Shown here: one piece after another, positions 1-64,000 of the stretch
Position numbering within the stretch: position 1 is the stretch's first letter
How the letters are laid out: every line of letters begins with the position of its first letter
Translations under genes and position numbers: made by a program
Origin: Streptosporangium sp. NBC_01755
Lineage (GTDB): Bacteria > Actinomycetota > Actinomycetes > Streptosporangiales > Streptosporangiaceae
Direction of reading: 5' to 3'
Assembly: GCF_035917995.1 (NCBI RefSeq)
Contig: NZ_CP109131.1
Coordinates: forward strand, 3,844,001-3,908,000
DNA: 64,000 nucleotides
Notes under the pieces: generated by a model
The model's database searches: none
What the model was told of the DNA's origin: nothing
What the model saw: the letters and a program-made list of their open reading frames with translations, nothing else

Positions 1-2187
1 GCCGCCGCCGCGCCGGTCGCCGCCGTCACCCCGGTCGCCGCCGTCACCCCGGTCGCCGCCGTCACCCCGGTCGGGCTTCGGCGGCGGCTTGGGCGCGCAC
101 CGGTTGCCGGTACAGCCGCCGAAGCGCCCCATGTTCACCGGGGTGAACGAGGTCGCCTCGACTCCCCTGAGTGCGTTGATCATGGAGTTCTTCCAGATCG
201 GGCCGGCGATCGAGGCGCCGTACACGTAGCTGTAGTAGCGCCCGCCGATGGTCACGCCGATCAGGTCGTGCCCGAAGGCACCACGCGGGTCGCCGACGCT
301 CACCGCGGAGGCGAGGTCGGGGGTGAACCCGGCGAACCAGGCGGCGGTGTAGGCGTCGGTGGTGCCGGTCTTGCCCGCCGCGTCGCGGCCGATGCCGCCG
401 ACCTGGCTCATCGTGCCCTTGGTGAAGACCCCGGACATGATGTGGGTGGCCGCGTCGGCGACCTCCTCGTCCAGGACCTGCTTGCACTTGGGCTTGTACG
501 ACGTCTTCTTGCCCTCGCGGTCGGTGCTCTCGGTGATCACCATCGGCCTGCAGTAGGTGCCGCGGGCGGCGATCGTCGCGTAGGCGGCGGAGACGGTCAC
601 CGGGTCCATCTCGTTGATGCCGAGCGTGAAGGTCTCGAACTCCTTCAGCGGGTTGCCGTCGGCGCGCTGGACGCCCAGGTTCTTGGCCATCTTCACCGTC
701 TCGCAGAGGCCGACCTCCTGCTCCAGGCGCATGAAGAAGGTGTTCACCGAGCCCAGGGTGCCGGTGGTCAGGGTGTTGAAGCCGCCGGGGCCCTCGCTGG
801 AGTTGGTGACGGTGTGCCCGGGCTCGCCGACCGCGTTGCCCTTGCAGTCGCGGAACGCGCTGGGGCTGGGGGCCTGGTAGCCGGTGCCGGTGTTGAAACC
901 GTCGTTCAGCTTCATGCCCTTGTCGAGGGCTGTCAGCAGGGTGAAGGGCTTGAACGTGGAGCCGGCCTGGAAGCCCGCTCCGCCACCGTGCTGCCTGTCA
1001 CCGACGAGGTTGTAGCTGATCTCGTTCTTCTTCTTGTTCCCGCCGAACTTCCGGCTGGCGGCCATCGCCTTGATGGCGCCGGTGCCGGGGACGACCATCG
1101 CCTGCGAGGCGACGGGCTTGTCGCTGGTGTGGACGACCTGTCGGATCGCCTTCTCGGAGGCCTTCTGCGCCTGCGGGTCGAGCGTCGTCCTGATCGTCAG
1201 GCCGCCCCGCTGGAGCAGTCTCTCCCGCTGCTTGCGGGTCTTGCCGAAGTCCTCGTTGGAGGCGATCTCCTGCTGCACGTAGAGGCAGAAGTAGGGGTAG
1301 TCGCTCACCTCGCAGCCACCGGGGGCCGAGATGTTCTTGAAACCGAGCTTCTTCTTCTTGGCCTCTTCCGCTTCCTGCGGTGTGACCTTGCCGAGCTCGG
1401 CCATCCGGCTCAGCACGATGTTGCGCCGCTCCAGCAGCCGTTCGCGGGCGGCCTTTCCGACGCTCGGGTCGGTAACGCTCGGGTTCTGCACGGCTCCGGC
1501 CAGGGTGGCCGCCTCCCACAGGGTCAGCTTGGAGGCCGGCTTGTTGAAGAAACGCCTGGACGCGGCCTGGATGCCGTAGGCGCCCGCGCCGTAGTAGGAG
1601 ATGTTCAGGTAGCGCTCAAGGATCTCCGACTTGGTGTACTTCTCCTCGACGGCCAGTGCGTAGCGCAGCTCGTTGAGCTTTCTGGGAAGCGTCGGCGCGA
1701 TCGCGGCATCCTGCTCCTTCTTGGTCTCCGCGGCATTGACCAGCACGAGCTTGACGTACTGCTGCGTGATGGAGGAGCCACCCTGGACGACCCCGCCGCC
1801 TGAGACGTTTCGCACCGCCGCGCGGAAGGTGCCTTCCAGGTCGAGCGCCCCGTGCTCGTAGAACCTGGTGTCCTCGATCGCCACGATCGCCGTCTTCATG
1901 ACGTCGGCGACCTGGTCGAGCTTCACCGACTCGCGGTTCTCGAAGTAGAACTGGGCGAACTGCTTGCCGTCCGCGTCGAGCAGGGTGGTCTTCTCCGCCA
2001 GGGGAGGTTCCTTGAGCTCCTCGGGGAGAAGACGCAGCTCGTTCGTCGCCGCGTTCACCGTCATCCCCGCGCCACCCACCGCCGGAAGCGCCACTGCGGC
2101 GACGAGCACACCTGTGACAGCCGCCGCGCCGAGCAGCTTTAGCACATTGCCGACCGCCGACCCCTGATCTTTGCCTTGAGCTTGCAC
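1..2187 (-). CDS. ponA2: Class A penicillin-binding protein (glycosyltransferase/transpeptidase), 3' end outside window
   Basis: Bifunctional peptidoglycan synthase, anchored in the membrane with its catalytic domains outside. The visible 729 residues begin MQAQGKDQ with a hydrophobic segment at about 15-45. The glycosyltransferase part has EDTRFYEHGA near residue 104, GGSSITQQ, and a RYALAVEEKYTKSEILERYLN block. The transpeptidase part has SxxK as STFK near residue 410, SxN as SVN (TLGSVNTFF) and KTGTT near residue 605. The C-terminus becomes an Arg-Gly-Asp-rich repeat and leaves the window, so any PASTA domain is not seen. The gene is divergent from wblA, as ponA2 is from whiB4 in mycobacteria; the symbol rests on that synteny. 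GTG at 2187 was chosen because it precedes the membrane segment; its ribosome site is weak. Confidence 0.9.
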   Translation of the reverse strand, partial: MQAQGKDQGSAVGNVLKLLGAAAVTGVLVAAVALPAVGGAGMTVNAATNELRLLPEELKEPPLAEKTTLLDADGKQFAQFYFENRESVKLDQVADVMKTAIVAIEDTRFYEHGALDLEGTFRAAVRNVSGGGVVQGGSSITQQYVKLVLVNAAETKKEQDAAIAPTLPRKLNELRYALAVEEKYTKSEILERYLNISYYGAGAYGIQAASRRFFNKPASKLTLWEAATLAGAVQNPSVTDPSVGKAARERLLERRNIVLSRMAELGKVTPQEAEEAKKKKLGFKNISAPGGCEVSDYPYFCLYVQQEIASNEDFGKTRKQRERLLQRGGLTIRTTLDPQAQKASEKAIRQVVHTSDKPVASQAMVVPGTGAIKAMAASRKFGGNKKKNEISYNLVGDRQHGGGAGFQAGSTFKPFTLLTALDKGMKLNDGFNTGTGYQAPSPSAFRDCKGNAVGEPGHTVTNSSEGPGGFNTLTTGTLGSVNTFFMRLEQEVGLCETVKMAKNLGVQRADGNPLKEFETFTLGINEMDPVTVSAAYATIAARGTYCRPMVITESTDREGKKTSYKPKCKQVLDEEVADAATHIMSGVFTKGTMSQVGGIGRDAAGKTGTTDAYTAAWFAGFTPDLASAVSVGDPRGAFGHDLIGVTIGGRYYSYVYGASIAGPIWKNSMINALRGVEATSFTPVNMGRFGGCTGNRCAPKPPPKPDRGDGGDRGDGGDRGDGGDRRGGG
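13..66. repeat. 18-bp tandem repeat inside the PBP C-terminus
   Basis: Three exact copies of CCGGTCGCCGCCGTCACC plus part of a fourth. In the PBP frame this encodes a repeated Gly-Asp-Gly-Gly-Asp-Arg low-complexity tail, presumably a flexible extracytoplasmic extension. Copy number is likely to vary between strains. Confidence 0.85.
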
Positions 2188-2452
2188 GAGACCCAGGGTA
2201 CGTCGGACGGATAACCCAAACGGTAACGGAACACTGTTTTGCCGTGACTTCGTGCTGTATCGCAGGCGGGTGACTAGTCATTCCCGGCCAGATGGCCGTG
2301 GATGACCATGTGAGAATTTGGTCCCGCCGGGGTCTGTCGGCCCGAACGTCTGGTTGCGTACGGTCTCTTTCTGCAGCAATTGAATACCGAGGCCCGACGC
2401 CCGCGCCCGTCGGCCCAAGTCACGACTGACCACCTAAGGGGAGTGGGGTCGA
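2188..2452. promoter_or_regulatory. Divergent intergenic region between the PBP gene and wblA
   Basis: This 265-bp gap separates two divergent genes and must hold both promoters. The only site I can point to is the Shine-Dalgarno-like AAGGGGAG about 15 bases before the wblA ATG. No convincing -35/-10 pair was identified. Confidence 0.4.
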
Positions 2453-2749
2453 ATGTGGATCACGGATTGGACCTCCCGTGCGGCCTGTAAGGGTGCGGAT
2501 CCTGACGCTTTGTTCGTTCAGGGTGCTGCCCAGAACCGAGCAAAGCTGATCTGCCGAGGATGCCCGGTCCGGACCGAGTGCCTCGCCGATGCGCTGGACA
2601 ATCGCATCGAGTTCGGGGTGTGGGGCGGGATGACCGAGCGCGAACGCCGAGCGCTGTTGCGTCGGCGACCGGATGTCGACTCCTGGCGGGACCTGCTGGA
2701 GTTGGCCAAAGAAGAATATGAGCGGACGAATGAGCTGATCGCAGGCTGA
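2453..2749 (+). CDS. wblA: WhiB-family Fe-S transcription factor (WblA/WhiB4 type)
   Basis: Small cytoplasmic redox-sensitive regulator that binds a 4Fe-4S cluster. The four cluster cysteines are visible: C12, C34, C37 and C43 (CRGCPVRTEC), followed by the family turn GVWGG and a basic stretch RERRALLRRR that contacts DNA or sigma factor. At 98 residues it is full length. Position next to a class A PBP and upstream of two ArsA-type ATPases is the conserved context of Streptomyces wblA and M. tuberculosis whiB4. In Streptomyces WblA represses antibiotic synthesis and supports sporulation; that role is inferred here from orthology. Confidence 0.93.
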   Translation: MWITDWTSRAACKGADPDALFVQGAAQNRAKLICRGCPVRTECLADALDNRIEFGVWGGMTERERRALLRRRPDVDSWRDLLELAKEEYERTNELIAG

Positions 2750-2764
2750 GTTCGCGCCGATCCC

Positions 2765-2793
2765 GTACGGCTGGCGCCGGGCGCCAGCCGTAC
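2765..2793. terminator. Terminator-like hairpin after wblA
   Basis: GTACGGCTGGCGCC and its exact complement GGCGCCAGCCGTAC are separated by one G. No T-run follows, as is common in actinobacterial hairpins. It lies between wblA and the convergent ATPase operon and could serve both directions. Confidence 0.6.
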
Positions 2794-2837
2794 ACGCATG
2801 TCATGGGCGGGTGAACGCGCGCGGCCACGCGCGTTCC

Positions 2838-2896
2838 CGCGTCCGCCTGTCGGCTACCGGGGGCCGGTTACCGGGCCGCGTCCGCCTGTCGGCTAC
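2838..2896. repeat. 20-bp direct repeat near the end of the ATPase operon
   Basis: The 20-mer CGCGTCCGCCTGTCGGCTAC occurs at 2838-2857 and again at 2877-2896, a 39-bp period. A partly matching sequence follows towards the 3' end of the ATPase gene. No function is evident. Confidence 0.6.
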
Positions 2897-2908
2897 TAGG
2901 GGGACCGG

Positions 2909-4036
2909 TTACTGGGCGGCCAGCAGGTTGCCCACCTCGCGCAGCCCTTCCAGGTCGTGCACGTCCTGCGGCATGGCGGGGACCCGTGCGACGGGCACCG
3001 TGGGATGGGCGGAGATGAAGTGTTCCTGCTCGCGTTGCTCGCGAGCGGCCAGCTGCATCCGGTCCGCGTGCAGCCGCAGTACGGCGGAGGTGAGCTCGTG
3101 CTCGCCGCGCGACTCAAGGTCTTCGGCGGCGGCGGTGCTCCGCGCCCCGGACAGCACGCCCGCGGGCGAGCGGTGCACCCGGTTGACCACGAGACCCGCC
3201 AGGGGCATGCGCTCCTCGGCCAGCCTCTCCACGAAGTAGGACGCCTCGCGTATCGCGTCGCGCTCGGGCGAGGCCACGACGAGGAACGCCGTTCCCGGGG
3301 CCTGCAGGAGTCGGTAGGTCTGGTCGGCCCGTGCCCTGAAACCGCCGAAGACGGCGTCCAGCGCGGACACGAACGTCTGCAGGTCCTTGAGGACCTGGGC
3401 GCCCAACAGCTTGTTCAGCGCTCCGGCGACGATGCCGAAACCCGCGTTGAACAGTTTGAACGCGCTCCGTCCCCCGGCCTTGGCGGGGGCCATGAGCAGC
3501 CGGATGAGCCGGCCGTCGAGGAAGCGGCCGAGCCGCTCGGGGGCGTCCAGGAAGTCGAGCGCGGAGCGGGACGGAGGGGTGTCGACGATGATCAGATCCC
3601 AGTCGTCCGACCGCCGGAGCTGGCCCAGCTTCTCCATGGCCATGTATTCCTGCGTGCCGGCGAAGCTGGACGAGAGGGACTGGTAGAAGGGGTTCGTCAG
3701 GATCTGGCGAGCTCGCTCGGGGTCGGCGTGCGCCTCGATGATCTCGTCGAAGGTCCGCTTCATGTCGAGCATCATGGCGTGCAGCCGGCCCTCGCCCTCG
3801 ACGCCCACGACGAGCCTGGGAGTGTTGTCGAGTTCGGTGAGCCCCATCGACTGGGCCAGCCGCCGCGCGGGGTCGACCGTGAGCACCACGGCGGAGCGGC
3901 CGCGCTCGGCCGCGCGCAGTCCCAGGGCCGCGGCGGTGGTGGTCTTCCCGACGCCGCCGGAACCGCAGCAGACGATGATCCGCGTGTGCGGGTCGTCGAC
4001 GATCGCGTCAAGGTCGAGGACCGGAGGGGTCTTCAC
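2909..4036 (-). CDS. ArsA-family (Get3/MinD-like) ATPase, Rv3680-like
   Basis: Cytoplasmic P-loop ATPase of the ArsA/Get3 class, 375 residues. The deviant Walker A is CGSGGVGKTT near residue 24, switch regions include VDPARRLAQSMG, and the Walker B-like strand is LIIVDTPPSRSALDF. No arsenite-binding cysteine cluster is apparent, so arsenic transport is unlikely. It overlaps the next upstream ATPase by 4 bp, so the two are translationally coupled and probably form a heteromer. The pair corresponds to M. tuberculosis Rv3680/Rv3679 downstream of whiB4. Exact substrate is unknown. Confidence 0.85.
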   Translation of the reverse strand: MKTPPVLDLDAIVDDPHTRIIVCCGSGGVGKTTTAAALGLRAAERGRSAVVLTVDPARRLAQSMGLTELDNTPRLVVGVEGEGRLHAMMLDMKRTFDEIIEAHADPERARQILTNPFYQSLSSSFAGTQEYMAMEKLGQLRRSDDWDLIIVDTPPSRSALDFLDAPERLGRFLDGRLIRLLMAPAKAGGRSAFKLFNAGFGIVAGALNKLLGAQVLKDLQTFVSALDAVFGGFRARADQTYRLLQAPGTAFLVVASPERDAIREASYFVERLAEERMPLAGLVVNRVHRSPAGVLSGARSTAAAEDLESRGEHELTSAVLRLHADRMQLAAREQREQEHFISAHPTVPVARVPAMPQDVHDLEGLREVGNLLAAQ

Positions 4037-5037
4037 GCTGCTCCTTGGGTGCGGATCGATTCCGCCAGCTCGTACAGCCCGGACAGGTCCACTCCGTCGG
4101 CCAGCAGCGGCAGTTCGTAGCTGGGGCGTGCGGCCTCCTGCAGCGTCAGCCTCTCGTCCCGCTCAAGCTCGGTGCGGCGGGCGTGCTCGGCGATCTCCTC
4201 GGTCAGCGCCTCGGCCATCGTGACCGCGGCGGAGCCGCCGTCGGTGAGCCCCGCGGCCTTGAGACCGAGCGCCAGCTCCGCCGGGTCGAACCGGTTCTCG
4301 GCGGCGGCCTCCAGGACGGAGCCGGGCAGCAGCGACTCGCGGACCATGTTGATGAAGACGCCCCCCTGTGGAAGCCCGGCGGCGCGGAGCTCGCTCAGGC
4401 CGTCCAGGGTCTCCTGGACCGGCATCTCCTCCAGGAGCGTGACGAAGTGCACGGCGGTCTCGGGAGAGGACACGACGCCGTTCACCAGGTCGGCATGGTT
4501 CTTGATCGGGCCGATCCTGGCCAGCCCCGCGACCTCGTTGGTGACGTTGAGGAAGCGCACGATCCTGCCGGTCGGCGGTGCGTCCAGCACGACCGCGTCG
4601 TAGATCCTCTTCCCGTCCTTGCCCTTGCGCCGGACGGCCTCGCTCGTCTTGCCGGTGACCAGGACGTCGCGGAATCCGGGGGCGATGGTGGTGGCGAAGT
4701 CGACGATGCCGATCTTGCTGAGTGCCCTGCCGGCTCTGCGCATGCCGTAGAACATCTCAAGATATTCCAGCATCGCCTCTTCGGGGTCGATGGCCAGCGC
4801 GTAGACGTCCCCGCCGTCGGGCGCGACGGCGATCTTGCGCTCCTCGTACGGCAGCGGCGGCAGGTCGAAGACCTGGGAGATTCCCTGTCGGCCCTCGACT
4901 TCGACCAGCAGGACCTTGCCGCCGCCCGCCGCGAGGGCGAGCGCGAGTGCGGCGGCCACCGTCGTCTTGCCGGTGCCGCCCTTGCCGGTGACGACGTGAA
5001 GGCGTACGCCGTCCCAATCGGTGTCGCGAGCTCTCAC
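4033..5037 (-). CDS. ArsA-family ATPase, Rv3679-like
   Basis: Second ArsA/Get3-type ATPase, first gene of the two-gene operon. Walker A is VTGKGGTGKTTVAAALA near the N-terminus; AVVLDAPPTGRIVRFLNVT gives the nucleotide-dependent switch. The 334-residue frame closely follows the Rv3679 pattern, including VLLVEVEGRQGISQVFDLPPLPYEE. The GTG at 5037 gives MRARDTDWDGVRLHVV; a TTG at 5055 in the same frame is an alternative, and neither has a strong ribosome site. Partner of the following ATPase; in the known pair both proteins are needed together. Confidence 0.84.
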   Translation of the reverse strand: MRARDTDWDGVRLHVVTGKGGTGKTTVAAALALALAAGGGKVLLVEVEGRQGISQVFDLPPLPYEERKIAVAPDGGDVYALAIDPEEAMLEYLEMFYGMRRAGRALSKIGIVDFATTIAPGFRDVLVTGKTSEAVRRKGKDGKRIYDAVVLDAPPTGRIVRFLNVTNEVAGLARIGPIKNHADLVNGVVSSPETAVHFVTLLEEMPVQETLDGLSELRAAGLPQGGVFINMVRESLLPGSVLEAAAENRFDPAELALGLKAAGLTDGGSAAVTMAEALTEEIAEHARRTELERDERLTLQEAARPSYELPLLADGVDLSGLYELAESIRTQGAA

Positions 5038-5055
5038 CTTTCGAAGGCTACCCAA

Positions 5056-5469
5056 CGGTTACTTGGCAACTCTCCGGCGCCTTCCCCCGCGGATCTCGCG
5101 ACGGCGCCGTCACCTGGCGGGCGTGAGACGGGCACGCCCGGTCGCGGGCGCCTGTGCCGAAGGTGATCGGGGGGCTTCCTTCGCCGATCACACTGGTCAG
5201 CAAGGCGGTGCTGGCCGGACGGCATGGAGCCGTACCCGTCCGGGGGGCGGGCACGCGGCCCGGGGAACCGGGTGCGGGCTCCTCGCTAATCGATCGGATG
5301 CGGAAAGTAAATATGTAGATTCTCACAGTGGACAGCCCTGATCATCGGTCCGCTTCCGGCGGTACCGGGGAGGGCCCGAGCCATACCGGCCGCTCGCGGG
5401 CCGGTAGTGGGCCGGTAGTGGGCCGGTAGTGGGCCGCCTGGCGGGAGCGGTCTCGCTAATGTGTCCCGC
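5056..5469. other. Non-coding interval with an 11-bp tandem repeat
   Basis: About 410 bp between the divergent ATPase operon and the DUF4177 gene. Positions 5400-5432 carry three copies of GCCGGTAGTGG. A short AT-rich stretch at about 5300-5325 may hold a promoter. No gene is supported. Confidence 0.5.
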
Positions 5470-5625
5470 ATGACGAAATGGGAGTACTCGACAGTGCCGT
5501 TGCTGGTACATGCGACGAAGCAGATTCTCGACAACTGGGGCCAGGACGGCTGGGAGCTCGTCCAGGTCGTGCCGGGGCCCAACCCCGAGCAGCTGGTCGC
5601 CTACCTGAAGCGGCCGAAGCAGTGA
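5470..5625 (+). CDS. DUF4177 small protein
   Basis: A 51-residue protein, MTKWEYSTVPLLVHATKQIL followed by DNWGQDGWELVQVVPGPN and a C-terminal YLKRPKQ. The WEY start and GWELVQV segment are typical of the DUF4177 fold. It corresponds to Rv3678A beside Rv3678c. Its stop overlaps the start of the RidA-family gene by 4 bp, so the two are coupled. Function unknown. Confidence 0.8.
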   Translation: MTKWEYSTVPLLVHATKQILDNWGQDGWELVQVVPGPNPEQLVAYLKRPKQ

Positions 5626-6080
5626 CGGCCGAGGAGAGGTTGGCGGAGCTGGGCCTGACCCTGCCGGAAGTGGTGCCGCCGCTGGCGGCGTACGTCCCGG
5701 CGGTGCGTTCAGGTGACCACGTCTACACCTCTGGGCAGCTTCCGATGGTGGACGGCAAGCTGACGGCCAGTGGGAAGGTCGGCGCCGAGGTGGACGTCGA
5801 GGACGCCTACGAGCTCGCGAGGGTCTGCGCGCTCAACGCTCTCGCCGCGGTCGCGTCGGCGGCCGGAGGACTGTCGAACATCGTGCGGATCGTCAAGGTG
5901 GTCGGGTTCGTGGCCAGCGCCCCCGGCTTCACCGGCCAGCCGCAGGTCGTCAACGGCGCCAGCGAGCTGCTCACCGCGGTGCTCGGTGACGCGGGCAGGC
6001 ATGCCAGGAGCGCGGTCGGTGTCGCCGTTCTCCCGCTGGACGCGCCGGTCGAGGTCGAGCTGATCGCCGAGGTTCGCTGA
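5622..6080 (+). CDS. RidA/YjgF-family protein
   Basis: 152-residue protein of the RidA (Rid/YER057c/UK114) fold, cytoplasmic and usually trimeric. Family features are the HVYTSGQLPMVDGKL strand, the CALNALAAV helix and the C-terminal ARSAVGVAVLPLDAPVEVE. Archetypal RidA hydrolyses reactive enamine/imine intermediates using an Arg in the strand before the last helix; here that region reads GRHARSAVG, so activity is plausible but the subfamily (Rv3678c-like) is not biochemically settled. GTG at 5622 overlaps the upstream stop. The TGA lies inside a 10-bp repeat, GGTTCGCTGA, repeated three times at 6071-6100. Confidence 0.85.
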   Translation: MTAEERLAELGLTLPEVVPPLAAYVPAVRSGDHVYTSGQLPMVDGKLTASGKVGAEVDVEDAYELARVCALNALAAVASAAGGLSNIVRIVKVVGFVASAPGFTGQPQVVNGASELLTAVLGDAGRHARSAVGVAVLPLDAPVEVELIAEVR

Positions 6081-6513
6081 GGTTCGCTGAGGTTCGCTGA
6101 GGTCAGTGGACGCCCCGGCGTCAGCGCGGCCCTGACGGGCGTGGAGGCTCGCCGGCGGCTGACCGTCGGCGAGACCCGCCCGAGGCCATGAAGGGCCGCC
6201 GAGGGCCGCTGGAGGGCCGTGGAGGTGCCGCCGAGAGCGGTGGAGGTGCCGTGGAAAGCGTGGAGGCCCGCCGGTGGCCATGCCAGTCGTACTGCCCTGG
6301 CGGGCGGCGCTTCGGGAAGGTGGGCGCCGGCGGGGACCCCGTGATCGTCCGGGGCGGCGCTTCGGGAAGGTGGGCGCCGGCGGGGACCCCGTGATTGTCC
6401 GGGGCGGCGCTTCGGGAAGGTGGGCGCCGGTGGGGACCCCGTGATTGTCCGGGGCGGTGCCGTGTCACATGATGGACCCGGAAACCGAGTGATGTTCTGG
6501 CGGAGGGTCTCAA
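6081..6513. other. Non-coding interval with tandem repeats
   Basis: About 430 bp with no supported gene. It contains the 10-bp repeat continuing from the RidA gene, GGAGG-rich sequence at 6180-6270, and the 50-bp repeat described separately. Confidence 0.5.
6311..6460. repeat. Three tandem copies of a 50-bp unit
   Basis: Each unit begins TTCGGGAAGGTGGGCGCCGG and includes GGGGACCCCGTGAT. Copies are at 6311-6360, 6361-6410 and 6411-6460 and differ by two or three bases. The internal GGGGACCCC is palindromic. The array sits about 50 bp before the NUDIX start. Confidence 0.85.
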
Positions 6514-7350
6514 ATGGGCGGTATCCCGCTTCCCGGTGAGTTCGGTCAGCGTGCGCGCGACATTCTGGCCGGGCGGACGGAGCCCGTCCCCGCACGAGAC
6601 GCCGCCACCGTGGTCATCCTCCGCGAGGACGCCGACCAGGTGGAGGTCTACCTGATCCGGCGCAAGGCGAGCATGGCCTTCGCCGCGGGGGCCTACGTCT
6701 TCCCCGGCGGGTCGGTCGACCCGCGCGACACCGACCAGGAAATCACCTGGGCCGGTCCTTCGCCCGCGGCCTGGGGTGAGATCTTCCGCGCGGACGAGCA
6801 GACCGCGCGGGGCCTGGTGTGCGCCGCCGTGCGGGAGACGTTCGAGGAGTCGGGGGTACTGCTGGCCGGGCCGTCCGCGGAGTCCGTCGTGGCCGACACC
6901 ACCGGCGACGACTGGGAGGCCGACCGGCTCGCCCTGATCGACAGGACCCTGTCCTTCGCCGACCTCCTCGGCGGGCGCGGCCTGGTCCTCCGCTCCGACC
7001 TGCTCCGTCCCTGGGCCCACTGGATCACCCCCGAGGTCGAGAACAAGCGCTTCGACACCCGCTTCTTCGTCGCGGCGCTCCCGCCGGGCCAGCTCACCCG
7101 CGATGTCGGCGGCGAGGCCGACCAGGTGGTCTGGGTCCGGCCCGCCGATGCGCTCGACCAGGGGAGGGCGGGCCAGATCTTCCTGATGCCCCCGACCTGT
7201 CGCACGCTCACCGAGCTGTGCGCCTACGAGAAGGTGTCCGAGACGCTCGCGGCCGAGCGTGAGATCGTGACCTTCATGCCCAAGATCGCCGAGGTGGACG
7301 GGGAAATGCGCATCGTGCTCGACGACGACTACGAGTTCGGTGCCCGGTGA
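6514..7350 (+). CDS. NUDIX hydrolase
   Basis: 278-residue NUDIX hydrolase. The Nudix box is split by an insertion: FPGGSVDPRD at about 67-76, then CAAVRETFEESGVLL at about 108-122, which supplies the REUXEEXGU metal-binding helix. Large NUDIX proteins of this layout hydrolyse nucleoside diphosphate or CoA conjugates; substrate cannot be read from sequence. Its stop overlaps the start of the metallo-hydrolase gene by 4 bp, so they are coupled. Confidence 0.85.
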   Translation: MGGIPLPGEFGQRARDILAGRTEPVPARDAATVVILREDADQVEVYLIRRKASMAFAAGAYVFPGGSVDPRDTDQEITWAGPSPAAWGEIFRADEQTARGLVCAAVRETFEESGVLLAGPSAESVVADTTGDDWEADRLALIDRTLSFADLLGGRGLVLRSDLLRPWAHWITPEVENKRFDTRFFVAALPPGQLTRDVGGEADQVVWVRPADALDQGRAGQIFLMPPTCRTLTELCAYEKVSETLAAEREIVTFMPKIAEVDGEMRIVLDDDYEFGAR

Positions 7351-8135
7351 GCGGGCTGCGGATCCCCCTGGAGGGGCCGGACGGGGCGGGTACGGAACAC
7401 GCGCTCAACCTTCTCGCCCCGAACCCCTCGGAGATGACCCTGGACGGCACCAACACGTGGGTGATCGGCTTCGGGGAGGAGGTGCTGGTCGTCGACCCCG
7501 GCCCCGACGACGAGGAGCACCTCGCGCGGGTCGCGGGCCGGCTGGAGGGCCGCCGGGTCGTCGCGATCCTGCTGACCCACGGGCACCATGACCACAGCGG
7601 TGGTGCCGCGAGGTTCGCGGGGCTGGTCGGCGCGCCCGTCAGGGCACTGGATCCCGCGCACCGGCTGGGTGAGGAGGGGCTCGGCGACGGCGACGTGCTC
7701 ACGGCAGGAGGCCTGGAGCTGCACGTGGTGGGCACGCCAGGCCACTCGTTCGACTCGCTCTGCTTCTGGTTGCCACAGGACAGGGCGATCCTCACCGGCG
7801 ACACCGTGCTCGGCCGCGGCACCACCATGATCGCGCCGGACGGCGACCTGGCCGACTACCTGCGCTCCCTGGACCTGCTCCGGGCGAGAGCCGAGCAGGT
7901 CGGGGCCGAGGCGCTGCTGCCCGGTCACGGCCCGGTGCTCCCCGATCCGATCGGCGCGCTCGACGGCTACATCGCGCACCGGCGGCGTCGGTTGGACCAG
8001 ATCCGGGAGGCCAGGGAGCGGGGGGCGGCGACGCCTCGCGAGATCGTCGAGATCGTCTACGCGGACGTGGACAGGTCCCTCTGGTTCGCCGCCGAGATGT
8101 CGGTCCGCGCGCAGCTCGCCTATCTGGACGGCTAG
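7347..8135 (+). CDS. Metallo-beta-lactamase fold hydrolase (Rv3677c-like)
   Basis: 262-residue MBL-fold hydrolase. The dinuclear-metal motif is THGHHDHSGGA (HxHxDH), further ligands are HVVGTPGHSFDSLCFW and the LTGDTVLG Asp, with LLPGHGPVL near the C-terminus. It resembles LACTB2/glyoxalase II-like proteins, some of which are nucleases or thioesterases. The position between a RidA-type gene and crp matches Rv3677c. Substrate unknown. Confidence 0.88.
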   Translation: MSGLRIPLEGPDGAGTEHALNLLAPNPSEMTLDGTNTWVIGFGEEVLVVDPGPDDEEHLARVAGRLEGRRVVAILLTHGHHDHSGGAARFAGLVGAPVRALDPAHRLGEEGLGDGDVLTAGGLELHVVGTPGHSFDSLCFWLPQDRAILTGDTVLGRGTTMIAPDGDLADYLRSLDLLRARAEQVGAEALLPGHGPVLPDPIGALDGYIAHRRRRLDQIREARERGAATPREIVEIVYADVDRSLWFAAEMSVRAQLAYLDG

Positions 8136-8186
8136 TGTTCCGTTCCTCAAGGGGGACAGAGCCTGGGCCGCGTGCGGCCCGACCGG

Positions 8187-8867
8187 TCAGCGCGAACGGT
8201 TGTGCAGCCGCTCCAGGTCCATGATGACCACGGCCTTGGCCTCGATGCGCAGCCAGCCGCGCTGGGCGAAGTCGGCCAGCGCCTTGTTCACGGTCTCGCG
8301 GGAGGCGCCGACCAGCTGGGCCAGCTCCTCCTGGGTGAGGTCGTGGTGGACCCGCACGCCGTCGTCGACCCGCTGGCCGAAACGATCGGCCAGGTCCAGC
8401 AGGGCCTTGGCCACCCGTCCGGGAACGTCTGTGAAGACCAGGTCGGCCAGCACGTCGTTCGTACGGCGGAGGCGTTGGGCCAGGGCGCGCAGCAGGTGAA
8501 GGGCGACCTCGGGGCGGCCGGTCAGCCAGGGGCGCAGGTCGTCGTGTCCGAGCCCGGCCAGCAGGACGTCGGTCAGCGCTGTGGCGGACGCCGTGCGGGG
8601 ACGGGGGTCGAACAGGGAAAGCTCGCCGAACATCTCGCTCGGGCCGAGCACGCTGAGCAGGTTCTCCCGGCCGTCGGGTGCGGTACGGGAGAGCTTGATC
8701 TTGCCTTCGAGCACCACGTAGAGGCGATCTCCGGTCTCGTTCTCGCTGAAAAGGGTCTGCCCTTTGGCGAGACGTACCTCGGAGATGCTCGTGCGCAGCG
8801 CGGCGGCGCTCTCACGGTCGAGCGCGGCGAACAGAGGGGCCTTGCCCAGCACGTCGTCGGAGTTCAC
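8187..8867 (-). CDS. crp: Crp-family cAMP receptor transcription factor
   Basis: 226-residue Crp/Fnr-family regulator. The N-terminal cyclic-nucleotide domain contains the phosphate-binding cassette MFGELSLFDPRPRTASATA; the C-terminal winged helix has LTQEELAQLVGASRETVNKALADF. Such regulators dimerise and bind DNA when cAMP is bound; in Streptomyces Crp controls germination and secondary metabolism. GTG at 8867 has a good AGGAGG five bases upstream. A longer reading frame upstream is open only by chance, opposite nth. Conserved neighbour of nth. Confidence 0.94.
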   Translation of the reverse strand: MNSDDVLGKAPLFAALDRESAAALRTSISEVRLAKGQTLFSENETGDRLYVVLEGKIKLSRTAPDGRENLLSVLGPSEMFGELSLFDPRPRTASATALTDVLLAGLGHDDLRPWLTGRPEVALHLLRALAQRLRRTNDVLADLVFTDVPGRVAKALLDLADRFGQRVDDGVRVHHDLTQEELAQLVGASRETVNKALADFAQRGWLRIEAKAVVIMDLERLHNRSR

Positions 8868-8954
8868 AGTGCCTCCTGTTTCACGGCTCACGCAGTTATT
8901 GTGACCCATCCCACCGAGCGGCTCTGCGGGGGGCCTTGAGCGTAGGCTGTCGGA

Positions 8955-9674
8955 GTGCTCCGCAATGTCAGCCCCGGTGGTGAATCCCAGCTTGCCCTGG
9001 TACGTCGAGCTCGGCGAATGGACCGGATCTTGGCGAAGGCCTATCCCGACGCCCATTGCGAGCTTGACTTCGGCAATCCTCTTGAGCTGCTGGTTGCGAC
9101 GATCTTGTCCGCACAGTGCACGGATAAAAGGGTCAATACGGTCACTCCTACCCTTTTTGTGAAATATCCCACAGCAGAAGACTATGCCGGTGCCGACCGG
9201 GCCGAGCTGGAGGGGATCATCCGGCCCACCGGGTTCTTCCGGGCCAAGAGCAACAGCATCATCGGCATGGCCCAGACCCTGTGTGAGCGCTTCGGCGGCG
9301 AGGTCCCGGGAAAGCTCAAGGATCTGGTGACCCTGCCGGGAGTCGGCCGCAAGACCGCCAATGTGGTGCTCGGCAACGCCTTCGGGGTGCCCGGAATCAC
9401 CGTCGACACCCACTTCCAGCGGCTCACCCACCGCTTCCGGTGGACCTCGGAGACCGACCCGGTGAAGATCGAGCGGGTCGTCGCCGAGCTCATACCGAAG
9501 CGCGACTGGACGATGATGTCCCACCGCTTGATCTGGCATGGCCGCCGCGTCTGTCATGCCCGCACGCCGGCCTGCGGAGTGTGCCCGCTCGCCGAGCTCT
9601 GCCCCTCGTACGGCATCGGCCCCACGGACCCCGCCCAGGCCGCCAAGCTGGTGCGTCCCGGCCCCTTCTCGTGA
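8955..9674 (+). CDS. nth: Endonuclease III
   Basis: Bifunctional DNA glycosylase/AP lyase that removes oxidised pyrimidines in base excision repair. Features: [11 protein letters not shown], the helix-hairpin-helix [12 protein letters not shown] with the catalytic Lys, the catalytic Asp in [14 protein letters not shown], and the 4Fe-4S loop [17 protein letters not shown]. 239 residues is the usual length. Divergent from crp across an 87-bp gap, as in other actinobacteria. Confidence 0.95.
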
Positions 9675-9792
9675 TCTTTCCTTCATCGGTGCGGTAAGAC
9701 CGCTTCCCGGTCCCGGTGGATCCGCTACCATCCCGCCGGGCCCGGGAAGCGCGGAGCGGGGCGCCGTGTTGCAGAGGACCGGAGGTGTGCCC

Positions 9793-10437
9793 GTGGAAGA
9801 GGTTCCCGGATGGTTGGAAACGCTGGCGGAGCGGGTCGCGGGAACGCCGGTGCCCTCGATGATGCGTCCGCCGGCGGCCGGCGGGCGCCCGGCCGCGGTG
9901 CTGCTGCTCTTCGGCGAGGGGCCGCTCGGTCCGGACGTGCTGCTCATCCAGCGGAGCTCACGCGGGCGCACACACGCCGGGCAGCCCGCGTTCCCGGGCG
10001 GCGGGGTGGACCCGGAGGACGACGGCCCGATCGCCGCCGCGCTGCGCGAGGCCGGTGAGGAGACCGGTCTGGATCCGACGGGCGTCCAGGTGATCGGGAC
10101 CATGCCCGAGCTGTACGTGAGCCGCAGCGACAACCGGGTGACCCCGGTGCTGGCCTGGTGGCACACGCCCTGCGTGGTCCACGCGGCCTCGCCGGACGAG
10201 GTGGAGTCGGTGGAGCGGGTCCCGATCCGCGAGCTCGTCGACCCGGCCAACCGGATCAGGCTGCGCCATCCGAGTGGTTACTCGGGGCCGGCTTTCCGGG
10301 TGCGCGGGCTGCTGGTGTGGGGGTTCACCGCGGGAGTGCTCGACGGTGTGCTCGGCCGTTCGGGTTTCGAGCTTCCCTGGGATCGTTCACGGATCGAGGA
10401 CATCCCGCCCGACGTCCTCAACCTCGCGTCCCGTTGA
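9793..10437 (+). CDS. NUDIX hydrolase, CoA pyrophosphatase type (Rv3672c-like)
   Basis: 214-residue NUDIX protein. The Nudix box GGGVDPEDDGPIAAALREAG EETG fits GX5EX7REUXEEXGU, and the preceding QRSSRGRTHAGQPAFPG resembles the UPF0035 signature of CoA-pyrophosphatases, which cut CoA and its thioesters. GTG at 9793 was chosen because GGAGG lies seven bases upstream; GTGs at 9787 and earlier are too close to it. Its end overlaps the convergent HEAT-repeat gene by about 50 bp. Confidence 0.87.
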   Translation: MEEVPGWLETLAERVAGTPVPSMMRPPAAGGRPAAVLLLFGEGPLGPDVLLIQRSSRGRTHAGQPAFPGGGVDPEDDGPIAAALREAGEETGLDPTGVQVIGTMPELYVSRSDNRVTPVLAWWHTPCVVHAASPDEVESVERVPIRELVDPANRIRLRHPSGYSGPAFRVRGLLVWGFTAGVLDGVLGRSGFELPWDRSRIEDIPPDVLNLASR

Positions 10438-10938
10438 CAGGGCCAGGCCCAGTCGAGCCCAGTCGGCCACGTCCCCGTCGGGATCGAGGGTCAGCCGTCG
10501 CAGCGCTGCCAGGCCCGTCGGGTCGGGTGGGTTGCCCATGATGTTCGGCAGCGCGTAGGCGGCCCCGTACCTGATCCGGGGATCGGCGTGTTCGGAGAGG
10601 GCGATCACCGACGGTAGCCCGCGGCGGTCCCTGAGGTGGCCGAAGGCGATCAGTACCGAGTAGAGCACCAGGCAGTTTTCCTCACGGACCGACAGGCCGC
10701 GAAGCACCGGCAGGGTCCGGTCGACGAAGCCGAGCCGCCCCAGGATGTCGACCCCGAGCATCCGCTCGGCCGTGGTCTTTCCCGAGCAGAGTCTCCGTGC
10801 CGCGGTGAAGGTCTCCAGATCGCCCCGTTCCTGCAGCTGGGTGATCACGCGCCAGCGGGCCGCGCCCTCCTGATCTCGCTCCCGCAGCGCGGTCTCGATG
10901 AGAGCCCCCACGGTCGCCGCTCCTCCGATCATCGCCAT
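10387..10938 (-). CDS. HEAT-repeat-like protein
   Basis: 183 residues, nearly all helical, with repeats such as LGVDILGRLGFVDRTLPVLRGL and ALSEHADPRIRYGAAYALPNI that look like HEAT/Armadillo units. Proteins of this kind are binding scaffolds. ATG at 10938 is preceded by a divergent gap to marP. The 3' end overlaps the NUDIX gene tail by 51 bp on the opposite strand. No specific role can be assigned. Confidence 0.7.
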   Translation of the reverse strand: MAMIGGAATVGALIETALRERDQEGAARWRVITQLQERGDLETFTAARRLCSGKTTAERMLGVDILGRLGFVDRTLPVLRGLSVREENCLVLYSVLIAFGHLRDRRGLPSVIALSEHADPRIRYGAAYALPNIMGNPPDPTGLAALRRLTLDPDGDVADWARLGLALSTGREVEDVGRDVLDP

Positions 10939-11010
10939 TCGGCCACGATAACCGCAGAGACCTCGCAGAAGGTGTGCACGCGCGGGGCAAGGGCTGGATA
11001 CCGTAAAGGA

Positions 11011-12207
11011 GTGAGCGGTGATCTCCTCGACCTCATCCTGATCGCCCTGATGGTGGCCTTCGCGGTGTCGGGATACCGCCAGGGGTTCATCATCGGGGCC
11101 CTGAGCTTTGTCGGTTTTGTCGGTGGCGGGTTGCTGGGCATGTTCATCGCCCCGCCCATCGCCGGAGCGGTGGTCGACGGTGAGACCGAGCGGGCGCTGC
11201 TGGCGATCGTCATCGTCTTCCTCGCCGCCACGATCGGTCAGTTCGCGTCGTCGACGATCGGCGCCGTGGTCCGCAGCCATGTCACCTGGGAGCCCGCCAA
11301 GATCGTCGACGCGGTCGGCGGCACCTTCGCGAGCGCCTTCTCAGTGCTGATCATCGCGTGGCTGATCGGCTCGCTGATCACCTCCTCGCAGTTCACGCTG
11401 CTCGGGGAGCAGGTCAGTAAGTCCCTGTTGATCAACACGGTCGATCAGACGATGCCGAAGCTGGCCAGGGACCTGCAGAAGCCCTTCAAGGACTTCATCG
11501 ACACCTCCGGCTTTCCCAGGGTGTTCGACGGCATAGCGGGCGGCCAGTTCGTCGAGGTCGCGCCACCCGACCGGAGCGCGCCGAAGAGCGCGGCGCTCTC
11601 GCGGGCCCGCCGGGGCATCGTCAAGGTCCAGGGCGTGGCCGCCAGCTGCCGCAAGCACATCGAGGGCACCGGGTTCGTCTACGCCCAGAACAAGATCATG
11701 ACGAACGCGCACGTGGTCGCCGGGGTCGACCAGGACCTTCAGGTCATCGACCACCTCAACAACGTCCACCCGGCCCAGGTGGTGCTCTACAACCCCGACA
11801 GGGACATCGCGATCCTGCACGTCCCCGGCATGAACCTGCCGATCCTGCGCTTCGACGGCACGGCCAAGAAGGACGACGACGCCATCGTCGCGGGCTTCCC
11901 GCACGGCCAGGGTTACACCATGAGCCCGGCCCGGATCAGGGACCGGCAGAAGGCTCAGGGACCCAACATCTACGAGCACAAGACCGTCAACCGGGATGTC
12001 TACTGGATCCGCGGCCTGGTCCGGCAGGGCAACTCCGGCGGGCCGCTGCTCACCACCGACGGCAAGGTCTACGGCGTCGTCTTCGCGGCGGCCACCGACA
12101 GGGCGGAGACCGGATTCGTGCTGACCGCCGCCGAAGTGGCGCCGGACGCCGAGGACGGTTCCACGTTGTCCAATCGGGTGGACACCCAGAAGTGCACCCG
12201 GAACTGA
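11011..12207 (+). CDS. marP: MarP-like membrane serine protease (CvpA domain + trypsin-like protease)
   Basis: 398-residue membrane protease. Residues 1-140 form a CvpA-like domain with about four membrane segments; the rest is an extracytoplasmic chymotrypsin-fold protease. The triad is visible: His234 in TNAHVVAG, Asp265 in NPDRDIAIL and Ser342 in GNSGGPLL, close to M. tuberculosis MarP H235/D264/S343. A Cys in AASCRKH and a Cys in the last eight residues (TQKCTRN) match the regulatory disulfide of MarP. MarP supports acid resistance through envelope proteins; function here is inferred. GTG at 11011 follows AAAGGA. Confidence 0.93.
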   Translation: MSGDLLDLILIALMVAFAVSGYRQGFIIGALSFVGFVGGGLLGMFIAPPIAGAVVDGETERALLAIVIVFLAATIGQFASSTIGAVVRSHVTWEPAKIVDAVGGTFASAFSVLIIAWLIGSLITSSQFTLLGEQVSKSLLINTVDQTMPKLARDLQKPFKDFIDTSGFPRVFDGIAGGQFVEVAPPDRSAPKSAALSRARRGIVKVQGVAASCRKHIEGTGFVYAQNKIMTNAHVVAGVDQDLQVIDHLNNVHPAQVVLYNPDRDIAILHVPGMNLPILRFDGTAKKDDDAIVAGFPHGQGYTMSPARIRDRQKAQGPNIYEHKTVNRDVYWIRGLVRQGNSGGPLLTTDGKVYGVVFAAATDRAETGFVLTAAEVAPDAEDGSTLSNRVDTQKCTRN

Positions 12208-12254
12208 TCAGGTCTTGGCCGGGTGAGGTGATCGGCGCGTCGGGCGGCAGGTGA

Positions 12255-12758
12255 TCAGGCCACGGACGTCCCATCCGGGGAGGCCCCTGGGCTCGCCCCC
12301 TTTGGCGGAACCCGGTGCCGGATCAAGTCTCTGATCACGGCGATGGCCGTTTCGGCGTCCAGGTCGTCCAGCCTCCCGGCCGCCACGGCCATCTCCTCGT
12401 ACGGGGTGCCGTACCGGCTGATCCGGTCGGCGCCCCGGGCGAACAGCGTCGCGGCTCCCCTGCGGTTGCCCCGCTGCAGGTGAGTGAGGCCGACGCAGAT
12501 CTGCGCCAGTCCCTGCCACAGCTCGCGCTCCTGGGCGGGGGAGTTCTTCCAGCGGCCCTCCAGCACCTCGTGGGCGTGGAACGGGCGTCCCTCGCCGAGC
12601 AGCCGATGCGCCTCGGAGACGGCCTCCGCCGCGCTCGGCGCGTAGTCGTCCGGGATGCGTTCCACGCCCTCCGCGCCGTGCGGCAGCGGCCTCCCGAACG
12701 CGTCGCGGGGACGCCGGTTGCGCGGCCTCCCGTCGGCATCCCGGTCCCGCCCGTTCAC
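12255..12758 (-). CDS. DUF309 protein
   Basis: 167-residue protein. The DUF309 core is visible: FHAHEVLEGRWKNSPAQERELWQGLAQ and LTHLQRGNRRGAATLFARGA, a helical bundle with a conserved H-x-x-H-E-x-x-E/W pattern of unknown function. GTG at 12758 overlaps the stop of the upstream hydrolase gene by 4 bp, so it is the last gene of a three-gene operon. Confidence 0.85.
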   Translation of the reverse strand: MNGRDRDADGRPRNRRPRDAFGRPLPHGAEGVERIPDDYAPSAAEAVSEAHRLLGEGRPFHAHEVLEGRWKNSPAQERELWQGLAQICVGLTHLQRGNRRGAATLFARGADRISRYGTPYEEMAVAAGRLDDLDAETAIAVIRDLIRHRVPPKGASPGASPDGTSVA

Positions 12759-13678
12759 CGGTCGGGCTCCGGATCGGACAGCCAGGCGAGGAGCTCGGCG
12801 TCGAACTCCGCCGGGCGCTCCTCGTGCGGGAAGTGCCCGGCGCCTTCGAGCAGCCGCCACCGGTAGGGAGCGGCCACGTAGCGGCCCGAGCCCTGGGCGG
12901 TACGGGGCAGGACATGCCTGTCGAGCGCGCCGTGCAACTGCAGAGTCGGTACGTTGATCTGGGCGCGCATGGTCTTCGCGTAGCGCCACCCGTCCGGGCG
13001 GAGCTGGGAGCGGCCGAACCAGCGGTGGTACTCCAGCGCACAGTGCGAGACGTTGGGGATGCGGAACGCGTCGCGGTAGACCTTCGCCACCTCCTCCTGC
13101 GGCCAGCCGGGAGCCGACCACTTCTCCAGCAACTGCCCCACCATGGCGCCGGAGTCGGCGGTCAGGCGCCGCTCGGGAAGCACCGGCAGCTGGAACCCCA
13201 GCGCGTAGCGGGCCGCGCGGAACTGGCCGAACGGCTCGGTGAACAGCGCGGCGCGGAGACGGCGGGGGTGTGGCGCGGAGACGGTGACCAGCCGCAGGAC
13301 CGCCTTCGGATCCTTCACGGCCATGGTCCAGGCGAGCAGCCCGCCCCAGTCGTGGCCGACGACGATCGCGGAGCTCTCGCCCAGTGCCCTGACCAGCCCG
13401 GCCGCGTCGGCGGCCAGGGTGTACAGGTCATAGCCACGTGGCGGCTTGTCGCTGGCGCCGTAGCCCCGCAGATCGACGGCGACGGCGCGGTAGCCCGCGG
13501 CCGGCAGCGAGACAAGTTGGTTGCGCCAGCTCCACCAGAACTGCGGGAAGCCGTGTAGCAGCAGCACGAGAGGGCCCGTACCGGCCTCCACGACGTGGAA
13601 GCGAGTGCCTCCGGCATGGACGGCGTGGTGGGTCCACGGACCCTCCACCCTGACCATGGACTCGTCGGGTCTGCTCAC
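12755..13678 (-). CDS. Alpha/beta hydrolase, epoxide hydrolase type (EphE/Rv3670-like)
   Basis: 307-residue alpha/beta-fold hydrolase. The oxyanion segment is HGFPQFWWSWRNQL, the nucleophile Asp is in VVGHDWGGLLAW, the second acid is in LHGALDRHVLP and the His is in GAGHFPHEE. An Asp nucleophile and HGFP motif point to an epoxide hydrolase or haloalkane dehalogenase-like enzyme. It is beside marP, as ephE is beside Rv3671c. GTG at 13678 overlaps the upstream stop by 4 bp; a later ATG (MVRVEGPW) is possible. Confidence 0.88.
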   Translation of the reverse strand: MSRPDESMVRVEGPWTHHAVHAGGTRFHVVEAGTGPLVLLLHGFPQFWWSWRNQLVSLPAAGYRAVAVDLRGYGASDKPPRGYDLYTLAADAAGLVRALGESSAIVVGHDWGGLLAWTMAVKDPKAVLRLVTVSAPHPRRLRAALFTEPFGQFRAARYALGFQLPVLPERRLTADSGAMVGQLLEKWSAPGWPQEEVAKVYRDAFRIPNVSHCALEYHRWFGRSQLRPDGWRYAKTMRAQINVPTLQLHGALDRHVLPRTAQGSGRYVAAPYRWRLLEGAGHFPHEERPAEFDAELLAWLSDPEPDR

Positions 13679-14142
13679 TGGCCCGGTCTCACCGGGTCGC
13701 GATGGCTGCCCACCTGACCGGCCGTGACCGGAGTGGCGGGAACGGAGTCGAGTTCGGCTCCGCTCTTGATGGTCTTGAGCGAGCGCAGGGTCCGCCTCAT
13801 TCCGGTCAGGCCCTTGAGCCGCCGAACGCCGACGAAGACCAGCAGCCCGGCCACGACCAGATAGAACACGGTGACGATCAGGAAGGCGAGCCAGGTCCAC
13901 ATGCCTGCGGCGACCAGGCCGTAGGCGATCGCGAACGAGGCGAGGATCAGGCACAGGTGGGCCATGAACGCCGCGGCACCGAAGAGACCCGCCGCCACGC
14001 CGACCCGTTTGGCATCGAACCTCAGCTCGGCCTTGGCCAGCTCGATCTCGGCGCGGACCAGGGTGGACATGTGGTCAGTGGCCGCGGCGACCAGCGCGCC
14101 CAGTGACTCCTCCTGTGGCTCCGCGGGCGGAATATGTGTCAT
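13675..14142 (-). CDS. DUF1469/phage-holin-3_6-like membrane protein (Rv3669-like)
   Basis: 155-residue inner-membrane protein. An N-terminal amphipathic helix (DHMSTLVRAEIELAKAELR) is followed by two transmembrane segments at about 48-75 and 82-105 and a basic cytoplasmic tail. This is the YqjE/DUF1469 arrangement. It opens the operon with the epoxide hydrolase and DUF309 genes. Holin naming is historical; no link to phage is implied. Confidence 0.85.
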   Translation of the reverse strand: MTHIPPAEPQEESLGALVAAATDHMSTLVRAEIELAKAELRFDAKRVGVAAGLFGAAAFMAHLCLILASFAIAYGLVAAGMWTWLAFLIVTVFYLVVAGLLVFVGVRRLKGLTGMRRTLRSLKTIKSGAELDSVPATPVTAGQVGSHRDPVRPGQ

Positions 14143-14803
14143 GGACGGTCTCCTATCGAGGGCCTCTGTCGAACATCATGCTGCGCCCTGAGGCGGTCGT
14201 GCACGCACACCCGCGGTGGGATCGTCGCCGGAGCCGGTGTCGCGAGCACGGCTGTGGTAATCGCGCATGTGTCATCGAATATCTGCGTCGTCAAGACTTC
14301 AGACTTTAGTCCGGCCGTACGGGGGTCGGTGAGGTCCCAGCCGTCCGGTGGTGGAAATCCGCGCTACCGGGCGTTCCTTCGGGCCGGCGGGGCCCTTCAA
14401 GCCGGCGGGGCCCTTCAGACCGGCGGAGCCCTTCAGACCGGCGGGGTGCGGAGACCGGGCAGGACCACCGGGTGGTTTTCCGCCCCGCGCCCTGACCGGG
14501 ACGGCGGCGGGCTGTGAGAACTCTGCCAGCCGATTCGTTTCCGGCGCCGGATGACGGCACCGGTGGGGAGGTTGGCACGGCCGAGGGCTACCCCGGCGGC
14601 GGGGCGCCGAACCTCGTGGGATCGCCGAACCTCGCGGGACGGCGAACATCACGAGATCGCCGAACATCGCGGGTCGCCGAATATCACGGGGGCGGCGGGT
14701 GGAGCGCCCGAGCGTGCGAACCTCCGTCGCGGGAGGGCAAACCCCGGGTGGGCAGACCCCGGGTGGGCCATGGCTCCTGGCCCACCCGGGTCTTCCGGTT
14801 CGC
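14143..14803. other. Non-coding interval rich in short repeats
   Basis: About 660 bp with no supported gene; several open frames exist but only because of base bias and repeats. 14383-14448 holds nearly four copies of an 18-bp unit (GCCGGCGGGGCCCTTCAG and variants). 14610-14695 holds degenerate repeats of the pattern GATCGCCGAAC-TCGCGGG. M. tuberculosis has the secreted protease gene Rv3668c at this point; no trace of it is visible. Confidence 0.55.
14758..14790 (-). terminator. Terminator-like hairpin downstream of acs
   Basis: CCCGGGTGGGCCA and TGGCCCACCCGGG form a perfect 13-bp stem with a 7-base loop, starting 14 bases beyond the acs stop. There is no T-run. Confidence 0.65.
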
Positions 14804-16789
<1,986 letters not shown>

Positions 16790-17127
16790 TACGCACTCCT
16801 CACATACTGCTATCGACGGGTCGTGTCCCACTTCACCAGGCCACCGGTGCTTGCCACAAGAGGTCTAGACAGGTCTGTACCAATCGGTGACAAGGCCTCA
16901 TGGGCAATCAAAACGCCTTGATTTTTAGGGGCGACCACTCTGGAAATGTTGTGTTTTCGACACCTTAGGAAGGTAGACGGCGTTATTCAATGTATAGTCA
17001 CGCGGCGGTGCGCCGGACGGTGTCATGCGCTCGGCGAACGGTTCTGTCACGGGTTTCCTTAGCAGGCGGGGATGGCCCCGGAGCCTGGTCGAGGTCCCGT
17101 CGAGCGGCCCCGATAGGGTCGGGCAGC
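16790..17127. promoter_or_regulatory. Divergent intergenic region upstream of acs
   Basis: About 340 bp, AT-rich for this genome at 16870-17000. It must hold the acs promoter and one for the divergent Fic-fold gene. No well-matched promoter boxes or operator were identified. Confidence 0.4.
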
Positions 17128-17901
17128 GTGAGCGACCCATTGGCTGTCATCGCAGGAATGCCCGGAGTGTCCGAGGCGGTCACCGACGCGCGCAAGGCCG
17201 TCGACCGGCTTTACGGGCACCGTGTACTGCGGCGTAAGAGCCCGGAGGTGTCGGCCAGGTCCGCTCTGCGCGGTGCCCGCGCGTCAGCCGCACTGGAAGG
17301 CGTGGACATCCCGCTCGATGTCATCCCCGAGGTCACCGACCCGGTGGTACAAGGCGCGCTGCGCGTCTCGGCCGAACTGGGGCGGCTTGGCCCGACCTGG
17401 CGCACGGCGCCCCGCCAGGTGCTGGCCAGGCTGCACACGCTCGCCGCCTCGGGGCTCACCAAGGACCTCGGCCGCCCCCGGGCCACGGCCGAGGCGTCCG
17501 ATCCACTCGGTCTGGGGGCCGCGCCCGAACCGCAGGAGGCGGTGGCGCGGGTGGACGGTCTTGTCCAGCTGGTGACGGCCTCCTCGAAGGCGCCGGCGCT
17601 GGTGCTCGCCGCCGTCGTGCACGCGGAACTGGCGGTGTTGCGCCCGTTCGGGTCGGCGGACGGGGTGGTCGCGCGGGCGGCGGAGCGGCTGACGCTGGTG
17701 GAGTTCGGCCTGGACCCGAAATCGCTGGTGGCCGTCGAGGTGGGCCACCTCGAACTCGGCCCGGCCTACGGGGAGGGACTGCGGTCATACCTGAGCGGTA
17801 CCCCCGAGGGCGTGGCGGCGTGGGTACGACACTGTGCGACGGCGGTCACGCTGGGCGTGCGTGAGGCCACGGCGATCTGCGAGGCCATGCAGCGAGGCTG
17901 A
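17128..17901 (+). CDS. Degenerate Fic-fold protein
   Basis: 257 residues. The layout is that of a Fic (AMP-transferase) protein, but key residues differ. SAALEG near residue 57 fits the Fic auto-inhibitory motif (S/T)xxxE(G/N). The expected HxFx(D/E)GNGRxxR loop is replaced by RPFGSADGVVAR, preceded by HAELAVL, so the catalytic His is Arg and GNGR is lost. A LVEFGLDP segment follows as in Fic proteins. GTG at 17128 precedes SDPLAVIAGMPGVSEAV. In Streptomyces the gene at this place, beside the 6S-like RNA scr3559, is annotated 'oxidoreductase'; nothing here supports that. Probably a non-AMPylating or altered-function Fic. Confidence 0.6.
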   Translation: MSDPLAVIAGMPGVSEAVTDARKAVDRLYGHRVLRRKSPEVSARSALRGARASAALEGVDIPLDVIPEVTDPVVQGALRVSAELGRLGPTWRTAPRQVLARLHTLAASGLTKDLGRPRATAEASDPLGLGAAPEPQEAVARVDGLVQLVTASSKAPALVLAAVVHAELAVLRPFGSADGVVARAAERLTLVEFGLDPKSLVAVEVGHLELGPAYGEGLRSYLSGTPEGVAAWVRHCATAVTLGVREATAICEAMQRG

Positions 17902-18508
17902 CCTCCGGGGAAGGCTGACCTCTGAGGAGCGAGGCTGACCTCTGGGGGAGGCGCCGATCCCAGCAGGGGGGCGGACGGTCACGGCAGGGGGGCGGACGGT
18001 CGCGATGAGGGCGGTCGGGCACCTCGGTGGCCGCTACCCGCGCATGTCCGATCACCCGGGGTCGTCGATTACGGACACCCACCGAACACCTGTCCACACG
18101 AGCCGACGGCGCCCCTGGTAGGGGGCGCCGTCGTCGGCACGTTCCTACCGGGTTACCAAGCGTGCACCTGATAATCGTTGAAACGGGACAAGCCCGCTTC
18201 AACGCGCCTCCCGCGGCTGACGGCGCGTGGGTACCCGGCGGTCGTGCCCGGACACGTGGTCCGTGCAACCTTTGTACGTCCGATCCGCGCTGATGGGAAC
18301 CCCTAGGGGCAAAACCTTTGCGGATCGAGGGACATTAATCAGCAAACCCATCCTTATGCCGCCCTGTGTCGTGCGAGGTCGACCGATGCCGCCTGCGGCG
18401 GGCGGGCCGGGGCTCCGGTGCGATCACTGAACGTAGTCGGGGTTCGCCCGCGCGGGGAGCGTGCCCGGGCCGGGCCATATCCGGAGACTGGATCGTTACA
18501 CTAAAAAA
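17902..18508. other. Non-coding interval
   Basis: About 600 bp with no supported gene. It starts with short repeats of CTGACCTC-GGG and GGGGGGCGGACGGTC at 17895-18000 and contains the hairpin at 18104-18133. 18300-18360 is comparatively AT-rich. In mycobacteria and Streptomyces a HAD-family gene (Rv3661, SCO3558) lies in this neighbourhood; it is not present here. Confidence 0.5.
18104..18133. terminator. Hairpin, 12-bp perfect stem
   Basis: CGACGGCGCCCC and GGGGCGCCGTCG pair around a 6-base loop. No T-run. It could end transcription from the Fic-fold gene, about 200 bp upstream. Confidence 0.5.
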
Positions 18509-18732
18509 CTAGTGGAAATTGATGATTACTCCTCGACGAAACTTGAGTTGATCGGGCAGCATGAGTTGGTATCTCCCCAACCTGGAGTAAGTGCGCACAG
18601 GTTGCACCGCAATCCCTTGCCATGCTCCGGTTGGCCGTTGAAGCTTTCTTCTGAAACGGGACCGGCTCTACCCCCCCGGAGCCGGACCGCTCGGCGACCC
18701 CCGCCCTCCCCCCGGCGGGGGTCGCCTTTTTT
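18509..18732 (+). ncRNA. Probable Ms1/scr3559-type RNA (6S-like, RNA polymerase core-binding)
   Basis: Inferred transcript of about 220 nt. Seen: a -10-like TACACT at 18497-18502, an AT-rich non-coding stretch, an internal hairpin (CCGGCTC-CGGAGCCGG at about 18662-18686) and a strong terminator at 18693-18732. No protein frame fits. Known: M. tuberculosis MTS2823 lies between Rv3661 and Rv3662c, and Streptomyces scr3559 lies beside SCO3559, both just upstream of ssd; Ms1 binds RNA polymerase core in stationary phase. Same synteny here. The 5' end is a guess and I could not compare sequences. Confidence 0.6.
18693..18732 (+). terminator. Rho-independent terminator
   Basis: GGCGACCCCCGCC and GGCGGGGGTCGCC form a perfect 13-bp stem with an 8-base loop, followed directly by six T (18727-18732). 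This is the strongest classical terminator in the left half and defines the 3' end of the RNA above. Confidence 0.88.
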
Positions 18733-18850
18733 CCGGGCCACCGCTCCCGTCCCGGTGGCACCACCCTCCCGGCCCGCTCCTTCTCGGTACGAGGGCCCCG
18801 GGGGTGACGCTTCGGCACGTGAACGTGCGAGGCGGACCCACTGAGGTGTT

Positions 18851-19015
18851 CGGCACTTGTTCGCTCGGCACTTGTTCGCCCGGTACCCGTTCGCCCGGTA
18901 CCCGTTCGCCCGGTACCCGTTCGCCCGGTACCCGTTCGCCCGGTACCCGTTCGCCCGGTACCCGTTCGCCCGGTACCCGTTCGCCCGGTACCCGTTCGCC
19001 CGGAATCCGTTCGCC
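18851..19015. repeat. 15-bp tandem repeat, 11 units
   Basis: Eleven units; eight are exactly CGGTACCCGTTCGCC (18881-19000), flanked by variants CGGCACTTGTTCGCC and CGGAATCCGTTCGCC. The unit contains the palindrome GGTACC. Because 15 is a multiple of three, all frames stay open and produce spurious repetitive reading frames such as (SPGTR)n. It lies 170 bp before ssd. Confidence 0.92.
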
Positions 19016-19072
19016 CGGCACCTGGAGGTCTTCGTGCTCGTGTGCCTCCCAGGTCGGACTCACGGCCGCTGG

Positions 19073-19112
19073 TTTTCCACAGGCCGGGTCACCCCGGAGC
19101 AGGTTGTCCACA
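19073..19112. promoter_or_regulatory. Two DnaA-box-like sites upstream of ssd
   Basis: TTGTCCACA at 19104-19112 is the high-GC actinobacterial DnaA-box consensus; TTTTCCACA at 19073-19081 differs by one base. They are 31 bp apart and 73 bp before the ssd start. DnaA could act here as a regulator; binding is inferred only from the match. Confidence 0.5.
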
Positions 19113-19184
19113 GTACGGCGTTCGGTACCTCGGGGATGGGGGGCCGTCGCGGAAAGTGAGGTCCCCGCATCCCAGGAGGTATCC

Positions 19185-20231
19185 GTGGACCGCCCGCTGG
19201 TCATCACCGAAGACCATGATCTGCTCGATGACCTGCTCCGTGTCGCCGCCGCGGCCGGAATCGAGCTCGACGTCGCCCACGCGCCCGCACACGCCCGGCC
19301 GCACTGGAACCGTGCTCCGCTAGTCGTCGTCGGTGATGACATGGCAGACGCCCTGGCCTCGACCGGACCGCCGCCTCGCCACCGTGTTCTCCTGGTCACC
19401 CGCACCCGCGACGACCCCGATACGTGGCGCAGGTGCGTCGCGGTCGGTGCCCAGGCCGTGCTGGAGCTGCCCTCCGCGGAGCGTCAGCTGGTCGACGAGT
19501 TCGCCGACGTCGTCGAGCCGCCCGCCAAGCCCGGATTCGTGGTGTGCGTCGCGGGCGGGCGCGGCGGAGCGGGGGCCAGCGTCCTGGCCGGTTCGCTGGC
19601 GCTGGCCGCGTCCCGTCGGCGCATCCGCACCCTCCTGGTCGACGCCGACCCACTTGGCGGAGGTCTGGATCTCCTCCTTGGCCAGGAGGAGTCCGACGGA
19701 GCGCGCTGGTCGGACCTGGTGGCCCGCGAGGGCAGGGTCAGCTGCACAGCACTCCAGGCGGCCCTGCCGACCTTCGCAGGACTGGCCCTGCTCTCCTTCA
19801 GCCGGGGCGAGATCGAGCCGATCCCGGCCGAGGCGATGCGCTCGGTCCTCGAAGCGGGGCGCAGGGGCTTCGATCTGGTGGTCGTCGACCTGCCGCGCCA
19901 GCTCGACCAGGCCGCGGTGGAGGCGCTCGGCCGGGCCACCACCACCCTCCTGGTCGTCACCGCCGACGTGCGTGGCGTGCTCGCTGCGGCACAGGTGCTC
20001 GTCTCCTTGCGCGAGCACACCGGTGAGGTGCGTGCCGTTGTGCGCAGCGGGGTCCTGACCGACGACGTGGTGACGGGCTCGCTCGGTGTCCCGCACGGCG
20101 GTAGCCTCCCCGACCAGCCTCGTCTCGCCGCCGCACTCGACCGGGGGGACGTTCCCCCGCTCGGCCGCCGCACCTCTCTTGGACGGTTCTGCGCCGCTTT
20201 CCTACACGAGCTGCTCGGGTCGGACAGGTGA
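19185..20231 (+). CDS. ssd: Septum-site-determining (Ssd/CpaE-like) MinD-family ATPase
   Basis: 348 residues. The N-terminal 120 residues resemble a degenerate receiver domain; the C-terminal part is a MinD/ParA-type fold with VAGGRGGAGASVLAGSLALAA in place of a canonical Walker A (the usual KGGxGK(T/S) lysines are replaced) and VDADPLGGGLDLLL as the switch. Such CpaE-like proteins place Tad pili and, in mycobacteria, Ssd affects septum placement. GTG at 19185 has AGGAGGT just upstream. It overlaps tadA by 4 bp and leads the operon. Confidence 0.9.
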   Translation: MDRPLVITEDHDLLDDLLRVAAAAGIELDVAHAPAHARPHWNRAPLVVVGDDMADALASTGPPPRHRVLLVTRTRDDPDTWRRCVAVGAQAVLELPSAERQLVDEFADVVEPPAKPGFVVCVAGGRGGAGASVLAGSLALAASRRRIRTLLVDADPLGGGLDLLLGQEESDGARWSDLVAREGRVSCTALQAALPTFAGLALLSFSRGEIEPIPAEAMRSVLEAGRRGFDLVVVDLPRQLDQAAVEALGRATTTLLVVTADVRGVLAAAQVLVSLREHTGEVRAVVRSGVLTDDVVTGSLGVPHGGSLPDQPRLAAALDRGDVPPLGRRTSLGRFCAAFLHELLGSDR

Positions 20232-21463
20232 GGCGGGCCGAGAGCGCGGTGACGGTCTCGCCGGAGCTGGTGGAGGCGGTCCGGGTACGGCTGGCCCGGA
20301 CGGGAGTCGAGCCCAGTGCCGCGCACGTCGCGGTTGCGCTGCGGGCCGAGCGGGCGATGCTCGGCGACGCGGAGATCCTGGCGGTGGCCCGGGTCCTGTG
20401 CGCCGATCTCATCGGAGCGGGGCCATTGGAGCCCTTGCTGGCCGAGGACCAGGTCACCGACGTGCTGGTGAACGGCCCGCGTGAGGTGTGGGTCGACGAC
20501 GGGCACGGGCTGCGCCTGACCTCGGTCGTCTTCCCCGGCGAAGACGCGCTCCGGCGGCTCGCGCAACGTCTCGCCGCCGCCGCGGGCAGGCGCCTCGACG
20601 ACGCCTGCCCCTATGCCGACGCCCGCCTGGCAGGAGGTGTCCGGCTCCACGCCGTCCTTCCGCCCGTGGCACCCAATGGCACCTGCCTGTCCTTGCGACT
20701 CCCGCCCCGGCGCACCTTCACCCTTCACGATCTGGTCGAGGCGGGTGCGATCAGAGCGGAAAGCGTCGCCGTTCTCACCGCGGTGATCGAGTCGAGGCTC
20801 GCCTTCCTGGTCACCGGTGGCACCGGGACCGGCAAGACGACCATGCTCTCGGCCCTGCTCTCCCTGGCGGACCCCGGCGAAAGGCTGCTGCTGGTTGAGG
20901 ACTCGGCCGAGCTGAGACCGCTACATCCCCACGTCGTCCGCCTGGAGGCACGCCCGGCCAATCTGGAGGGCGCCGGTGGCGTCGGCCTGCATGACCTCGT
21001 CCGTCAGGCCCTGCGGATGCGCCCCGACCGTCTCGTCGTCGGTGAGGTAAGAGGTTCGGAGGTAGTTGATCTTCTAAATGCTTTAAACACCGGTCATGAG
21101 GGAGGTTGCGGCACCCTGCACGCCAACACCGCGACCGATGTGCCGCCCCGTCTGGAGGCACTGGCATGCGCGGCGGGCCTCAGCAGGGAGGCGGTCCACA
21201 GCCAGATCGCCGCGGCTCTGGACGTCGTCATCCACCTCGCTCGCGATCATGCCGACGGGCGCCGCCGGGTCGCCGAGATCTGCATGATGATCCGCCGCCC
21301 CTCGGGGCTGGTGGAGGCCGAACCGGCCCTCACCTTCGCCCCGGACGGTCAGGCGACTCCCGGCCCCGGCCTGCCCGCCCTCGCAGCCCGAGCCCCTGGC
21401 ATTTCCGCCTCGCCGACTCCCCGCCGCAGGCCCTATCCGTCGATGTCACGGTCGGCGGCATGA
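20228..21463 (+). CDS. tadA: TadA/CpaF-type secretion ATPase
   Basis: Hexameric motor ATPase of the Tad/Flp pilus, on the cytoplasmic face of the membrane. 411 residues. Walker A is VTGGTGTGKTTMLSALL, the Asp-box region reads LLLVEDSAELRP, Walker B RPDRLVVGEVRG, and the His-box GHEGGCGTLHANTA. An N-terminal VTDVLVNGPREVWVDDG is typical of CpaF. GTG at 20228 overlaps the ssd stop. Its own stop overlaps tadB by 4 bp. Confidence 0.94.
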   Translation: MRRAESAVTVSPELVEAVRVRLARTGVEPSAAHVAVALRAERAMLGDAEILAVARVLCADLIGAGPLEPLLAEDQVTDVLVNGPREVWVDDGHGLRLTSVVFPGEDALRRLAQRLAAAAGRRLDDACPYADARLAGGVRLHAVLPPVAPNGTCLSLRLPPRRTFTLHDLVEAGAIRAESVAVLTAVIESRLAFLVTGGTGTGKTTMLSALLSLADPGERLLLVEDSAELRPLHPHVVRLEARPANLEGAGGVGLHDLVRQALRMRPDRLVVGEVRGSEVVDLLNALNTGHEGGCGTLHANTATDVPPRLEALACAAGLSREAVHSQIAAALDVVIHLARDHADGRRRVAEICMMIRRPSGLVEAEPALTFAPDGQATPGPGLPALAARAPGISASPTPRRRPYPSMSRSAA

Positions 21464-22164
21464 CGGGAGCCGCCCTGGTTCTCGTCACCCTGGCGGCATG
21501 GTTGTGGACCGGTGCGGATCCCGGCACCGCCCGCCTGGGCCGCCTGCGCCGTCGAGGCCCGGTCGCCTCGCCCTCTTTGCGGGAGAGGTTCGCCGCTCAC
21601 TCGCGGCCCTCCCGGCGCGCGGCGACCTGGCGGGTCGCGTCGATCGAGCTGTGCCAGGGCCTCGCCGCCGAACTGGCGGCGGGACGGACGGCCGGTGACG
21701 CGCTGGCGCGGGCCGTGCGGGCAGCGGGGTTTCCCGATCCCGAGGCTCTGCGCCCGCTGGTCGCGGCCGCGAGGGACGGTGGTGACGTCCCCGCCGCTTT
21801 ACTGGCGGTGGCGCCGGAGCAGGGAGGCGAGGCCTTCCGGGCACTGGCCGCCTGCTGGAAGGTGAGCGTGACAGCGGGGGCGGGCCTGGCCGTCCTTGTC
21901 GATCGTGTCGCCGCCTCCCTGCGAGAGGCTCAGACCCATCGCCAGGACGTCGCCGCCCAACTCGCGGGACCCCGCGCCACGGCCCGCCTGCTGGCAGGTC
22001 TGCCCGTCCTCGGCCTGCTGATGGCGGCCGGTCTCGGCATGCGCCCGCTGCACTTCCTGTTCGGCGGTCCGGCGGGCGTCGGCTGTCTGGTCGTCGGCCT
22101 CGCACTCGACGCCTGTGGCCTGTGGTGGACCCATCGCCTGGTCACCCGGGCACAGCGGGGCTGA
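21460..22164 (+). CDS. tadB: TadB-like type II secretion F-domain membrane protein
   Basis: 234-residue polytopic platform protein of the Tad apparatus. A hydrophobic N-terminus, a cytoplasmic T2SSF domain (ELCQGLAAELAAGRTAGDALARAV, VTAGAGLAVLVDRVAASLREAQ) and two C-terminal membrane segments (LLAGLPVLGLLMAAGLGM; GVGCLVVGLALDACGLWW). ATG at 21460 overlaps the tadA stop. Confidence 0.9.
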   Translation: MTGAALVLVTLAAWLWTGADPGTARLGRLRRRGPVASPSLRERFAAHSRPSRRAATWRVASIELCQGLAAELAAGRTAGDALARAVRAAGFPDPEALRPLVAAARDGGDVPAALLAVAPEQGGEAFRALAACWKVSVTAGAGLAVLVDRVAASLREAQTHRQDVAAQLAGPRATARLLAGLPVLGLLMAAGLGMRPLHFLFGGPAGVGCLVVGLALDACGLWWTHRLVTRAQRG

Positions 22165-22199
22165 CCTCCCAGTGGTCCGGATCGCGAGAAGGAGAGAAA

Positions 22200-23177
22200 G
22201 TGATCACTCTGCTTGCCGTGCTGCTCGCCGGAATCGCCGCCCGGCTGTGGATCGCCCGGCGCGAACCCGCCGACCGGCTCCGCCGCGCACGGCGCTCAGC
22301 ACATCCGGCCGAGTTTCCGAAGGCCGAAGCACCCACGTTTTTCCCGGCTACGGGGACGGTTCGAGACTCGTTCGCGGGAACGCTTCGGGATCCGCCTGTG
22401 AGAGCGGCTCGGGATCCGTCCATGGGGATGGTTCGGAGTCTGCCTGTGCGGACGGCTCGGAACCCGGTTGCGAGGATAGGCCGGGGTCTGTCCACGGGGA
22501 CGGCTCGGGATCCGGTTGCGGGAACGGCCCGTGGCCCGTTCGCCGGGATGGCTCATGATCCGGAGGGAGGGCGGCGGCCGAGTCGGGGTGAGATCGCGGC
22601 GGCCCTCGCCGTGGGGCTGGCGGCGTTCCTGGCCGTGGGGGGTCTGCCGGGAGCGGTCACGGGGGTGACCGGTGCCGGGATCGCGCTGGCGGTGTTGCGG
22701 AGGCGAGAGTCACCCGAGCTGCGCGAGGAACGCGGACGGTTGACGGCGGATCTGCCGCTGGCGGCCGATCTCATGGTCGCCTGCCTGCGCGCGGGCCAGC
22801 CGATCACCGGAGCCGTCGAGGTCACGGCGGAGGCGATCGGCGGACCGCTGGGCGAGAGGCTGGCCTGGGTGAGCGGCCAGCTGAGACTGGGAGCCGCACC
22901 GGAGGGCGCCTGGCAGGCCCTGGCCTCCGAGCGCTCACTCGCCCCTCTGGCCCGCGCCATGGGCCGGGCCGCGTCGAGTGGTGCACCGGTGGCCGACGTC
23001 CTCACCAGGCTGTCCGACGACTCCCGCCGCGCCGCCCGCGCCGCATCGTCGGCGGCCGCCCAACGGGTCGGCGTTCAGGCCGTCGCTCCCCTGGGGCTCT
23101 GTTTCCTGCCCGCGTTCGTCTTCCTGGGCATCATCCCCGTCGTGGCCGGCCTCGCCGGCGAGGTGCTCCTTCCCTGA
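22200..23177 (+). CDS. tadC: TadC-like membrane protein with an internal repetitive insertion
   Basis: 325-residue second T2SSF-domain platform protein. Membrane segments are at the N-terminus (LLAVLLAGIAARLWI), in the middle (AAALAVGLAAFLAVGGL, AVTGVTGAGIALAVL) and at the C-terminus (LGLCFLPAFVFLGIIPVVAGLAGEVLLP). Between about residues 55 and 120 lies a low-complexity insertion of degenerate RDPxxGTAR repeats, encoded by about 30-bp DNA repeats at 22350-22560, that other TadC proteins do not normally have. GTG at 22200 follows AGAAGGAGAG. It is the last Tad gene before the accessory region. Confidence 0.87.
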   Translation: MITLLAVLLAGIAARLWIARREPADRLRRARRSAHPAEFPKAEAPTFFPATGTVRDSFAGTLRDPPVRAARDPSMGMVRSLPVRTARNPVARIGRGLSTGTARDPVAGTARGPFAGMAHDPEGGRRPSRGEIAAALAVGLAAFLAVGGLPGAVTGVTGAGIALAVLRRRESPELREERGRLTADLPLAADLMVACLRAGQPITGAVEVTAEAIGGPLGERLAWVSGQLRLGAAPEGAWQALASERSLAPLARAMGRAASSGAPVADVLTRLSDDSRRAARAASSAAAQRVGVQAVAPLGLCFLPAFVFLGIIPVVAGLAGEVLLP

Positions 23178-23205
23178 CAACCGTCACCAAGGCCACGGCC
23201 ATCAC

Positions 23206-23234
23206 GGCGTTAACGCCTCCGGGATCCCGGAGGC
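23206..23234. terminator. Adjacent palindromes after tadC
   Basis: GGCGTTAACGCC (23206-23217) overlaps the end of a 20-bp perfect palindrome GCCTCCGGGATCCCGGAGGC (23215-23234). They begin 29 bases after the tadC stop and may act as a bidirectional hairpin terminator; no T-run. Confidence 0.5.
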
Positions 23235-23506
23235 ACTGCCCTGGGTCGCGGGCTCGCTCGCGGTCGCCGGAGGGTTCGCCCGGGTGATGGCGCTGCCGTC
23301 AGTGCGGGTAGCAGCACTTAGGGCTACCTGTGCAGGTAGAGTGCCTGTCCTCAGTTCGGGGGAGCTGGGGACGCGGCTTCGACCTCGCGGTCGCATGCGT
23401 TGCGGAACACGAGATGGCCTGGCTCTCTTCGGAGAGCCGGGCCATCTTTTTGTTGTACGCCGAGATGGCGCCGGATGAGCGGATCCAGTCAGCTGGAGCG
23501 GCCCGC
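23235..23506. other. Junction region between the Tad genes and the accessory genes
   Basis: About 270 bp with no supported gene. It contains a small hairpin (GGTAGC-GCTACC near 23306-23327) and the strong terminator at 23413-23451. It may encode a short plus-strand RNA ending at that terminator. Confidence 0.4.
23413..23451 (+). terminator. Rho-independent terminator with TTCG loop
   Basis: GATGGCCTGGCTCTC and GAGAGCCGGGCCATC pair over 15 positions with one G-T pair around a TTCG tetraloop, followed by five T. Orientation is plus strand, so it ends transcription coming from the Tad side or from an RNA within 23300-23412. Confidence 0.85.
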
Positions 23507-23974
23507 CTAGGAGTCGGTGGGCACCTGTCCGGGCCAGCCGTGCACGCCGATGCCGGTACCCGTGCGATAGAGCTCAACGCCGGCGGTGGTGTACGGCACG
23601 GTGTTGTCCGGCAGAATGTCGACGGGCACCCACTCGATCTTGGCGCACTTGTTCGGCTCTGCGTTGACGACCTCGCCGTCCCAGGTGTCGGCGACGAAGA
23701 AGAACCCGACCCGGGGCCGTCCTTCTGGGGACAGGTGGTGAACCACGGTGGCCGGTCGCAGGTGAGCTGGGTTGATGACGACCCCAGTCTCCTCGTGGGC
23801 CTCGCGGATCGCGCAGTCGATGACGGTCTCGCCGGGGTCGAGGTGGCCGGAGGGCAGGCAGTACAGCCCGTCGGCGTACCCGGTGCCCTGGCGCAGACAC
23901 AGCAGGATGTGGTCGTCGCGCTGCAGGATCATGTGCACATCGACGGTGACCTGCTGGCGCTGTGTCGTCGTCAT
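23507..23974 (-). CDS. NUDIX hydrolase
   Basis: 155 residues. Nudix box: LPSGHLDPGETVIDCAIREAHEETGVVI, a full GX5EX7REUXEEXGU match. The start VTVDVHMILQRDDHILLCLRQGTGYADGLYCLPSGHL resembles small MutT-type enzymes acting on nucleotides. It overlaps the kinase gene upstream by 4 bp, so these are one operon with the radical SAM remnant and the glycosylase. A nucleotide-pool role would fit the neighbours but is inference. Confidence 0.85.
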   Translation of the reverse strand: MTTTQRQQVTVDVHMILQRDDHILLCLRQGTGYADGLYCLPSGHLDPGETVIDCAIREAHEETGVVINPAHLRPATVVHHLSPEGRPRVGFFFVADTWDGEVVNAEPNKCAKIEWVPVDILPDNTVPYTTAGVELYRTGTGIGVHGWPGQVPTDS

Positions 23975-24609
23975 GGGGGCGGGGGCCTTTCCCGGCGCGA
24001 GTGTGACGCCCGCGACGATAGCTCAAGGATGTGGCTGGTGAGAGCCGAAGCGGCGTCTTGCGGCGATAGATGCCCGGTGTCGATCCGGTGGAAGGCGAAC
24101 CCGTCGGCGGCCAGGATGTCGCCCAGGTCTTCGTACAGGGTGGCCTCGGCGATGCTGGAACCTTCGTGCTCGAATCGCGAGTGCGCGCCTCGCACAGTGA
24201 GTCGTTGTTCCAGGATGGGGGCGGTGGCGGTGACCAGGACGGCCAGGTCTGGCCGGTCGGCCGGTGCGTTGAGCTGGCGGATGTAGTCCAGTGGGACACC
24301 GTCGCGGGCCTGGAGTACGTAGGAGGCGGGCACGTACCGGTCGCACACCACGATCTCTCCCTGGGCCAAAGCGGGCCGGATCTCGGTGGCCAGGTGGTGG
24401 TGACGGTCGGCGGCCACCAGGCACGCCAGCGCGAGCCCGGAGAACGTCGCGGTGTGCTCGCGGGCCAGCCGCCCGATCAGCGACTGTGACGGCTCCCGGG
24501 TGGCGACCGCCTGCAGGCCGGAGTCGATGAGTTGCGTGGTGACCAGCTCAGCAAGGGTCGACTTGCCGGCACCGCCGGGCCCGTCCAGGGTGACGAACAA
24601 TCCGGGCAT
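23971..24609 (-). CDS. Thymidylate-kinase-like P-loop kinase
   Basis: 212 residues. Walker A LDGPGGAGKSTLAELV, the TMP-kinase-type TREPSQ segment, the DRYVPASYVLQ motif (DRY/H) and RPDLAVLVTA for the substrate/lid region. These match the dTMP kinase family, which phosphorylates dTMP to dTDP, though a housekeeping tmk would normally lie elsewhere, so this is probably a specialised paralogue. ATG at 24609 overlaps the stop of the radical SAM remnant (ATGA). Last residues are Arg/Pro-rich. Confidence 0.82.
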   Translation of the reverse strand: MPGLFVTLDGPGGAGKSTLAELVTTQLIDSGLQAVATREPSQSLIGRLAREHTATFSGLALACLVAADRHHHLATEIRPALAQGEIVVCDRYVPASYVLQARDGVPLDYIRQLNAPADRPDLAVLVTATAPILEQRLTVRGAHSRFEHEGSSIAEATLYEDLGDILAADGFAFHRIDTGHLSPQDAASALTSHILELSSRASHSRRERPPPP

Positions 24610-25308
24610 CAGGCGGCGCTCCGCGCGGCGCGGGCGTGCTGGTGACGCGCGAGAGCGGTGAGGTGGTGGTGGATCTCCTCTTCGGTGGCCTCGCCGAACT
24701 GCAGGCCGGAAGAGAAGTTGAACTCGTCCCGTCCGCGCAGGGCCGCGTCGTCGGCGCCCAGATCGACTGGTGCCGGGCCGGCCGCCGGTGACCGGGGTGC
24801 CCATGACGGGGTCGCGCCACATGACGCCGGGCAGGCTGGCCCGGTTGCGGTGATCGGCCAGAAGCTCCACGACGCGGGTCTCACCTTCCCCGATGACCAG
24901 GGCGTCGCAGAGGGTCAGCCGTGGATCCGCGAGGATGCGGTCAGGCATGGCCTTGGCGTGGTGGCCGCCGACCATGATGCGGATGTGCGGGTCGAGGGCG
25001 GCGGCGATCGTCGCTGTGAGCTCGTAGGTAGGGGCCAGCAGGTTGAACCCGATCCAGCGGGGTGCGGTTCGGTTGATCAGGGCGATGGTGTCGGCAACGG
25101 GCAGGCCGTGGGCCTCGGCGTCCAGGACAGCCACGGTGCGCCCTTGGGTGGCGGCGTAGGTAGCGATGTAGGCCATGCCGAGCACGGGCAAGGTGTAGTC
25201 GTTGATGCGGGGACGGACCACGTAGTCGCGCAGTGGTGCGTTGACGAGCAGTAGATCCAGTGGTTCAGTCGTGCGAGCTCCCATGATCGGGTCGTGCGTG
25301 GTGAGCAT
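24609..25308 (-). pseudogene. B12-binding/radical SAM protein remnant, frameshifted and lacking the radical SAM core
   Basis: Residues 15-175 are a good cobalamin-binding domain of class B radical SAM enzymes: LLLVNAPLRDY, IGFNLLAPTYELT, IRIMVGGHHAKAMPDRIL, ALVIGEGE. After MGTPVTGG the frame changes at about 24765-24785; the -1/+1 shifted frame continues PVDLGADDAALRGRDEFNFSSGLQFG to a TGA at 24609 that overlaps the kinase start. No CxxxCxxC cluster loop is present in either frame, so the radical SAM core is deleted. ATG at 25308 has GGGGAG upstream and overlaps the glycosylase end by 44 bp. A sequencing error could explain the shift but not the missing core. Confidence 0.65.
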
Positions 25309-26071
25309 GGTGGTCTCCCCAGGCGAGTGTGAGAACGGTCAGGGTGGACAGGGATGGTCCGGCCAGCTCCCGCCATAGGCCGGCGAACATAGGTTCGTCG
25401 GCTGGCCAGGTGATGGCCGGGTCGGCGAGCGCCGCCCAGGTGCGGATGGCTAGATCGGAGTAGGGGTACAGGGAGAAGTCGCCGGTGTAGTCAGCGACGG
25501 CGGCACCTGCGGTCCACGGGCCGATGCGCGGCACCGACTGCAGGGCCTTGACCAGGACGTCAGCGGGGAGCTGTGCCCACTCGGAGTGGTGGGCCAGGTA
25601 GGCAGTGGCTGCGGCCTGGAGCGGTCGGCGTTTGAACGCCATGCCGAGCATGGTGAACTGCTCGGCGTCGAGAGCGAGGGTCTGCTCGGCGGTGGGGATC
25701 AGCCACGTGGGCCCGGCGGTCTCGCCGGCGGCGGCCCGGAACACGCGGTGCATCTTCCGGGCCTGGCCGGCGCGGATCACCTGCCGGATGATCGCTGTCG
25801 CCAGCGCCTCCCACAGGTCAGGGGTGCGGACTCGCTCGACCTGGCCGAGCCGGTCCAGAGCGGCGGCGAGGCCGTCAGGCACCCTGCCCTCCGGTAGGGC
25901 AGCCGGGTCGTAGACGTCGACGACGGGAGCGGCGCCGCTCCCGCGGATCAGCGTGGTCGTGCGGGCGGGTGAGCAGCTGAGCACCCACACCCCTTCGGGG
26001 GTGCGCAGACCTCTGACTGGAGCACCGGCGTCGAGGTCCCAGGCGGGATGGTCCAGCATGAGCCAGGTCAT
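25265..26071 (-). CDS. HhH-GPD DNA glycosylase (AlkA-like)
   Basis: 268 residues. The helix-hairpin-helix and catalytic region is LQSVPRIGPWTAGAAVADYTGDFSLYPYSDLAIRTWA, with the glycosylase Asp in YSDLAIRTWA. AlkA-type enzymes remove alkylated or otherwise modified bases. ATG at 26071 gives MTWLMLDHPAWDL; an upstream extension is open but unlikely. First gene of the four-gene minus-strand set with the B12/radical SAM remnant, kinase and NUDIX. Compared with 3-methyladenine glycosylases the N-terminal domain is unusual. Confidence 0.8.
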   Translation of the reverse strand: MTWLMLDHPAWDLDAGAPVRGLRTPEGVWVLSCSPARTTTLIRGSGAAPVVDVYDPAALPEGRVPDGLAAALDRLGQVERVRTPDLWEALATAIIRQVIRAGQARKMHRVFRAAAGETAGPTWLIPTAEQTLALDAEQFTMLGMAFKRRPLQAAATAYLAHHSEWAQLPADVLVKALQSVPRIGPWTAGAAVADYTGDFSLYPYSDLAIRTWAALADPAITWPADEPMFAGLWRELAGPSLSTLTVLTLAWGDHHAHHARPDHGSSHD

Positions 26072-26346
26072 GGCGGCCCCTTCGGCTCGAATATCGATTA
26101 CGTCCGCGCCACCGTATGCAGGACTCGGCGCGGTGCTGCAGGCGAATGGCGTGATCACTTTCTTTGGCTCTGTGGTCTGAGCGGCCCTCCCACTGCTCCT
26201 GGTGGGGGCGCCGCTATGACCGGCGCCGCCCTATCGTCGTCCGGCGGGGTCTGGCCCCGCGAGAGGCCCCTGGTCGTGCACCGCCGCCCGCGGGGAGTAG
26301 GGGGCGCGGCGGCACGGGAGGCTGGTCGCCGTGCCGCCGCGCCGGC
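26072..26346. promoter_or_regulatory. Intergenic region upstream of the glycosylase operon
   Basis: About 275 bp between two minus-strand units. It presumably holds the glycosylase operon promoter. Hairpin-forming GC-rich sequence at 26180-26215 (GCCCTCCCACTG-GTGGGGGCGC) could end the small-gene operon upstream. Confidence 0.35.
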
Positions 26347-26676
26347 TCATGGTGGGGTCACCGGCTCGGCGTAGTGTTTCCCGAGTCGTGCGGCGATGCG
26401 GTGCGCGACCTTCCCCAGGTCGTCGACCGGAGCATGGTCAGCGGGTTCCTCCAGGTGGACGGCGCCCCAGCAGAAGACGGTTCCGGCACGGTCGGCCCAC
26501 ACGGTCAGCTCAGCAATGACCACGAGCCGGGGCTGGCCCTCGTCGTAGGAGATCTCCGGGTAGATCCGGTGGGTGTGCAACTCGGTGCGCAGGCTTTTCA
26601 GCGCGGTGATGGCGCTGGCCTGCCGGGTGACCGCGTTCAGCCGGTCACTCGCTGGCGTGCCGTAGGGCGGGATCAC
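26347..26676 (-). CDS. Hypothetical protein (small-gene operon, gene 4)
   Basis: 109 residues, mixed alpha/beta, with LVVIAELTVWADRAGTVFCWGAVHLEEPADHAP followed by an amphipathic helix KVAHRIAARLGKHY. No catalytic motif recognised. Last of four overlapping minus-strand genes that end facing the glycosylase operon. Such proteins often accompany XRE/TPR regulators in actinomycetes. Confidence 0.65.
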   Translation of the reverse strand: MIPPYGTPASDRLNAVTRQASAITALKSLRTELHTHRIYPEISYDEGQPRLVVIAELTVWADRAGTVFCWGAVHLEEPADHAPVDDLGKVAHRIAARLGKHYAEPVTPP

Positions 26677-27005
26677 GGCCGAGTCCTTTCGTCGGGGTGG
26701 GGGCGTGGTCCCGGGATGCGTCCCGGGGCCCCGGCCTCTGGCGAACCCAGGCGGCCGTCAGCAGCGGGGGCGGGCTGCACGGCGCGTGGAGGCAGGGTCC
26801 ACCAGAGTTCGAGTTCCACCAGTTGCATGCGATCCCACAACTCGGCGGCGCTGACCGCATAGACAGTGCGGCAGCGCGCCGGGTCGGTGCACTGCCAGGC
26901 CTCGAAGCGCCGGTGGCGCAGGCTCCACATGACCAGCCAGGTGGGCGCGTGGGCCTGTACCTGCTGGGCGGCTCGGGCCGCGTCGGCGTCAGCGCGGGTC
27001 GACAT
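26673..27005 (-). CDS. Hypothetical protein (small-gene operon, gene 3)
   Basis: 110 residues. The N-terminal 75 residues are ordered (TWLVMWSLRHRRFEAWQCTDPARCRTVYAVSAAELWDRM), with a CxxxxxxC pair that could bind metal; the C-terminus is Pro/Gly/Arg-rich. Overlaps both neighbours, so co-translated. No family recognised. Confidence 0.62.
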   Translation of the reverse strand: MSTRADADAARAAQQVQAHAPTWLVMWSLRHRRFEAWQCTDPARCRTVYAVSAAELWDRMQLVELELWWTLPPRAVQPAPAADGRLGSPEAGAPGRIPGPRPHPDERTRP

Positions 27006-27408
27006 GCTCGGCCAGAATCACGTCGGCCAGTAGCGGCAGCCCACCACGCAGCAGGTCTGCGGCGTCTTTGGCGCGCAGGATGGCGTGGTGCTCGGCGAGC
27101 TGTCTGGCAGCCGCGAGCAGTGTCAGCTCGGAGCTGAGCAGCGGGCTGCCGGCGTGGTTGAGTTCGGGGCCGGTCCACCAGAACCGCTCACCGTCGGTGT
27201 AGGCCAGCAGTCCGTAGTGGACGGAGACGATGGCGTTGCCGGAGGCGAGTTCGTGGACGTCCGCGCGGATGTGGTGAATCTCGGCCAGTACGGCGGCCAG
27301 GTCCTCGGCGTACTGCACGGCGATCGACGGCGCGGTGGCGATCGTCTGGGAAGCGGGACTGCCGCCGTGCCTGTTTGTGGGGGCGTCGCCCTCTGGGGGC
27401 GCGCTCAT
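26989..27408 (-). CDS. Hypothetical protein (small-gene operon, gene 2)
   Basis: 139 residues. Helical N-terminal half (YAEDLAAVLAEIHHIRADVHELAS), then a strand-rich FWWTGPELN segment and a long helix LTLLAAARQLAEHHAILRAKDAADLL. ATG at 27408 overlaps the upstream stop as ATGA. No function assigned. Confidence 0.62.
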   Translation of the reverse strand: MSAPPEGDAPTNRHGGSPASQTIATAPSIAVQYAEDLAAVLAEIHHIRADVHELASGNAIVSVHYGLLAYTDGERFWWTGPELNHAGSPLLSSELTLLAAARQLAEHHAILRAKDAADLLRGGLPLLADVILAEHVDPR

Positions 27409-27782
27409 GCGAGGACCTCCCGTTGGTGCGGCTCGTAACGGCGCTGCGGGAAGGTGTCTGGCGCGCGGCCCCGGCCGTGGGTGGCGGGGGCCGTCATCGT
27501 CTGGGCGTGATGGACGGGGCGCGTCTGGGCGGGAACGATGGGCGGGTGGACCTTCAGCGGGCGTGCCGATGCCGGGAACGGGCGGCACAGGCCAAGGCGC
27601 CGCCGGGTGGCCATGCGGGCGCACACCTGCCGGGGCGTGGGCTGTTCCCAGCAGTGGTCGCGGCGGTGCGGCAGAGTGGATGCGTCATGGGCATAGGGAG
27701 CGTGTCCACACCAGCGGCAGCCCAGCGGCAGCGGCGGGGCATCTGCTTTCCAGCGGATACGAATGGTCCTAATCTTGCTCAC
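27405..27782 (-). CDS. Hypothetical Cys/His-rich protein (small-gene operon, gene 1)
   Basis: 125 residues. The N-terminal half has LGCRWCGHAPYAHDASTLPHRRDHCWEQPTPRQVC, with several Cys and His spaced as in a zinc ribbon. The rest is Arg/Pro-rich. First gene of the four, divergent from the XRE/TPR regulator across about 180 bp, which suggests that regulator may control it. Confidence 0.6.
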   Translation of the reverse strand: MSKIRTIRIRWKADAPPLPLGCRWCGHAPYAHDASTLPHRRDHCWEQPTPRQVCARMATRRRLGLCRPFPASARPLKVHPPIVPAQTRPVHHAQTMTAPATHGRGRAPDTFPQRRYEPHQREVLA

Positions 27783-27966
27783 GGGTCAGGAGTCCCTTCC
27801 TGATCAAGGGGCCCGTCCCGGCGTGCGATGCCGTGGCGGGCTCCGACGTTTCCGTGGTTGTGGAGATGTAGCCATCACAACGCGTTAAGTCCGCGCACGA
27901 ACAGGTGACGGTGGGGGAAACTGAGGGAAAGGCGTGGTTCCCCAGCCCGCGAAGAGGTGCATTGCG
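27783..27966. promoter_or_regulatory. Divergent promoter region of the XRE regulator
   Basis: Between the small-gene operon and the regulator. A relatively AT-rich part, including CATCACAACGCGTTAAGTCCGC at about 27875-27895, may include promoter or operator elements. No exact consensus seen. Confidence 0.4.
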
Positions 27967-29187
27967 ATGCCCGAAGTTCCCCCATGGGCCGCACGGCTAC
28001 GAGCCGAACGACGTGAGCGCGACTGGTCACAGCGCGATCTGGCGCGCGAGCTTGTTGAGGCAGCCAGCGGGGAGATGCGGAGCCGCCTGCCCGCGCGCGA
28101 AAGCATCATCCGGAACATCAAGAACTGGGAAGCTGGCGAACACCAACCCAAGGATCCCTACCGCCTGTTGTACTGCCGGGTGTTCGGTCTTGAGGAGGCT
28201 GATCTCTTTGGCCTAGCGGAGCCGCAGCGCCGTGACGCCGTAGAGACAGACATAAGTACCATCGACCCCACGCCTTATCCGCCCCACCATGGCCCCGTAG
28301 CTCCGGAGCTCGTCATGTACTTCCTCGAACAGCTTCCCGGCCACTACAAAGCCGACATGTGGCTCGGCCCTCGTCACCTCATCCCCACCGTCGCGACCCA
28401 GGCCCAGCTCATCAAGGAACTTGCCCAAGCGGCCGACGCGCCCGTGCGTCGCGGCCTGCTGGGCGCCGGTGTCGCCTACGCGGCCCTGCTCGGCTGGCTG
28501 TACCAGGACGCAGGAGACCTCAAGCACTCTGGGCTCTGGCGAAGCCTCGCCCTGGACATGGCCCATCGCTCTCAGGATCCGCAGCTCATCAGCTACGCCC
28601 TCACCAACAAGGCGATGCTTGCGGTCGACCTGGAGGACGGGCGTACAGTTGTCGACTACGCCGAGGCGGCCATGGCCGACGAGAGTAAGTTGTGTCCGAA
28701 GGTACGGATCCTCGCTCTGGTCCACCAAGCGCATGGTCATTCGATGCTGCAGGTGAAGAGCAAAGATCTGGTCGACCGGCTGCTGGACCAGGCCGCCGAT
28801 CTTGTGGATCGTGTCGACGACGAACATCCGTGGGGCAATGCCTGTCGCCGGACCCTCGGATACATCGACGTCCAGCGAGCGACCGCTTATATCCGGCTGG
28901 GCGCATACCGTGAAGCCATCGCGCTCTGGGACAGGATTCTCGGCACGGCGCCGGAGTCGGCCCGGCGCGACAACGGTGTGTTCTGGGCACGCCAGGCAGG
29001 CGCTCTGGCTGCGGTCCCTGAACCGGAGCGAGTCGTCCAGATCGCGTCAGTTACTGCGTCGATCGTCGATGGCACCGGATCGGCGAGGCTGCGCCAGGAG
29101 CTCAAGGCCATTCCGCGACGAGCGACCGCCTGGGCAGGTACCGCGCCTGGCCGGGAATTGACTGAAATCATCTCTCAGTTCGCCTAA
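27967..29187 (+). CDS. XRE-family regulator with TPR-like C-terminal domain
   Basis: 406 residues. HTH at about 13-75: LRAERRERDWSQRDLARELVE...IIRNIKNWEAGEHQPKDPYRLLYCRVFGL. From about 150 the protein is helical with TPR-like repeats (SYALTNKAMLAVDLEDGRTVVDYAEAAM, RATAYIRLGAYREAIALWDRIL). This is the domain plan of many actinomycete regulators that sense a peptide or small ligand. ATG at 27967 follows GAAGAGG at slightly long spacing; a GTG at 27934 is an alternative. Divergent from the small-gene operon. Confidence 0.83.
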   Translation: MPEVPPWAARLRAERRERDWSQRDLARELVEAASGEMRSRLPARESIIRNIKNWEAGEHQPKDPYRLLYCRVFGLEEADLFGLAEPQRRDAVETDISTIDPTPYPPHHGPVAPELVMYFLEQLPGHYKADMWLGPRHLIPTVATQAQLIKELAQAADAPVRRGLLGAGVAYAALLGWLYQDAGDLKHSGLWRSLALDMAHRSQDPQLISYALTNKAMLAVDLEDGRTVVDYAEAAMADESKLCPKVRILALVHQAHGHSMLQVKSKDLVDRLLDQAADLVDRVDDEHPWGNACRRTLGYIDVQRATAYIRLGAYREAIALWDRILGTAPESARRDNGVFWARQAGALAAVPEPERVVQIASVTASIVDGTGSARLRQELKAIPRRATAWAGTAPGRELTEIISQFA

Positions 29188-29202
29188 CCCATCGACTTGG
29201 AG

Positions 29203-29517
29203 ATGCCGATGACCCCTCAGCCACTGTCCGAAGAGGAGATCGCTGCCCATCTGGCCGGGCTGCCGGGATGGGAGCGCGAGGATCACGCCATCGTCCGCAA
29301 CTTCAAGCACACATATCACGAGTGTGTACATCTGGCTATGTATGTCGCAGCTAAGGCTCGCGAGGTCGGCCATCACCCTGACATCCACATCACCTGGCAG
29401 CGGATTCGCTTCGTGATCACCACTCATGACGCCGGAGACCGCCTCACGGCCAAGGACTTCGAGCTTGCCCGCCATATTGACGCGATCGCCGTCGGCCACG
29501 GCGCCGAAGGGGTCTGA
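29203..29517 (+). CDS. Pterin-4-alpha-carbinolamine dehydratase-like protein
   Basis: 104 residues. The active-site strand is VGHHPDIHITWQRIRFVITTHDAGDRLTAKDFELARHIDAI, with the HHP motif plus a Thr/Asp segment as in PhhB/DCoH. Typical PhhB recycles the pterin of aromatic amino acid hydroxylases; in bacteria without them such proteins have other roles. ATG at 29203 (MPMTPQPLSEEEIAAHL) is close to the regulator stop, so it may be co-transcribed. A TTG at 29197 is possible. Confidence 0.88.
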   Translation: MPMTPQPLSEEEIAAHLAGLPGWEREDHAIVRNFKHTYHECVHLAMYVAAKAREVGHHPDIHITWQRIRFVITTHDAGDRLTAKDFELARHIDAIAVGHGAEGV

Positions 29518-29679
29518 GCGTACGGTTTCCCTGCGTGCGCTTCGAGCGCGGCAGCGGACGTCTGGGAATGGGAAGCTGACCTGCCGCCGCGCTTGATCGC
29601 ACCGTATGTGAGGTGTACTACCTTGGCCGCCCTCTGGGGTAGCTATGGCCTGCCTACGCTAGCTCCCTAATCTCCGGTC

Positions 29680-29931
29680 GTGATCGACAGGGAGGGGGCC
29701 ATCCCGCCGTACCAGCAGGTCGCCGCCGCGATCCGGAAGCGAATCGCGTCGGGTGAGATCCCACCCGACCGCCGCATCCCGAGCCTGGTGGAGCTGGGAG
29801 CGGAGTTCGGTATCGCTCGGGACACCCTCCGCAAGGCTGTCCAGGTCCTCAAGAACGAGGGCCTGGTCGAGACCGTCACCGGCATGGGCATCTACGTGGT
29901 CGAACGCACCGACGCCCCACCAACCGGCTGA
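29680..29931 (+). CDS. Small GntR-family winged-helix protein
   Basis: 83 residues, only the DNA-binding domain: PPYQQVAAAIRKRIASGEIPPDRRIPSLVELGAEFGIARDTLRKAVQVLKNEGLVETVTGMGIYVVE. No effector domain. Stand-alone GntR domains of this size are frequent in actinomycete mobile elements (KorSA-like). GTG at 29680. Confidence 0.85.
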   Translation: MIDREGAIPPYQQVAAAIRKRIASGEIPPDRRIPSLVELGAEFGIARDTLRKAVQVLKNEGLVETVTGMGIYVVERTDAPPTG

Positions 29932-29965
29932 TCGGCGACGCGTCGCGAAGGCAGTCTTCGGCGAG

Positions 29966-30778
29966 TTACTGGGTTAGCCATTCGCCCTTGTGGTCGGCGA
30001 ATCCGCTGTTCAGTGCGAACTGGAACTTGCTGATCTTCGTGGACTTCGGTATCTCGAAGACGATGATGCCTTTACGGCTGTCGTCGGCGCTCATGGTGAC
30101 CGATCCGCTGAACGCCACGCCTTCCTGTACGTCACCGAACGTTGATCGGTATTGCTGGCCTTCAGCGTCGATCAGATGGGCGCCATTCGATGGACTGTCG
30201 CTGTAGGCCGCCGACCCGGTGTTGTTGAGGATCAGCTCGACGGCGTACAAGCGGTTGCCCTCCTTCGGCTTGAGAAAGTCGTTCTTCGGAGTCGCGTTTT
30301 CGACGACTTTTTCGAGGGTTACGGCGACCTGGAGTTCGGACTCGATCCCCTTCAGGGTGATTGTGCCGCCGACGGCCGCGGCCGAGGGCTTGGTCTCCTG
30401 GGTAGGCGCTTCCTCCTGGGGCTCCTGGCTGGTCTCGACGGGAGTTGGCTGTACAGCTCCGCCTTGGCCTTTCTGTGCGGCCCTGGATCGGTCCGACTGC
30501 GTGGTTACCGTGGTGTCGCCACCGACGCTGACGACGGCCGCCATGCACCCGAATAGCAGCAGGACGGGAGCACAGACGACGAGGAGCCAGAACACGGGGC
30601 CTTGGCTGCTGCGCTTGGGCGGTGGCGGGCCCCCATATCCATAGCCAGGCGGGGGGTAGGGCTGGCCGTACAGTTGCTGTGGGTACTGCTGGGGGTAGCC
30701 GGTGGGCAGGTGCTGTGGCTGCCCATAGGGCTGCGTGTGCTGTTGGCGTGGATCCTGCGGGCTGTACGGGTTTGCCAT
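29966..30778 (-). CDS. DUF4352 membrane-anchored protein with Pro/Gln/Tyr-rich N-terminus
   Basis: 270 residues. Residues 1-58 are Pro/Gln/Gly/Tyr-rich (GYPQQYPQQLYGQPYPPPGYG), cytoplasmic. One transmembrane segment at about 63-87 (FWLLVVCAPVLLLFGCMAAVV) is followed by a disordered TQETKPS linker and a C-terminal beta-sandwich from 138 (LEKVVENATPKNDFLKPKEGNRLYAVELILNNTG), the DUF4352 signature. It should sit outside the membrane. Role unknown; nothing indicates mobility. Confidence 0.82.
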   Translation of the reverse strand: MANPYSPQDPRQQHTQPYGQPQHLPTGYPQQYPQQLYGQPYPPPGYGYGGPPPPKRSSQGPVFWLLVVCAPVLLLFGCMAAVVSVGGDTTVTTQSDRSRAAQKGQGGAVQPTPVETSQEPQEEAPTQETKPSAAAVGGTITLKGIESELQVAVTLEKVVENATPKNDFLKPKEGNRLYAVELILNNTGSAAYSDSPSNGAHLIDAEGQQYRSTFGDVQEGVAFSGSVTMSADDSRKGIIVFEIPKSTKISKFQFALNSGFADHKGEWLTQ

Positions 30779-30908
30779 CGTGGCTCCTGGGGCTGGGGAT
30801 GTGTAAGAGACGTCCCGAGCATTCGCCTGGATGACATGGCCTGCGATTCTTCGCCTGTTTGTGAGTGCCGCCAGGTCAAGCGGTCACGTCGGCTGCCGCT
30901 TCCTTGGG

Positions 30909-31229
30909 TTATCCACAGGTTTTTCCTCAAATCTCCGGGTTATCCACAGAAGATCGATAGGGGCTGTGGACAAGCATCCTGAAATCTCGCCATCTAGGGC
31001 CTGAAGTGGCTTCCTCCGGTTGAAGGAGCGTTGCGCGCTTTGGCGTTGTGCCACGTTTTCCCTGGTTATGGAGAGTTCGACGTTCCTTGCGGAAGGGCGG
31101 CGGGCCATCACCGACGAAGGGTGACGGATCATCTTCGCGTTCGTGCGGGGTCACGCCGACCCGCGCGCACCGCCCGGCGCCTGAGTGCGGTATCCCCAAT
31201 TGAGGGGCGGGCCTACGGCGTTATCCACA
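30909..31229. promoter_or_regulatory. Cluster of four DnaA boxes
   Basis: TTATCCACA at 30909-30917, 30940-30948 and 31221-31229, all plus strand, and TTGTCCACA on the minus strand at 30965-30973. The first three sites lie within 65 bp. TTATCCACA and TTGTCCACA are the two standard DnaA-box forms. No dnaA, dnaN or AT-rich unwinding element is visible, so this is more likely a DnaA-binding or titration locus than oriC. Confidence 0.65.
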
Positions 31230-31316
31230 GAATGACGTTCGGATCGATGGGGCCGCAGGCGTATGGAGAACCCTGGTGTCACCGATGCCGGGCGGTGGGT
31301 CAGGCAGGGATCTCCA

Positions 31317-31323
31317 GGAGGAG
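31317..31323 (+). promoter_or_regulatory. Ribosome binding site of the DUF4244 gene
   Basis: AGGAGGAG ending four bases before the ATG at 31327; decides that start over upstream in-frame alternatives. Confidence 0.8.
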
Positions 31324-31326
31324 CGG

Positions 31327-31629
31327 ATGGCTCGAACGAGCGCGATTCGTGGGCGACGTGATCGGTTGCGATGGCTGCGTGCCCGGTGGGCGCTGCTGAC
31401 CACCGGCGCGCGACGCGACCGTGGCATGTCCACCGCCGAGTACGCGGTCGGAACGATCGCCGCCTGTGCCTTCGCCGCCCTTCTCTTCAGAAACGCTTGC
31501 AAACGGTACTCAAAAAGCAATCTTGGAGGTCTCGCCCCACACGGAGTCGATCTCCACCCATGCGACCTTCGTGTCAGTGCGAAAAATCCTCACCTCGGCG
31601 ATCAGTTCCGCCGTCATCTCTCGCCGTAG
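31327..31629 (+). pseudogene. DUF4244 Flp/Tad pilin-like gene, 3' part replaced by prophage sequence
   Basis: The intact part reads RDRGMSTAEYAVGTIAACAFAALL, the hallmark DUF4244 segment (Rv3656c type): a short membrane-spanning pilin-like protein belonging after tadC. From about residue 53 (31483-31492) the sequence departs from the family: RNACKRYSKSNLGG and onward is read through the prophage end and antisense to the integrase tail, to a stop at 31629. The normal ending (a hydrophobic/amphipathic tail of about 25 residues) is missing here and should be beyond the right edge of the window, next to attR. Confidence 0.8.
31478..31512. other. Probable attL of the prophage
   Basis: Junction between the DUF4244 coding sequence and the end of the integrase gene. 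The exact crossover dinucleotide cannot be fixed without attR. Large serine integrases normally sit next to attP, as seen here. Confidence 0.7.
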
Positions 31630-33048
31630 GGCCGCCTCCAGGGTCGGCCACTCCCGGCCCAGGGCGCGCAGCATGGGTACGAACGTGCGAGGGGTCGAGG
31701 CCTGGGGCCGGGTGAGCCTCTCGCGTCGGGCTGCTGCGGTTGCTCGCTCGGCCAGGAGCTCGTCGCGGGTCCGCCCGTAGGTGTCTTCGGGGACCAGGTC
31801 CATAGCCAGCTTGCGCGTCAGACGGTCCAGGGCCGCGTCCAGGCGCTCGATCTCCGCGTCGAAGGCCTGGATGTCCCCAGGCGCCTCCGCGGGGCGTACA
31901 GGGGCCGCCTCGGGGCGCGACTCGATGTCATCAGCCCATGTCATCAGCTGGGTGAGCACGAGGGCCTCCACTCTCAGCCGAAGTACGCTGCGGGAGCGGC
32001 ATAGCTTCTTGCGCATGTACGCCCCGCAGAAGTAGCGGGCGCCCACCACGCCGCGCTGCGTTGCGATCGTCATCGTCGCCGTACAGTGGCCGCAGCGGAT
32101 CAGTCCCGAGAGCGGGTAGAGCGTGACCCGCGCCCGTGGCGCAGTGCGTTTGACGCGGCGGCGGCGGCGCCGATATGCCTGCCACTCCTCCTCTGTGATC
32201 ACGGCGGTGTGGGCTCCCGGGATGTGGATCGTGGTCGGGCAGCCTGAGGGTGTTTGGCATGTGCAGTTCGGGTCATGGGTCTGGATCAGGCCAGCGCCGA
32301 ATCCGCTGTCCAGAGTGCGCAGGAGTACGCCGCTGGACCACTGCTGGTCACGTGTGCCCCGGATGCCGAGCTCATTGAGCCAGCCGGCCAGCGCCCGGCT
32401 GCTGGCGCCGGAGATGTAGCGGCGATACGCCTCGGCCAGGATCGGTCCGACGGTGGGGTTGATCTCGTAGCGCTCGTCACCGTCATCTGGTTGTCGGATG
32501 GTCCGGTTGGGCTGCAGCGGGTCAGGGACGCGGCCGCGGAGCACGTAGCCGAATCTGGGGCGGCCGTTGGCGGGCAGGCCGCGAGCTCGTCGGTTTTCAT
32601 GCGCCTCGGCCCACTGTTCACCGGCGCGATCACTTTCGAAGGCGGCGATTTCCATGAGCATGCCGCGAGTTAATTTGCCAACGGCGGTACGGGCGTCGAC
32701 TTCCTCGGTGGCGGATTGGAGCTCGCCACCGGCGCGGTTGATGCGGCCGAGGTTGACGGCGTTGCCGGTGCGGGTGCGCCCGTAGCGGGAGTACTTCCAG
32801 ACCACGATTTCGACGGCGGCTCCGGCTTCGATGGCCTCGATGCCTTCCATGATCTTGCGGTGGAAGGTTCTTCCGGAGGCGTCGAGGTCCTCAATCCAGC
32901 GGACGATCTTCCGGTTCTGCCGGCGAGCCCAGTCGTCGATGGCGTTGCGTTGGATGTCGGGGGAGATCTGCTCCTCTTGAAGCATGGACACGCGGATGTA
33001 GCCGATCGCGGGGATGGGCTCAGCGGGGGTGGTGGTGCGCGGGGGCAT
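31510..33048 (-). CDS. Large serine recombinase (phage integrase)
   Basis: 512 residues. Resolvase domain at about 12-160: IGYIRVSMLQEEQ with the catalytic Ser, and KYSRYGRTR, ESDRAGEQWAEA. A recombinase domain follows (GRPRFGYVLRGR, AYRRYISGASSRALAGWLNELGI), then a zinc ribbon LIRCGHCTATMT...YFCGAYMRKKLC at about 320-350 and a coiled-coil IEAFDAEIERLDAALDRLTRKL. This catalyses directional attP x attB recombination. Its 3' end directly abuts attL. Confidence 0.95.
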   Translation of the reverse strand: MPPRTTTPAEPIPAIGYIRVSMLQEEQISPDIQRNAIDDWARRQNRKIVRWIEDLDASGRTFHRKIMEGIEAIEAGAAVEIVVWKYSRYGRTRTGNAVNLGRINRAGGELQSATEEVDARTAVGKLTRGMLMEIAAFESDRAGEQWAEAHENRRARGLPANGRPRFGYVLRGRVPDPLQPNRTIRQPDDGDERYEINPTVGPILAEAYRRYISGASSRALAGWLNELGIRGTRDQQWSSGVLLRTLDSGFGAGLIQTHDPNCTCQTPSGCPTTIHIPGAHTAVITEEEWQAYRRRRRRVKRTAPRARVTLYPLSGLIRCGHCTATMTIATQRGVVGARYFCGAYMRKKLCRSRSVLRLRVEALVLTQLMTWADDIESRPEAAPVRPAEAPGDIQAFDAEIERLDAALDRLTRKLAMDLVPEDTYGRTRDELLAERATAAARRERLTRPQASTPRTFVPMLRALGREWPTLEAALRREMTAELIAEVRIFRTDTKVAWVEIDSVWGETSKIAF

Positions 33049-33120
33049 GCGGGCTCCCGTGGGGTTGGGGATGGGGGTCCCGGGCGGCTCGTAGCAGGGA
33101 TACGAGCCGGCCGTCCGGGT

Positions 33121-33543
33121 CTAGGCCCAGGGGTGAGAGTTGGTGTTGTGTGGGTCGTCGCCGCCGCTCAGAGCCAGCACCATGCCGCGCAGCATGCCGG
33201 TGCGTGCGATGTGGATCTCGCGCTCGTTGGTGAGCTGGGTGCCGAGTCGGTCGGTGGCCTTGTCCACATGGGTGTTGGTTCGGTTCGCGTGTTCATCAAG
33301 ACGGGTGATGATCTTGGTGGTGTTGTTGTTGACGCTCTGGTTGAGGCGATCCAGGCGTTCGGTGATGCGCTGTAGGGCGGCGATAATTCCGATGCCTGTG
33401 GCCCCGGCTACGGTTACAACTGCGGCGCCGCAGAACGCAAGGTCAAAATTTTCAGGCGGTAGTACGTGTGGGGCGCCGACTGTATAGATACCGCCGACGA
33501 CTCCCAGTGTGATGGCGATCCGTGTGGCCCTTTTCGGAGTCAC
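33121..33543 (-). CDS. Small membrane protein with coiled coil
   Basis: 140 residues. Two transmembrane segments at about 8-24 and 38-60, then a heptad-like region (ALQRITERLDRLNQSVNNNTTKIITRLDEHANRTNTHVDKATDRL) typical of a coiled coil. Located between integrase and repressor on the same strand, so it may be expressed in the lysogen. Function unknown; superinfection exclusion or lysogenic conversion are possibilities only. Confidence 0.6.
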   Translation of the reverse strand: MTPKRATRIAITLGVVGGIYTVGAPHVLPPENFDLAFCGAAVVTVAGATGIGIIAALQRITERLDRLNQSVNNNTTKIITRLDEHANRTNTHVDKATDRLGTQLTNEREIHIARTGMLRGMVLALSGGDDPHNTNSHPWA

Positions 33544-33689
33544 GGATTCCCCTTTCGTTGCTCTTATGCTACTCCTGTGCCTTTCGGTGAGTTGTGGACG
33601 CTTCAGTGTGCTTGGTGGGTTACATGTTCCCCGTGGTTCTTTCGGGGCTTCACGCAGGGAACGCTACCCACAGTGGGGCACGGGTTACA

Positions 33690-34247
33690 TTAAGAGCTCA
33701 TGTCTGATTGATCCGTCAAGGATTTCGGATCCGCCAAATCCCCTCTCATCAGCTTGCCCCAAATCAGGCGTCGCCGAATTTGGGCGCGACGCCATTCCTC
33801 CATTTCCTGCTCTGTCACCCGATCCAGTTTTGCCCGCTCTTCCTGCGTCATCCCCGCCTCACTCTCGGCGAGCAGCGCCAAGAGCTGCGCGGTGCTGAGC
33901 GTGCGATACGCCTCCTCGAGCTCCCCCAGGGAGTAGTCCTGCACGCTGGGAAGCCCGGCCGCCCTCGCCGCGGCCGCTTCCATCAGGGATCCGCCCTCGC
34001 CGGGCAACGGGGTGGGGTTCCCGCCGGCGAGGGTGCGTTGGATGGACCCGGGCGCCCACTGGAGGGCCTCTTCGAGGCGTGCCTCGACGATGTCACTGAT
34101 GCCGGCCCCGCCGTTCCGGAAGCGCCGCAGGTGTGTCGTGCTGATCTGCGCCCGAGCGGCGATCTCCTCCCACTGCAGGCGCAGGGTTTTACGTCGCTGC
34201 TCCATCAGGGCGGCGAGGGCTTGGACGGCCTCGCTGGTGCTGTTCAT
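33690..34247 (-). CDS. Phage repressor (XRE-type HTH)
   Basis: 185 residues. HTH at about 20-55 (LRLQWEEIAARAQISTTHLRRFRNGGAGISDIVEARLEEALQW), then a helical C-terminal part (ELEEAYRTLSTAQLLALLAESEAGMTQEERAKLDRV). No LexA-like autocleavage motif. Divergent from the Cro-like gene across a palindrome-rich gap, the standard layout of an immunity region. Confidence 0.8.
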   Translation of the reverse strand: MNSTSEAVQALAALMEQRRKTLRLQWEEIAARAQISTTHLRRFRNGGAGISDIVEARLEEALQWAPGSIQRTLAGGNPTPLPGEGGSLMEAAAARAAGLPSVQDYSLGELEEAYRTLSTAQLLALLAESEAGMTQEERAKLDRVTEQEMEEWRRAQIRRRLIWGKLMRGDLADPKSLTDQSDMSS

Positions 34248-34411
34248 CGGCGGCCCTCCGCGGGGCGTCTAGTGCGGCACTGTGCGCACTGTACCGCACA
34301 TTCCCAGATCAGAAGGGGTTTCTGACAGGACTTAGTCGCGTCCAGTTACGGACATGTGCGGAGATGTGCGGTTTGTTGCGGTGCACCGCACATGTGCGGT
34401 ACGTTTCGGAC
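34248..34411. promoter_or_regulatory. Immunity operator region
   Basis: Contains repeated half-sites TGTGCGGT/ACCGCACA: ACCGCACA 34293-34300, TGTGCGGA 34355-34362, TGTGCGGT 34365-34372, a 14-bp palindrome TGCGGTGCACCGCA at 34377-34390 overlapping a 16-bp palindrome ACCGCACATGTGCGGT at 34385-34400. Both divergent promoters must lie here. The array is the likely shared operator of the repressor and the Cro-like protein. Confidence 0.8.
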
Positions 34412-34699
34412 ATGGCAACCGCAACACGCAGTTTGAGCCTCCCCTTCAACGGGCTCCGCGCCAGACACTTCCGGGAAAGGCAGGGCCTCACGCTGACCCA
34501 GCTGGCCAAGCGCTGCGAGGAGGCGGGTCTGCGCATCAACCACAGCACCCTGTCCCGCTACGAGGCCGACCATTTCGGTCCCACCGTGACCCGATTCCGG
34601 GTGCTGGCCACGGCGCTCGGAGTCGAGCCTGAGGACCTGTGCGGCCCGCTTCCGGACGTGCCGGACGACCAGGACGCCGCTCCCTCAGGGACACGCTGA
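34412..34699 (+). CDS. Cro-like XRE regulator
   Basis: 95 residues. HTH: LRARHFRERQGLTLTQLAKRCEEAGLRINHSTLSRYEADHFGPTVTRFRVLATALGV. Compact, no effector domain. First rightward gene after the operator; its stop overlaps the next start (ATG at 34699). Likely the lytic-side regulator. Confidence 0.82.
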   Translation: MATATRSLSLPFNGLRARHFRERQGLTLTQLAKRCEEAGLRINHSTLSRYEADHFGPTVTRFRVLATALGVEPEDLCGPLPDVPDDQDAAPSGTR

Positions 34700-34932
34700 T
34701 GTCGGCCTACCGCGACATCCTCCGCCCCGAACAGCGCCCGCTCTACGACCAGGCCATCGGCGGCGCCGCAAGCATCCTCGGCCGGGCCCGAGGAGTTCGA
34801 GACTCCCTCACCCCCGAGGAAGCCGCTGAGCGCGCCTACGTCCCTGGCGGACCCTCCCGCGAGGAGATCGCCGCGCTCATCCGCCAGCTCCGCGCCGAAA
34901 CCCACACACAGCCTCTCCAGGGCGCTGCATAA
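34699..34932 (+). CDS. Hypothetical phage protein, 77 residues
   Basis: Helical (YDQAIGGAASILGRARGVRDSL, PSREEIAALIRQLRAE). Overlaps the Cro-like gene by one base. No family recognised. Confidence 0.62.
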   Translation: MSAYRDILRPEQRPLYDQAIGGAASILGRARGVRDSLTPEEAAERAYVPGGPSREEIAALIRQLRAETHTQPLQGAA

Positions 34933-34969
34933 CCCCCGAACCGCTGAAGGAGCACCCCGAGGAGACCCC

Positions 34970-35089
34970 GTGAGCTCGTTCTTCCGCCCTGCGCCGCCTG
35001 GCTACGCGGACGTGTGGATTACGGCGTTGGCTGCCCGGTTCCAGGAGGACCGCGACGACGAGCTCGTGGAGTACGTCCTCGTCGCCTGA
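34970..35089 (+). CDS. Hypothetical phage microprotein, 39 residues
   Basis: GTG at 34970 after GAGGAG; reads VSSFFRPAPPGYADVWITAL then AARFQEDRDDELVEYVLVA. Good ribosome site is the main support. Confidence 0.45.
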   Translation: MSSFFRPAPPGYADVWITALAARFQEDRDDELVEYVLVA

Positions 35090-35172
35090 CCTTGTGCGGG
35101 CCTGGCCGATGGCACGACCAGGACCCGCCGACCCACCCGCTCATGAGACGTGAAAGAGAGAGCAGGCAAGTC

Positions 35173-35562
35173 ATGACCAGTATCACCCACGCGTCGGCGG
35201 TTGCCCCGTCGGTCGCCGTGATGACCGCCGAGGAGTTGGCCGCGTTCGCGAAGCGGCTCACGACGCTGACGATCGAGCCCGCTGAGCGGCGCCTCGTGTT
35301 CAGCCTCTTCGCGGAGGCGGTCGAGGCGATCGCCTCCACGGCCAACACAATCACCTACGGCATCACCGAAGAGACACCGGTCTGCGGTCTGCTGGCCTCC
35401 CCGGACGGGGTGTTGCCGCTGGAGGGGCAGGCGGTGTTCGAGGCGTCGGACGCGGCGGGGCTGCTGGCGCAGGCTCGGGACGGGTTCCGAGAGGCGGCGC
35501 AGGCCGTCGAGGAGCTCGACCGTCTCGCGTCGCTCGCCGCCCAGGGCGGAGGCCGGGCATGA
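35173..35562 (+). CDS. Hypothetical phage protein, 129 residues
   Basis: Helical protein with an AELAAFAKRLTTLTIEPAERR segment and a central GLLASPDGVLPLEG strand. GAAAGAGAGAGC precedes the ATG. Overlaps the next gene by 4 bp; start of a run of about 14 tightly overlapping genes. No family recognised. Confidence 0.65.
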   Translation: MTSITHASAVAPSVAVMTAEELAAFAKRLTTLTIEPAERRLVFSLFAEAVEAIASTANTITYGITEETPVCGLLASPDGVLPLEGQAVFEASDAAGLLAQARDGFREAAQAVEELDRLASLAAQGGGRA

Positions 35563-35960
35563 GCGACTCCCCGATCACCGTGCGCCTGCCGCTTTGCATG
35601 CTGGACCTGCTCGTGCCGACCGGCGCGACCCTGCCTCTGGCCTGGGTCGTGCTGCTGGGCCACCGCGAGCAGCTCACCACCGCCCCGGACGGGCGCCCGG
35701 TGTACGGCGACGTCACCAGCTGGCAGCCGATCCTGCCGGTGTCCTACGAGGGCCGCGCGGTCGCGGTCGCCGAGCGCCTGGGAGCGGCGTCGCTCGGCAG
35801 CGAGCCGGACCAGTGGCTCTGGTACCCGGCGACCGACGACGGCGACCTGCCCATCACGGAGCTGTGGGGCGTGGTCGACGGCAACGATGTGCGGCCCGAG
35901 GTGGCCATCGCCCCGCTGACGGCGCTGCTGGCCGAGTCCCAGGACGGGGGCCAGTCGTGA
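35559..35960 (+). CDS. Hypothetical phage protein, 133 residues
   Basis: Mixed alpha/beta; PLAWVVLLGHREQLTTAPDGRPVYGDV and DQWLWYPATDDGDLPITELWG are its most distinctive parts. ATG overlaps the upstream stop. No function assigned. Confidence 0.62.
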   Translation: MSDSPITVRLPLCMLDLLVPTGATLPLAWVVLLGHREQLTTAPDGRPVYGDVTSWQPILPVSYEGRAVAVAERLGAASLGSEPDQWLWYPATDDGDLPITELWGVVDGNDVRPEVAIAPLTALLAESQDGGQS

Positions 35961-36298
35961 GCGCTCCCGCCCTGGAGGCCGTCACGATGCTGGCCGCCCG
36001 CCAGGTCCTGGCCGCTGCCGCCATCCGGCTGGAGGAGTACCCGGCCGCCCGGGTGACATCGGTGGACGTCACCCACACGGTCCTCGCTGCCGCCGACCAG
36101 CTGCTGCCCCGCGACCGGTCTGCCGCTTACCACCTGGCCGTCGACGCTCTGGACGTGCTGGGCGAGTACCGGCGGGAGCTGGGTGAGGACCCCAAGGCGC
36201 TGGACCGGTGGACCACCGTCTACAGCCGCGTCGAGATGGTCGCGCAGATGCGCGCCGCCGCCAACACCACCACCACCGAGAGCGGAGACCAGGCATGA
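35957..36298 (+). CDS. Hypothetical phage protein, 113 residues
   Basis: All-helical: ALEAVTMLAARQVLAAAAIRLEEY, VLAAADQLLPRDRSAAYHLAVDALDVLGEYRREL. GTG start inside the upstream stop. No function assigned. Confidence 0.62.
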   Translation: MSAPALEAVTMLAARQVLAAAAIRLEEYPAARVTSVDVTHTVLAAADQLLPRDRSAAYHLAVDALDVLGEYRRELGEDPKALDRWTTVYSRVEMVAQMRAAANTTTTESGDQA

Positions 36299-36660
36299 CC
36301 CCCACCGCCACCCTCACCGTGACCGCCCAGCAAGTCGCGGCCCGCGCGCTCCTTGACCTGCTGGGCCAGGACCTGCCGGGCGCGACCTGGACCCTCTGCC
36401 TCTACACGGGCTTGCTCAGCGGGCAGCCCGACCACCAGCCGCCGCTCAGCGAGCGGCGGGCCGCCATCACCCGCTACGCGGAGGTCCTCGACGCCACCCC
36501 CGAGGTGCACCGCTACTGCAACCCGACCCCTGACCACGCCGGGCGCCTTGGCGTGGACGCCGAGTACCTCGGCGCGCGGATCCGGGTGTGGGTCGGGCTC
36601 ACGGAGGCGGACGGCGCCGAGCTCGACGCCGAGCAGGCCCTGGCGGTGGCTGATGCCTGA
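36295..36660 (+). CDS. Hypothetical phage protein, 121 residues
   Basis: Mixed alpha/beta; TVTAQQVAARALLDLLGQDL helix and a TWTLCLYTGLLSGQ strand. Overlaps both neighbours. No family recognised. Confidence 0.62.
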   Translation: MTPTATLTVTAQQVAARALLDLLGQDLPGATWTLCLYTGLLSGQPDHQPPLSERRAAITRYAEVLDATPEVHRYCNPTPDHAGRLGVDAEYLGARIRVWVGLTEADGAELDAEQALAVADA

Positions 36661-36961
36661 GATCCGCATCCCCGAGGGGCCGATCGAGACCGAGCCGTGG
36701 GACGCGATCCGCACCGCCCCCGGCGAGTCCCTGACCGCCGCGTGCCGCACCGCCCTGCTGCGCGAGATGGGCGGCATGGAGGTCGGTGACTGGGATGACG
36801 AGCTCCTGGGCTGGCTCGCCAACCAGGACCCGTCCGTCGTCGCCACGATCTGCTCCTGGCTGCGGCGGGTCCGCACCCTCCCGCTACCGGCCATCCCGAC
36901 CGTGCGCGACGCCACCGAGGCCGAATACCGCGCCGAGCAGACCAACGAGGAGCAGGCATGA
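36653..36961 (+). CDS. Hypothetical phage protein, 102 residues
   Basis: Helical acidic protein (LTAACRTALLREMGGMEVGDWDDELLGWLANQD, VVATICSWLRRVRTL). The repeated LANQDPSVV pattern is seen in other actinophage early proteins, but no role is known to me. Confidence 0.62.
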   Translation: MPEIRIPEGPIETEPWDAIRTAPGESLTAACRTALLREMGGMEVGDWDDELLGWLANQDPSVVATICSWLRRVRTLPLPAIPTVRDATEAEYRAEQTNEEQA

Positions 36962-37212
36962 GGACCGAAGCCGCCCCGCAACCCGCTGACCGTGTCTTGG
37001 CTGCGGTCGCTCAGGTGCTCGTCTACCTAGGTGACGTGCCGCATGACCGCGTCATCATGGCCGCCGCTGTGCTCGCTCGCCGGCAGCCTGAGCTGACCTC
37101 GGAGCAGGCGGTGATCACCGCCGCCAACGGGATGTGGGACGCCGATGCCCGCGCCGCGTGGAACGAGGGGCGCAAGCTGCTCGATGAGGCTGAGGCGCGG
37201 GTGGTCGCGTGA
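36958..37212 (+). CDS. Hypothetical phage protein, 84 residues
   Basis: Helical: DRVLAAVAQVLVYLGD and EQAVITAANGMWDADARAAWNEGRKLLDEA. ATG overlaps upstream stop. No function assigned. Confidence 0.6.
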   Translation: MRTEAAPQPADRVLAAVAQVLVYLGDVPHDRVIMAAAVLARRQPELTSEQAVITAANGMWDADARAAWNEGRKLLDEAEARVVA

Positions 37213-37631
37213 GCGCCCTGACCGTGTCCAGCCTCGTCGTGGAGGCCCGCCCGTCGGCGGTTGAGGTGGCTGTGCTCCATCTGCCGCCGGGGTCGCTGGC
37301 CCGCGTGCACCACCCGGACAGGACCCGCGAGTACACGCCCGGCTTTCCCGACATCCCGTACTACGTGGTGGTTCCCGGCGACAACTCCGCGATCGGGTGG
37401 GGGTGGAACGTCGGCTGGTACGGGTCCCTCACCGGGGTCCGGAACGGGCGTCACCGCCTGGACCGGGACGCCTGGCACGCGGCGGCGAAGGCCCTGCGTT
37501 CCGCGTCCGTCGTCTACGTGCGCTACGAGGCACTCACCTACTACAGCGCCACCAGGTGGACCGCCGTCGGTGTCCGCGTCGAGGGCACCCTCTCCCTTCC
37601 TGAGCAGACCGAGGAGCCCGCGCATGTCTGA
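37209..37631 (+). CDS. Hypothetical phage protein, 140 residues
   Basis: Strand-rich with many aromatics (YYVVVPGDNSAIGWGWNVGWYGSLTG). No motif recognised. GTG start overlaps upstream stop. Confidence 0.62.
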   Translation: MSALTVSSLVVEARPSAVEVAVLHLPPGSLARVHHPDRTREYTPGFPDIPYYVVVPGDNSAIGWGWNVGWYGSLTGVRNGRHRLDRDAWHAAAKALRSASVVYVRYEALTYYSATRWTAVGVRVEGTLSLPEQTEEPAHV

Positions 37632-38265
37632 GACGGAGATCGCGGAGCGTTTCAAGCGCGAGACCGCCACCCACGTCATGGAGATCAAGCACGACGACGG
37701 CCTGTACCGGCACCTGCGGTTCAAGAGCCCGAAGCATGGTCGTTACTGGTTCGACTTGATCACCGTTCCGCACGCCCTGATCTTCCGGGGTGACGGCGAA
37801 AGCTTCGTGTTCAGCCGTACCGACGACATGTTCGAGTTCTTCCGCTCCGGCCTCTGGTCGGACGGGTCGCTCCACATCGACGCGGTCTACTGGGCTGGGA
37901 AGCTCACCAGCGACCGCGACAGCGTCATGAAGTACTCGAAGGAGCTGTTCGACCAGCAGGTCGCCGAGGAGCTCAAGGAGGCTGAGGCCGACTGGCCTGG
38001 GGTCACCAAGGCGTGGGACGAGACGGTCAACGACTTCTTCGCCAGTTACAACACCGAGTACGAGCACGACGCGCGCGCCGCTGTGGACGCCTTCGAGTTC
38101 TGGCTTGGCGACGATACCGAGGAGCCTTTCCGCTTCCAGGACACCGGGGAGTGGGAGTTCAAGGACTACCACTGGTGGTTCTTGTGGGCTCTCCACGGGA
38201 TCGTGTGGGGCATCTCCCAGTACGACCAGGCGAGGGCCGCCGCTGTGCAGGGCGGTGAGCAGTAG
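37624..38265 (+). CDS. Hypothetical phage protein, 213 residues
   Basis: Largest of the early run. N-terminal beta-rich half (YRHLRFKSPKHGRYWFDLITVPHALIFRGDGESFVFSR) then a helical, acidic C-terminal half ending in Trp-rich DYHWWFLWALHGIVWGISQYDQARA. Resembles widespread phage early proteins, whose function is not known to me. Confidence 0.68.
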   Translation: MSETEIAERFKRETATHVMEIKHDDGLYRHLRFKSPKHGRYWFDLITVPHALIFRGDGESFVFSRTDDMFEFFRSGLWSDGSLHIDAVYWAGKLTSDRDSVMKYSKELFDQQVAEELKEAEADWPGVTKAWDETVNDFFASYNTEYEHDARAAVDAFEFWLGDDTEEPFRFQDTGEWEFKDYHWWFLWALHGIVWGISQYDQARAAAVQGGEQ

Positions 38266-38681
38266 TGGGCGCCCCCGCTGTCCTTCCCGCCACGGTCTCC
38301 TGGCCGCAGGGTGTGACGCATCTGCGCTCCGGCGGGGTTGCCGCCCTGCTGGAGGTCACTCCGCGCCGGGTGGCGCGCTGGCAGACCCTCGGACTGATCA
38401 CCGCGTCAGCACTGACCGAGGGCGGGCATCGCCGGTTCACCCGCGCCGACGTCGAGGCATTCCTGCGGGAAGCGTGCTTTGCCTGCCGTCTCGGCTCGGG
38501 GGACATCGTGTCCTGCCCCGGCTGGAACGACGGCCGCCCCGTCCGGGTGCTGCGCGTCACCCCGACCTTGCGGGACGGCCTGTACATCCGCTGGCAAGAC
38601 GTCGCCGTCCGAGCCCACGCCATGGACGTACCGGTCGGCCGTACCCGGCTCGTGCGCCGCCTCCACCAGGGGGCGGCATGA
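38265..38681 (+). CDS. MerR-type HTH protein (excisionase-like)
   Basis: 138 residues. Winged-helix: THLRSGGVAALLEVTPRRVARWQTLGLITASALTEGGHRRFTRADVEAFLREA, the BldC/MerR/Xis pattern. A CxxC-like pair (ACFACRLGSGDIVSC) follows. In serine-integrase phages a small extra protein (RDF) drives excision; this is a candidate but only by fold and position. GTG start shares a base with the upstream TAG. Confidence 0.72.
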   Translation: MGAPAVLPATVSWPQGVTHLRSGGVAALLEVTPRRVARWQTLGLITASALTEGGHRRFTRADVEAFLREACFACRLGSGDIVSCPGWNDGRPVRVLRVTPTLRDGLYIRWQDVAVRAHAMDVPVGRTRLVRRLHQGAA

Positions 38682-38830
38682 ACCACGACGAGGACGAGGA
38701 CGCCATGAGCGCCTACCTCGCCCAAGGCGAGCCGCACCCCATCCCGGTCGCTCGTGACCCGCGGAACCCCGCCGAGGACGAGATGACTCCGCAAGACGAA
38801 GAGACCTACGAGCAGGAGAAAAACACCTGA
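38678..38830 (+). CDS. Acidic phage protein, 50 residues
   Basis: Very acidic (MNHDEDEDAM..., EDEMTPQDEETYEQEKNT), like DNA-mimic proteins in charge only. Overlaps both neighbours. Function unknown. Confidence 0.55.
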   Translation: MNHDEDEDAMSAYLAQGEPHPIPVARDPRNPAEDEMTPQDEETYEQEKNT

Positions 38831-39516
38831 TGGCGATCAACTCCGACTACAACGAGGTCGCGGCGCGGATCGTTGAGGCCCGTAAGAAGCACCCTGAGGG
38901 CATCCTCCAGCCGCTCGACCCCGCCACCCCCTACAAGATCGAGACGATCGGCGACAAGACGTTCATCGTCTACGTCGCCGCGTTCTACCGCACCCCGGAG
39001 GACACGAAGCCGGGCATTGGGACCGCATGGGAGCCGTTCCCGGGCCTCACGAACTTCACTCGCAACTCGGAGTTGATGAACGCCGAGACGTCAGCGTGGG
39101 GGCGCGCCCTGGTCGCGGCGTTCGCCGCCGACGCCAAGAAGGGCATCGCCACCTCGCTGGAGGTTCGCAACCGGGAAGCCGAGCGGCAGGCGCAGTACGG
39201 GCCGCCCGACCAGCAGGGCTGGCCTGAGGTGAAGGACCCGGGTGAGCAGCTCGTCACGAAGGCGCTGCTGTCCCGTCTCGCCGCCCAGTTCGCGACGCTC
39301 GGCGTCGCTGGGCGCGATGAGGGGTTGATGACGATTGGTGCACTGATCGGCGTACAGGTCACCAGTACCAAGGCGCTGACGAACGCCCAGGCATCGCAGC
39401 TCATCGGGGCACTGGACCCGCTGACGAAGGCCGAGGACCCGCCCGCCGCTCTGGCTGCCGCGCTGCGTGAGGCGATGGCGGAGAAGCCGGAGGAGTCGCA
39501 TGACGACGCCGCGTGA
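38830..39516 (+). CDS. ERF-like single-strand annealing protein
   Basis: 228 residues. The N-terminal domain reads GILQPLDPATPYKIETIGDKTFIVYVAAFYRTPEDTKPGIGTAWEPFPGLTNFTRNSELMNAETSAWGRALVAAFAADAK. The TNFTRNSELMNAETSAWGRA segment resembles the conserved core of Erf-type recombinases. Such proteins promote phage recombination and replication. Next gene overlaps. Family assignment is from motif likeness; RecT-like is an alternative. Confidence 0.6.
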   Translation: MAINSDYNEVAARIVEARKKHPEGILQPLDPATPYKIETIGDKTFIVYVAAFYRTPEDTKPGIGTAWEPFPGLTNFTRNSELMNAETSAWGRALVAAFAADAKKGIATSLEVRNREAERQAQYGPPDQQGWPEVKDPGEQLVTKALLSRLAAQFATLGVAGRDEGLMTIGALIGVQVTSTKALTNAQASQLIGALDPLTKAEDPPAALAAALREAMAEKPEESHDDAA

Positions 39517-40114
39517 GGCCGCGCTCCGAGTCGCGGTCCTGGACGCGCTGGCGAAGCGGGTGAACAAGTCGCTGGCCGACGCCCGCGGTGAGGCTGAGCA
39601 GCTGTTCGCTGTGGCCCGTGCGGGCGGCGCGACACAGATTGAGGTGGCTCTCCCCTCGGGCGCCGCGGTGGGGAAGGTCTCCATCAAGGCCGGTCAGGAG
39701 AGCATTCGGGTTGACGAGGCGGCACTGCTGAAGTGGGTGCTCGCCAACCAGCCGGAGGAGATCGAAGCCGAGGTTTCGCCGTCGGCCCTGTCGCGCCCGG
39801 ACGTGATCGCCTACGTCCGTAAGCTCCACCCGGACCTGATGCGGCAGAAGGTCCGCCCCGCCTACCGGGCGAAGCTGCTGGCCGAAGTCAACGAGTCAGG
39901 GGAGCTGGCATCGGAGACGACCGGCGAGGTCGTGAAGGTCTCCGAAACCGTGAAGTCCGACCCGACCGGCGCGTTCGCCCTGACGTTCGAGACGGCAAAG
40001 AAGGGCAAGCCGAACGGCCGCGACCAGATCGCCGCCGCCTGGCAGTCCGGAGAGCTGTCCATCACAGAGCTGATCCGGCCGGCGATCGAGGGCGCCCCGG
40101 GCGGTGAGTCATGA
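39500..40114 (+). CDS. Phage recombination-associated protein, 204 residues
   Basis: Helical N-terminus (VAVLDALAKRVNKSLADARGEAEQLF) and a mixed C-terminal half with PDVIAYVRKLHPDLMRQKVRPAYRAKLLAEVNESGEL. Follows the ERF-like gene with overlap, a place where phages often encode a nuclease or annealing partner; no nuclease motif is visible. Confidence 0.58.
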   Translation: MTTPREAALRVAVLDALAKRVNKSLADARGEAEQLFAVARAGGATQIEVALPSGAAVGKVSIKAGQESIRVDEAALLKWVLANQPEEIEAEVSPSALSRPDVIAYVRKLHPDLMRQKVRPAYRAKLLAEVNESGELASETTGEVVKVSETVKSDPTGAFALTFETAKKGKPNGRDQIAAAWQSGELSITELIRPAIEGAPGGES

Positions 40115-40548
40115 CCGATGTCTTCCAGCGCGCCGAGTCAGGCAGCTTCGAGTTCCTTTCCGAGGACGTGGTCCTCACCCCGGCCGACACCGATGTGTTC
40201 CTGAGGCGACTGAACAACGAGTTGGGCCGCTCCCAGCTTGCGGTGAAGCGGGCCCGCGAAGCCGAACTGGGCGCTGAGCGGCGCTACCTGGAGGCTCGCA
40301 CGATCCTGCTGATGCAGGAGCAAGCCCCTGAGGTGGGGCGCCGTACCGGCCAGGTGAGCCAAAAGCAGTTGGACGACTGGTTCGCGGTCCGTATCTCCGA
40401 GGAGTACTGGGAGTTGCGTGAGGCGAAGGTTCTGCGGGCCAACGCCGTGGACTACGCCTGGCAGGTCAAAGCCCAGGTGGAGTTGATGCGGTCCCTCAAC
40501 GTCAACGCCAAGGCCATGTACGACACCTACCGCGGCGGCGGCCGATGA
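40111..40548 (+). CDS. Coiled-coil phage protein, 145 residues
   Basis: Largely helical with a heptad pattern (RLNNELGRSQLAVKRAREAELGAERRYLEARTILLM). No enzymatic motif. Overlaps both neighbours. Confidence 0.6.
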   Translation: MTDVFQRAESGSFEFLSEDVVLTPADTDVFLRRLNNELGRSQLAVKRAREAELGAERRYLEARTILLMQEQAPEVGRRTGQVSQKQLDDWFAVRISEEYWELREAKVLRANAVDYAWQVKAQVELMRSLNVNAKAMYDTYRGGGR

Positions 40549-41084
40549 AGACCCGCGTGCAGGCCTGCTGCAGCAGGGAGACGTTCGCGAACGAGGCTGA
40601 GGCCCGCCGGCGTCTGGATCGGATCGTGTCGCTCGGGGTGTCTCGTGTCCTGCCGATGGGGGTGGAGCGGTGCCGCAACGGGTGGCACCTGAAGTTCCCG
40701 ACCACGGACACGGGGCCGTCGACGAAGCTCCGCACCCTGGTGGAGGCCAGGGATGGGAACCGGTGTGTGAAGTGCGGGAAGCCCACCCCGCGGGATGAGG
40801 ACTCGCTTCACCATCGGCTTCCTCGGGGGCGTGGTGGAGGCAACACCGCAGAGAATTTGATCTTGCTTTGTGGTACCGGAGTGACCGGCGATCACGGTTG
40901 GGTCGAGCAGCATCGGGCCGCCTCCTACCGACTCGGCTACCTCGTCGAGTCCGGCCTCGACCCCGCGGACAAGCCAGTCGCGGTCGCCGGCGTGGGCTGG
41001 ATGTACCCCACCGAAGACGGCAGATGGATAACCCCGCAGGAGTACGGGGCCAATCCGGCGGAGCTGGGCGAGGTGACGTCATGA
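40545..41084 (+). CDS. HNH endonuclease
   Basis: 179 residues. The HNH core: LVEARDGNRCVKCGKPTPRDEDSLHHRLPRGRGGGNTAENLILLCGTG with a CxxC zinc pair and HHR...N...H-like residues, GDHGWVEQH giving the last His. The N-terminal part has a further CxxxC. HNH proteins of this position are homing-type or packaging nucleases; here it sits before DNA methyltransferases. Confidence 0.83.
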   Translation: MKTRVQACCSRETFANEAEARRRLDRIVSLGVSRVLPMGVERCRNGWHLKFPTTDTGPSTKLRTLVEARDGNRCVKCGKPTPRDEDSLHHRLPRGRGGGNTAENLILLCGTGVTGDHGWVEQHRAASYRLGYLVESGLDPADKPVAVAGVGWMYPTEDGRWITPQEYGANPAELGEVTS

Positions 41085-41203
41085 CGGAGTGCCTCGCCCC
41101 GCCGGCTGATGGGGAGCGGTGCGGTATCTGCGACGTGGACCTCGCCTTGCAGGTCGCGGACCCGAGGTATGGGTCTCCGCCGGACATGGACGTGCCCGTA
41201 TGA
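41081..41203 (+). CDS. Hypothetical phage microprotein, 40 residues
   Basis: MTECLAPPADGERCGICDVDLA then LQVADPRYGSPPDMDVPV; contains CGxC, a possible half zinc knuckle. Overlaps the next gene by 4 bp. Confidence 0.5.
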   Translation: MTECLAPPADGERCGICDVDLALQVADPRYGSPPDMDVPV

Positions 41204-42726
41204 AGCCCTACTACGAGGACGCTGCGGTGACCCTGTACCACGGCAAGAGCGAGAAGATCCTCCCGCTGCTGGCCGACGCGTCGGTCGACGCCATGGTGAC
41301 CGACCCGCCCGCCGGAATCGCGTTCATGGGTCGCACCTGGGATGGAGACAAGGGCGGGCGGCGTCAGTGGATCGCCTGGCTCACTGAGGTCATGGAGCAA
41401 GCCCGCCGGGTCCTCAAGCCCGGCGGCCACGCCCTCGTATGGGCATTGCCCCGCACCTCCCACTGGACCGCCACCGCGTTGGAAGACGCCGGATTCGAGA
41501 TCCGCGACTGCATCGTCCACATCTACGGGTCGGGGTTTCCCAAGTCTCTGGACGTGGGCAAGGCGATCGATCGGCAGCGCAACGATCGCGACGCCATCGT
41601 CGCTGTGACCGCGTTCGTCCGTCAGGCCCGCCTCTCCTCTGGTGCGACCATCGCCGAGATCGACGCCGCGTTTGGCACCAACGGCATGGCGTGGCGCTGG
41701 TCCACCGTCAAAGAGAGCCCGGCCGTACCGAACTGGGAGCAGTGGCTCAAGCTGAAGGGGCTGCTCGGGTTCGGCGATGACATGGACGCTGAGGTGTGGC
41801 GTCTCAACGGGCGCAAAGGGCAGCCGGGCGAAGCATGGGATGACCGTGAGGTCGTGGCTCAGGGGTATCGCATCCGCCGTGAGTCTGCTGTGCAGATAAC
41901 AGGGCTTAGTAACGGCACCTACGACATCACTGCCCCAGCGACGGACGAAGCACGCCAATGGTCAGGATGGGGGACGGCGCTCAAGCCGGGCTCAGAGCAT
42001 TGGTGGCTGGTCCGAAAGCCGCTCGCGGGGACGGTCGCCGCCACGGTGGTGGCGTACAGCACGGGCGCCCTCAACATCGCGGCGTGCCGGGTCGAGCCGA
42101 CCGGGGAGTCTCGGCCGCGCGTGGGCGAGAAGTCACAGGAACGCCGGTACACCGATCAGGGCGGCACGAACTTCGCCCCGCTGCCCGGCGTGCGCGGCGG
42201 GGACCCGGCCGGGCGGTGGCCGACGAACGTGGTCTTTTCCCATTCGGCGGGTTGTGTCGAGGGGCAGGGGTGTGAGGCGGACTGCCCGGTCGGTGAGCTC
42301 GACCGGCAGAGCGGGGTCCTGAAGTCCGGCGCCAACCCCACCCGCCGCAACTCCGATAAGTTCCGCGACGCTTACGGCACTTTCACCGGCCAGCAGGAAT
42401 GTGTACCAGCCCGAGGCGCTGATGCAGGTGGCGCGTCCCGCTTCTACCCGACGTTCCGCTACCAGGCCAAAGCCCCCGCCAGCGAACGGCCGAAGGTTGG
42501 CAGCATCGCACATCCCACCGCGAAGCCCCTCAACCTCATGCGATGGATGTGTCGCCTCATCACCCCGCCTGGCGGGGTGGTTCTCGATCCGTTCGTTGGA
42601 TCTGGCACCACGTTGGAGTCTGCTCTCGCCGAGGGCTTCCAGGCGATCGGCATCGAGCAGGAGGCCGACTACCTGCCGCTGATCATGCATCGGCTGTCCA
42701 AAGATCTACAACTCCCCATCCTCTGA
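41200..42726 (+). CDS. DNA methyltransferase (N4/N6-type, beta class)
   Basis: 508 residues. Motif IV is TDPPAGIAFMGRTWD near residue 31, where the usual DPPY has Ala at position 4. Motif I is VVLDPFVGSGTTLESALAEGFQAIGIEQ near the C-terminus (about 470), and LYHGKSEKILPLLADASVDAMVT begins the domain; PTAKPLNLMRWMCRLITPPGG precedes motif I. The order IV...I is that of beta-class amino-methyltransferases. No restriction gene is adjacent, so it probably protects phage DNA or marks the genome. ATG at 41200 overlaps the upstream stop. Confidence 0.87.
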   Translation: MKPYYEDAAVTLYHGKSEKILPLLADASVDAMVTDPPAGIAFMGRTWDGDKGGRRQWIAWLTEVMEQARRVLKPGGHALVWALPRTSHWTATALEDAGFEIRDCIVHIYGSGFPKSLDVGKAIDRQRNDRDAIVAVTAFVRQARLSSGATIAEIDAAFGTNGMAWRWSTVKESPAVPNWEQWLKLKGLLGFGDDMDAEVWRLNGRKGQPGEAWDDREVVAQGYRIRRESAVQITGLSNGTYDITAPATDEARQWSGWGTALKPGSEHWWLVRKPLAGTVAATVVAYSTGALNIAACRVEPTGESRPRVGEKSQERRYTDQGGTNFAPLPGVRGGDPAGRWPTNVVFSHSAGCVEGQGCEADCPVGELDRQSGVLKSGANPTRRNSDKFRDAYGTFTGQQECVPARGADAGGASRFYPTFRYQAKAPASERPKVGSIAHPTAKPLNLMRWMCRLITPPGGVVLDPFVGSGTTLESALAEGFQAIGIEQEADYLPLIMHRLSKDLQLPIL

Positions 42727-42794
42727 CCTTGTGTCGGCCCTGCGCTCTCGGGGGTGCAGGGCCGACACCCCACCTACCCCGAAGGGAAACCCCA

Positions 42795-42920
42795 GTGGTC
42801 CCGTTCCCCAAGTTTCAGGAGCCCGGCGAAGAGCCCCTGGCGCAGCCCAACGAGGCGGAGGAGCCCGACGGGCTGTTCATCCTCGCCGCTCCTGACGACT
42901 CCGCACCCCCGCACCTCTAA
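42795..42920 (+). CDS. Hypothetical phage microprotein, 41 residues
   Basis: GTG at 42795 after GAAGGG. Pro/Glu-rich (FPKFQEPGEEPLAQPNEAEE) ending in LFILAAPDDSAPPHL. Only codon pattern and ribosome site support it. Confidence 0.42.
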   Translation: MVPFPKFQEPGEEPLAQPNEAEEPDGLFILAAPDDSAPPHL

Positions 42921-42938
42921 CCCGATCGGAGATTCCCC

Positions 42939-43007
42939 GTGAACGAGCTGTACAGCGTCTACGCCGACGAGGACCTGCGGGAGATCGTCCCCGGGGAGGC
43001 GGCGTGA
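42939..43007 (+). CDS. Phage microprotein, 22 residues
   Basis: GTG at 42939, sequence begins MNELYSVYADEDLREIV; stop overlaps the antirepressor start. Could be a leader peptide coupling translation of the antirepressor. Low support. Confidence 0.35.
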   Translation: MNELYSVYADEDLREIVPGEAA

Positions 43008-43792
43008 GCGAGATCGAGCTGTTCCGTTTCCCCGTGACCGGTCAGGACATCCGCTCGATCCTGATCAACGGCGAGCCCTGGTTCGTCGGCAAGGACGCCG
43101 CGACGATCCTCGCCTACGTCAACACCCGCAAGGCCATCAAGGACCACGTTCCCGCACGTCACCGTGGGGGTAACGAAACGTTCCCCCTCGCTGACCTGGG
43201 GCTGGATCCGCAGACGGTTCTGATCTCCGAGCCGGGCCTGTACCGGCTGATCATGCGGAGCAAGACGGCTGTCGCCGACCAGTTCCAAGAGTGGGTGACC
43301 GCAGACGTCCTGCCCTCACTCCGCAAGACCGGCCAGTACACCATCGAGGCGGCGAAGCAGGCCGCCATCCCCGAGGACTACGCGGCAGCGCTTCGCCGGA
43401 TTGCCGACGAGGTTGAGGCTCGCGCCCTCGCCGAGAAGCAGCGGGATGCGCTGCTCCCGCTGGCGGAGGCGTACGCGGACCTGATGGAGGCCGACGGCAC
43501 GTTCGACTGGGCAGCCGTGGCGCAGATCTTCTCCCGCATCACCGGCGGTCTGGGCCGCAACAACTTCCTCGACCTGCTGCGTAGCGACGAGGTGAAGGTC
43601 CTCAAGGACAACAACACGCCGTACCAGCTCAAGGAGTTGGACCGCTACTTCAAGGTCATCCCGCGCAAGGCGTCGAAGACCGACCCCACGACGCGGGTCA
43701 CGCCCGAGGGCCTCGACTGGCTGCGCAAGCGGCTGATCAAGCACTTCAACCACCAGCCCACCCTGTTCGCCATCGGGGAGATCGCATCATGA
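43004..43792 (+). CDS. Phage antirepressor (BRO-N + ANT/KilAC domains)
   Basis: 262 residues. BRO-N at about 5-105: VTGQDIRSILINGEPWFVGKDAATILAYVNTRKAIKDHV, EPGLYRLIMRSKTAVADQFQEWVTADVLPSLRKTGQY. C-terminal ANT domain from about 165 (WAAVAQIFSRITGGLGRNNFLDLLRSDEVKVLKDNNTPYQ). Antirepressors neutralise repressors and aid lytic switching. GTG at 43004 overlaps the preceding microprotein. Typical presence in prophages of this class. Confidence 0.9.
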   Translation: MSEIELFRFPVTGQDIRSILINGEPWFVGKDAATILAYVNTRKAIKDHVPARHRGGNETFPLADLGLDPQTVLISEPGLYRLIMRSKTAVADQFQEWVTADVLPSLRKTGQYTIEAAKQAAIPEDYAAALRRIADEVEARALAEKQRDALLPLAEAYADLMEADGTFDWAAVAQIFSRITGGLGRNNFLDLLRSDEVKVLKDNNTPYQLKELDRYFKVIPRKASKTDPTTRVTPEGLDWLRKRLIKHFNHQPTLFAIGEIAS

Positions 43793-43944
43793 AGGCCGTC
43801 TTCACGCAGTTCATGGAGCCCCTCGTCACCGAAAACGCCGGACGCCTGCTCAACGACGGCCCCGAGACGCAGATCCCGCGTGCTGTCGAGGCGCTGGAGA
43901 AGTTTGCTAAGACCACGCCGCTTCGCCGCCCGGGACAGCGGTGA
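43789..43944 (+). CDS. Hypothetical phage protein, 51 residues
   Basis: MKAVFTQFMEPLVTENAGRL then LNDGPETQIPRAVEALEKFA and a basic end. ATG and stop both overlap neighbouring genes by 4 bp. Function unknown. Confidence 0.5.
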   Translation: MKAVFTQFMEPLVTENAGRLLNDGPETQIPRAVEALEKFAKTTPLRRPGQR

Positions 43945-44210
43945 GCAGCGTGGCTGAGTGGTGCGTCGAGGTCAAGGACATCGTCATCCTCTCCTCACGC
44001 CAGGGCTCCGACTGGTGGCTTGCTTACCGGCACCGGTACGAGCCCATCGGCCGCATCGTCCACATCCCCGGCACAGCCGCCCCGCAGGGCGACCACTGCC
44101 GGGTGCTGTGCGACGACCGCGAGCACGCCGAATGGCTCGCCGCCCACATGGTCGAGCACGGCGGAGTCCCGCGCACTGCGGTCAAGGCGCGCCCCACCCC
44201 CACCCCCTGA
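43941..44210 (+). CDS. Hypothetical phage protein, 89 residues
   Basis: Mixed fold (WCVEVKDIVILSSRQGSDWWLAYRHRYEPIGRIVHIPG), with CRVLCDDREHAEWLAAHMVEHG at the C-terminus. GTG start overlaps upstream stop. No family recognised. Confidence 0.55.
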   Translation: MSSVAEWCVEVKDIVILSSRQGSDWWLAYRHRYEPIGRIVHIPGTAAPQGDHCRVLCDDREHAEWLAAHMVEHGGVPRTAVKARPTPTP

Positions 44211-44233
44211 ACCCCCTGAAAGGACCAACCCCC

Positions 44234-44545
44234 ATGTCTGAGTCCGGTGTTGAGCGGGAACCGCTCCACATCACCATCCCGCCCGGCGCCGTCGAGGTCA
44301 CTAAGTGGCTGGTGTCGGCGTATTGCGTTCCGCTCGCCCTGAGAGACACCCGCAGGGAGGCGCGTGAACTCGTCGAGACCGCAGAGTACGGCGAGTACGA
44401 CGGCGACGTTGAGTTCGCCTGGCAGCCGCAGGACATCACTGTCGACGACAGCCCGGAAGAGCTGTACGCCGTCGAGGACGGCGTCGAGATGACCACCGAG
44501 TACACGATCGCCCCCATCACCATCCACGTCGGCGGGGGTGCCTGA
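44234..44545 (+). CDS. Hypothetical phage protein, 103 residues
   Basis: Acidic protein with VTKWLVSAYCVPLALRDTRREARELVETAEYGEYDGDVEF. ATG at 44234 after GAAAGGA. No motif recognised. Confidence 0.58.
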   Translation: MSESGVEREPLHITIPPGAVEVTKWLVSAYCVPLALRDTRREARELVETAEYGEYDGDVEFAWQPQDITVDDSPEELYAVEDGVEMTTEYTIAPITIHVGGGA

Positions 44546-44709
44546 TGGCTCGCGTCGTAGCTCTGATCTTCGCCACCCTCGCCGTTCTCGGCGTCGCCTG
44601 GTTCCTCTACCAGGACAGTCACACGGCAGGCGTGTGGGCTCTGGTCATCGGCGTCCTGCTGTTCGTCTGCCCGCTCCTGTACTCGATCGCGGACGGCGGC
44701 GAGTCGTGA
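44545..44709 (+). CDS. Small membrane protein, 54 residues
   Basis: Two predicted transmembrane helices (VVALIFATLAVLGVAWFLY and GVWALVIGVLLFVCPLLY). TGATG overlap with the upstream gene. Short, so a structural or exclusion role is only a guess. Confidence 0.58.
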   Translation: MARVVALIFATLAVLGVAWFLYQDSHTAGVWALVIGVLLFVCPLLYSIADGGES

Positions 44710-45134
44710 GCCCGGTCTACTTTCACGGCGGAGTCCCTGGCTTGCACCGGGGAGACCTGGTCGTGCCCGGACGCCCGCATTTCGTGGACGGATGCGACGT
44801 CTGCGACGCCCACAAGGCAGGGCAGTCCCACGAGGTTGACCCGCTGACTGTCCACCAGGACCGCATCTACATCACCACCGACCGCGAGTACGCCCGGTTC
44901 TACGCGTCGAAGTACCCGCGCGGCGACCTGTACACCGTGGATCCGGTTGGGGAGTTGGTGCCCTCGCAGGAGGACCACTTCCCCACCTGGCACGTCGCTG
45001 AGGCCCGCGTGCACGGCGTCTACGACCGGTACGTGCAGCTGACCTGGAAGCAACGGCGCACCCTGATGCGCCGCTGGGAGCGAGCCGACCGTGAGGTGTG
45101 GTTCGCCCGGCTGGCCAGCACTTCCCCCGCCTGA
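44706..45134 (+). CDS. Arr-like/ADP-ribosyltransferase-fold protein
   Basis: 142 residues. YFHGGVPGLHRGDLVVPG near the N-terminus resembles the HGT-x-L-x-x-G-D-x-x-x-PG start of rifampin ADP-ribosyltransferases (Arr), and IYITTDREYARFYASKYPRGDLYTVDPVGEL matches the middle strand-helix-strand of that fold; the end continues TWHVAEARVHGVYDRYVQLTW. The catalytic pattern of Arr (H-Y-[DE]) is only partly evident. A CDVCDAH cluster is inserted. Could modify host or phage macromolecules. GTG at 44706 overlaps upstream stop. Confidence 0.5.
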   Translation: MSPVYFHGGVPGLHRGDLVVPGRPHFVDGCDVCDAHKAGQSHEVDPLTVHQDRIYITTDREYARFYASKYPRGDLYTVDPVGELVPSQEDHFPTWHVAEARVHGVYDRYVQLTWKQRRTLMRRWERADREVWFARLASTSPA

Positions 45135-45225
45135 ACTTCACACGGTCCCGGATCTCCCCGATTGAGGCGAGGAGATCCGGGACCGCCCCCCAATCCAACC
45201 AGACCCCCGAACCACGGAGATCCGC

Positions 45226-45918
45226 ATGAAACCCCGCGACGGCGACCCCAAGCAGCAGACCCCGCCCGCGCCGCCTGTGGTGTGGCCGAACGACGAAGGC
45301 CGAAGCACCGTCGTGCAGGCCAACCAGGGCGCATGGCAGCGCCACACCAAGGCCGCCCGCCAGCACCGCGAGTCCGCTGAACACCTCGGCGCCGAGATCT
45401 ACGCCAAAGGCCAGGACCTGGAGAAGCTCCGCCAGGAGCAGGAGACCCTGCGCCAGGGCATCGACATGCTGATCCAGGAGCAGCGTCAGCAGGACCACTA
45501 CGCCGGGCAGGAGCAGGGAGCCGCAGACGCGTACGCCGTTGCTCTGGCCGCGTTGGGGGAGCAGCTCCCTCCTCCCCAAGACCGCCTCGTGGCGGGGACG
45601 CCGGGCATGTCGCCGTTGGAGGCTGCGGCGCACGCGGCGGCGTGGAAGGACATGGCGCCGACCGGATTCCACCAGACGCTGTCGGCTTCCCCGCAGGGCG
45701 ATCCTCAGGAGCACGCGGCGGCGTTCGGCGGCGCCTTTTCGCCGCACGCCGAGCGGCCAGCCGATGGCTACTGCATCAACTGCGGAGAGCCCGTCTGGCG
45801 CGAACCTGTGCACCCGGAGAACGCGCCGAAGGGCGCCAAGCACGGCTTCGGCGCGTCCTGCACGAACGACCCCAACCAGGTGGCCGACCTCGGCGACACC
45901 CCCGGACCTCTTCGGTGA
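45226..45918 (+). CDS. Phage coiled-coil protein with C-terminal zinc-ribbon-like region, 230 residues
   Basis: Central coiled coil (AEIYAKGQDLEKLRQEQETLRQGIDMLIQEQRQQ). C-terminal YCINCGEPVWREPVHPENAPKGAKHGFGASC carries Cys/His spaced as a zinc ribbon. ATG at 45226 after CACGGAGA. No family recognised. Confidence 0.6.
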   Translation: MKPRDGDPKQQTPPAPPVVWPNDEGRSTVVQANQGAWQRHTKAARQHRESAEHLGAEIYAKGQDLEKLRQEQETLRQGIDMLIQEQRQQDHYAGQEQGAADAYAVALAALGEQLPPPQDRLVAGTPGMSPLEAAAHAAAWKDMAPTGFHQTLSASPQGDPQEHAAAFGGAFSPHAERPADGYCINCGEPVWREPVHPENAPKGAKHGFGASCTNDPNQVADLGDTPGPLR

Positions 45919-46076
45919 CCCGCTTGGAGGCGTTCCTCGCCGCTCTCGCCTCGGTGGTCTTGCCCCGCCCCAAAGGACGCCACCACCCCGCCCGGGTGAC
46001 CGCGCCGGCGGCTGTGTCGGACGACACCGCCCCCATCCCCGCCCTTCGTAACCCGTACCCGCAGGAGCAGAAGTGA
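45915..46076 (+). CDS. Hypothetical phage protein, 53 residues
   Basis: GTG start overlapping the upstream stop. Short hydrophobic N-terminus (LEAFLAALASVVLP) followed by a Pro/Arg/His-rich tail. Overlap on both sides supports it. Confidence 0.5.
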   Translation: MTRLEAFLAALASVVLPRPKGRHHPARVTAPAAVSDDTAPIPALRNPYPQEQK

Positions 46077-46501
46077 GCATCGAAACCAGTCCCGAGCAGG
46101 GCGTGAACTACCACACGGCGAAGCTGGAGAAGATCGTCGCAGCGCTCCGCGTCTGGCAGGAAGAGCCTGACGACGCCGAGAACGCCCACACCGCGCCCGC
46201 CGATCCGTACGCCGACGCCGACGCGTTGGAGGACATCCTCCGCGAGCACGGCCTGCAGATCCTGCCGACCGTCTCCGGAGACGCCCTCTACCGGGTGCTG
46301 GTCGACGGTCATCCCGCGCCGTACGTCGGACAGGCCCGTCCCGCTGGGCCGGTGGATGCCAACGATGCCGCTGAGATGTTCCTCGCCGAGGCATCCAAGG
46401 CCGAGTCGGTGGACCGGACCCGGGCGATCACGGTCCATCCGGCGACGGACAACGAGCTGACCAGCTCGTTGTGGAACGACATCACCGGTGGTGCCGCATG
46501 A
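46073..46501 (+). CDS. Hypothetical phage protein, 142 residues
   Basis: Helical start (NYHTAKLEKIVAALRVWQEEPDDAE) and acidic throughout; EDILREHGLQILPTVSGDALYRVLVDGH. No motif. Overlaps both neighbours. Confidence 0.6.
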   Translation: MSIETSPEQGVNYHTAKLEKIVAALRVWQEEPDDAENAHTAPADPYADADALEDILREHGLQILPTVSGDALYRVLVDGHPAPYVGQARPAGPVDANDAAEMFLAEASKAESVDRTRAITVHPATDNELTSSLWNDITGGAA

Positions 46502-46869
46502 GCGACATCACCCCCGAGAAGCTCGCCGACGTCATCTGCATGGGCATGGACACCGGGTGGCGGTACGACCTGCAAGCCGCTCTGTCCCTGACCGCACAGG
46601 GCGACGTCCTGAGCCTGCGGGTTACCAGGTGGGACGGGCCGGATGACGCCGAGACGGTCCGCCACTTCCGGGCGGTCGTCGTCGAGGGCGACGAGACGCC
46701 GATCGTCCTGGAGCGCGCCGCGCTGGCGCAGATCCGCGCGTCCCTGGTCGCTTTGGTCCGCCACATCGACACCGCGCTCTACCGCTCTTACTACGAGCGC
46801 CTTGTGCCCGCTGACGTCCTCGCTGAGGCACTCGACACCCCCGCCACGACGGAGACGACCGATGTCTGA
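46498..46869 (+). CDS. Hypothetical phage protein, 123 residues
   Basis: Acidic, mixed fold; TPEKLADVICMGMDTGWRYDLQAALSLTAQGDVLSL. Overlaps both neighbours. No function assigned. Confidence 0.58.
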   Translation: MSDITPEKLADVICMGMDTGWRYDLQAALSLTAQGDVLSLRVTRWDGPDDAETVRHFRAVVVEGDETPIVLERAALAQIRASLVALVRHIDTALYRSYYERLVPADVLAEALDTPATTETTDV

Positions 46870-47419
46870 GCCCCTGCCCGCGTCCGAACTGGACGCCATC
46901 CGCCCGCTGATCCTGATCGACGTGGATGGAGTTTTGAACCCGTTCCGCAAGCCCGGACCCGAGTGGATCCGCACGAAGTGCTCGGCCGGCGGACGCTCCT
47001 ACAACATGATCCTCAACCCCGAGCACGGGCCGAAACTCCTCGCGGTGGCCGCTGAGACCGGCGCGGAACTCGTATGGGCGACCACGTGGGAACACGACGC
47101 CAACCGGGAGATCAGCCCGAAGATCGGCCTGCCCGGGCTGCCGGTCATCGAGGTGGAGCGCGACAACCAGCACCTCCACCTGCACGACCCGGTCCGCCAC
47201 AAAACACCGCACGTCGCCGCCTGGGTGAAGGGGCGCCCGTTCGTCTGGTTGGACGACTACCTCACCGACCGCGACGAGGCATACCTGCGTGACCACGAAG
47301 GCGTCGGCGACTTCTTGATCATCCACGTGGATGACGGGCTCGGCATCACTGACGACGACCTCGCCGAAGCCGCCGCATGGCTGACCGAGCACGCAGCCGC
47401 AGGGGAGGGGGAGAGGTGA
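46862..47419 (+). CDS. HAD-like hydrolase
   Basis: 185 residues. Motif I LILIDVDGVLNPF (DxDG), motif II WATTWEHDANREISP, and the acidic motif IV FVWLDDYLTDRDEAY. This is the HAD_2/Aquarius-like phage hydrolase pattern found in many actinophages. Phosphatase or nucleotidase activity is likely but the substrate is unknown. ATG overlaps the upstream stop. Confidence 0.82.
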   Translation: MSEPLPASELDAIRPLILIDVDGVLNPFRKPGPEWIRTKCSAGGRSYNMILNPEHGPKLLAVAAETGAELVWATTWEHDANREISPKIGLPGLPVIEVERDNQHLHLHDPVRHKTPHVAAWVKGRPFVWLDDYLTDRDEAYLRDHEGVGDFLIIHVDDGLGITDDDLAEAAAWLTEHAAAGEGER

Positions 47420-47607
47420 GGCTCCGTCCCTTCGTGGTCGGTTTGGCTGGCGGGATCACCGCGGGCCTCGGTGTGCTGGTGCTGCGCCTGATGCAGCCCG
47501 CCAGCCTGGACTTCTCACCGTTCGTCTACGTCGCCGTCGCGAGCCTCGTGCTCGCGGCTGCGGCCGGCGTGTGGCATCTCATCCTGGCCCGCTGGGGGCG
47601 TCGATGA
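47416..47607 (+). CDS. Small membrane protein, 63 residues
   Basis: Two hydrophobic segments (VVGLAGGITAGLGVLVLRLM; PFVYVAVASLVLAAAAGVWHLIL). GTG overlaps upstream stop, stop overlaps next start. Function unknown. Confidence 0.58.
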   Translation: MRLRPFVVGLAGGITAGLGVLVLRLMQPASLDFSPFVYVAVASLVLAAAAGVWHLILARWGRR

Positions 47608-47852
47608 ACGTCCCCTTGTGGCTCCTCATCCCCGGCATCCCCTTGGCGCTCATCGGCGCCGTCGTCGTCGCCTTCGCCGGAGCGATGCTGGCCGACGAGA
47701 TCCGCCTCGCCCGCCGCCGACGAGACCGCCTGGTCCCGGCTCGGCCGACGCTGGAACTCCTCACAGACCCCGACTACAACCCCGACCTCGACGACGAGTC
47801 GGTGGGCGGGCTGGTCGTCGACCACCGACTCAACGGGTGGAGACCTCGTTGA
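47604..47852 (+). CDS. Small membrane protein, 82 residues
   Basis: One membrane segment (VPLWLLIPGIPLALIGAVVVAFAGAML), then a basic ARRRRDRLVP stretch and an acidic tail. One of three small membrane genes in a row. Confidence 0.58.
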   Translation: MNVPLWLLIPGIPLALIGAVVVAFAGAMLADEIRLARRRRDRLVPARPTLELLTDPDYNPDLDDESVGGLVVDHRLNGWRPR

Positions 47853-48016
47853 GCGCCTGGACCTTCGGCGCCCTGGTGCTGGCGGGCGGCTTCCTGGCTG
47901 CCCGCCTCTCCCCGGACGACCCGCTCGCCGAGGTACTCGCCGCCGTGCTCCACGCAGAGGTCGACGACGTGGAGCCCACCATCACCTGCACACCCGCTGA
48001 GAAGGAGACGACGTGA
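47849..48016 (+). CDS. Hypothetical phage protein, 55 residues
   Basis: TTG start in a TTGA overlap. Hydrophobic segment FGALVLAGGFLAARL then acidic tail. Low independent support. Confidence 0.45.
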   Translation: MSAWTFGALVLAGGFLAARLSPDDPLAEVLAAVLHAEVDDVEPTITCTPAEKETT

Positions 48017-48441
48017 TCATCCCTATCCCTGAGCGCCTCGCCCAGCTTCGCGTCGCCCGCGGCATCCCGCAGCGCCGCGTCGCCGAGGCCGCCGGCGTCG
48101 CCCTGGGCTCGATTACCCGTTGGGACACCGGCCGCGGAGGGCCAACGGTCGGCAACGCCGCCACCTACGCCGCCCTGGTCGAGCGTCGCCTCGTCGTCAC
48201 CCGAGACGGCCACCTCGTCGGAGACCTGCTCGACACGCTGCCCGACCTACAGGGGATGCGCCAGGCTGCCCGCCTGTCTCAGGCAGCTTTGGCTGACCGC
48301 ATGGAGATATCAGCGACCTCTGTCGGGGCGTTGGAGCGCCACGCCGGGCCGACCAGCCACCTGGGGTCCGTGCAGCGCTATTTGGAGGCGCTGCGCTACG
48401 AGGTCGTGCTGGAGCCTGTGGAGCTGGCGGTGGCCGGATGA
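48013..48441 (+). CDS. Double-HTH phage regulator
   Basis: 142 residues with two XRE-type HTH units: LRVARGIPQRRVAEAAGVALGSITRWDTGRG and MRQAARLSQAALADRMEISATSVGALERHAG. Tandem HTH in one chain is uncommon and suggests binding of a two-part operator. GTG start overlaps upstream stop. Located before the cytosine methyltransferase. Confidence 0.75.
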   Translation: MIIPIPERLAQLRVARGIPQRRVAEAAGVALGSITRWDTGRGGPTVGNAATYAALVERRLVVTRDGHLVGDLLDTLPDLQGMRQAARLSQAALADRMEISATSVGALERHAGPTSHLGSVQRYLEALRYEVVLEPVELAVAG

Positions 48442-48773
48442 TGCCCGAGCAGGCCGTTCTGGACGCCACTGACAACTTCGTCCCCGCCAAGCTGCCGCGT
48501 GCCGTCCCTGATGTCCACCGCGACCGTGAGGCTGCGAAGCACTTCGCGGCGATGGTCGAGCACCTTGGTCGCGCCTTCGCCGCACTGGAGGCCGGGCGGT
48601 GGGACTCCGCCCGTGACCACCTCTTCCTGGTGAGGGAGTCGTCGGCGATCTGTGACGCCTCCCTCAACTCCGGCCAGCCCGACCCGAAGGACTTCCTGGC
48701 CCAGGTGCGCGCCCAGGTGCCGCAGGAGTGGGCGGAAGCCATCCAAGCGGCGCTGGAGAAGGAGGGGAAGTGA
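48438..48773 (+). CDS. Hypothetical phage protein, 111 residues
   Basis: Helical (KHFAAMVEHLGRAFAALEAGRWDSARDHLFLVRESSAI). Overlaps both neighbours. No family recognised. Confidence 0.58.
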   Translation: MMPEQAVLDATDNFVPAKLPRAVPDVHRDREAAKHFAAMVEHLGRAFAALEAGRWDSARDHLFLVRESSAICDASLNSGQPDPKDFLAQVRAQVPQEWAEAIQAALEKEGK

Positions 48774-49885
48774 TCCTCGATCTGTTCGCGGGCCCTGGCG
48801 GTTGGGATATGGGTGCCCGCATCCTCGGACTCGCCGAGCCGATCCACGGCGTTGACATCGACGTCGACGCCTGCGACACCGCCCGCACCGCAGGGTTCCA
48901 CCGCACCCAAGGCAACGTGACCGACCTCGAACCTGACAGCCTCCGCGGCGCGACCGACGCCATCATCAGCCCGCCCTGCCCCACCTTTAGCGCCTCCGGC
49001 AAGCGCACCGGCCTGAACGACCTCCAGCACATCCTGGAAGCCATCGGGCAACTCGGCGACAGCCAGGCCGGACTAGGCCCTGACGACGCTTGGGCCGACG
49101 TGTACGTCAGGGTGCAGGACGTCCGCTCCGCCCTGGTGGTGGAGGCCGTCCGGTTCGCGCTCCGACTCCCACACCTTCAGCGGCTGGTCTGCGAGCAGGT
49201 TCCCGGTGTCACCCCCATCTGGCAGGAAATGTGTGCGGAACTGGCCACCGCACATGACTTCACAGCGTGCAACGTCCTGACACTGCACGGTGAGGACTTC
49301 GGCCTGCCCTCCCGCCGGACCCGAACCTTCGTCATCGCCACCCGCAACCAGACCCCAGACCTGGACGGGCTCCCGTTCCGGGAAGGGTGGACATGCGGCA
49401 GGTACGCCGCGCCGGCGAACCTGACCCCGGGAACGCGAGCACGCTTCCCCCAGACCACGATGGCGTCGGCACTGGGCTATCCAGCAGGGGAACGGATCAA
49501 CACCCGAGGGAACCGGCGCACATCCGGCGGCAACGAGTTCAGCGCCGACGGCCTGTCCTGGTGCCTCACCGAGAAGGCCCGAAGCTGGAAGCGCGTCTCA
49601 AACGGCGCCCCACTGACCGCATCCCAAGCGGGACTACTGACCGGCTTCCCCGCGGACTACCCGTGGCAAGGCAGCCGCTCGAAGCAGTTCCTCCAGGCCG
49701 CTGACGTCGTCTCTCCCCCCGTCGCCGCCGCCGTCCTAGGAACGGCCCTCGGGATCGACTGGGAGACGCCGGTCCGTGACTATCTGGCGGCGATCTACGG
49801 CGGCGACTACAGCCGCGAAGAGATCCTCCTCGCGGCTTCTGCCTGCACATCCACGCAGCTCGACCTGTTCGCGGAGGTGGCGTGA
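48770..49885 (+). CDS. DNA (cytosine-5)-methyltransferase
   Basis: 371 residues. Motif I LDLFAGPGGWDMGARILGL at the extreme N-terminus, motif IV SPPCPTFSASGKRTGLND with the catalytic Cys, motif VI-like ALVVEAVRFALRLPHLQRLVCEQVPG, motif VIII PSRRTRTFVIATRN, and C-terminal motif X GFPADYPWQGSRSKQFLQAADVVSPPVA. Full-length Dcm-type. No nearby restriction enzyme, so protection of phage DNA against host restriction is likely. GTG start overlaps the upstream stop. Confidence 0.9.
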   Translation: MILDLFAGPGGWDMGARILGLAEPIHGVDIDVDACDTARTAGFHRTQGNVTDLEPDSLRGATDAIISPPCPTFSASGKRTGLNDLQHILEAIGQLGDSQAGLGPDDAWADVYVRVQDVRSALVVEAVRFALRLPHLQRLVCEQVPGVTPIWQEMCAELATAHDFTACNVLTLHGEDFGLPSRRTRTFVIATRNQTPDLDGLPFREGWTCGRYAAPANLTPGTRARFPQTTMASALGYPAGERINTRGNRRTSGGNEFSADGLSWCLTEKARSWKRVSNGAPLTASQAGLLTGFPADYPWQGSRSKQFLQAADVVSPPVAAAVLGTALGIDWETPVRDYLAAIYGGDYSREEILLAASACTSTQLDLFAEVA

Positions 49886-49989
49886 TGGATCGCCCGTACT
49901 GCTGCTCTCTCGCTGAGTGGGAGGGCAACGCCGCCGAGCACTCCCGCACATGCCCTGAGAGACCAGTTGAGGAGGCTACGGATGCCTGA
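49885..49989 (+). CDS. Phage microprotein with CC..H..C, 34 residues
   Basis: MDRPYCCSLAEWEGNAAEHS then RTCPERPVEEATDA; two Cys, His and Cys could coordinate zinc. GTG at 49882 is an alternative start overlapping the methyltransferase stop. Confidence 0.45.
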   Translation: MDRPYCCSLAEWEGNAAEHSRTCPERPVEEATDA

Positions 49990-50317
49990 GGTCCGCCACC
50001 CTCTCGCGGGGATGCTCGCGGTCGTCGTCCCACTGGAGATCGACCGGATGCGGGCCATGAACGACGAGCAGCGCACCCAGCAGATCGCCGAGCACGCCAG
50101 CCGCACCGTAGCGCAGCTACTCGGGGAGCAGGGCGACGTGCTCCTATACGGAGGCCGTGGCTGCGCTGAGACTTTCGCCGTCTTGGCCCGCGGCTTGGTG
50201 TGCCTGGCGTGGGCGCCCGGCGGCGTCACCGCGTTCGGCATGCACTTCTGCGCCCGCCACGAGGAGTGCGAGAAGGCGGACGCTGAACTCGCCGCCCGGG
50301 AGGCCAGCTGTGTCTGA
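49982..50317 (+). CDS. Hypothetical phage protein, 111 residues
   Basis: Mixed alpha/beta; VTAFGMHFCARHEECEKADAELAAREASC has Cys/His that could bind metal. ATG overlaps upstream gene; next gene overlaps by 8 bp. Confidence 0.58.
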   Translation: MPEVRHPLAGMLAVVVPLEIDRMRAMNDEQRTQQIAEHASRTVAQLLGEQGDVLLYGGRGCAETFAVLARGLVCLAWAPGGVTAFGMHFCARHEECEKADAELAAREASCV

Positions 50318-50984
50318 TCACCTCCGCCACGGCTACACGTGGGACGACGTCGACCAGTGCACCCGCATAGCCCTGTCCTGGCATATGGTCGGCGCCGGGT
50401 TCGTGCAGATGGCCGACCGCTACCACCTCGCATGGTCCGGCATCGTCGCCGCCCTGTACGAGGCCGCGGAGCAGCCGGAACGCGCCGACCTCATCCATGC
50501 CGGATGGCGGGCTCTTACTGACGCCCGGGACCAGGAGCTTCGCGCGCACGGGTGGGCCATCGACACCGGCGAGCTTCGAATCCGTCCCCGGTTCGCCGCC
50601 TACTGGGATCCGCCGCCCGGCGGCGGCTTCGAAGAGGCGATCGTGGAGCGCCTTGGCCTGTACCAGGCGTTCCACACGCTCACCCCCGGTATGCGCGACG
50701 CGGTCCTCGCGGTTGCCGCCACCGGCTCCTACGCCGCCGCAGAGCAGTATCTCGGCATCACCCGGGCAGCTCTCACCGTACGTCTGTCCGCTGCTCGCAT
50801 GGCCATCCTGCGGGCGTGGATGGAAGGCGAAACGCCCGCCCGGCCCCGCCTGGTGCGCGACCGGAAGCCGATCCGTTGCGGCACTCCGCACGGGTACCGG
50901 GCTCATAGCAAACGCCGCGAGAAGGCGTGTGAAGCCTGCCGGGCCGCCCGCTACGACAAGCAGAGAGAAACCGCCCATGCCTGA
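50310..50984 (+). CDS. Sigma-70 region-4-like HTH protein
   Basis: 224 residues. The second half has LTPGMRDAVLAVAATGSYAAAEQYLGITRAALTVRLSAARMAILRAW, the pattern of sigma region 4 or LuxR-type HTH; a C-terminal CGTPHGYRAHSKRREKACEACRAARYDKQ looks like a zinc-binding tail. No region 2, so it is not a full sigma factor. Likely a phage regulator. GTG at 50310 overlaps upstream stop. Confidence 0.65.
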   Translation: MSDHLRHGYTWDDVDQCTRIALSWHMVGAGFVQMADRYHLAWSGIVAALYEAAEQPERADLIHAGWRALTDARDQELRAHGWAIDTGELRIRPRFAAYWDPPPGGGFEEAIVERLGLYQAFHTLTPGMRDAVLAVAATGSYAAAEQYLGITRAALTVRLSAARMAILRAWMEGETPARPRLVRDRKPIRCGTPHGYRAHSKRREKACEACRAARYDKQRETAHA

Positions 50985-51195
50985 CGCCGCCCTTGCTCGT
51001 CTCGCTGCGCACCTGCCGTGCCTGGAAGCCGCCGCAGCTGACGAGTCCGCCCCCTCGGCAGCCCGCTCCCGGGTCGCCGCGGTCGCTGCTTTGACTCGGA
51101 CAGCGTTGGAGGCCGCCGGCCACCGGATGGCTCAGGATGCTGCCGGACAGCCCCGGATGGTGCCGGATGCCCTCACGGAGGTGCTCGGTGACTAG
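50977..51195 (+). CDS. Hypothetical phage protein, 72 residues
   Basis: Helical Ala-rich protein (LARLAAHLPCLEAAAADESAPSAARSRVAAVAALTRTALEAAG). Overlaps both neighbours. Confidence 0.52.
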   Translation: MPDAALARLAAHLPCLEAAAADESAPSAARSRVAAVAALTRTALEAAGHRMAQDAAGQPRMVPDALTEVLGD

Positions 51196-51388
51196 CTGGA
51201 ACATCTCCTCTCTCAGCCTGCAGATCGGCACCTGCACCACGTGCGGCAAGAAGTCCTACGAGACCCGCAGCGCCGCGAAACGAGCTGGCCGTGCCCTGCA
51301 CCCGGATGCGTGCATGCGCGCCTACCAGTGCGGCATCTTCTGGCATCTGACGAGCTCTCCCCGCAAGCAGCAGGGAGGCAGCTGGTGA
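51188..51388 (+). CDS. Small zinc-finger-like phage protein, 66 residues
   Basis: Cys pairs CTTCGKKSYETRSAAKRAGRALHPDACMRAYQC; resembles zinc-ribbon DNA-binding modules. GTG start overlaps the upstream TAG. Just before the phage whiB gene. Confidence 0.58.
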   Translation: MTSWNISSLSLQIGTCTTCGKKSYETRSAAKRAGRALHPDACMRAYQCGIFWHLTSSPRKQQGGSW

Positions 51389-51879
51389 GCGCGAAAGCAG
51401 GAGTGCACCGCGGCGCCCGCGCGAGTCGTCGGCTGACGTGGTCTTGGCACGATGACGCGCAGTGCTGGGGCGAGGACCTCGCGCTGTTCTTCGGCCCTGA
51501 CGGTGAGCGTCAGCCCGAGCGTGACGTCCGCGAGCGTAAGGCCAAGGCGATCTGCGCCCAGTGCCCTGTTCGGGCCGAGTGCCTGGACTACGCGCTGTCC
51601 CGTCCGGAGAAGTACGGCCTCTACGGCGGCATGAGCGAGGAAGAGCGCGCCAATGCTCGTCGCCGAGAGGCCCGCCGAACCGCGCCTCCCACGCCCGCTC
51701 CGTGCAAGCTCAGCAAACGCGACGCCGGCCTGTACGAGGCGAGCATCCTCCTCATGGACCGCCGCAAGCTGCCCATGGCCGTGGCTGCCGAGCGCCTCAG
51801 GGTGAGCGATCGCGAACTGCGGTCCATTCGCCGGCGAGGCCGTCAGGCGATCCGGGCCGCGGAGGTGACCTCGTCTTGA
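51385..51879 (+). CDS. Phage WhiB-family transcription factor with C-terminal HTH extension
   Basis: 164 residues. Cluster cysteines: DDAQCWGED, then AICAQCPVRAECLDYAL (CxxC-x5-C) and the turn YGLYGGMSEEERANARRREA. This is a complete WhiB core of about 100 residues. An extra 60-residue tail has SILLMDRRKLPMAVAAERLRVSDRELRSIRRRGRQ, which resembles a HTH. Phage WhiB proteins (for example mycobacteriophage TM4 WhiBTM4) repress host whiB and block septation. GTG overlaps upstream stop. Confidence 0.9.
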   Translation: MSAKAGVHRGARASRRLTWSWHDDAQCWGEDLALFFGPDGERQPERDVRERKAKAICAQCPVRAECLDYALSRPEKYGLYGGMSEEERANARRREARRTAPPTPAPCKLSKRDAGLYEASILLMDRRKLPMAVAAERLRVSDRELRSIRRRGRQAIRAAEVTSS

Positions 51880-52382
51880 CCGCACCGATGCTCTACACCA
51901 ACCTCGGCCGATCGCACCCGCCGCTTCACGTGGACGTGGAAACCGGCCGGGTCACGGTCGGCGCCCGATACGTCCACGTCCCGCCGGTGGAGTTCCGGCT
52001 CCTCACCGTCCTCTGGGAGCGGGTGGGCGTCGCGGTGACGTACGCACAGATCGCGCAACACACGACCGCCGGATCCCAAAAGAAGATCCAGCTGGACATC
52101 GCTCGGCTTCGCGAGGCGATCGGCGACGACCCCCGGTCACCTCACTACATCACCAGCGTCCGAGGCGTCGGCTACCGCCTCGAACCCGACGCGGTCACCC
52201 CCAGACGGGACCCGTTGGCCGCATACGAGGTGGTCGTCACTGCTGGGCGACTGGCGTTGCCGTGCCCGCATGACGGCTGCGCTGAGGATCTCCTCGCCAC
52301 GAATGCGGCTCCTGGAGGGCTCACCCGGATGAGGGAACTCGCCGCGTGGCACGAGCTGAACCACTGGGCGGAGGCGTCTTGA
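51876..52382 (+). CDS. PhoB/OmpR-type winged-helix protein
   Basis: 168 residues. A stand-alone trans_reg_C domain: VPPVEFRLLTVLWERVGVAVTYAQIAQHTTAGSQKKIQLDIARLREAIGDDPRSPHYITSVRGVGYRLEP, with the characteristic RGVGYRLEP wing. No receiver domain. The C-terminal part has PCPHDGCAEDLL, possibly metal-binding. TTG start in a TTGA overlap. Unusual in a phage; presumably a regulator. Confidence 0.78.
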   Translation: MTAPMLYTNLGRSHPPLHVDVETGRVTVGARYVHVPPVEFRLLTVLWERVGVAVTYAQIAQHTTAGSQKKIQLDIARLREAIGDDPRSPHYITSVRGVGYRLEPDAVTPRRDPLAAYEVVVTAGRLALPCPHDGCAEDLLATNAAPGGLTRMRELAAWHELNHWAEAS

Positions 52383-53413
52383 ACAGCGCGAGAAAAGAAG
52401 TGAATCAGCTGATCCGCGACGCCCGGAAAGCCGGGTTGCATACCGAGTTGCAGGGCTGGAAGTGGCAGCTGACGAACCCGGAAACCGGCGGCCGAGTCTT
52501 CGTGCCAACGCAGGGCGCCGGACGGAGCCTGTCTCACCTGCGCGCTGATCTACGGCGCCTCGCGGAGCCGCCGGCGCCGATGGCTGCTGCGGTGGCGCCC
52601 GCCCGTGTGGAGGAGGAGTACGACGTGGCGATGCCGGTTGAGGAGCTGCTGGGGCTCGCCGCGAAGCAGGGCGTGCGGGCGGAGGTCCGCGGCGGCCTGC
52701 TGGCCGTGTCCGGCCCGTTCGACGCTGAACCTCTGGCCCGCCTGCTACGGGATCGCTCCGTTGAGGTGCTCGCCCATTTGAACCCCCGAGTTGAAAGTGA
52801 GGTCGAGGTGCCGAAGATCCGAGACGTCGCCCGCATCGACATCCCCGCCCCGGTGAGGAACGTCGCCGGCGACGCGCAGGAGTTGTGGCGCATCATCCGC
52901 GGCCTGGCCGCAGAGCAGGGCGACGAGGCGCACCCGAATGCCGGGGTCCAAGGCGTTATGTGGCGCGGCGCCCTGGCCCGTGTGGTGCGGGAGGCAATGC
53001 CGCAGTGGGCGGACGACTACCGCAAAGACGTGTCCGTGTATTTGGAGCGCTCAGGCCATATGAAGTGCCAGTCGCGTAACGCGAACCCGCCGGTGTGGTG
53101 GGTGCGACCTGAGTGGAACAACGGAGGACTGACTGTGACGAAGACCGCGGCCAAGGCGAAGGCGACGCCCAAGCCGAGGACACCCGAACCTGCCCTGGCC
53201 GCGGGCCTGGCGGACGCCGCGGACCCGCTGACGATGCTCCAAGCCGTCGCCAAACGCATCTCCGACGCCGAAACCCGCGCCGACGACGCAGAGCTGATGG
53301 CCGCCATGTTGGAGGAGGAGCTGACGAAGGTCCGCGGGGAGCGAGACGAGTACAAGGCGCAGCTCGACCAGTTCCGCGACACGTTCCGAGTCCTCGCCGG
53401 AGGCGGAAAGTGA
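52379..53413 (+). CDS. Large phage protein with winged-helix-like start and coiled-coil end, 344 residues
   Basis: N-terminal segment KEVNQLIRDARKAGLHTELQGWKWQLTNPETGGRVFVPTQGAG resembles a HicA/YcfA-like dsRBD fold. A middle Pro-rich part follows, then LLGLAAKQGVRAEVRGGLLAVSGP. The end (ADAADPLTMLQAVAKRISDAETRADDAELMAAMLEEELTKVRGERDEYKAQLDQFRDT) is a long coiled coil. TTG start. Function unknown. Confidence 0.6.
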   Translation: MNSARKEVNQLIRDARKAGLHTELQGWKWQLTNPETGGRVFVPTQGAGRSLSHLRADLRRLAEPPAPMAAAVAPARVEEEYDVAMPVEELLGLAAKQGVRAEVRGGLLAVSGPFDAEPLARLLRDRSVEVLAHLNPRVESEVEVPKIRDVARIDIPAPVRNVAGDAQELWRIIRGLAAEQGDEAHPNAGVQGVMWRGALARVVREAMPQWADDYRKDVSVYLERSGHMKCQSRNANPPVWWVRPEWNNGGLTVTKTAAKAKATPKPRTPEPALAAGLADAADPLTMLQAVAKRISDAETRADDAELMAAMLEEELTKVRGERDEYKAQLDQFRDTFRVLAGGGK

Positions 53414-54219
53414 CGAACTACCACAGTGATCAGGAGCGCCGAGCCGCCGAGGCTCTCGGGGTCCGCCCCTCCGCCGCCCGGATCTGCCCGCGGTTGGTCG
53501 CTGGCAAGCGGTGCCTCGTTTTCCATCGGCCGTGTGTGTGTCTCCCGTATCACCACCTGCTTGACCATGGCCGGATCTGGCTCGACCAGGAAGGCCGCTA
53601 CGTCCTCACCGGTGAGCCGTACGAGATCGACGGCCACAACCTCGGACGCTTCACCAAGGACATGGCCGCGCTCGGGCTGCAGATCAGCGTCAAGCCCAAG
53701 AGCGAGTCGTTCTGGTATCCCGGCCACACCTTCCTGATCCTGATCACCAGGAAGAGCCTGGCGGCGCGGGAGTCACCGCCGAGCGCCGACTCCGGCCATG
53801 TCTCATGGGAGGCCATCGAGGAGACCGTCAGGCAACGCTGGGGCGGCAGCCTCAGGTATCGCAACAGCCGCGAGCGGTTCTACGGCATCCCGTCTCCCGC
53901 CGGCGGACACATGACCCTTGAGGTCACGCTCCGGCCGCGCTGGTGCTCACTTGCCGTGGACCGGTGGCGCACTACCGACCGGCACGAGGAGCCTTCCCAG
54001 GCGTGGTTCGAAGAGCACGCCTGGCCTGTCGTTCAGAAGGCATACAAGGAGAAGAGGACCGGGTACGGAGCTCTGCCGGGCGGAGGCGGATCATTCTCGT
54101 CCGCCTCCCCAATCGACCGCTCCGACCTTCTTGATCTCCTCATCGCCTGGGTAGACGCAGAACTGGTCTGGGGGAAGCCCGCAGACTCGGCAAAGAATGT
54201 CGGCGGAGCGACCCGGTGA
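53410..54219 (+). CDS. Hypothetical phage protein, 269 residues
   Basis: N-terminal half has ARICPRLVAGKRCLVFHRPCVCLPYHHLLDHGRIWLDQEGRY with Cys/His (RxCxxH-like); the middle VSWEAIEETVRQRWGGSLRYRNSRERFYGIP and a beta-rich domain follow. No enzyme family recognised. GTG overlaps upstream stop; last gene before the reverse-strand ORF. Confidence 0.6.
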   Translation: MTNYHSDQERRAAEALGVRPSAARICPRLVAGKRCLVFHRPCVCLPYHHLLDHGRIWLDQEGRYVLTGEPYEIDGHNLGRFTKDMAALGLQISVKPKSESFWYPGHTFLILITRKSLAARESPPSADSGHVSWEAIEETVRQRWGGSLRYRNSRERFYGIPSPAGGHMTLEVTLRPRWCSLAVDRWRTTDRHEEPSQAWFEEHAWPVVQKAYKEKRTGYGALPGGGGSFSSASPIDRSDLLDLLIAWVDAELVWGKPADSAKNVGGATR

Positions 54220-54245
54220 GCCCCTCAACCAGAAGCAGGGGGAGG

Positions 54246-54464
54246 TCAAGCCTTGCCGTTGACGATGCGCGAGACGTGGCCCTCGGCGTAGCGGTGCTCG
54301 ATGGCCCGAGTGATTTTCGTGGTGCCCATGCCGGCGGCGGCGGCCTTGAGGATCACTTCGCGCAGCGTGAGGCGGGCACGCTCCTTGGCTGCTTCGGCGC
54401 GCTTGTCGGCCCGCGCTGCCTTGATCAGGTCCGCGATCATCTCTGCCTCTTCGTTCGGGGTCAC
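54246..54464 (-). CDS. Small HTH-like protein, 72 residues, opposite strand
   Basis: VTPNEEAEMIADLIKAARAD then KRAEAAKERARLTLREVILKA and AAAGMGTTKITRAIEHRYAEGHVSRIV: a helical protein whose end fits a Trp-repressor/KorB-like HTH (AAGMGTTKITRAI...HVSRIV). It is the only minus-strand gene inside the rightward block and is divergent from the replication genes, so it could repress them. Confidence 0.65.
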   Translation of the reverse strand: MTPNEEAEMIADLIKAARADKRAEAAKERARLTLREVILKAAAAGMGTTKITRAIEHRYAEGHVSRIVNGKA

Positions 54465-54676
54465 GTTCTCATGGTCTCACGGTCACGTCATGCGGTCACG
54501 TCTCCCCATTACATCATGCGGTTAGTTCATGATGTGACATCATGCTCCGATGTAAGTATTGTAGAACCGAACACCCGAGCTAATCGAGGGACTGGTGTGG
54601 CGATCTGGCGAAGACAGAACCCGCTTCCGTCGGTCCCGTAAGAGCACCACCAGCACCATCAAGGGAGAGCCCGCCA
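54465..54676. promoter_or_regulatory. Divergent control region upstream of the replication genes
   Basis: AT-richer than its surroundings. TCATGCGGT is directly repeated at 54488-54496 and 54514-54522. CATCATG (54512-54518), CATGATG (54528-54534) and CATCATG (54538-54544) form inverted and direct repeats. A -10-like TATTGT lies near 54557. Probably the replication-gene promoter with its operator; a role as origin is possible. Confidence 0.6.
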
Positions 54677-55663
54677 GTGGCGCGGATTCGCAGTCTCAAG
54701 CCGGAAGCGTTCCAGTCGGAAACGCTTGCGGAAGTGTCGCTCGAAGCTGAGCGCACGTTTTACGGTCTGACCACCCAGGCCGACGACCGAGGTCGTCACC
54801 CTGACAAGCCCGCCGTCATCAACGGCGCGCTCTGGGCGGTCCGATCGGAGAAGAAGCTCCACACGGCCGCTGACTTGGACAACGAGTTGGCCGAGCTGCA
54901 GCAGGTGGACGCCATCTGCCGGTACGTCGGGTGCGACGGCAAGCGCTATCTCCACTTCGTCACGTGGGACGAGCACCAGAGGGTCGACAAGGCCAGTAAG
55001 TCGCGTGCGCCCCGGTGTCCTCACCATCGAAGTGATGTGCCCGAGCGGGACTACTGCGGGCGACACGGAGACGAGGAGTGCCCGCAGCATCCCGCCACCC
55101 CTGCGAGTCCTCGTGAGACTGCGGCCACTCCCGCCGCGCCCTCGACTGACTCTCGCGAAGCTTCAACAGATCACCATGAGCCTTCGCGGGACTCTCGCGA
55201 GGGTTCGACGAGTCCTCGCGAGGATTCGCGAGAGCCCATCGAGCCCTCGACCTTGGATCTAGGACCTAGGACCGTGGATCGTGGATCTTTTTCCCCTTCG
55301 GGGGCGTCGGCTTCGCCTCGCCGCGATCCGGCCAAGCCGATCAACGCAGGGGACGTCATCGCCGCCTACATGGACGGCGCCAAAGCAGCCGGGCTCCCCG
55401 CTCCCGCCGAGACTCTCCGCAGCCGCGTCGGCAAGCAGGCCCGCTCTCTCCTTGCTGACAAGAAAACCGATCACGAGGCACTGCTGATCGCCGCACGCAA
55501 CATGGGCGCCGCGGGATGGAACGACCTCGCCGTGCAGGTGCAGCGCGACGCCGCAGCCAAAAAGCCCAAGGAACCCAGCGACTCCCGCTTCGTCAGCGGG
55601 ACCGGTGCCCGCTCCCACACCCCGACTGCTGAAGAACTCGCAGACATGGAGATCGACATTTGA
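54677..55663 (+). CDS. Phage replication initiator-like protein (N-terminal wHTH, C-terminal DnaD-like)
   Basis: 328 residues. Start RIRSLKPEAFQSETLAEVSLEAERTFYGLTTQADDRGR is common to phage replisome-organiser proteins. A Ser/Thr/Pro-rich linker (about 130-215) follows, repeating SREDSREPIEPS, then a helical C-terminal domain DVIAAYMDGAKAAGLPAPAETLRSRVGKQARSLLADKK, as in helicase-loading proteins. GTG after AGGGAGAG. Overlaps the DnaC-like gene. Confidence 0.72.
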   Translation: MARIRSLKPEAFQSETLAEVSLEAERTFYGLTTQADDRGRHPDKPAVINGALWAVRSEKKLHTAADLDNELAELQQVDAICRYVGCDGKRYLHFVTWDEHQRVDKASKSRAPRCPHHRSDVPERDYCGRHGDEECPQHPATPASPRETAATPAAPSTDSREASTDHHEPSRDSREGSTSPREDSREPIEPSTLDLGPRTVDRGSFSPSGASASPRRDPAKPINAGDVIAAYMDGAKAAGLPAPAETLRSRVGKQARSLLADKKTDHEALLIAARNMGAAGWNDLAVQVQRDAAAKKPKEPSDSRFVSGTGARSHTPTAEELADMEIDI

Positions 55664-56256
55664 ACGCCACCGATCCCAAGCACCACGACTACGCCGCCGC
55701 CCGCGCCGCCGCCACCGCAGGCTGGCAGGCAGAACAGATCCAGTCCCGGCTGGAGCGGTTCCACGCCAAGCGCCCGCCGACGTTCGCCGCCCCCGGCGAA
55801 CTGCTGCCGGACATCGCCGCCTGGGCGGACCGGTACGCCGCCGGCGACCGGACCGGCCTGCTGCTGGTCGGCAACGTCGGAGTCGGCAAGTCCTGGTCGC
55901 TGTGGAAGATCCACGAAACCCTCATCAAGGGCGGTTTCCTCGGCGACATGGAGATCAAGACCGCCTACGACCTCAAGCGCGTCCTGACCCCGCCCATCGA
56001 CACCGCCGCGTTCGACTACCTCGCGAACGCCGACATCCTCGCCCTGGACGACGTCGGCTCCATCCGGGTCTCCGACTGGGACGCCGACCACACCATGGGG
56101 CTGATCGACACCCGGTGGTCCTACCAGCGACCCACACTGGTCGCCTCCAACACCGGGAAACTGCGGGACCTGCTCGGCGAGCGTGTCGCCTCCCGCATCT
56201 CCGACAACGTCCACAAGGTCAAGATGCTCGGCGACGACCGCCGGAGGGCCAAGTGA
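55660..56256 (+). CDS. DnaC-like helicase loader ATPase
   Basis: 198 residues. Walker A LLLVGNVGVGKSWSLW at about 63-78, Walker B ILALDDVGS, and the sensor/Arg region LVASNTGKLRDLLGERVASRI. Same fold as DnaC/IstB ATPases that load DnaB. The initiator stop and this TTG start overlap; the DnaB gene overlaps its end by 4 bp. Confidence 0.88.
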   Translation: MNATDPKHHDYAAARAAATAGWQAEQIQSRLERFHAKRPPTFAAPGELLPDIAAWADRYAAGDRTGLLLVGNVGVGKSWSLWKIHETLIKGGFLGDMEIKTAYDLKRVLTPPIDTAAFDYLANADILALDDVGSIRVSDWDADHTMGLIDTRWSYQRPTLVASNTGKLRDLLGERVASRISDNVHKVKMLGDDRRRAK

Positions 56257-57632
56257 CCACAGACCTCGGACTGAGCGGCTTCGAACGGTGGGCGCCCAGC
56301 GACGCCGTCATCGCCGCGGAAATCGCCGTCGCCGGCGCCGCCATGCAATCCAAGACAGCGCTCGAAGAAGCCTCTGACCTCGTAACCGCCGAAGACTTCT
56401 TCAGCCCCGCCCGGTCGGTGTTCGCCGCCGCGCTGGCGCTGCTGGCCGACGGCAAACCCGTCGACCCCGCCTCGGTGTTCGGTGAGCTGACCGCCCGCGG
56501 TGACGCTGAGCGGGTCGGAGGCGGCACGTACCTGGCGAAGCTGATGGAGCATGCGGCCACCGCCGGGTCGGTCACCTACCACGCCCGCCGCATCGCCGCC
56601 GATGCGCGCCGCCGCAGGATCCACCTGGCGTGCAGCCAAGGCATCCAGGTCGCCGAGGGCGCCGACTGGGACGCCGAAACCGACGTCGACCGGATCCGCA
56701 AGCTCATCGACGAGGCCGCCGCCGGGCGGGATGCGCACCGCGACACCGACCTGGTCGACGTCGTCACCGAACTCCTCGACGAGCTGGAGAACCCGCCCAC
56801 CACGTTGGTCGGGGTTGCTCCGCCGTACCTGGACTTGGAGCGGGACTACATCCCGACGTTCAAGCCGGGCCAGCTCATCGTGATCGCCGCCCGCCCCTCG
56901 GTCGGTAAGTCCCTGGTCGCGGTGGACATCGCCCGGTCCGCGGCGTTGCGAGATGGGCAGCGGGCGGTGCTGTTCACGCTGGAGATGTCGAAGAAGGAAG
57001 TCCTGTCGCGTCTGTTCGCGGCGGAGGCGACGGTCAAGCACGACCACATCACGGGCCGCCGGGTGTCGCCGGACGAGCTGGAGAAGATCAGCAAGGCGAG
57101 TTGGCGGGTCACCGAGTCGCCGCTGATCATCGACGACTCCCCGAACTGCTCTCTGGAGCACATCCGTAGCCGCCTGCGGAGCCTGTCGCGGACCGGCGAA
57201 ACCGGCATCGTCATCATCGACTACCTGCAGTTGCTGAAATCCCCAGCGAAGATCGACATCCGGGAGCAGCAGGTCGCCGCCCAAAGCCGCGGCTTGAAGC
57301 TCATGGCCCGCGAGTTCGGTGTCCCGATCGTGTTGCTCGCCCAGCTCAACCGCGGACCCACCCAAAGGGCCGACGCGATCCCCCGCATGAGTGAGATCCG
57401 GGAGAGCGGCGCCGTGGAGCAGGACGCCGACATCGTGATTCTTCTGCACCGGGAGGACTTCTACGAGCCGGAGTCCAAGCGGGCCGGCGAAGTCGATCTG
57501 ATCATCGAGAAGAACCGGGGCGGCAAACGCGGCACGGTCACGCTCGCCCACCAGCTCCACTACAGCCGGTTCGTCGACATGGCCAACCCCACGTCAGGCA
57601 CGCCCACCCGCGGCCACCTGCGAGCGGTCTAA
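56253..57632 (+). CDS. dnaB: DnaB-like replicative helicase
   Basis: 459 residues. N-terminal DnaB domain (AVAGAAMQSKTALEEASDLVTAEDFFSPARSVFAAALAL). The RecA-like C-terminal half has Walker A PGQLIVIAARPSVGKSLVAVDIA near residue 205-227, FTLEMSKKEVLSRLF (motif H1a), Walker B IVIIDYLQLL, H3 VLLAQLNRGP and H4 IRESGAVEQDADIVILLHRE. Full length. GTG start overlaps the loader gene. Drives phage DNA replication with its own loader. Confidence 0.95.
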   Translation: MTTDLGLSGFERWAPSDAVIAAEIAVAGAAMQSKTALEEASDLVTAEDFFSPARSVFAAALALLADGKPVDPASVFGELTARGDAERVGGGTYLAKLMEHAATAGSVTYHARRIAADARRRRIHLACSQGIQVAEGADWDAETDVDRIRKLIDEAAAGRDAHRDTDLVDVVTELLDELENPPTTLVGVAPPYLDLERDYIPTFKPGQLIVIAARPSVGKSLVAVDIARSAALRDGQRAVLFTLEMSKKEVLSRLFAAEATVKHDHITGRRVSPDELEKISKASWRVTESPLIIDDSPNCSLEHIRSRLRSLSRTGETGIVIIDYLQLLKSPAKIDIREQQVAAQSRGLKLMAREFGVPIVLLAQLNRGPTQRADAIPRMSEIRESGAVEQDADIVILLHREDFYEPESKRAGEVDLIIEKNRGGKRGTVTLAHQLHYSRFVDMANPTSGTPTRGHLRAV

Positions 57633-57646
57633 CCGAAAGGCGCACT

Positions 57647-57883
57647 GTGACGACCATTGCCCCGGCGAGGCCGATCTGCGAGTGGTGTGAGACGGCGCCG
57701 GCCACGGAGTTGCTGGTCCGCGACCGCCCCGCCAAGCAGGGCGGCACGCACCGTGCCTGCACCCTGGCGTGCGCCAGTTGCGGAGACCGGCTGTCGCTCA
57801 CGATCGCCCGCGTCGAAGACCTCACCGCCATGTACCGGCTCGCGATTAACCCCCTCATCCCTGCATCACAGGAGGCGTGCTGA
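57647..57883 (+). CDS. Zinc-finger-like phage protein, 78 residues
   Basis: Cys-rich N-terminus: RPICEWCETAPATELLVRD and RACTLACASCGDRL, four to five Cys spaced as a zinc ribbon. GTG at 57647 follows GAAAGG. ATG of the next gene overlaps its stop. Confidence 0.6.
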   Translation: MTTIAPARPICEWCETAPATELLVRDRPAKQGGTHRACTLACASCGDRLSLTIARVEDLTAMYRLAINPLIPASQEAC

Positions 57884-58470
57884 TGAACATCAAGCCGATC
57901 GAAACCCGCTACGCCGGATGCCGCTTCCGCTCTCGGCTCGAAGCCCGCTACGCCGTGCTGTTCGACAAGCTCGGCATCCGCTGGGAGTACGAGCCTCAGG
58001 GATTCATGGTCGATCGTCGCCCTTACCTGCCCGACTTCCGCTTCGTGGACTCCGGCACATGGGTTGAGGTGAAGGGCAGCGAAGAGGAGCTCGACCACGA
58101 CCTCATTTTCAATGCGGCGTTTCATCTGCCGGAGGCTGCGGCACGCTTCCCAACCCTCTTGCTGTTGGGGCCTATCCCGGAGACCAAGGGTGATCGGTGT
58201 AACTGGTGTTGGGTCGGCTTAAGCCCGGAGGAACTTCCAGACGAGGGGCGTCACCCATGGGACGCGTACTGGTCACTTGCCCCCGCTGGCTTTCCTGGCC
58301 ATCCGCTCCGCGTCGCCGACACCAGTGGCGCTACGCCCGTGCCTTTCGGGTACGAGGGCTGGCTTGAGCCGGGCGGCGACATGGACACCACAGACTCCGA
58401 GAGCGCGAAACAGCTTGAGGCTTACCGCGCTGCCCGCTCTGCCCGTTTCGAGCATGGCGAGTCCCCGTGA
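57883..58470 (+). CDS. PD-(D/E)XK-like phage nuclease
   Basis: 195 residues. The core RSRLEARYAVLFDKLGIRWEYEPQGFMVDRRPYLPDFRFVDSGTWVEVKGSEEEL shows the LPDF Asp and VEVKG (ExK) expected of this fold, with an upstream Glu in LEAR. This VRR/exonuclease-like family is widespread in actinophages. Likely recombination or DNA processing. ATG at 57883 rather than one codon pair upstream, from the overlap with the preceding stop. Confidence 0.75.
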   Translation: MNIKPIETRYAGCRFRSRLEARYAVLFDKLGIRWEYEPQGFMVDRRPYLPDFRFVDSGTWVEVKGSEEELDHDLIFNAAFHLPEAAARFPTLLLLGPIPETKGDRCNWCWVGLSPEELPDEGRHPWDAYWSLAPAGFPGHPLRVADTSGATPVPFGYEGWLEPGGDMDTTDSESAKQLEAYRAARSARFEHGESP

Positions 58471-58584
58471 CCCCGACTGTCCCGACTTGTCCCCAGGTTG
58501 GGGATGCGCCTGTGGATCGGCTGCTGTCTCGTCCTGGTCCTCCGGACGCTACCCCTCAAGATCAAACTTCCAAGGAGTCTTCTG

Positions 58585-59631
58585 ATGGCTGACACGAAGA
58601 TCGAGTGGGCGACCCACGTGTGGAATCCCACCACCGGATGCGACCGTGTCTCCTCCGGGTGCGACAACTGCTACGCCCTCACGATGGCCAAGCGACTCAA
58701 GGGCATGGGCGCCGAGAAGTACCAGCGCGACGGCGACCCGAAGACGAGCGGCCCCGGGTTCGGAGTGTCCGAGCACCGCGGCACGCTGAACGAACCGTTC
58801 GGCTGGCGCAAGCCGCGCCGCGTGTTCGTGAACTCGATGAGCGACCTGTTCCACGAGTCGGTGTCAGAGAACTTCATCGCCCAGGTGTTCGCCACGATGG
58901 CCTCAACTCCGAAGCACACATACATGATCCTCACGAAGCGGCACGCCCGCATGCGGTCGCTGCTGCGGAAGTGGGCGCCCGTCACCGGTGTCACGCCGTG
59001 GGTGCACATCGGGCCGTGGCCGCTGCCGAACGTGTGGCTCGGGGTCTCCGTCGAGGATCAGCGGTGGGCTGACATCCGCGTCCCGGCGCTGTTGGAGACT
59101 CCGGCCGCGGTGCGGTTCTTGTCCTGCGAGCCGCTTCTCGGGCCCGTTGACCTCTGGGGGCCCGTCGACCAGTACGGCGGGCGTCCGAAGCTGACGTACT
59201 GGCTCGACGGCCGACCTGGCTGGGGTCCTGAGGAGACCACCGAGACCGGGCTCGTGACCCAGCCGCTCACGGTTGGCCCGCGCATCGACTGGGTCATTGT
59301 TGGTGGCGAGTCCGGCCCCGGAGCGCGGCCTATGCATCCCGACTGGGCCCGCACTATCCGCGACCAATGCGCGCACTCTGGGGTGTCGTTCCACTTCAAG
59401 CAGTGGGGCGAGTACATCCCCGAGTCCCTCGGCGCCCAAGTCATCACGAGACACACCGCGAAGACCGCCCAGTACGCCGACCTCAAGGGCGGCCACCGTC
59501 CGGCGAACATCGGCGCCCGCAACGGCGCAGCGACCTGCCACCGCGTCGGCAAGAAGGCCGCCGGCCGCGAACTCGATGGCCGCACATGGGATGAGTTCCC
59601 GACGGTTCACGCTGCGGCGGTGGTCGCGTGA
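58585..59631 (+). CDS. Phage Gp37/Gp68-family (DUF5131) protein, radical-SAM-like
   Basis: 348 residues. The start has WATHVWNPTTGCDRVSSGCDNCYALTMAKRL, Cys spaced C-x6-C-x2-C. Further conserved blocks: PRRVFVNSMSDLFHESV, TYMILTKRHARM, LGVSVEDQRWADIRVPALLETPAAVRFLSCEPLLGPVDL and DWVIVGGESGPGARPMHPDWARTIRDQC. This is the DUF5131 pattern, related to radical SAM proteins. ATG at 58585 after AAGGAG. Substrate unknown. Confidence 0.88.
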   Translation: MADTKIEWATHVWNPTTGCDRVSSGCDNCYALTMAKRLKGMGAEKYQRDGDPKTSGPGFGVSEHRGTLNEPFGWRKPRRVFVNSMSDLFHESVSENFIAQVFATMASTPKHTYMILTKRHARMRSLLRKWAPVTGVTPWVHIGPWPLPNVWLGVSVEDQRWADIRVPALLETPAAVRFLSCEPLLGPVDLWGPVDQYGGRPKLTYWLDGRPGWGPEETTETGLVTQPLTVGPRIDWVIVGGESGPGARPMHPDWARTIRDQCAHSGVSFHFKQWGEYIPESLGAQVITRHTAKTAQYADLKGGHRPANIGARNGAATCHRVGKKAAGRELDGRTWDEFPTVHAAAVVA

Positions 59632-59681
59632 CTGCCCCGAATGGTTGCGCCCACCACGAAGGAGGCCCCCGATGCCTGTGA
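59628..59681 (+). CDS. Possible 17-residue leader peptide
   Basis: GTG overlapping the DUF5131 stop: MTAPNGCAHHEGGPRCL. Its stop overlaps the ATG of the next gene at 59672. Speculative; it may only reflect translational re-initiation. Confidence 0.2.
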   Translation: MTAPNGCAHHEGGPRCL

Positions 59682-59857
59682 TCGACATGTGGGCCGTCGT
59701 CTCCGACCCCGACATCCCCGATGCCGTCGTCGAGCGGCTGATCGACCGGATGGCCGCCCGACGCGACGGCCGCACCCCCAACCCTGTGCCCGAGGACGAC
59801 AAGCCGTGGCTGGCCCGCCATGTCGTCGACGCCCACCACGAAGGAGATCCCCGATGA
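59672..59857 (+). CDS. Hypothetical phage protein, 61 residues
   Basis: MPVIDMWAVVSDPDIPDAVV then ERLIDRMAARRDGRTPNPVP. ATG at 59672 follows AAGGAGG. Overlaps the next gene. Confidence 0.55.
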   Translation: MPVIDMWAVVSDPDIPDAVVERLIDRMAARRDGRTPNPVPEDDKPWLARHVVDAHHEGDPR

Positions 59858-60138
59858 GCGCGAAGCACTACCTCGCGGACCTGCTGCCCGAGCCCGCCGA
59901 CGGCACCATCTTGGTCGTCCGCGTTGGCGACACCTACGGGGTGATCCAGCGAGACGACGCCACGGCCTCCCAGTGGAGCGAGGACGTGGCCGAGCGCTGG
60001 CTCAACGCCAGCGACGTGGATTCTGACCCGCTGGAGTGGCGGGTGGCGCTGGAGTACGTGGACGAGGTGTTCCCGTTGGGGGTCGCTCTCGCCTCTCTTG
60101 TCTCAGATGCCTCAGGAGAGCCCCCGGCGATGCCGTAG
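59854..60138 (+). CDS. Hypothetical phage protein, 94 residues
   Basis: MSAKHYLADLLPEPADGTIL followed by VVRVGDTYGVIQRDDATASQ; mixed fold. AAGGAGA precedes ATG. A paralogous opening motif (LxDLLxEPxDGT) recurs in the small protein at 62529, suggesting gene duplication in the phage. Confidence 0.6.
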   Translation: MSAKHYLADLLPEPADGTILVVRVGDTYGVIQRDDATASQWSEDVAERWLNASDVDSDPLEWRVALEYVDEVFPLGVALASLVSDASGEPPAMP

Positions 60139-60300
60139 GGCGGCGCGCACGCGTCGCGGGACACGGGCTTAGGGCTCCACAACTCAACGCCTCTACGTCG
60201 CTCACAGCGCCGCGACCCATCCACTTTCAGGAACTGGAGTTCCAGCTCTTGCCAAGATCTCGCACTCCAGTTTGATCAACAGCCACGGAAGGGCACCCGA
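60139..60300. promoter_or_regulatory. Intergenic region with inverted repeat
   Basis: GGAACTGGAGTTCCAG at about 60230-60245 is an inverted repeat; the remaining sequence is unremarkable. Probable operator or terminator site between two phage transcription units. Confidence 0.4.
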
Positions 60301-60875
60301 TGACCAGCACCGATGACCTCGCCCCGTACCCCGAGACCCCCGAAGAAGCGACCGCCGACAACCTCGCCCGGCACATGGCCGTCGAAGCGCACTACTCCGC
60401 CACCCTCAACTCGCCCCGCTTCCAGCAGGTGATGGCCGCCGAAAAGACCGGCGAGAACCTGGCTGACAAGCGAAGCCTGTACATGCTCAACCAGGCGCTC
60501 ATGCTCGCCGAGCACGGAGTCGCGTTCCTGCTCCACGAGCTTCAGCGTTTCGCCCCCGACCAGGCCGACGAGGTCGCCGCCCGCATGTGGGACATGTGGG
60601 AAGACCCGCCACTCCAGGCCATCACGTGGGACGCCCTGGAGTCGTACGGCATCGACCCCGAGCAGGTGTCGGCAGCCGCTCTCGCCCGGTGGGAAGCCGC
60701 CACCAATCCGCCGGCTCCTGCCCCGGCCGAGATCGAGTACGAGCACGACGACGGCGCATGCACCGAGTGCGGCACTACCGAGGGCGACATCTGGCCGATC
60801 CGCGGACGCGTCGGCTATTTCTGCCGCGACTGCTGCATCAAGATCACCGGTGCTGACCCCGCCCACCCCGCGTAA
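60301..60875 (+). CDS. Phage protein with C-terminal zinc ribbon, 191 residues
   Basis: Helical N-terminal two thirds (VEAHYSATLNSPRFQQVMAAEKTGENLADKRSLYMLNQALMLAEHG), then CTECGTTEGDIWPIRGRVGYFCRDCC, a C4 zinc ribbon. The gap before it (60139-60300) has GGAACTGGAGTTCCAG and its own likely promoter. Function unknown. Confidence 0.65.
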
Positions 60876-60911
60876 CCCACCCCTGACAACCAATCTGACA
60901 AGGAACTCGCA

Positions 60912-61532
60912 ATGACGAACTCGAACCTCCGCCACATCGTGATCATCCTCGACCGGTCGGGCTCCATGGCTCTCGTCAAGGACGACACCGAAGGCGGACT
61001 CAAGGCATTCCTCGCCGAGCAGATCAACGCGCCCAGCGAGACCACCGTGAGCCTCTACCAGTTCGACGACCGCTACGAGATCGTCTACGAAAACACGCCC
61101 CTCGCTGACGTCCCCGACTTCGCGTTGAAGCCCCGTGGCATGACTGCCCTTCTTGACGCGGTCGGCATGACCATCAACCGCGTCGGCGGCCATCTGGCCA
61201 CGCTGCCCGAGGACAGCAGGCCCGGCGAAGTCGTCGCGGTGATCCTCACCGACGGCGCCGAGAACAGCTCGAAGGAGTACACGCTCCCGCAGGTCAAGGA
61301 CCTCATCACCCGCCAGCGGGATACCTACGGGTGGGCGTTCGTGTTCCTCGGCGCGGACCAGGACGCTTTCGCCGCTGCTGGCGGGATGGGCATCGGCCGC
61401 GCGTCCACGCTCTCCTATGGCTCTAACCGGACGGAGGAATCGATGACTAGGGCGGGCGCGATGGTGACCCGCGGCTCCCGGACGGGTGACTACACGTTCA
61501 CCGACGACGACCGCGACGCGACCTCCGCCTGA
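60912..61532 (+). CDS. VWA-domain protein
   Basis: 206 residues with one von Willebrand factor A domain: IVIILDRSGSMALVKDD (MIDAS D-x-S-x-S), GMTALLDAVGMTINRV (Thr and Asp), and VVAVILTDGAENSSKE (second Asp). No signal peptide, so cytoplasmic. VWA proteins in phages and defence systems act with AAA+ or other partners; none is evident next to it. Start ATG after AAGGAAC. Confidence 0.85.
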   Translation: MTNSNLRHIVIILDRSGSMALVKDDTEGGLKAFLAEQINAPSETTVSLYQFDDRYEIVYENTPLADVPDFALKPRGMTALLDAVGMTINRVGGHLATLPEDSRPGEVVAVILTDGAENSSKEYTLPQVKDLITRQRDTYGWAFVFLGADQDAFAAAGGMGIGRASTLSYGSNRTEESMTRAGAMVTRGSRTGDYTFTDDDRDATSA

Positions 61533-61604
61533 CCCCCTGCCCTGCCCGGTGTCTTACCGGGCAGGCACACAACCCCCAGCAAGATCAACGACAAGGGCCC
61601 CTGA

Positions 61605-62045
61605 ATGTCGAACCACGAGACCACCACTACCCACATCGGGCACAACGGCGCCCGGCTCCGCATCGCCGCGAACGCGGACTGCGAGCAGACGAACAACGGC
61701 TGCGCGACCCTCACCGTGAACGGCAGCGACACCTACCACGCGTCAGCCCGGTACACCCGCAGCCTCGCTGAGCGGATCTGCCAGGCGGCCGGGCTCGGAG
61801 CGGTCCTCCTCGAAGCCGCCGACCACCCCGGCTACGAAGCGCTGACCGATCTGACGCTGGAGGAGAAAGAGCAGCTCCCCGGCCGGTTCCACATCCCTCG
61901 CTGGGACGGCGACGGCGAGCCGAACGCGTGGCTGTGCGCGGTCTGCTGGGACGAAGGCACCGCCACCGGCTGGCCCTGCGAGGCCGCGATGAAGAACGGC
62001 GGCGAGGTCTTCGCCTCCACCGGCGAGTTCTACACCCCTGCCTGA
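61605..62045 (+). CDS. Hypothetical phage protein, 146 residues
   Basis: Cys/Trp-rich C-terminal part (WLCAVCWDEGTATGWPCEAAMKNGGEVF) and a glycine-poor N-terminus. Own ribosome site. No family recognised. Confidence 0.6.
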   Translation: MSNHETTTTHIGHNGARLRIAANADCEQTNNGCATLTVNGSDTYHASARYTRSLAERICQAAGLGAVLLEAADHPGYEALTDLTLEEKEQLPGRFHIPRWDGDGEPNAWLCAVCWDEGTATGWPCEAAMKNGGEVFASTGEFYTPA

Positions 62046-62109
62046 CCCACCCCATCTCCGCCCCGCCCTGCACGTCTGGGCGGGGCACCCCGAAAGGACA
62101 AGACCACCG

Positions 62110-62529
62110 GTGAGCAGCATCTACCGCGTTCTCTGCCTCTCCCACGACCCGGCCATCACCACCGAGGCCGAGTATGGCCGCCCCGAATCGGCCGTCGCCG
62201 CAATCGCTTCAGGCATCGACGGCCACCCGGACTGTGACCTGCTGATCGGCCGCTACTCCTACCCGCTGATCGAGATCGGCTGCCCGCCCACCACCGGCTC
62301 CGAACGTGCAGCCCGGCACCGCTGTTACCCCCACTCCGTCACTGAGTGGGTTGATGTGGCGTGGCTGCGCATCCTCGCCGCCGTTCACCAGTCCGGCACC
62401 GAGAGGATGCGGAGCCTGGCCGATGAGACCCGGCTCGCCCATTGGTCGCGGGAGCGGCTGCGACGCCTACGCGACGAGCTGGGCATTGATGCGGGCGCGC
62501 TCACCGACCAGGCAGGGGAGGCTCCCTGA
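62110..62529 (+). CDS. Hypothetical phage protein, 139 residues
   Basis: Begins MSSIYRVLCLSHDPAITTEA; a HYR-like CYPHSVTEWVDVAWL follows and a helical acidic C-terminus. Resembles common early proteins of actinophages, role unknown. GTG start; stop overlaps next gene. Confidence 0.6.
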   Translation: MSSIYRVLCLSHDPAITTEAEYGRPESAVAAIASGIDGHPDCDLLIGRYSYPLIEIGCPPTTGSERAARHRCYPHSVTEWVDVAWLRILAAVHQSGTERMRSLADETRLAHWSRERLRRLRDELGIDAGALTDQAGEAP

Positions 62530-62786
62530 TGTCCTCCCTCTCCGACGTCCTCCAAGAGCCGGAAGACGGGACAACAATCATCCTGACGGGCCCGATGATC
62601 TGTGGACACCTGGTGCTCCGACGCGACGACGCCAAAGCCGCTCGGCACGACGACCGTGAGCCTGGGGAGCGCTGGTTCCGGTGCGACCTCTCCGAGGGAG
62701 AGCCCCTCTCGTGGGCCAAATACACCACCTTCGCGACCAAGGCCTACGCCCTTGGTCCTCTCCTTGCAGATGTGGAGGCTCCCTGA
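62529..62786 (+). CDS. Hypothetical phage protein, 85 residues
   Basis: MSSLSDVLQEPEDGTTIILT followed by GPMICGHLVLRRDD; opening resembles the gene at 59854. One-base overlaps on both sides. Confidence 0.58.
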   Translation: MSSLSDVLQEPEDGTTIILTGPMICGHLVLRRDDAKAARHDDREPGERWFRCDLSEGEPLSWAKYTTFATKAYALGPLLADVEAP

Positions 62787-63088
62787 TGCCCGCTGAGCCT
62801 CGCCGCTACCTCCTCGACCTCGCTGGCTATCTCGCCGCCCAGGACCATCGCAGGGACGACCGCGTGAACCGCGCCCTCGACGCGCTCTCTGACCGCGAAA
62901 AGCGACTGGTCCGGGAAGCCGCCGTCATGGGCTACGTCCAGGGAGCCATGGCCGCCAACCCGGGCAAGCGGCCCGACATTCCCAAGGACTCGGCCATCGT
63001 GTGGCAGGTCGTTGACGCCTGCCGAGCCTTCCCTGACCTGTACCCGGTGATTAGCGCTCTGGCCGACGAGGAGGCGCGCGATGCCTGA
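62786..63088 (+). CDS. Hypothetical phage protein, 100 residues
   Basis: Helical: YLLDLAGYLAAQDHRRDDRVNRALDALSDREKRLVREAAVMGYVQG. No motif recognised. Overlaps neighbours. Confidence 0.6.
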   Translation: MPAEPRRYLLDLAGYLAAQDHRRDDRVNRALDALSDREKRLVREAAVMGYVQGAMAANPGKRPDIPKDSAIVWQVVDACRAFPDLYPVISALADEEARDA

Positions 63089-63677
63089 CCCCACCATTCC
63101 CACGGGCGACGTCGACGTGCTCGTCTCCCATGAGTGGACATCACACCCAAGATCCGCCCACCGTCTCCACACCTACGACGCCGCCTGCGCGATCTGCCGG
63201 GGTGACGCGGCCGCGATCGTCGCCGTCGTCGCCCAGCAGATCCGCCGCCAGGTCGCTGACGAGTTCCGCGCCCTCGCCGCCGCTGCGTCCCGTGACGACC
63301 TCCGTACCCGCCTCGATGCGATTCTGCGCCCGGCCATGCTGATCGGCCTCGACGATCCGCTTGGCGAGGAGCGGGCCGGAGAGTGGGCGGACTGGGTGCT
63401 CGCCGCGGTGCTGGCCGTGCGGGACGTCGAGCTGGAAGGCGCCCGCGACGGGCTCGCCGACCTCGACGACATCATCACGACCGAGCGGGCCATCCACGAG
63501 GTGACCATCGCCCGCGCCGAGGAGGCGGAGGAAGCTCTCGACGCCCACAAGGCCGCTCTCGCCCGTGTCCGGTATCTCGCCGAAGACTGGGCGACCCTCC
63601 CTCACGGCGCATACACCAGAGCGGGCAGGCGGATCCTCGCCGCTCTCGACACCCCGGAGACCAGCCGTGCCACCTGA
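63081..63677 (+). CDS. Hypothetical phage protein, 198 residues
   Basis: N-terminal ACAICRGDAAAIVAVVAQQIRRQVADEFRALAAAASRDDLRTRLDAIL and a coiled-coil end (AEEAEEALDAHKAALARVRYLAEDW). No family recognised. Overlaps upstream and downstream genes. Confidence 0.6.
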   Translation: MPDPTIPTGDVDVLVSHEWTSHPRSAHRLHTYDAACAICRGDAAAIVAVVAQQIRRQVADEFRALAAAASRDDLRTRLDAILRPAMLIGLDDPLGEERAGEWADWVLAAVLAVRDVELEGARDGLADLDDIITTERAIHEVTIARAEEAEEALDAHKAALARVRYLAEDWATLPHGAYTRAGRRILAALDTPETSRAT

Positions 63678-63930
63678 GCAGCGCGTTCACGCCATCGTGT
63701 TCAACGCCGTCGGCCCCGCCCTCCGCACCGTCGGCCTGTGGGCGAAGCTGACCAGCCGCCAGACCATCGCCGACCGGGTGTTGGCCGCTCTCGCCGAGCA
63801 CGGCCTGGTCGTCGTAGCCCGTGCCGACCTCGACGCGTACGTCAACCGAGACGGCACGAACCTGCTGCGCGAGGTGGACGGGCTCAACGCGCTGCTTGCC
63901 GCTCTTGGAACGGAGAAGCCCAATGCCTGA
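63667..63930 (+). CDS. Hypothetical phage protein, 87 residues
   Basis: Mixed alpha/beta: VHAIVFNAVGPALRTVGLWAKLTSRQTIADRVLAALAEHGLVVVARADL. GTG start overlapping the preceding gene. Function unknown. Confidence 0.58.
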   Translation: MPPEQRVHAIVFNAVGPALRTVGLWAKLTSRQTIADRVLAALAEHGLVVVARADLDAYVNRDGTNLLREVDGLNALLAALGTEKPNA

Positions 63931-64000
63931 CGCCTGCGTGTTCTGCCAGATCGTCGCCGGACAAGCCCCAGCAAGGATCGTCGCTGAGTGGGACGACACG
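63923..64000 (+). CDS. HIT-family protein, 5' part
   Basis: The 26 visible residues, beginning MPDACVFCQIVAGQAPARIV, give the N-terminal CxxC plus IVxGxxPAxxVxEWDD pattern of histidine-triad nucleotide hydrolases. The HxHxH motif is outside the window. A HIT protein in a phage suggests nucleotide salvage or signalling. Confidence 0.65.
   Translation, partial: MPDACVFCQIVAGQAPARIVAEWDDT

What the first reader, a model, noticed from the sequence alone, without database searches (positions are those of the whole stretch)
31327..31629. Tad pilin-like DUF4244 gene is the integration site of a serine-integrase prophage
The DUF4244 protein is intact up to AFAALL and then leaves the family pattern exactly where the large serine recombinase begins, so insertion is inside the coding sequence. 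The Tad locus loses this pilin-like subunit in the lysogen. If excision restores the gene, the prophage may act as a developmental switch for Tad pili, as phage-regulated genes do in other bacteria.
Basis: partly seen in the sequence, partly recalled or inferred. Interest (0 to 1): 0.75.

Follow-up and report, generated by a model that had tools for sequence, protein, structure and literature searches.

The report
Prophage splits an actinomycete pilin gene
A 98,000-base virus genome sits inside the main pilus-protein gene of this actinomycete, and the same tiny gene turns out to be cut by unrelated mobile elements in several other actinomycetes, which hints that such elements may gain from switching the pilus off.

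Summary
The DUF4244 gene (PF14029) is cut after its hydrophobic helix; its other half lies 98 kb away on the same strand. The attL and attR junctions share TTCA, and the outer arms form an inverted repeat (17 of 20), as expected for attP of a serine integrase; the element is 97,970 bp. It carries terminase, portal, capsid, tail and lysis genes. The flanks joined give an intact 78-aa pilin precursor; the 15 other genomes of the genus have one unbroken match each. By processing site, size and position the gene is flp, the major Tad pilin.

Elsewhere, DUF4244 is interrupted by mobile elements in 7 of 605 genomes with a match, this one included: two serine-integrase clades and tyrosine-recombinase elements, at four positions, in both orientations. 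One control gene showed 0 of 333; the difference is only borderline (two-sided p 0.055).

The switch idea is untested. I favour simple loss of the Tad pilus in the lysogen; whether elements choose flp to block pilus-dependent DNA uptake, as prophages in comYC do, is the bold open reading.

The parts
18804..20231 (+). tadZ-like ParA/BcsQ-type ATPase (start uncertain)
   Evidence: PF06564 E 2.1e-7; named tadZ by position
20228..21463 (+). tadA, pilus ATPase
   Evidence: PF00437 E 1.1e-56; the stronger of two T2SSE matches over the cut-off in the genome
21106..22164 (+). tadB (ORF; true start uncertain)
   Evidence: PF00482 E 2.5e-9; named by position
22122..23177 (+). tadC
   Evidence: PF00482 E 1.1e-16; named by position
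31327..31489 (+). 5' half of flp (DUF4244): leader, processing site G/MSTAEY and hydrophobic helix; the frame then runs on to 31629 in phage DNA
   Evidence: PF14029 positions 6-33; G/XXXXEY rule from PMC4322843, passages
31486..31489 (+). attL common core TTCA (the same four bases at genome 3973456-3973459 are in attR)
31490..31509 (+). phage arm of attL, inverted copy (17/20) of the arm at attR
31510..33048 (-). large serine integrase, 512 aa
   Evidence: PF00239, PF07508, PF13408; best isolated-phage relatives are Streptomyces phages of the SV1 kind, about 41-43%
31490..64000 (.). part of the prophage inside the window; it continues to genome 3973455 (97,970 bp core to core)
33690..34247 (-). 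candidate phage regulator (HTH)
   Evidence: PHROG transcription regulation E 2.4e-6; HTH_3 below its cut-off
34433..34699 (+). phage regulator
   Evidence: PHROG transcriptional repressor E 2e-10
43004..43792 (+). anti-repressor
   Evidence: phrog_130 E 3.1e-54
56253..57632 (+). DnaB-like replicative helicase of the phage
   Evidence: phrog_19 E 1.8e-85

Best explanation
A temperate tailed phage of about 98 kb integrated by its large serine integrase into an attB site inside flp (DUF4244), the major pilin gene of the chromosomal Tad locus. Shown: the gene is cut in the codon after the hydrophobic helix; both halves and an inverted-repeat attP split over attL and attR are present; the phage brings no replacement end, so the lysogen encodes a pilin stump with 46 foreign residues, and tadE/tadF-like genes are separated from tadZABC by the element. 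Inferred: the lysogen makes no normal Tad pilus. Inferred: excision by the integrase plus an unidentified excision factor would restore the reading frame exactly. Shown by comparison: flp is also cut by unrelated recombinases in other actinomycetes, so it is a recurrent integration target.
For: Split PF14029 matches 98 kb apart on one strand; junctions, TTCA core, 17/20 dyad, and an intact 78-aa joined frame with 39-43 of its last 47 residues identical to eight congeners; 15 of 15 other genomes of the genus have one unbroken match; terminase, portal, capsid, tape measure, tail, endolysin, DnaB; order tadZ-A-B-C-flp-tadE-tadF by domains, the order reported with Rv3656c as flp in PMC9531140 (passages); in the stretches searched only flp and TadE carry a prepilin-like site in a fitting place.
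Against: No expression, excision or pilus data. About 8 kb of other genes (23178-31280) lie between tadC and flp here but not in relatives, so the locus may have been impaired before the phage came. The stump keeps the processing site and helix, so some altered pilin could still be made.
Confidence: 0.9

Rival explanations
1. Neutral targeting: flp is hit because its DNA is very conserved, mostly single-copy and dispensable, a good landing site for many recombinases. Pilus loss is a side effect with no benefit to the element.
For: 14 consecutive invariant residues GMSTAEYAVGTIAA in the eight aligned relatives, and the cuts lie in this stretch or within about 12 residues after it; the nearest integrase relative (58%, G229) sits beside a transporter-like ORF instead (read by eye). 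The excess over the control gene is only borderline.
Against: A similarly short, widespread control gene (DUF3046) had 0 of 333 insertions found. A survey of serine integrases found targets enriched in DNA-competence genes (PMC10083194, passages).
Confidence: 0.45
2. Anti-transformation: elements insert in flp because the Tad pilus takes up DNA, and uptake plus recombination would remove the element. Inactivating the major pilin makes the element safe, as prophages in comYC do in streptococci.
For: In the actinobacterium M. luteus the Flp pilin and tad genes are needed for transformation (PMC4322843, passages). Prophages recur in comYC, the major competence pilin, and divergent integrases hit two sites of comFA, which that paper takes as evidence of selection (PMC4774983, passages). 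Here unrelated recombinases hit flp at four positions. ComEC (PF03772) is present in 6 of 7 genomes checked, G000 included.
Against: I know of no transformation in these hosts; G018 showed no ComEC match, and G483 and G034 were not checked; ComEC also rings in 10 of the 14 control genomes, so its presence is weak evidence; kinship of the M. luteus Flp with DUF4244 was not tested.
Confidence: 0.3
3. Receptor loss: phages that use the Tad pilus are excluded once the pilin gene is broken.
For: Caulobacter Tad pili take part in phage adsorption (PMC11067988, abstract).
Against: No actinophage using a Tad pilus showed in the 8 of 24 papers listed; the element in G018 showed no phage gene in the proteins tested (six by Pfam, one by PHROGs), so exclusion would explain it less well.
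Confidence: 0.12
4. Developmental switch: regulated excision restores flp at a certain stage, as with skin-like elements or the Listeria comK prophage (both recalled).
For: Excision would restore the frame exactly; the virion and lysis genes tested look whole.
Against: No excision factor identified; of 48 SV1 proteins compared only five matched the element, none a known factor. flp is unbroken in all 15 congeners, so the insertion is not a fixed part of the genus.
Confidence: 0.07

Closest known systems
Prophages in comYC of streptococci and Lactococcus (PMC4774983, passages)
   Same: Prophage in the coding sequence of the major pilin of a pilus; recurs across species; gene lost in the lysogen
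   Different: There similar integrases at one orthologous site of the competence pilin, a gene needed for transformation; here the Tad/Flp pilin of actinomycetes, several unrelated recombinases, four positions, no phenotype
SV1-like Streptomyces phage integrases
   Same: Same integrase kind (about 41-43%); integrase, small ORF, regulator on one strand and a regulator on the other in both
   Different: Element about 98 kb rather than 38 kb and otherwise nearly unrelated; SV1's attB was not looked up
phiRv1/phiRv2-type small prophage-like elements (recalled) and PICIs of mycobacteria (PMC10654092, passages)
   Same: 10-11-kb elements in G492 and G663 with a Bxb1-like (recalled) serine integrase and a capsid gene
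   Different: Inserted in flp; the two mycobacterial prophage papers I searched hold no 'pilus'
Tn554-type TnpA/TnpB/TnpC elements (recalled)
   Same: Two tandem tyrosine recombinases plus a third small protein in G018 and, by ORFs, G171
   Different: Target is flp, not radC (recalled); the third protein is DUF6262, its kinship with TnpC not tested

Membership tests
Flp/Tad major pilin | Processing site G/XXXXEY followed by about 20 hydrophobic residues, 50-80 aa | tested here: met
   RG/MSTAEY then AVGTIAACAFAALLFKVV; 78 aa with the flanks joined; rule from PMC4322843, passages
Flp/Tad major pilin | Lies between tadC and tadE in a tad locus | tested here: met
   Domains; tadC ends 0.2-1.3 kb upstream in 7 of 8 congener loci fetched
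Flp/Tad major pilin | Forms the pilus filament | not testable with these tools
   No solved structure matched by sequence
Large serine integrase prophage | Resolvase, Recombinase and zinc-ribbon domains, gene at one end of the element | tested here: met
Large serine integrase prophage | Short common core with inverted-repeat attP arms split over attL/attR | tested here: met
   TTCA; 17/20, reached by 1 of 100,000 shuffles
Large serine integrase prophage | Virion, packaging and lysis genes | tested here: met
Competence-gene-targeting element (comYC type) | Target gene required for DNA uptake in this host | not testable with these tools
   Reported only for M. luteus flp (PMC4322843, passages)
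Competence-gene-targeting element (comYC type) | Recurrent disruption of the gene by divergent recombinases | tested here: met
   7 of 605 genomes; excess over one control gene borderline
Active-lysogeny switch | Regulated precise excision restores the gene | not tested
   Only the sequence possibility is shown

The most novel reading that the evidence does not exclude
In actinomycetes the Tad (Flp) pilus is a DNA-uptake machine, and prophages, phage satellites and Tn554-like elements have independently evolved integration into its major pilin gene to shut uptake off and avoid being removed by transformation: an actinobacterial counterpart of the comYC/comK conflict, with several unrelated recombinase lineages converging on one gene of about 240 bp.
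Probability: 0.28. Interest if true: 0.85.

Novelty: new variant of a known kind. Interest (0 to 1): 0.6.

Why it matters
Most actinomycetes sampled have this pilin gene (340 of 394 in the class sample), yet what the Tad pilus does in most of them is, to my knowledge, open. A gene that unrelated mobile elements repeatedly break points to a pilus function that may matter to the elements, most plausibly DNA uptake. That gives a direct test in culturable hosts: compare DNA uptake with and without the element. It also points to new attB sites in a gene found across the class, which could serve integration vectors.

Tried and rejected
Related integrases as a guide to the target: 31 of 345 genomes of the order, G000 included, have a match at E <= 1e-40; I scanned the 29 other loci fetched and found no DUF4244 piece (one chance-level match, E 0.71). 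The IMG/VR relative L009 (62%) ends three bases after the integrase match, so it says nothing about that side. A genome-contig scan with the integrase found nothing.

DUF4244 in viral contigs: no confirmed match. Four viral contigs with relatives of the G492/G663 integrases were found; I looked only at the first 60 bases of one of them, L176. No near match of the first 24.5 kb of the prophage to any phage record.

Excision factor: 48 of SV1's 55 annotated proteins were compared, five matched, none a known factor; the phiC31 stretch I fetched (1-6000) lists no gp3. Not resolved.

Solved structures: no match for the pilin profile. No fold prediction was run.

Odd DUF4244 rows: eleven genomes were looked at again; G018, G171 and G293 were cut by elements; G021, G029, G034, G112 and G260 have a full-length copy; G025, G077 and G209 only weak matches. 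G021 and G077 also hold short N-terminal pieces that I did not resolve. In one search nine were looked at again; G492, G663 and G483 were cut; G473 shows only a C-half near a contig end; G350, G387 and G418 are divergent single copies; G401 and G481 weak. Genomes with several matches but a strong best match were mostly not looked at again, in either search. G034's truncated second copy beside another serine recombinase is mentioned, not counted.

Control: one odd genome, G040, has its two pieces adjacent in different frames, a frameshift. Three others (G051, G060, G139) had two matches with a strong best one and were not looked at again. One control gene is thin evidence. p values: 0.052 for 4/306; 0.095 for 6/605 before G483 was recognised; 0.055 two-sided and 0.046 one-sided for 7/605. 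The 605 pools two searches with different E cut-offs (0.01 and 0.001), while the control covers only the order sample.

Full report
WHAT WAS CLAIMED.

THE BREAK IS REAL. The ORF matches PF14029 over positions 6-33 of 54. A search of the whole 8.15-Mb chromosome (window = G000:C1:3844001-3908000) finds the rest, positions 30-53, at 3973447-3973518 on the same strand; the only other hit at E <= 10 is chance-level (E 1.6). At the left junction the gene reads CTTCTCTTCA and then GAAACGCTTGCAAACGGTAC; at the right junction GTACTGTTTGCGGGCGTTTCTG precedes TTCAAGGTGGTG. The uninterrupted common bases at the crossover are TTCA, and the two phage arms are inverted copies (17 of 20; 1 of 100,000 shuffles does as well). 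This is the layout expected of a serine-integrase attP. Core to core the element is 97,970 bp. Joining the flanks gives a 78-aa frame ending RGMSTAEYAVGTIAACAFAALLFKVVTSPDVQQMITTLINRALTVAG, without stop or frameshift; over these last 47 residues 39-43 are identical to eight congeners.

THE ELEMENT. The integrase (512 aa) has Resolvase, Recombinase and zinc-ribbon domains and resembles those of SV1-like Streptomyces phages at about 41-43%. Other genes tested: anti-repressor, two DNA methyltransferases, DnaB helicase, terminase, portal, head, major tail, tape measure, distal tail and endolysin proteins. The last 10 kb before attR hold an HU protein, a protein with a weak FtsK match, one with a weak DUF2637 match and a GntR regulator, with a second GntR-like ORF by eye; this is less usual for a phage. 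No phage record matches the first 24.5 kb at DNA level. Of 48 SV1 proteins compared, five matched: the integrase, two minor tail proteins, an HNH endonuclease and one hypothetical protein.

THE TARGET IS FLP. Upstream lie genes with BcsQ/ParA, T2SSE, T2SSF and T2SSF domains (tadZ, A, B, C by position); downstream of attR lie TadE and TadE/G-like genes. The joined protein has the Flp processing site G/XXXXEY and Flp size, as described in PMC4322843 (passages). PMC9531140 (passages) gives the same order for M. tuberculosis with Rv3656c as flp. In the stretches searched only flp and TadE carry such a site in a fitting place; the other pattern hits lie in the start of tadC or in non-coding or antisense frames by my reading. 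In the lysogen the frame runs from the helix into 46 phage codons, most of them antisense to the integrase. The second half lacks leader and processing site; the only possible start I see just upstream of it is a TTG codon. So the gene is broken, not rebuilt.

EMPTY SITES. All 15 other genomes of the genus have a single, unbroken DUF4244 match. Of the eight congener loci fetched, seven contain the end of tadC, 0.2-1.3 kb upstream of flp; in the eighth (L019) no tadC end was seen in the 1.5 kb fetched. In this genome about 8 kb of other genes lie between (NUDIX, B12-binding/thymidylate kinase and others).

THE SAME GENE IS CUT ELSEWHERE. Order sample: 345 genomes, 306 with a DUF4244 match; of eleven odd ones re-examined three are cut by elements: G018, G171, G293. 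From equal contig lengths these are Acrocarpospora macrocephala NBRC 16266, Nonomuraea guangzhouensis CGMCC 4.7101 and Actinomadura sp. K4S16. In G018 and G171 a 7.4-kb and a 9-kb element carry two tandem tyrosine recombinases and a third small protein (DUF6262 in G018), in opposite orientations relative to flp, at the codons VGT|IA. G293 has the same kind of ends and a 74% relative of the larger recombinase 24 kb inside the element, but its halves are on two contigs. Class sample: 394 genomes, 340 with a match, of which 41 were in the first sample by my count of the rows, so 605 in all. Of nine odd ones re-examined, G492 and G663 carry elements of 9.8 and 11.1 kb with Bxb1-like (recalled) serine integrases (61% to one another; G492's is 25% to the window's) and a capsid gene, at the EYA codons, again in opposite orientations. 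G483 is cut after YTVV beside a tyrosine recombinase; its second half is on another contig and its match there is weak (E 0.012), but the sequence reads on as a DUF4244 end. Together 7 of 605, G000 included, five with both halves on one contig, at four positions: EYA, GT|IA, LF|K and VV|T. G034 has a further truncated copy next to a third serine-recombinase clade at a contig edge, besides an intact copy, and G473 only a C-half; neither is counted.

CONTROL. DUF3046, another short gene, in the same 345 genomes: 333 with a match, one with a weak split match, which is a frameshift: 0 of 333. Fisher: 4/306 versus 0/333 p 0.052; 7/605 versus 0/333 one-sided 0.046, two-sided 0.055; with 6/605, before G483 was recognised, 0.095. 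This is suggestive, not proof. The stronger point is that recombinases without close kinship (24-26% between serine clades; tyrosine versus serine) converge on one short gene, at different bases and in both directions.

WHAT IT MEANS. Well supported: a phage inside flp. Likely: no normal Tad pilus in the lysogen. Open: why flp. Streptococcal prophages in comYC, the major competence pilin, and other competence-gene insertions were read as selection against transformation (PMC4774983, passages); serine-integrase targets are enriched in competence genes (PMC10083194, passages); M. luteus needs its Flp pilus for transformation (PMC4322843, passages); ComEC is present here and in 5 of the 6 other genomes tested, not in G018. 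Against: neutral choice of a conserved, dispensable gene explains the same facts with less. The switch idea remains possible but has no support beyond frame restoration.

IN PRINT? Full-text search for DUF4244 gave three papers, seen as a listing only; each holds the term once. Of 44 papers found, 15 were listed and none of these holds 'tad pil'; one search gave one paper, on another subject by its title. Two mycobacterial prophage papers hold no 'pilus' (passages). Supplementary tables could not be read, so lists of attB sites there could still contain this gene; most subscription papers are not in the library.

Noticed in passing
window 23178-31280: About 8 kb of extra genes between tadC and flp that seven congener loci lack: NUDIX, an ORF with B12-binding and thymidylate-kinase matches, a DUF4352 protein, and by eye an XRE-like and a GntR-like ORF. 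A separate intrusion in the same Tad locus; no mobility gene was identified.
   Followed up: partly
L007 1645-11099 (genome 3963645-3973099): The right 10 kb of the prophage carries HU, weak FtsK-like and DUF2637-like proteins and GntR regulators (one by Pfam, one by eye), more like actinomycete plasmid or conjugative-element genes (recalled) than phage genes.
   Followed up: partly
L109 and L110 (G018, G171): Element with tandem tyrosine recombinases in flp. Of the four near-full-length relatives of the larger recombinase at 74% or more, three are in genomes with a cut flp; G197's copy has a stop codon and its flp match is unbroken.
   Followed up: partly
L163 and L164 (G492, G663): Small elements of 9.8 and 11.1 kb with a serine integrase and a capsid gene (a scaffold match in G663 only), inserted in flp in opposite orientations.
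   Followed up: partly
L005:8037-9872 (prophage): A 611-aa prophage protein with ADP-ribosyltransferase-like PHROG matches (E 1.6e-39), between the minor head protein gene and the protease-like gene.
   Followed up: no
L090 (G034, contig C92): Truncated DUF4244 next to a third clade of serine recombinase at a contig edge, a possible fifth insertion position.
   Followed up: partly
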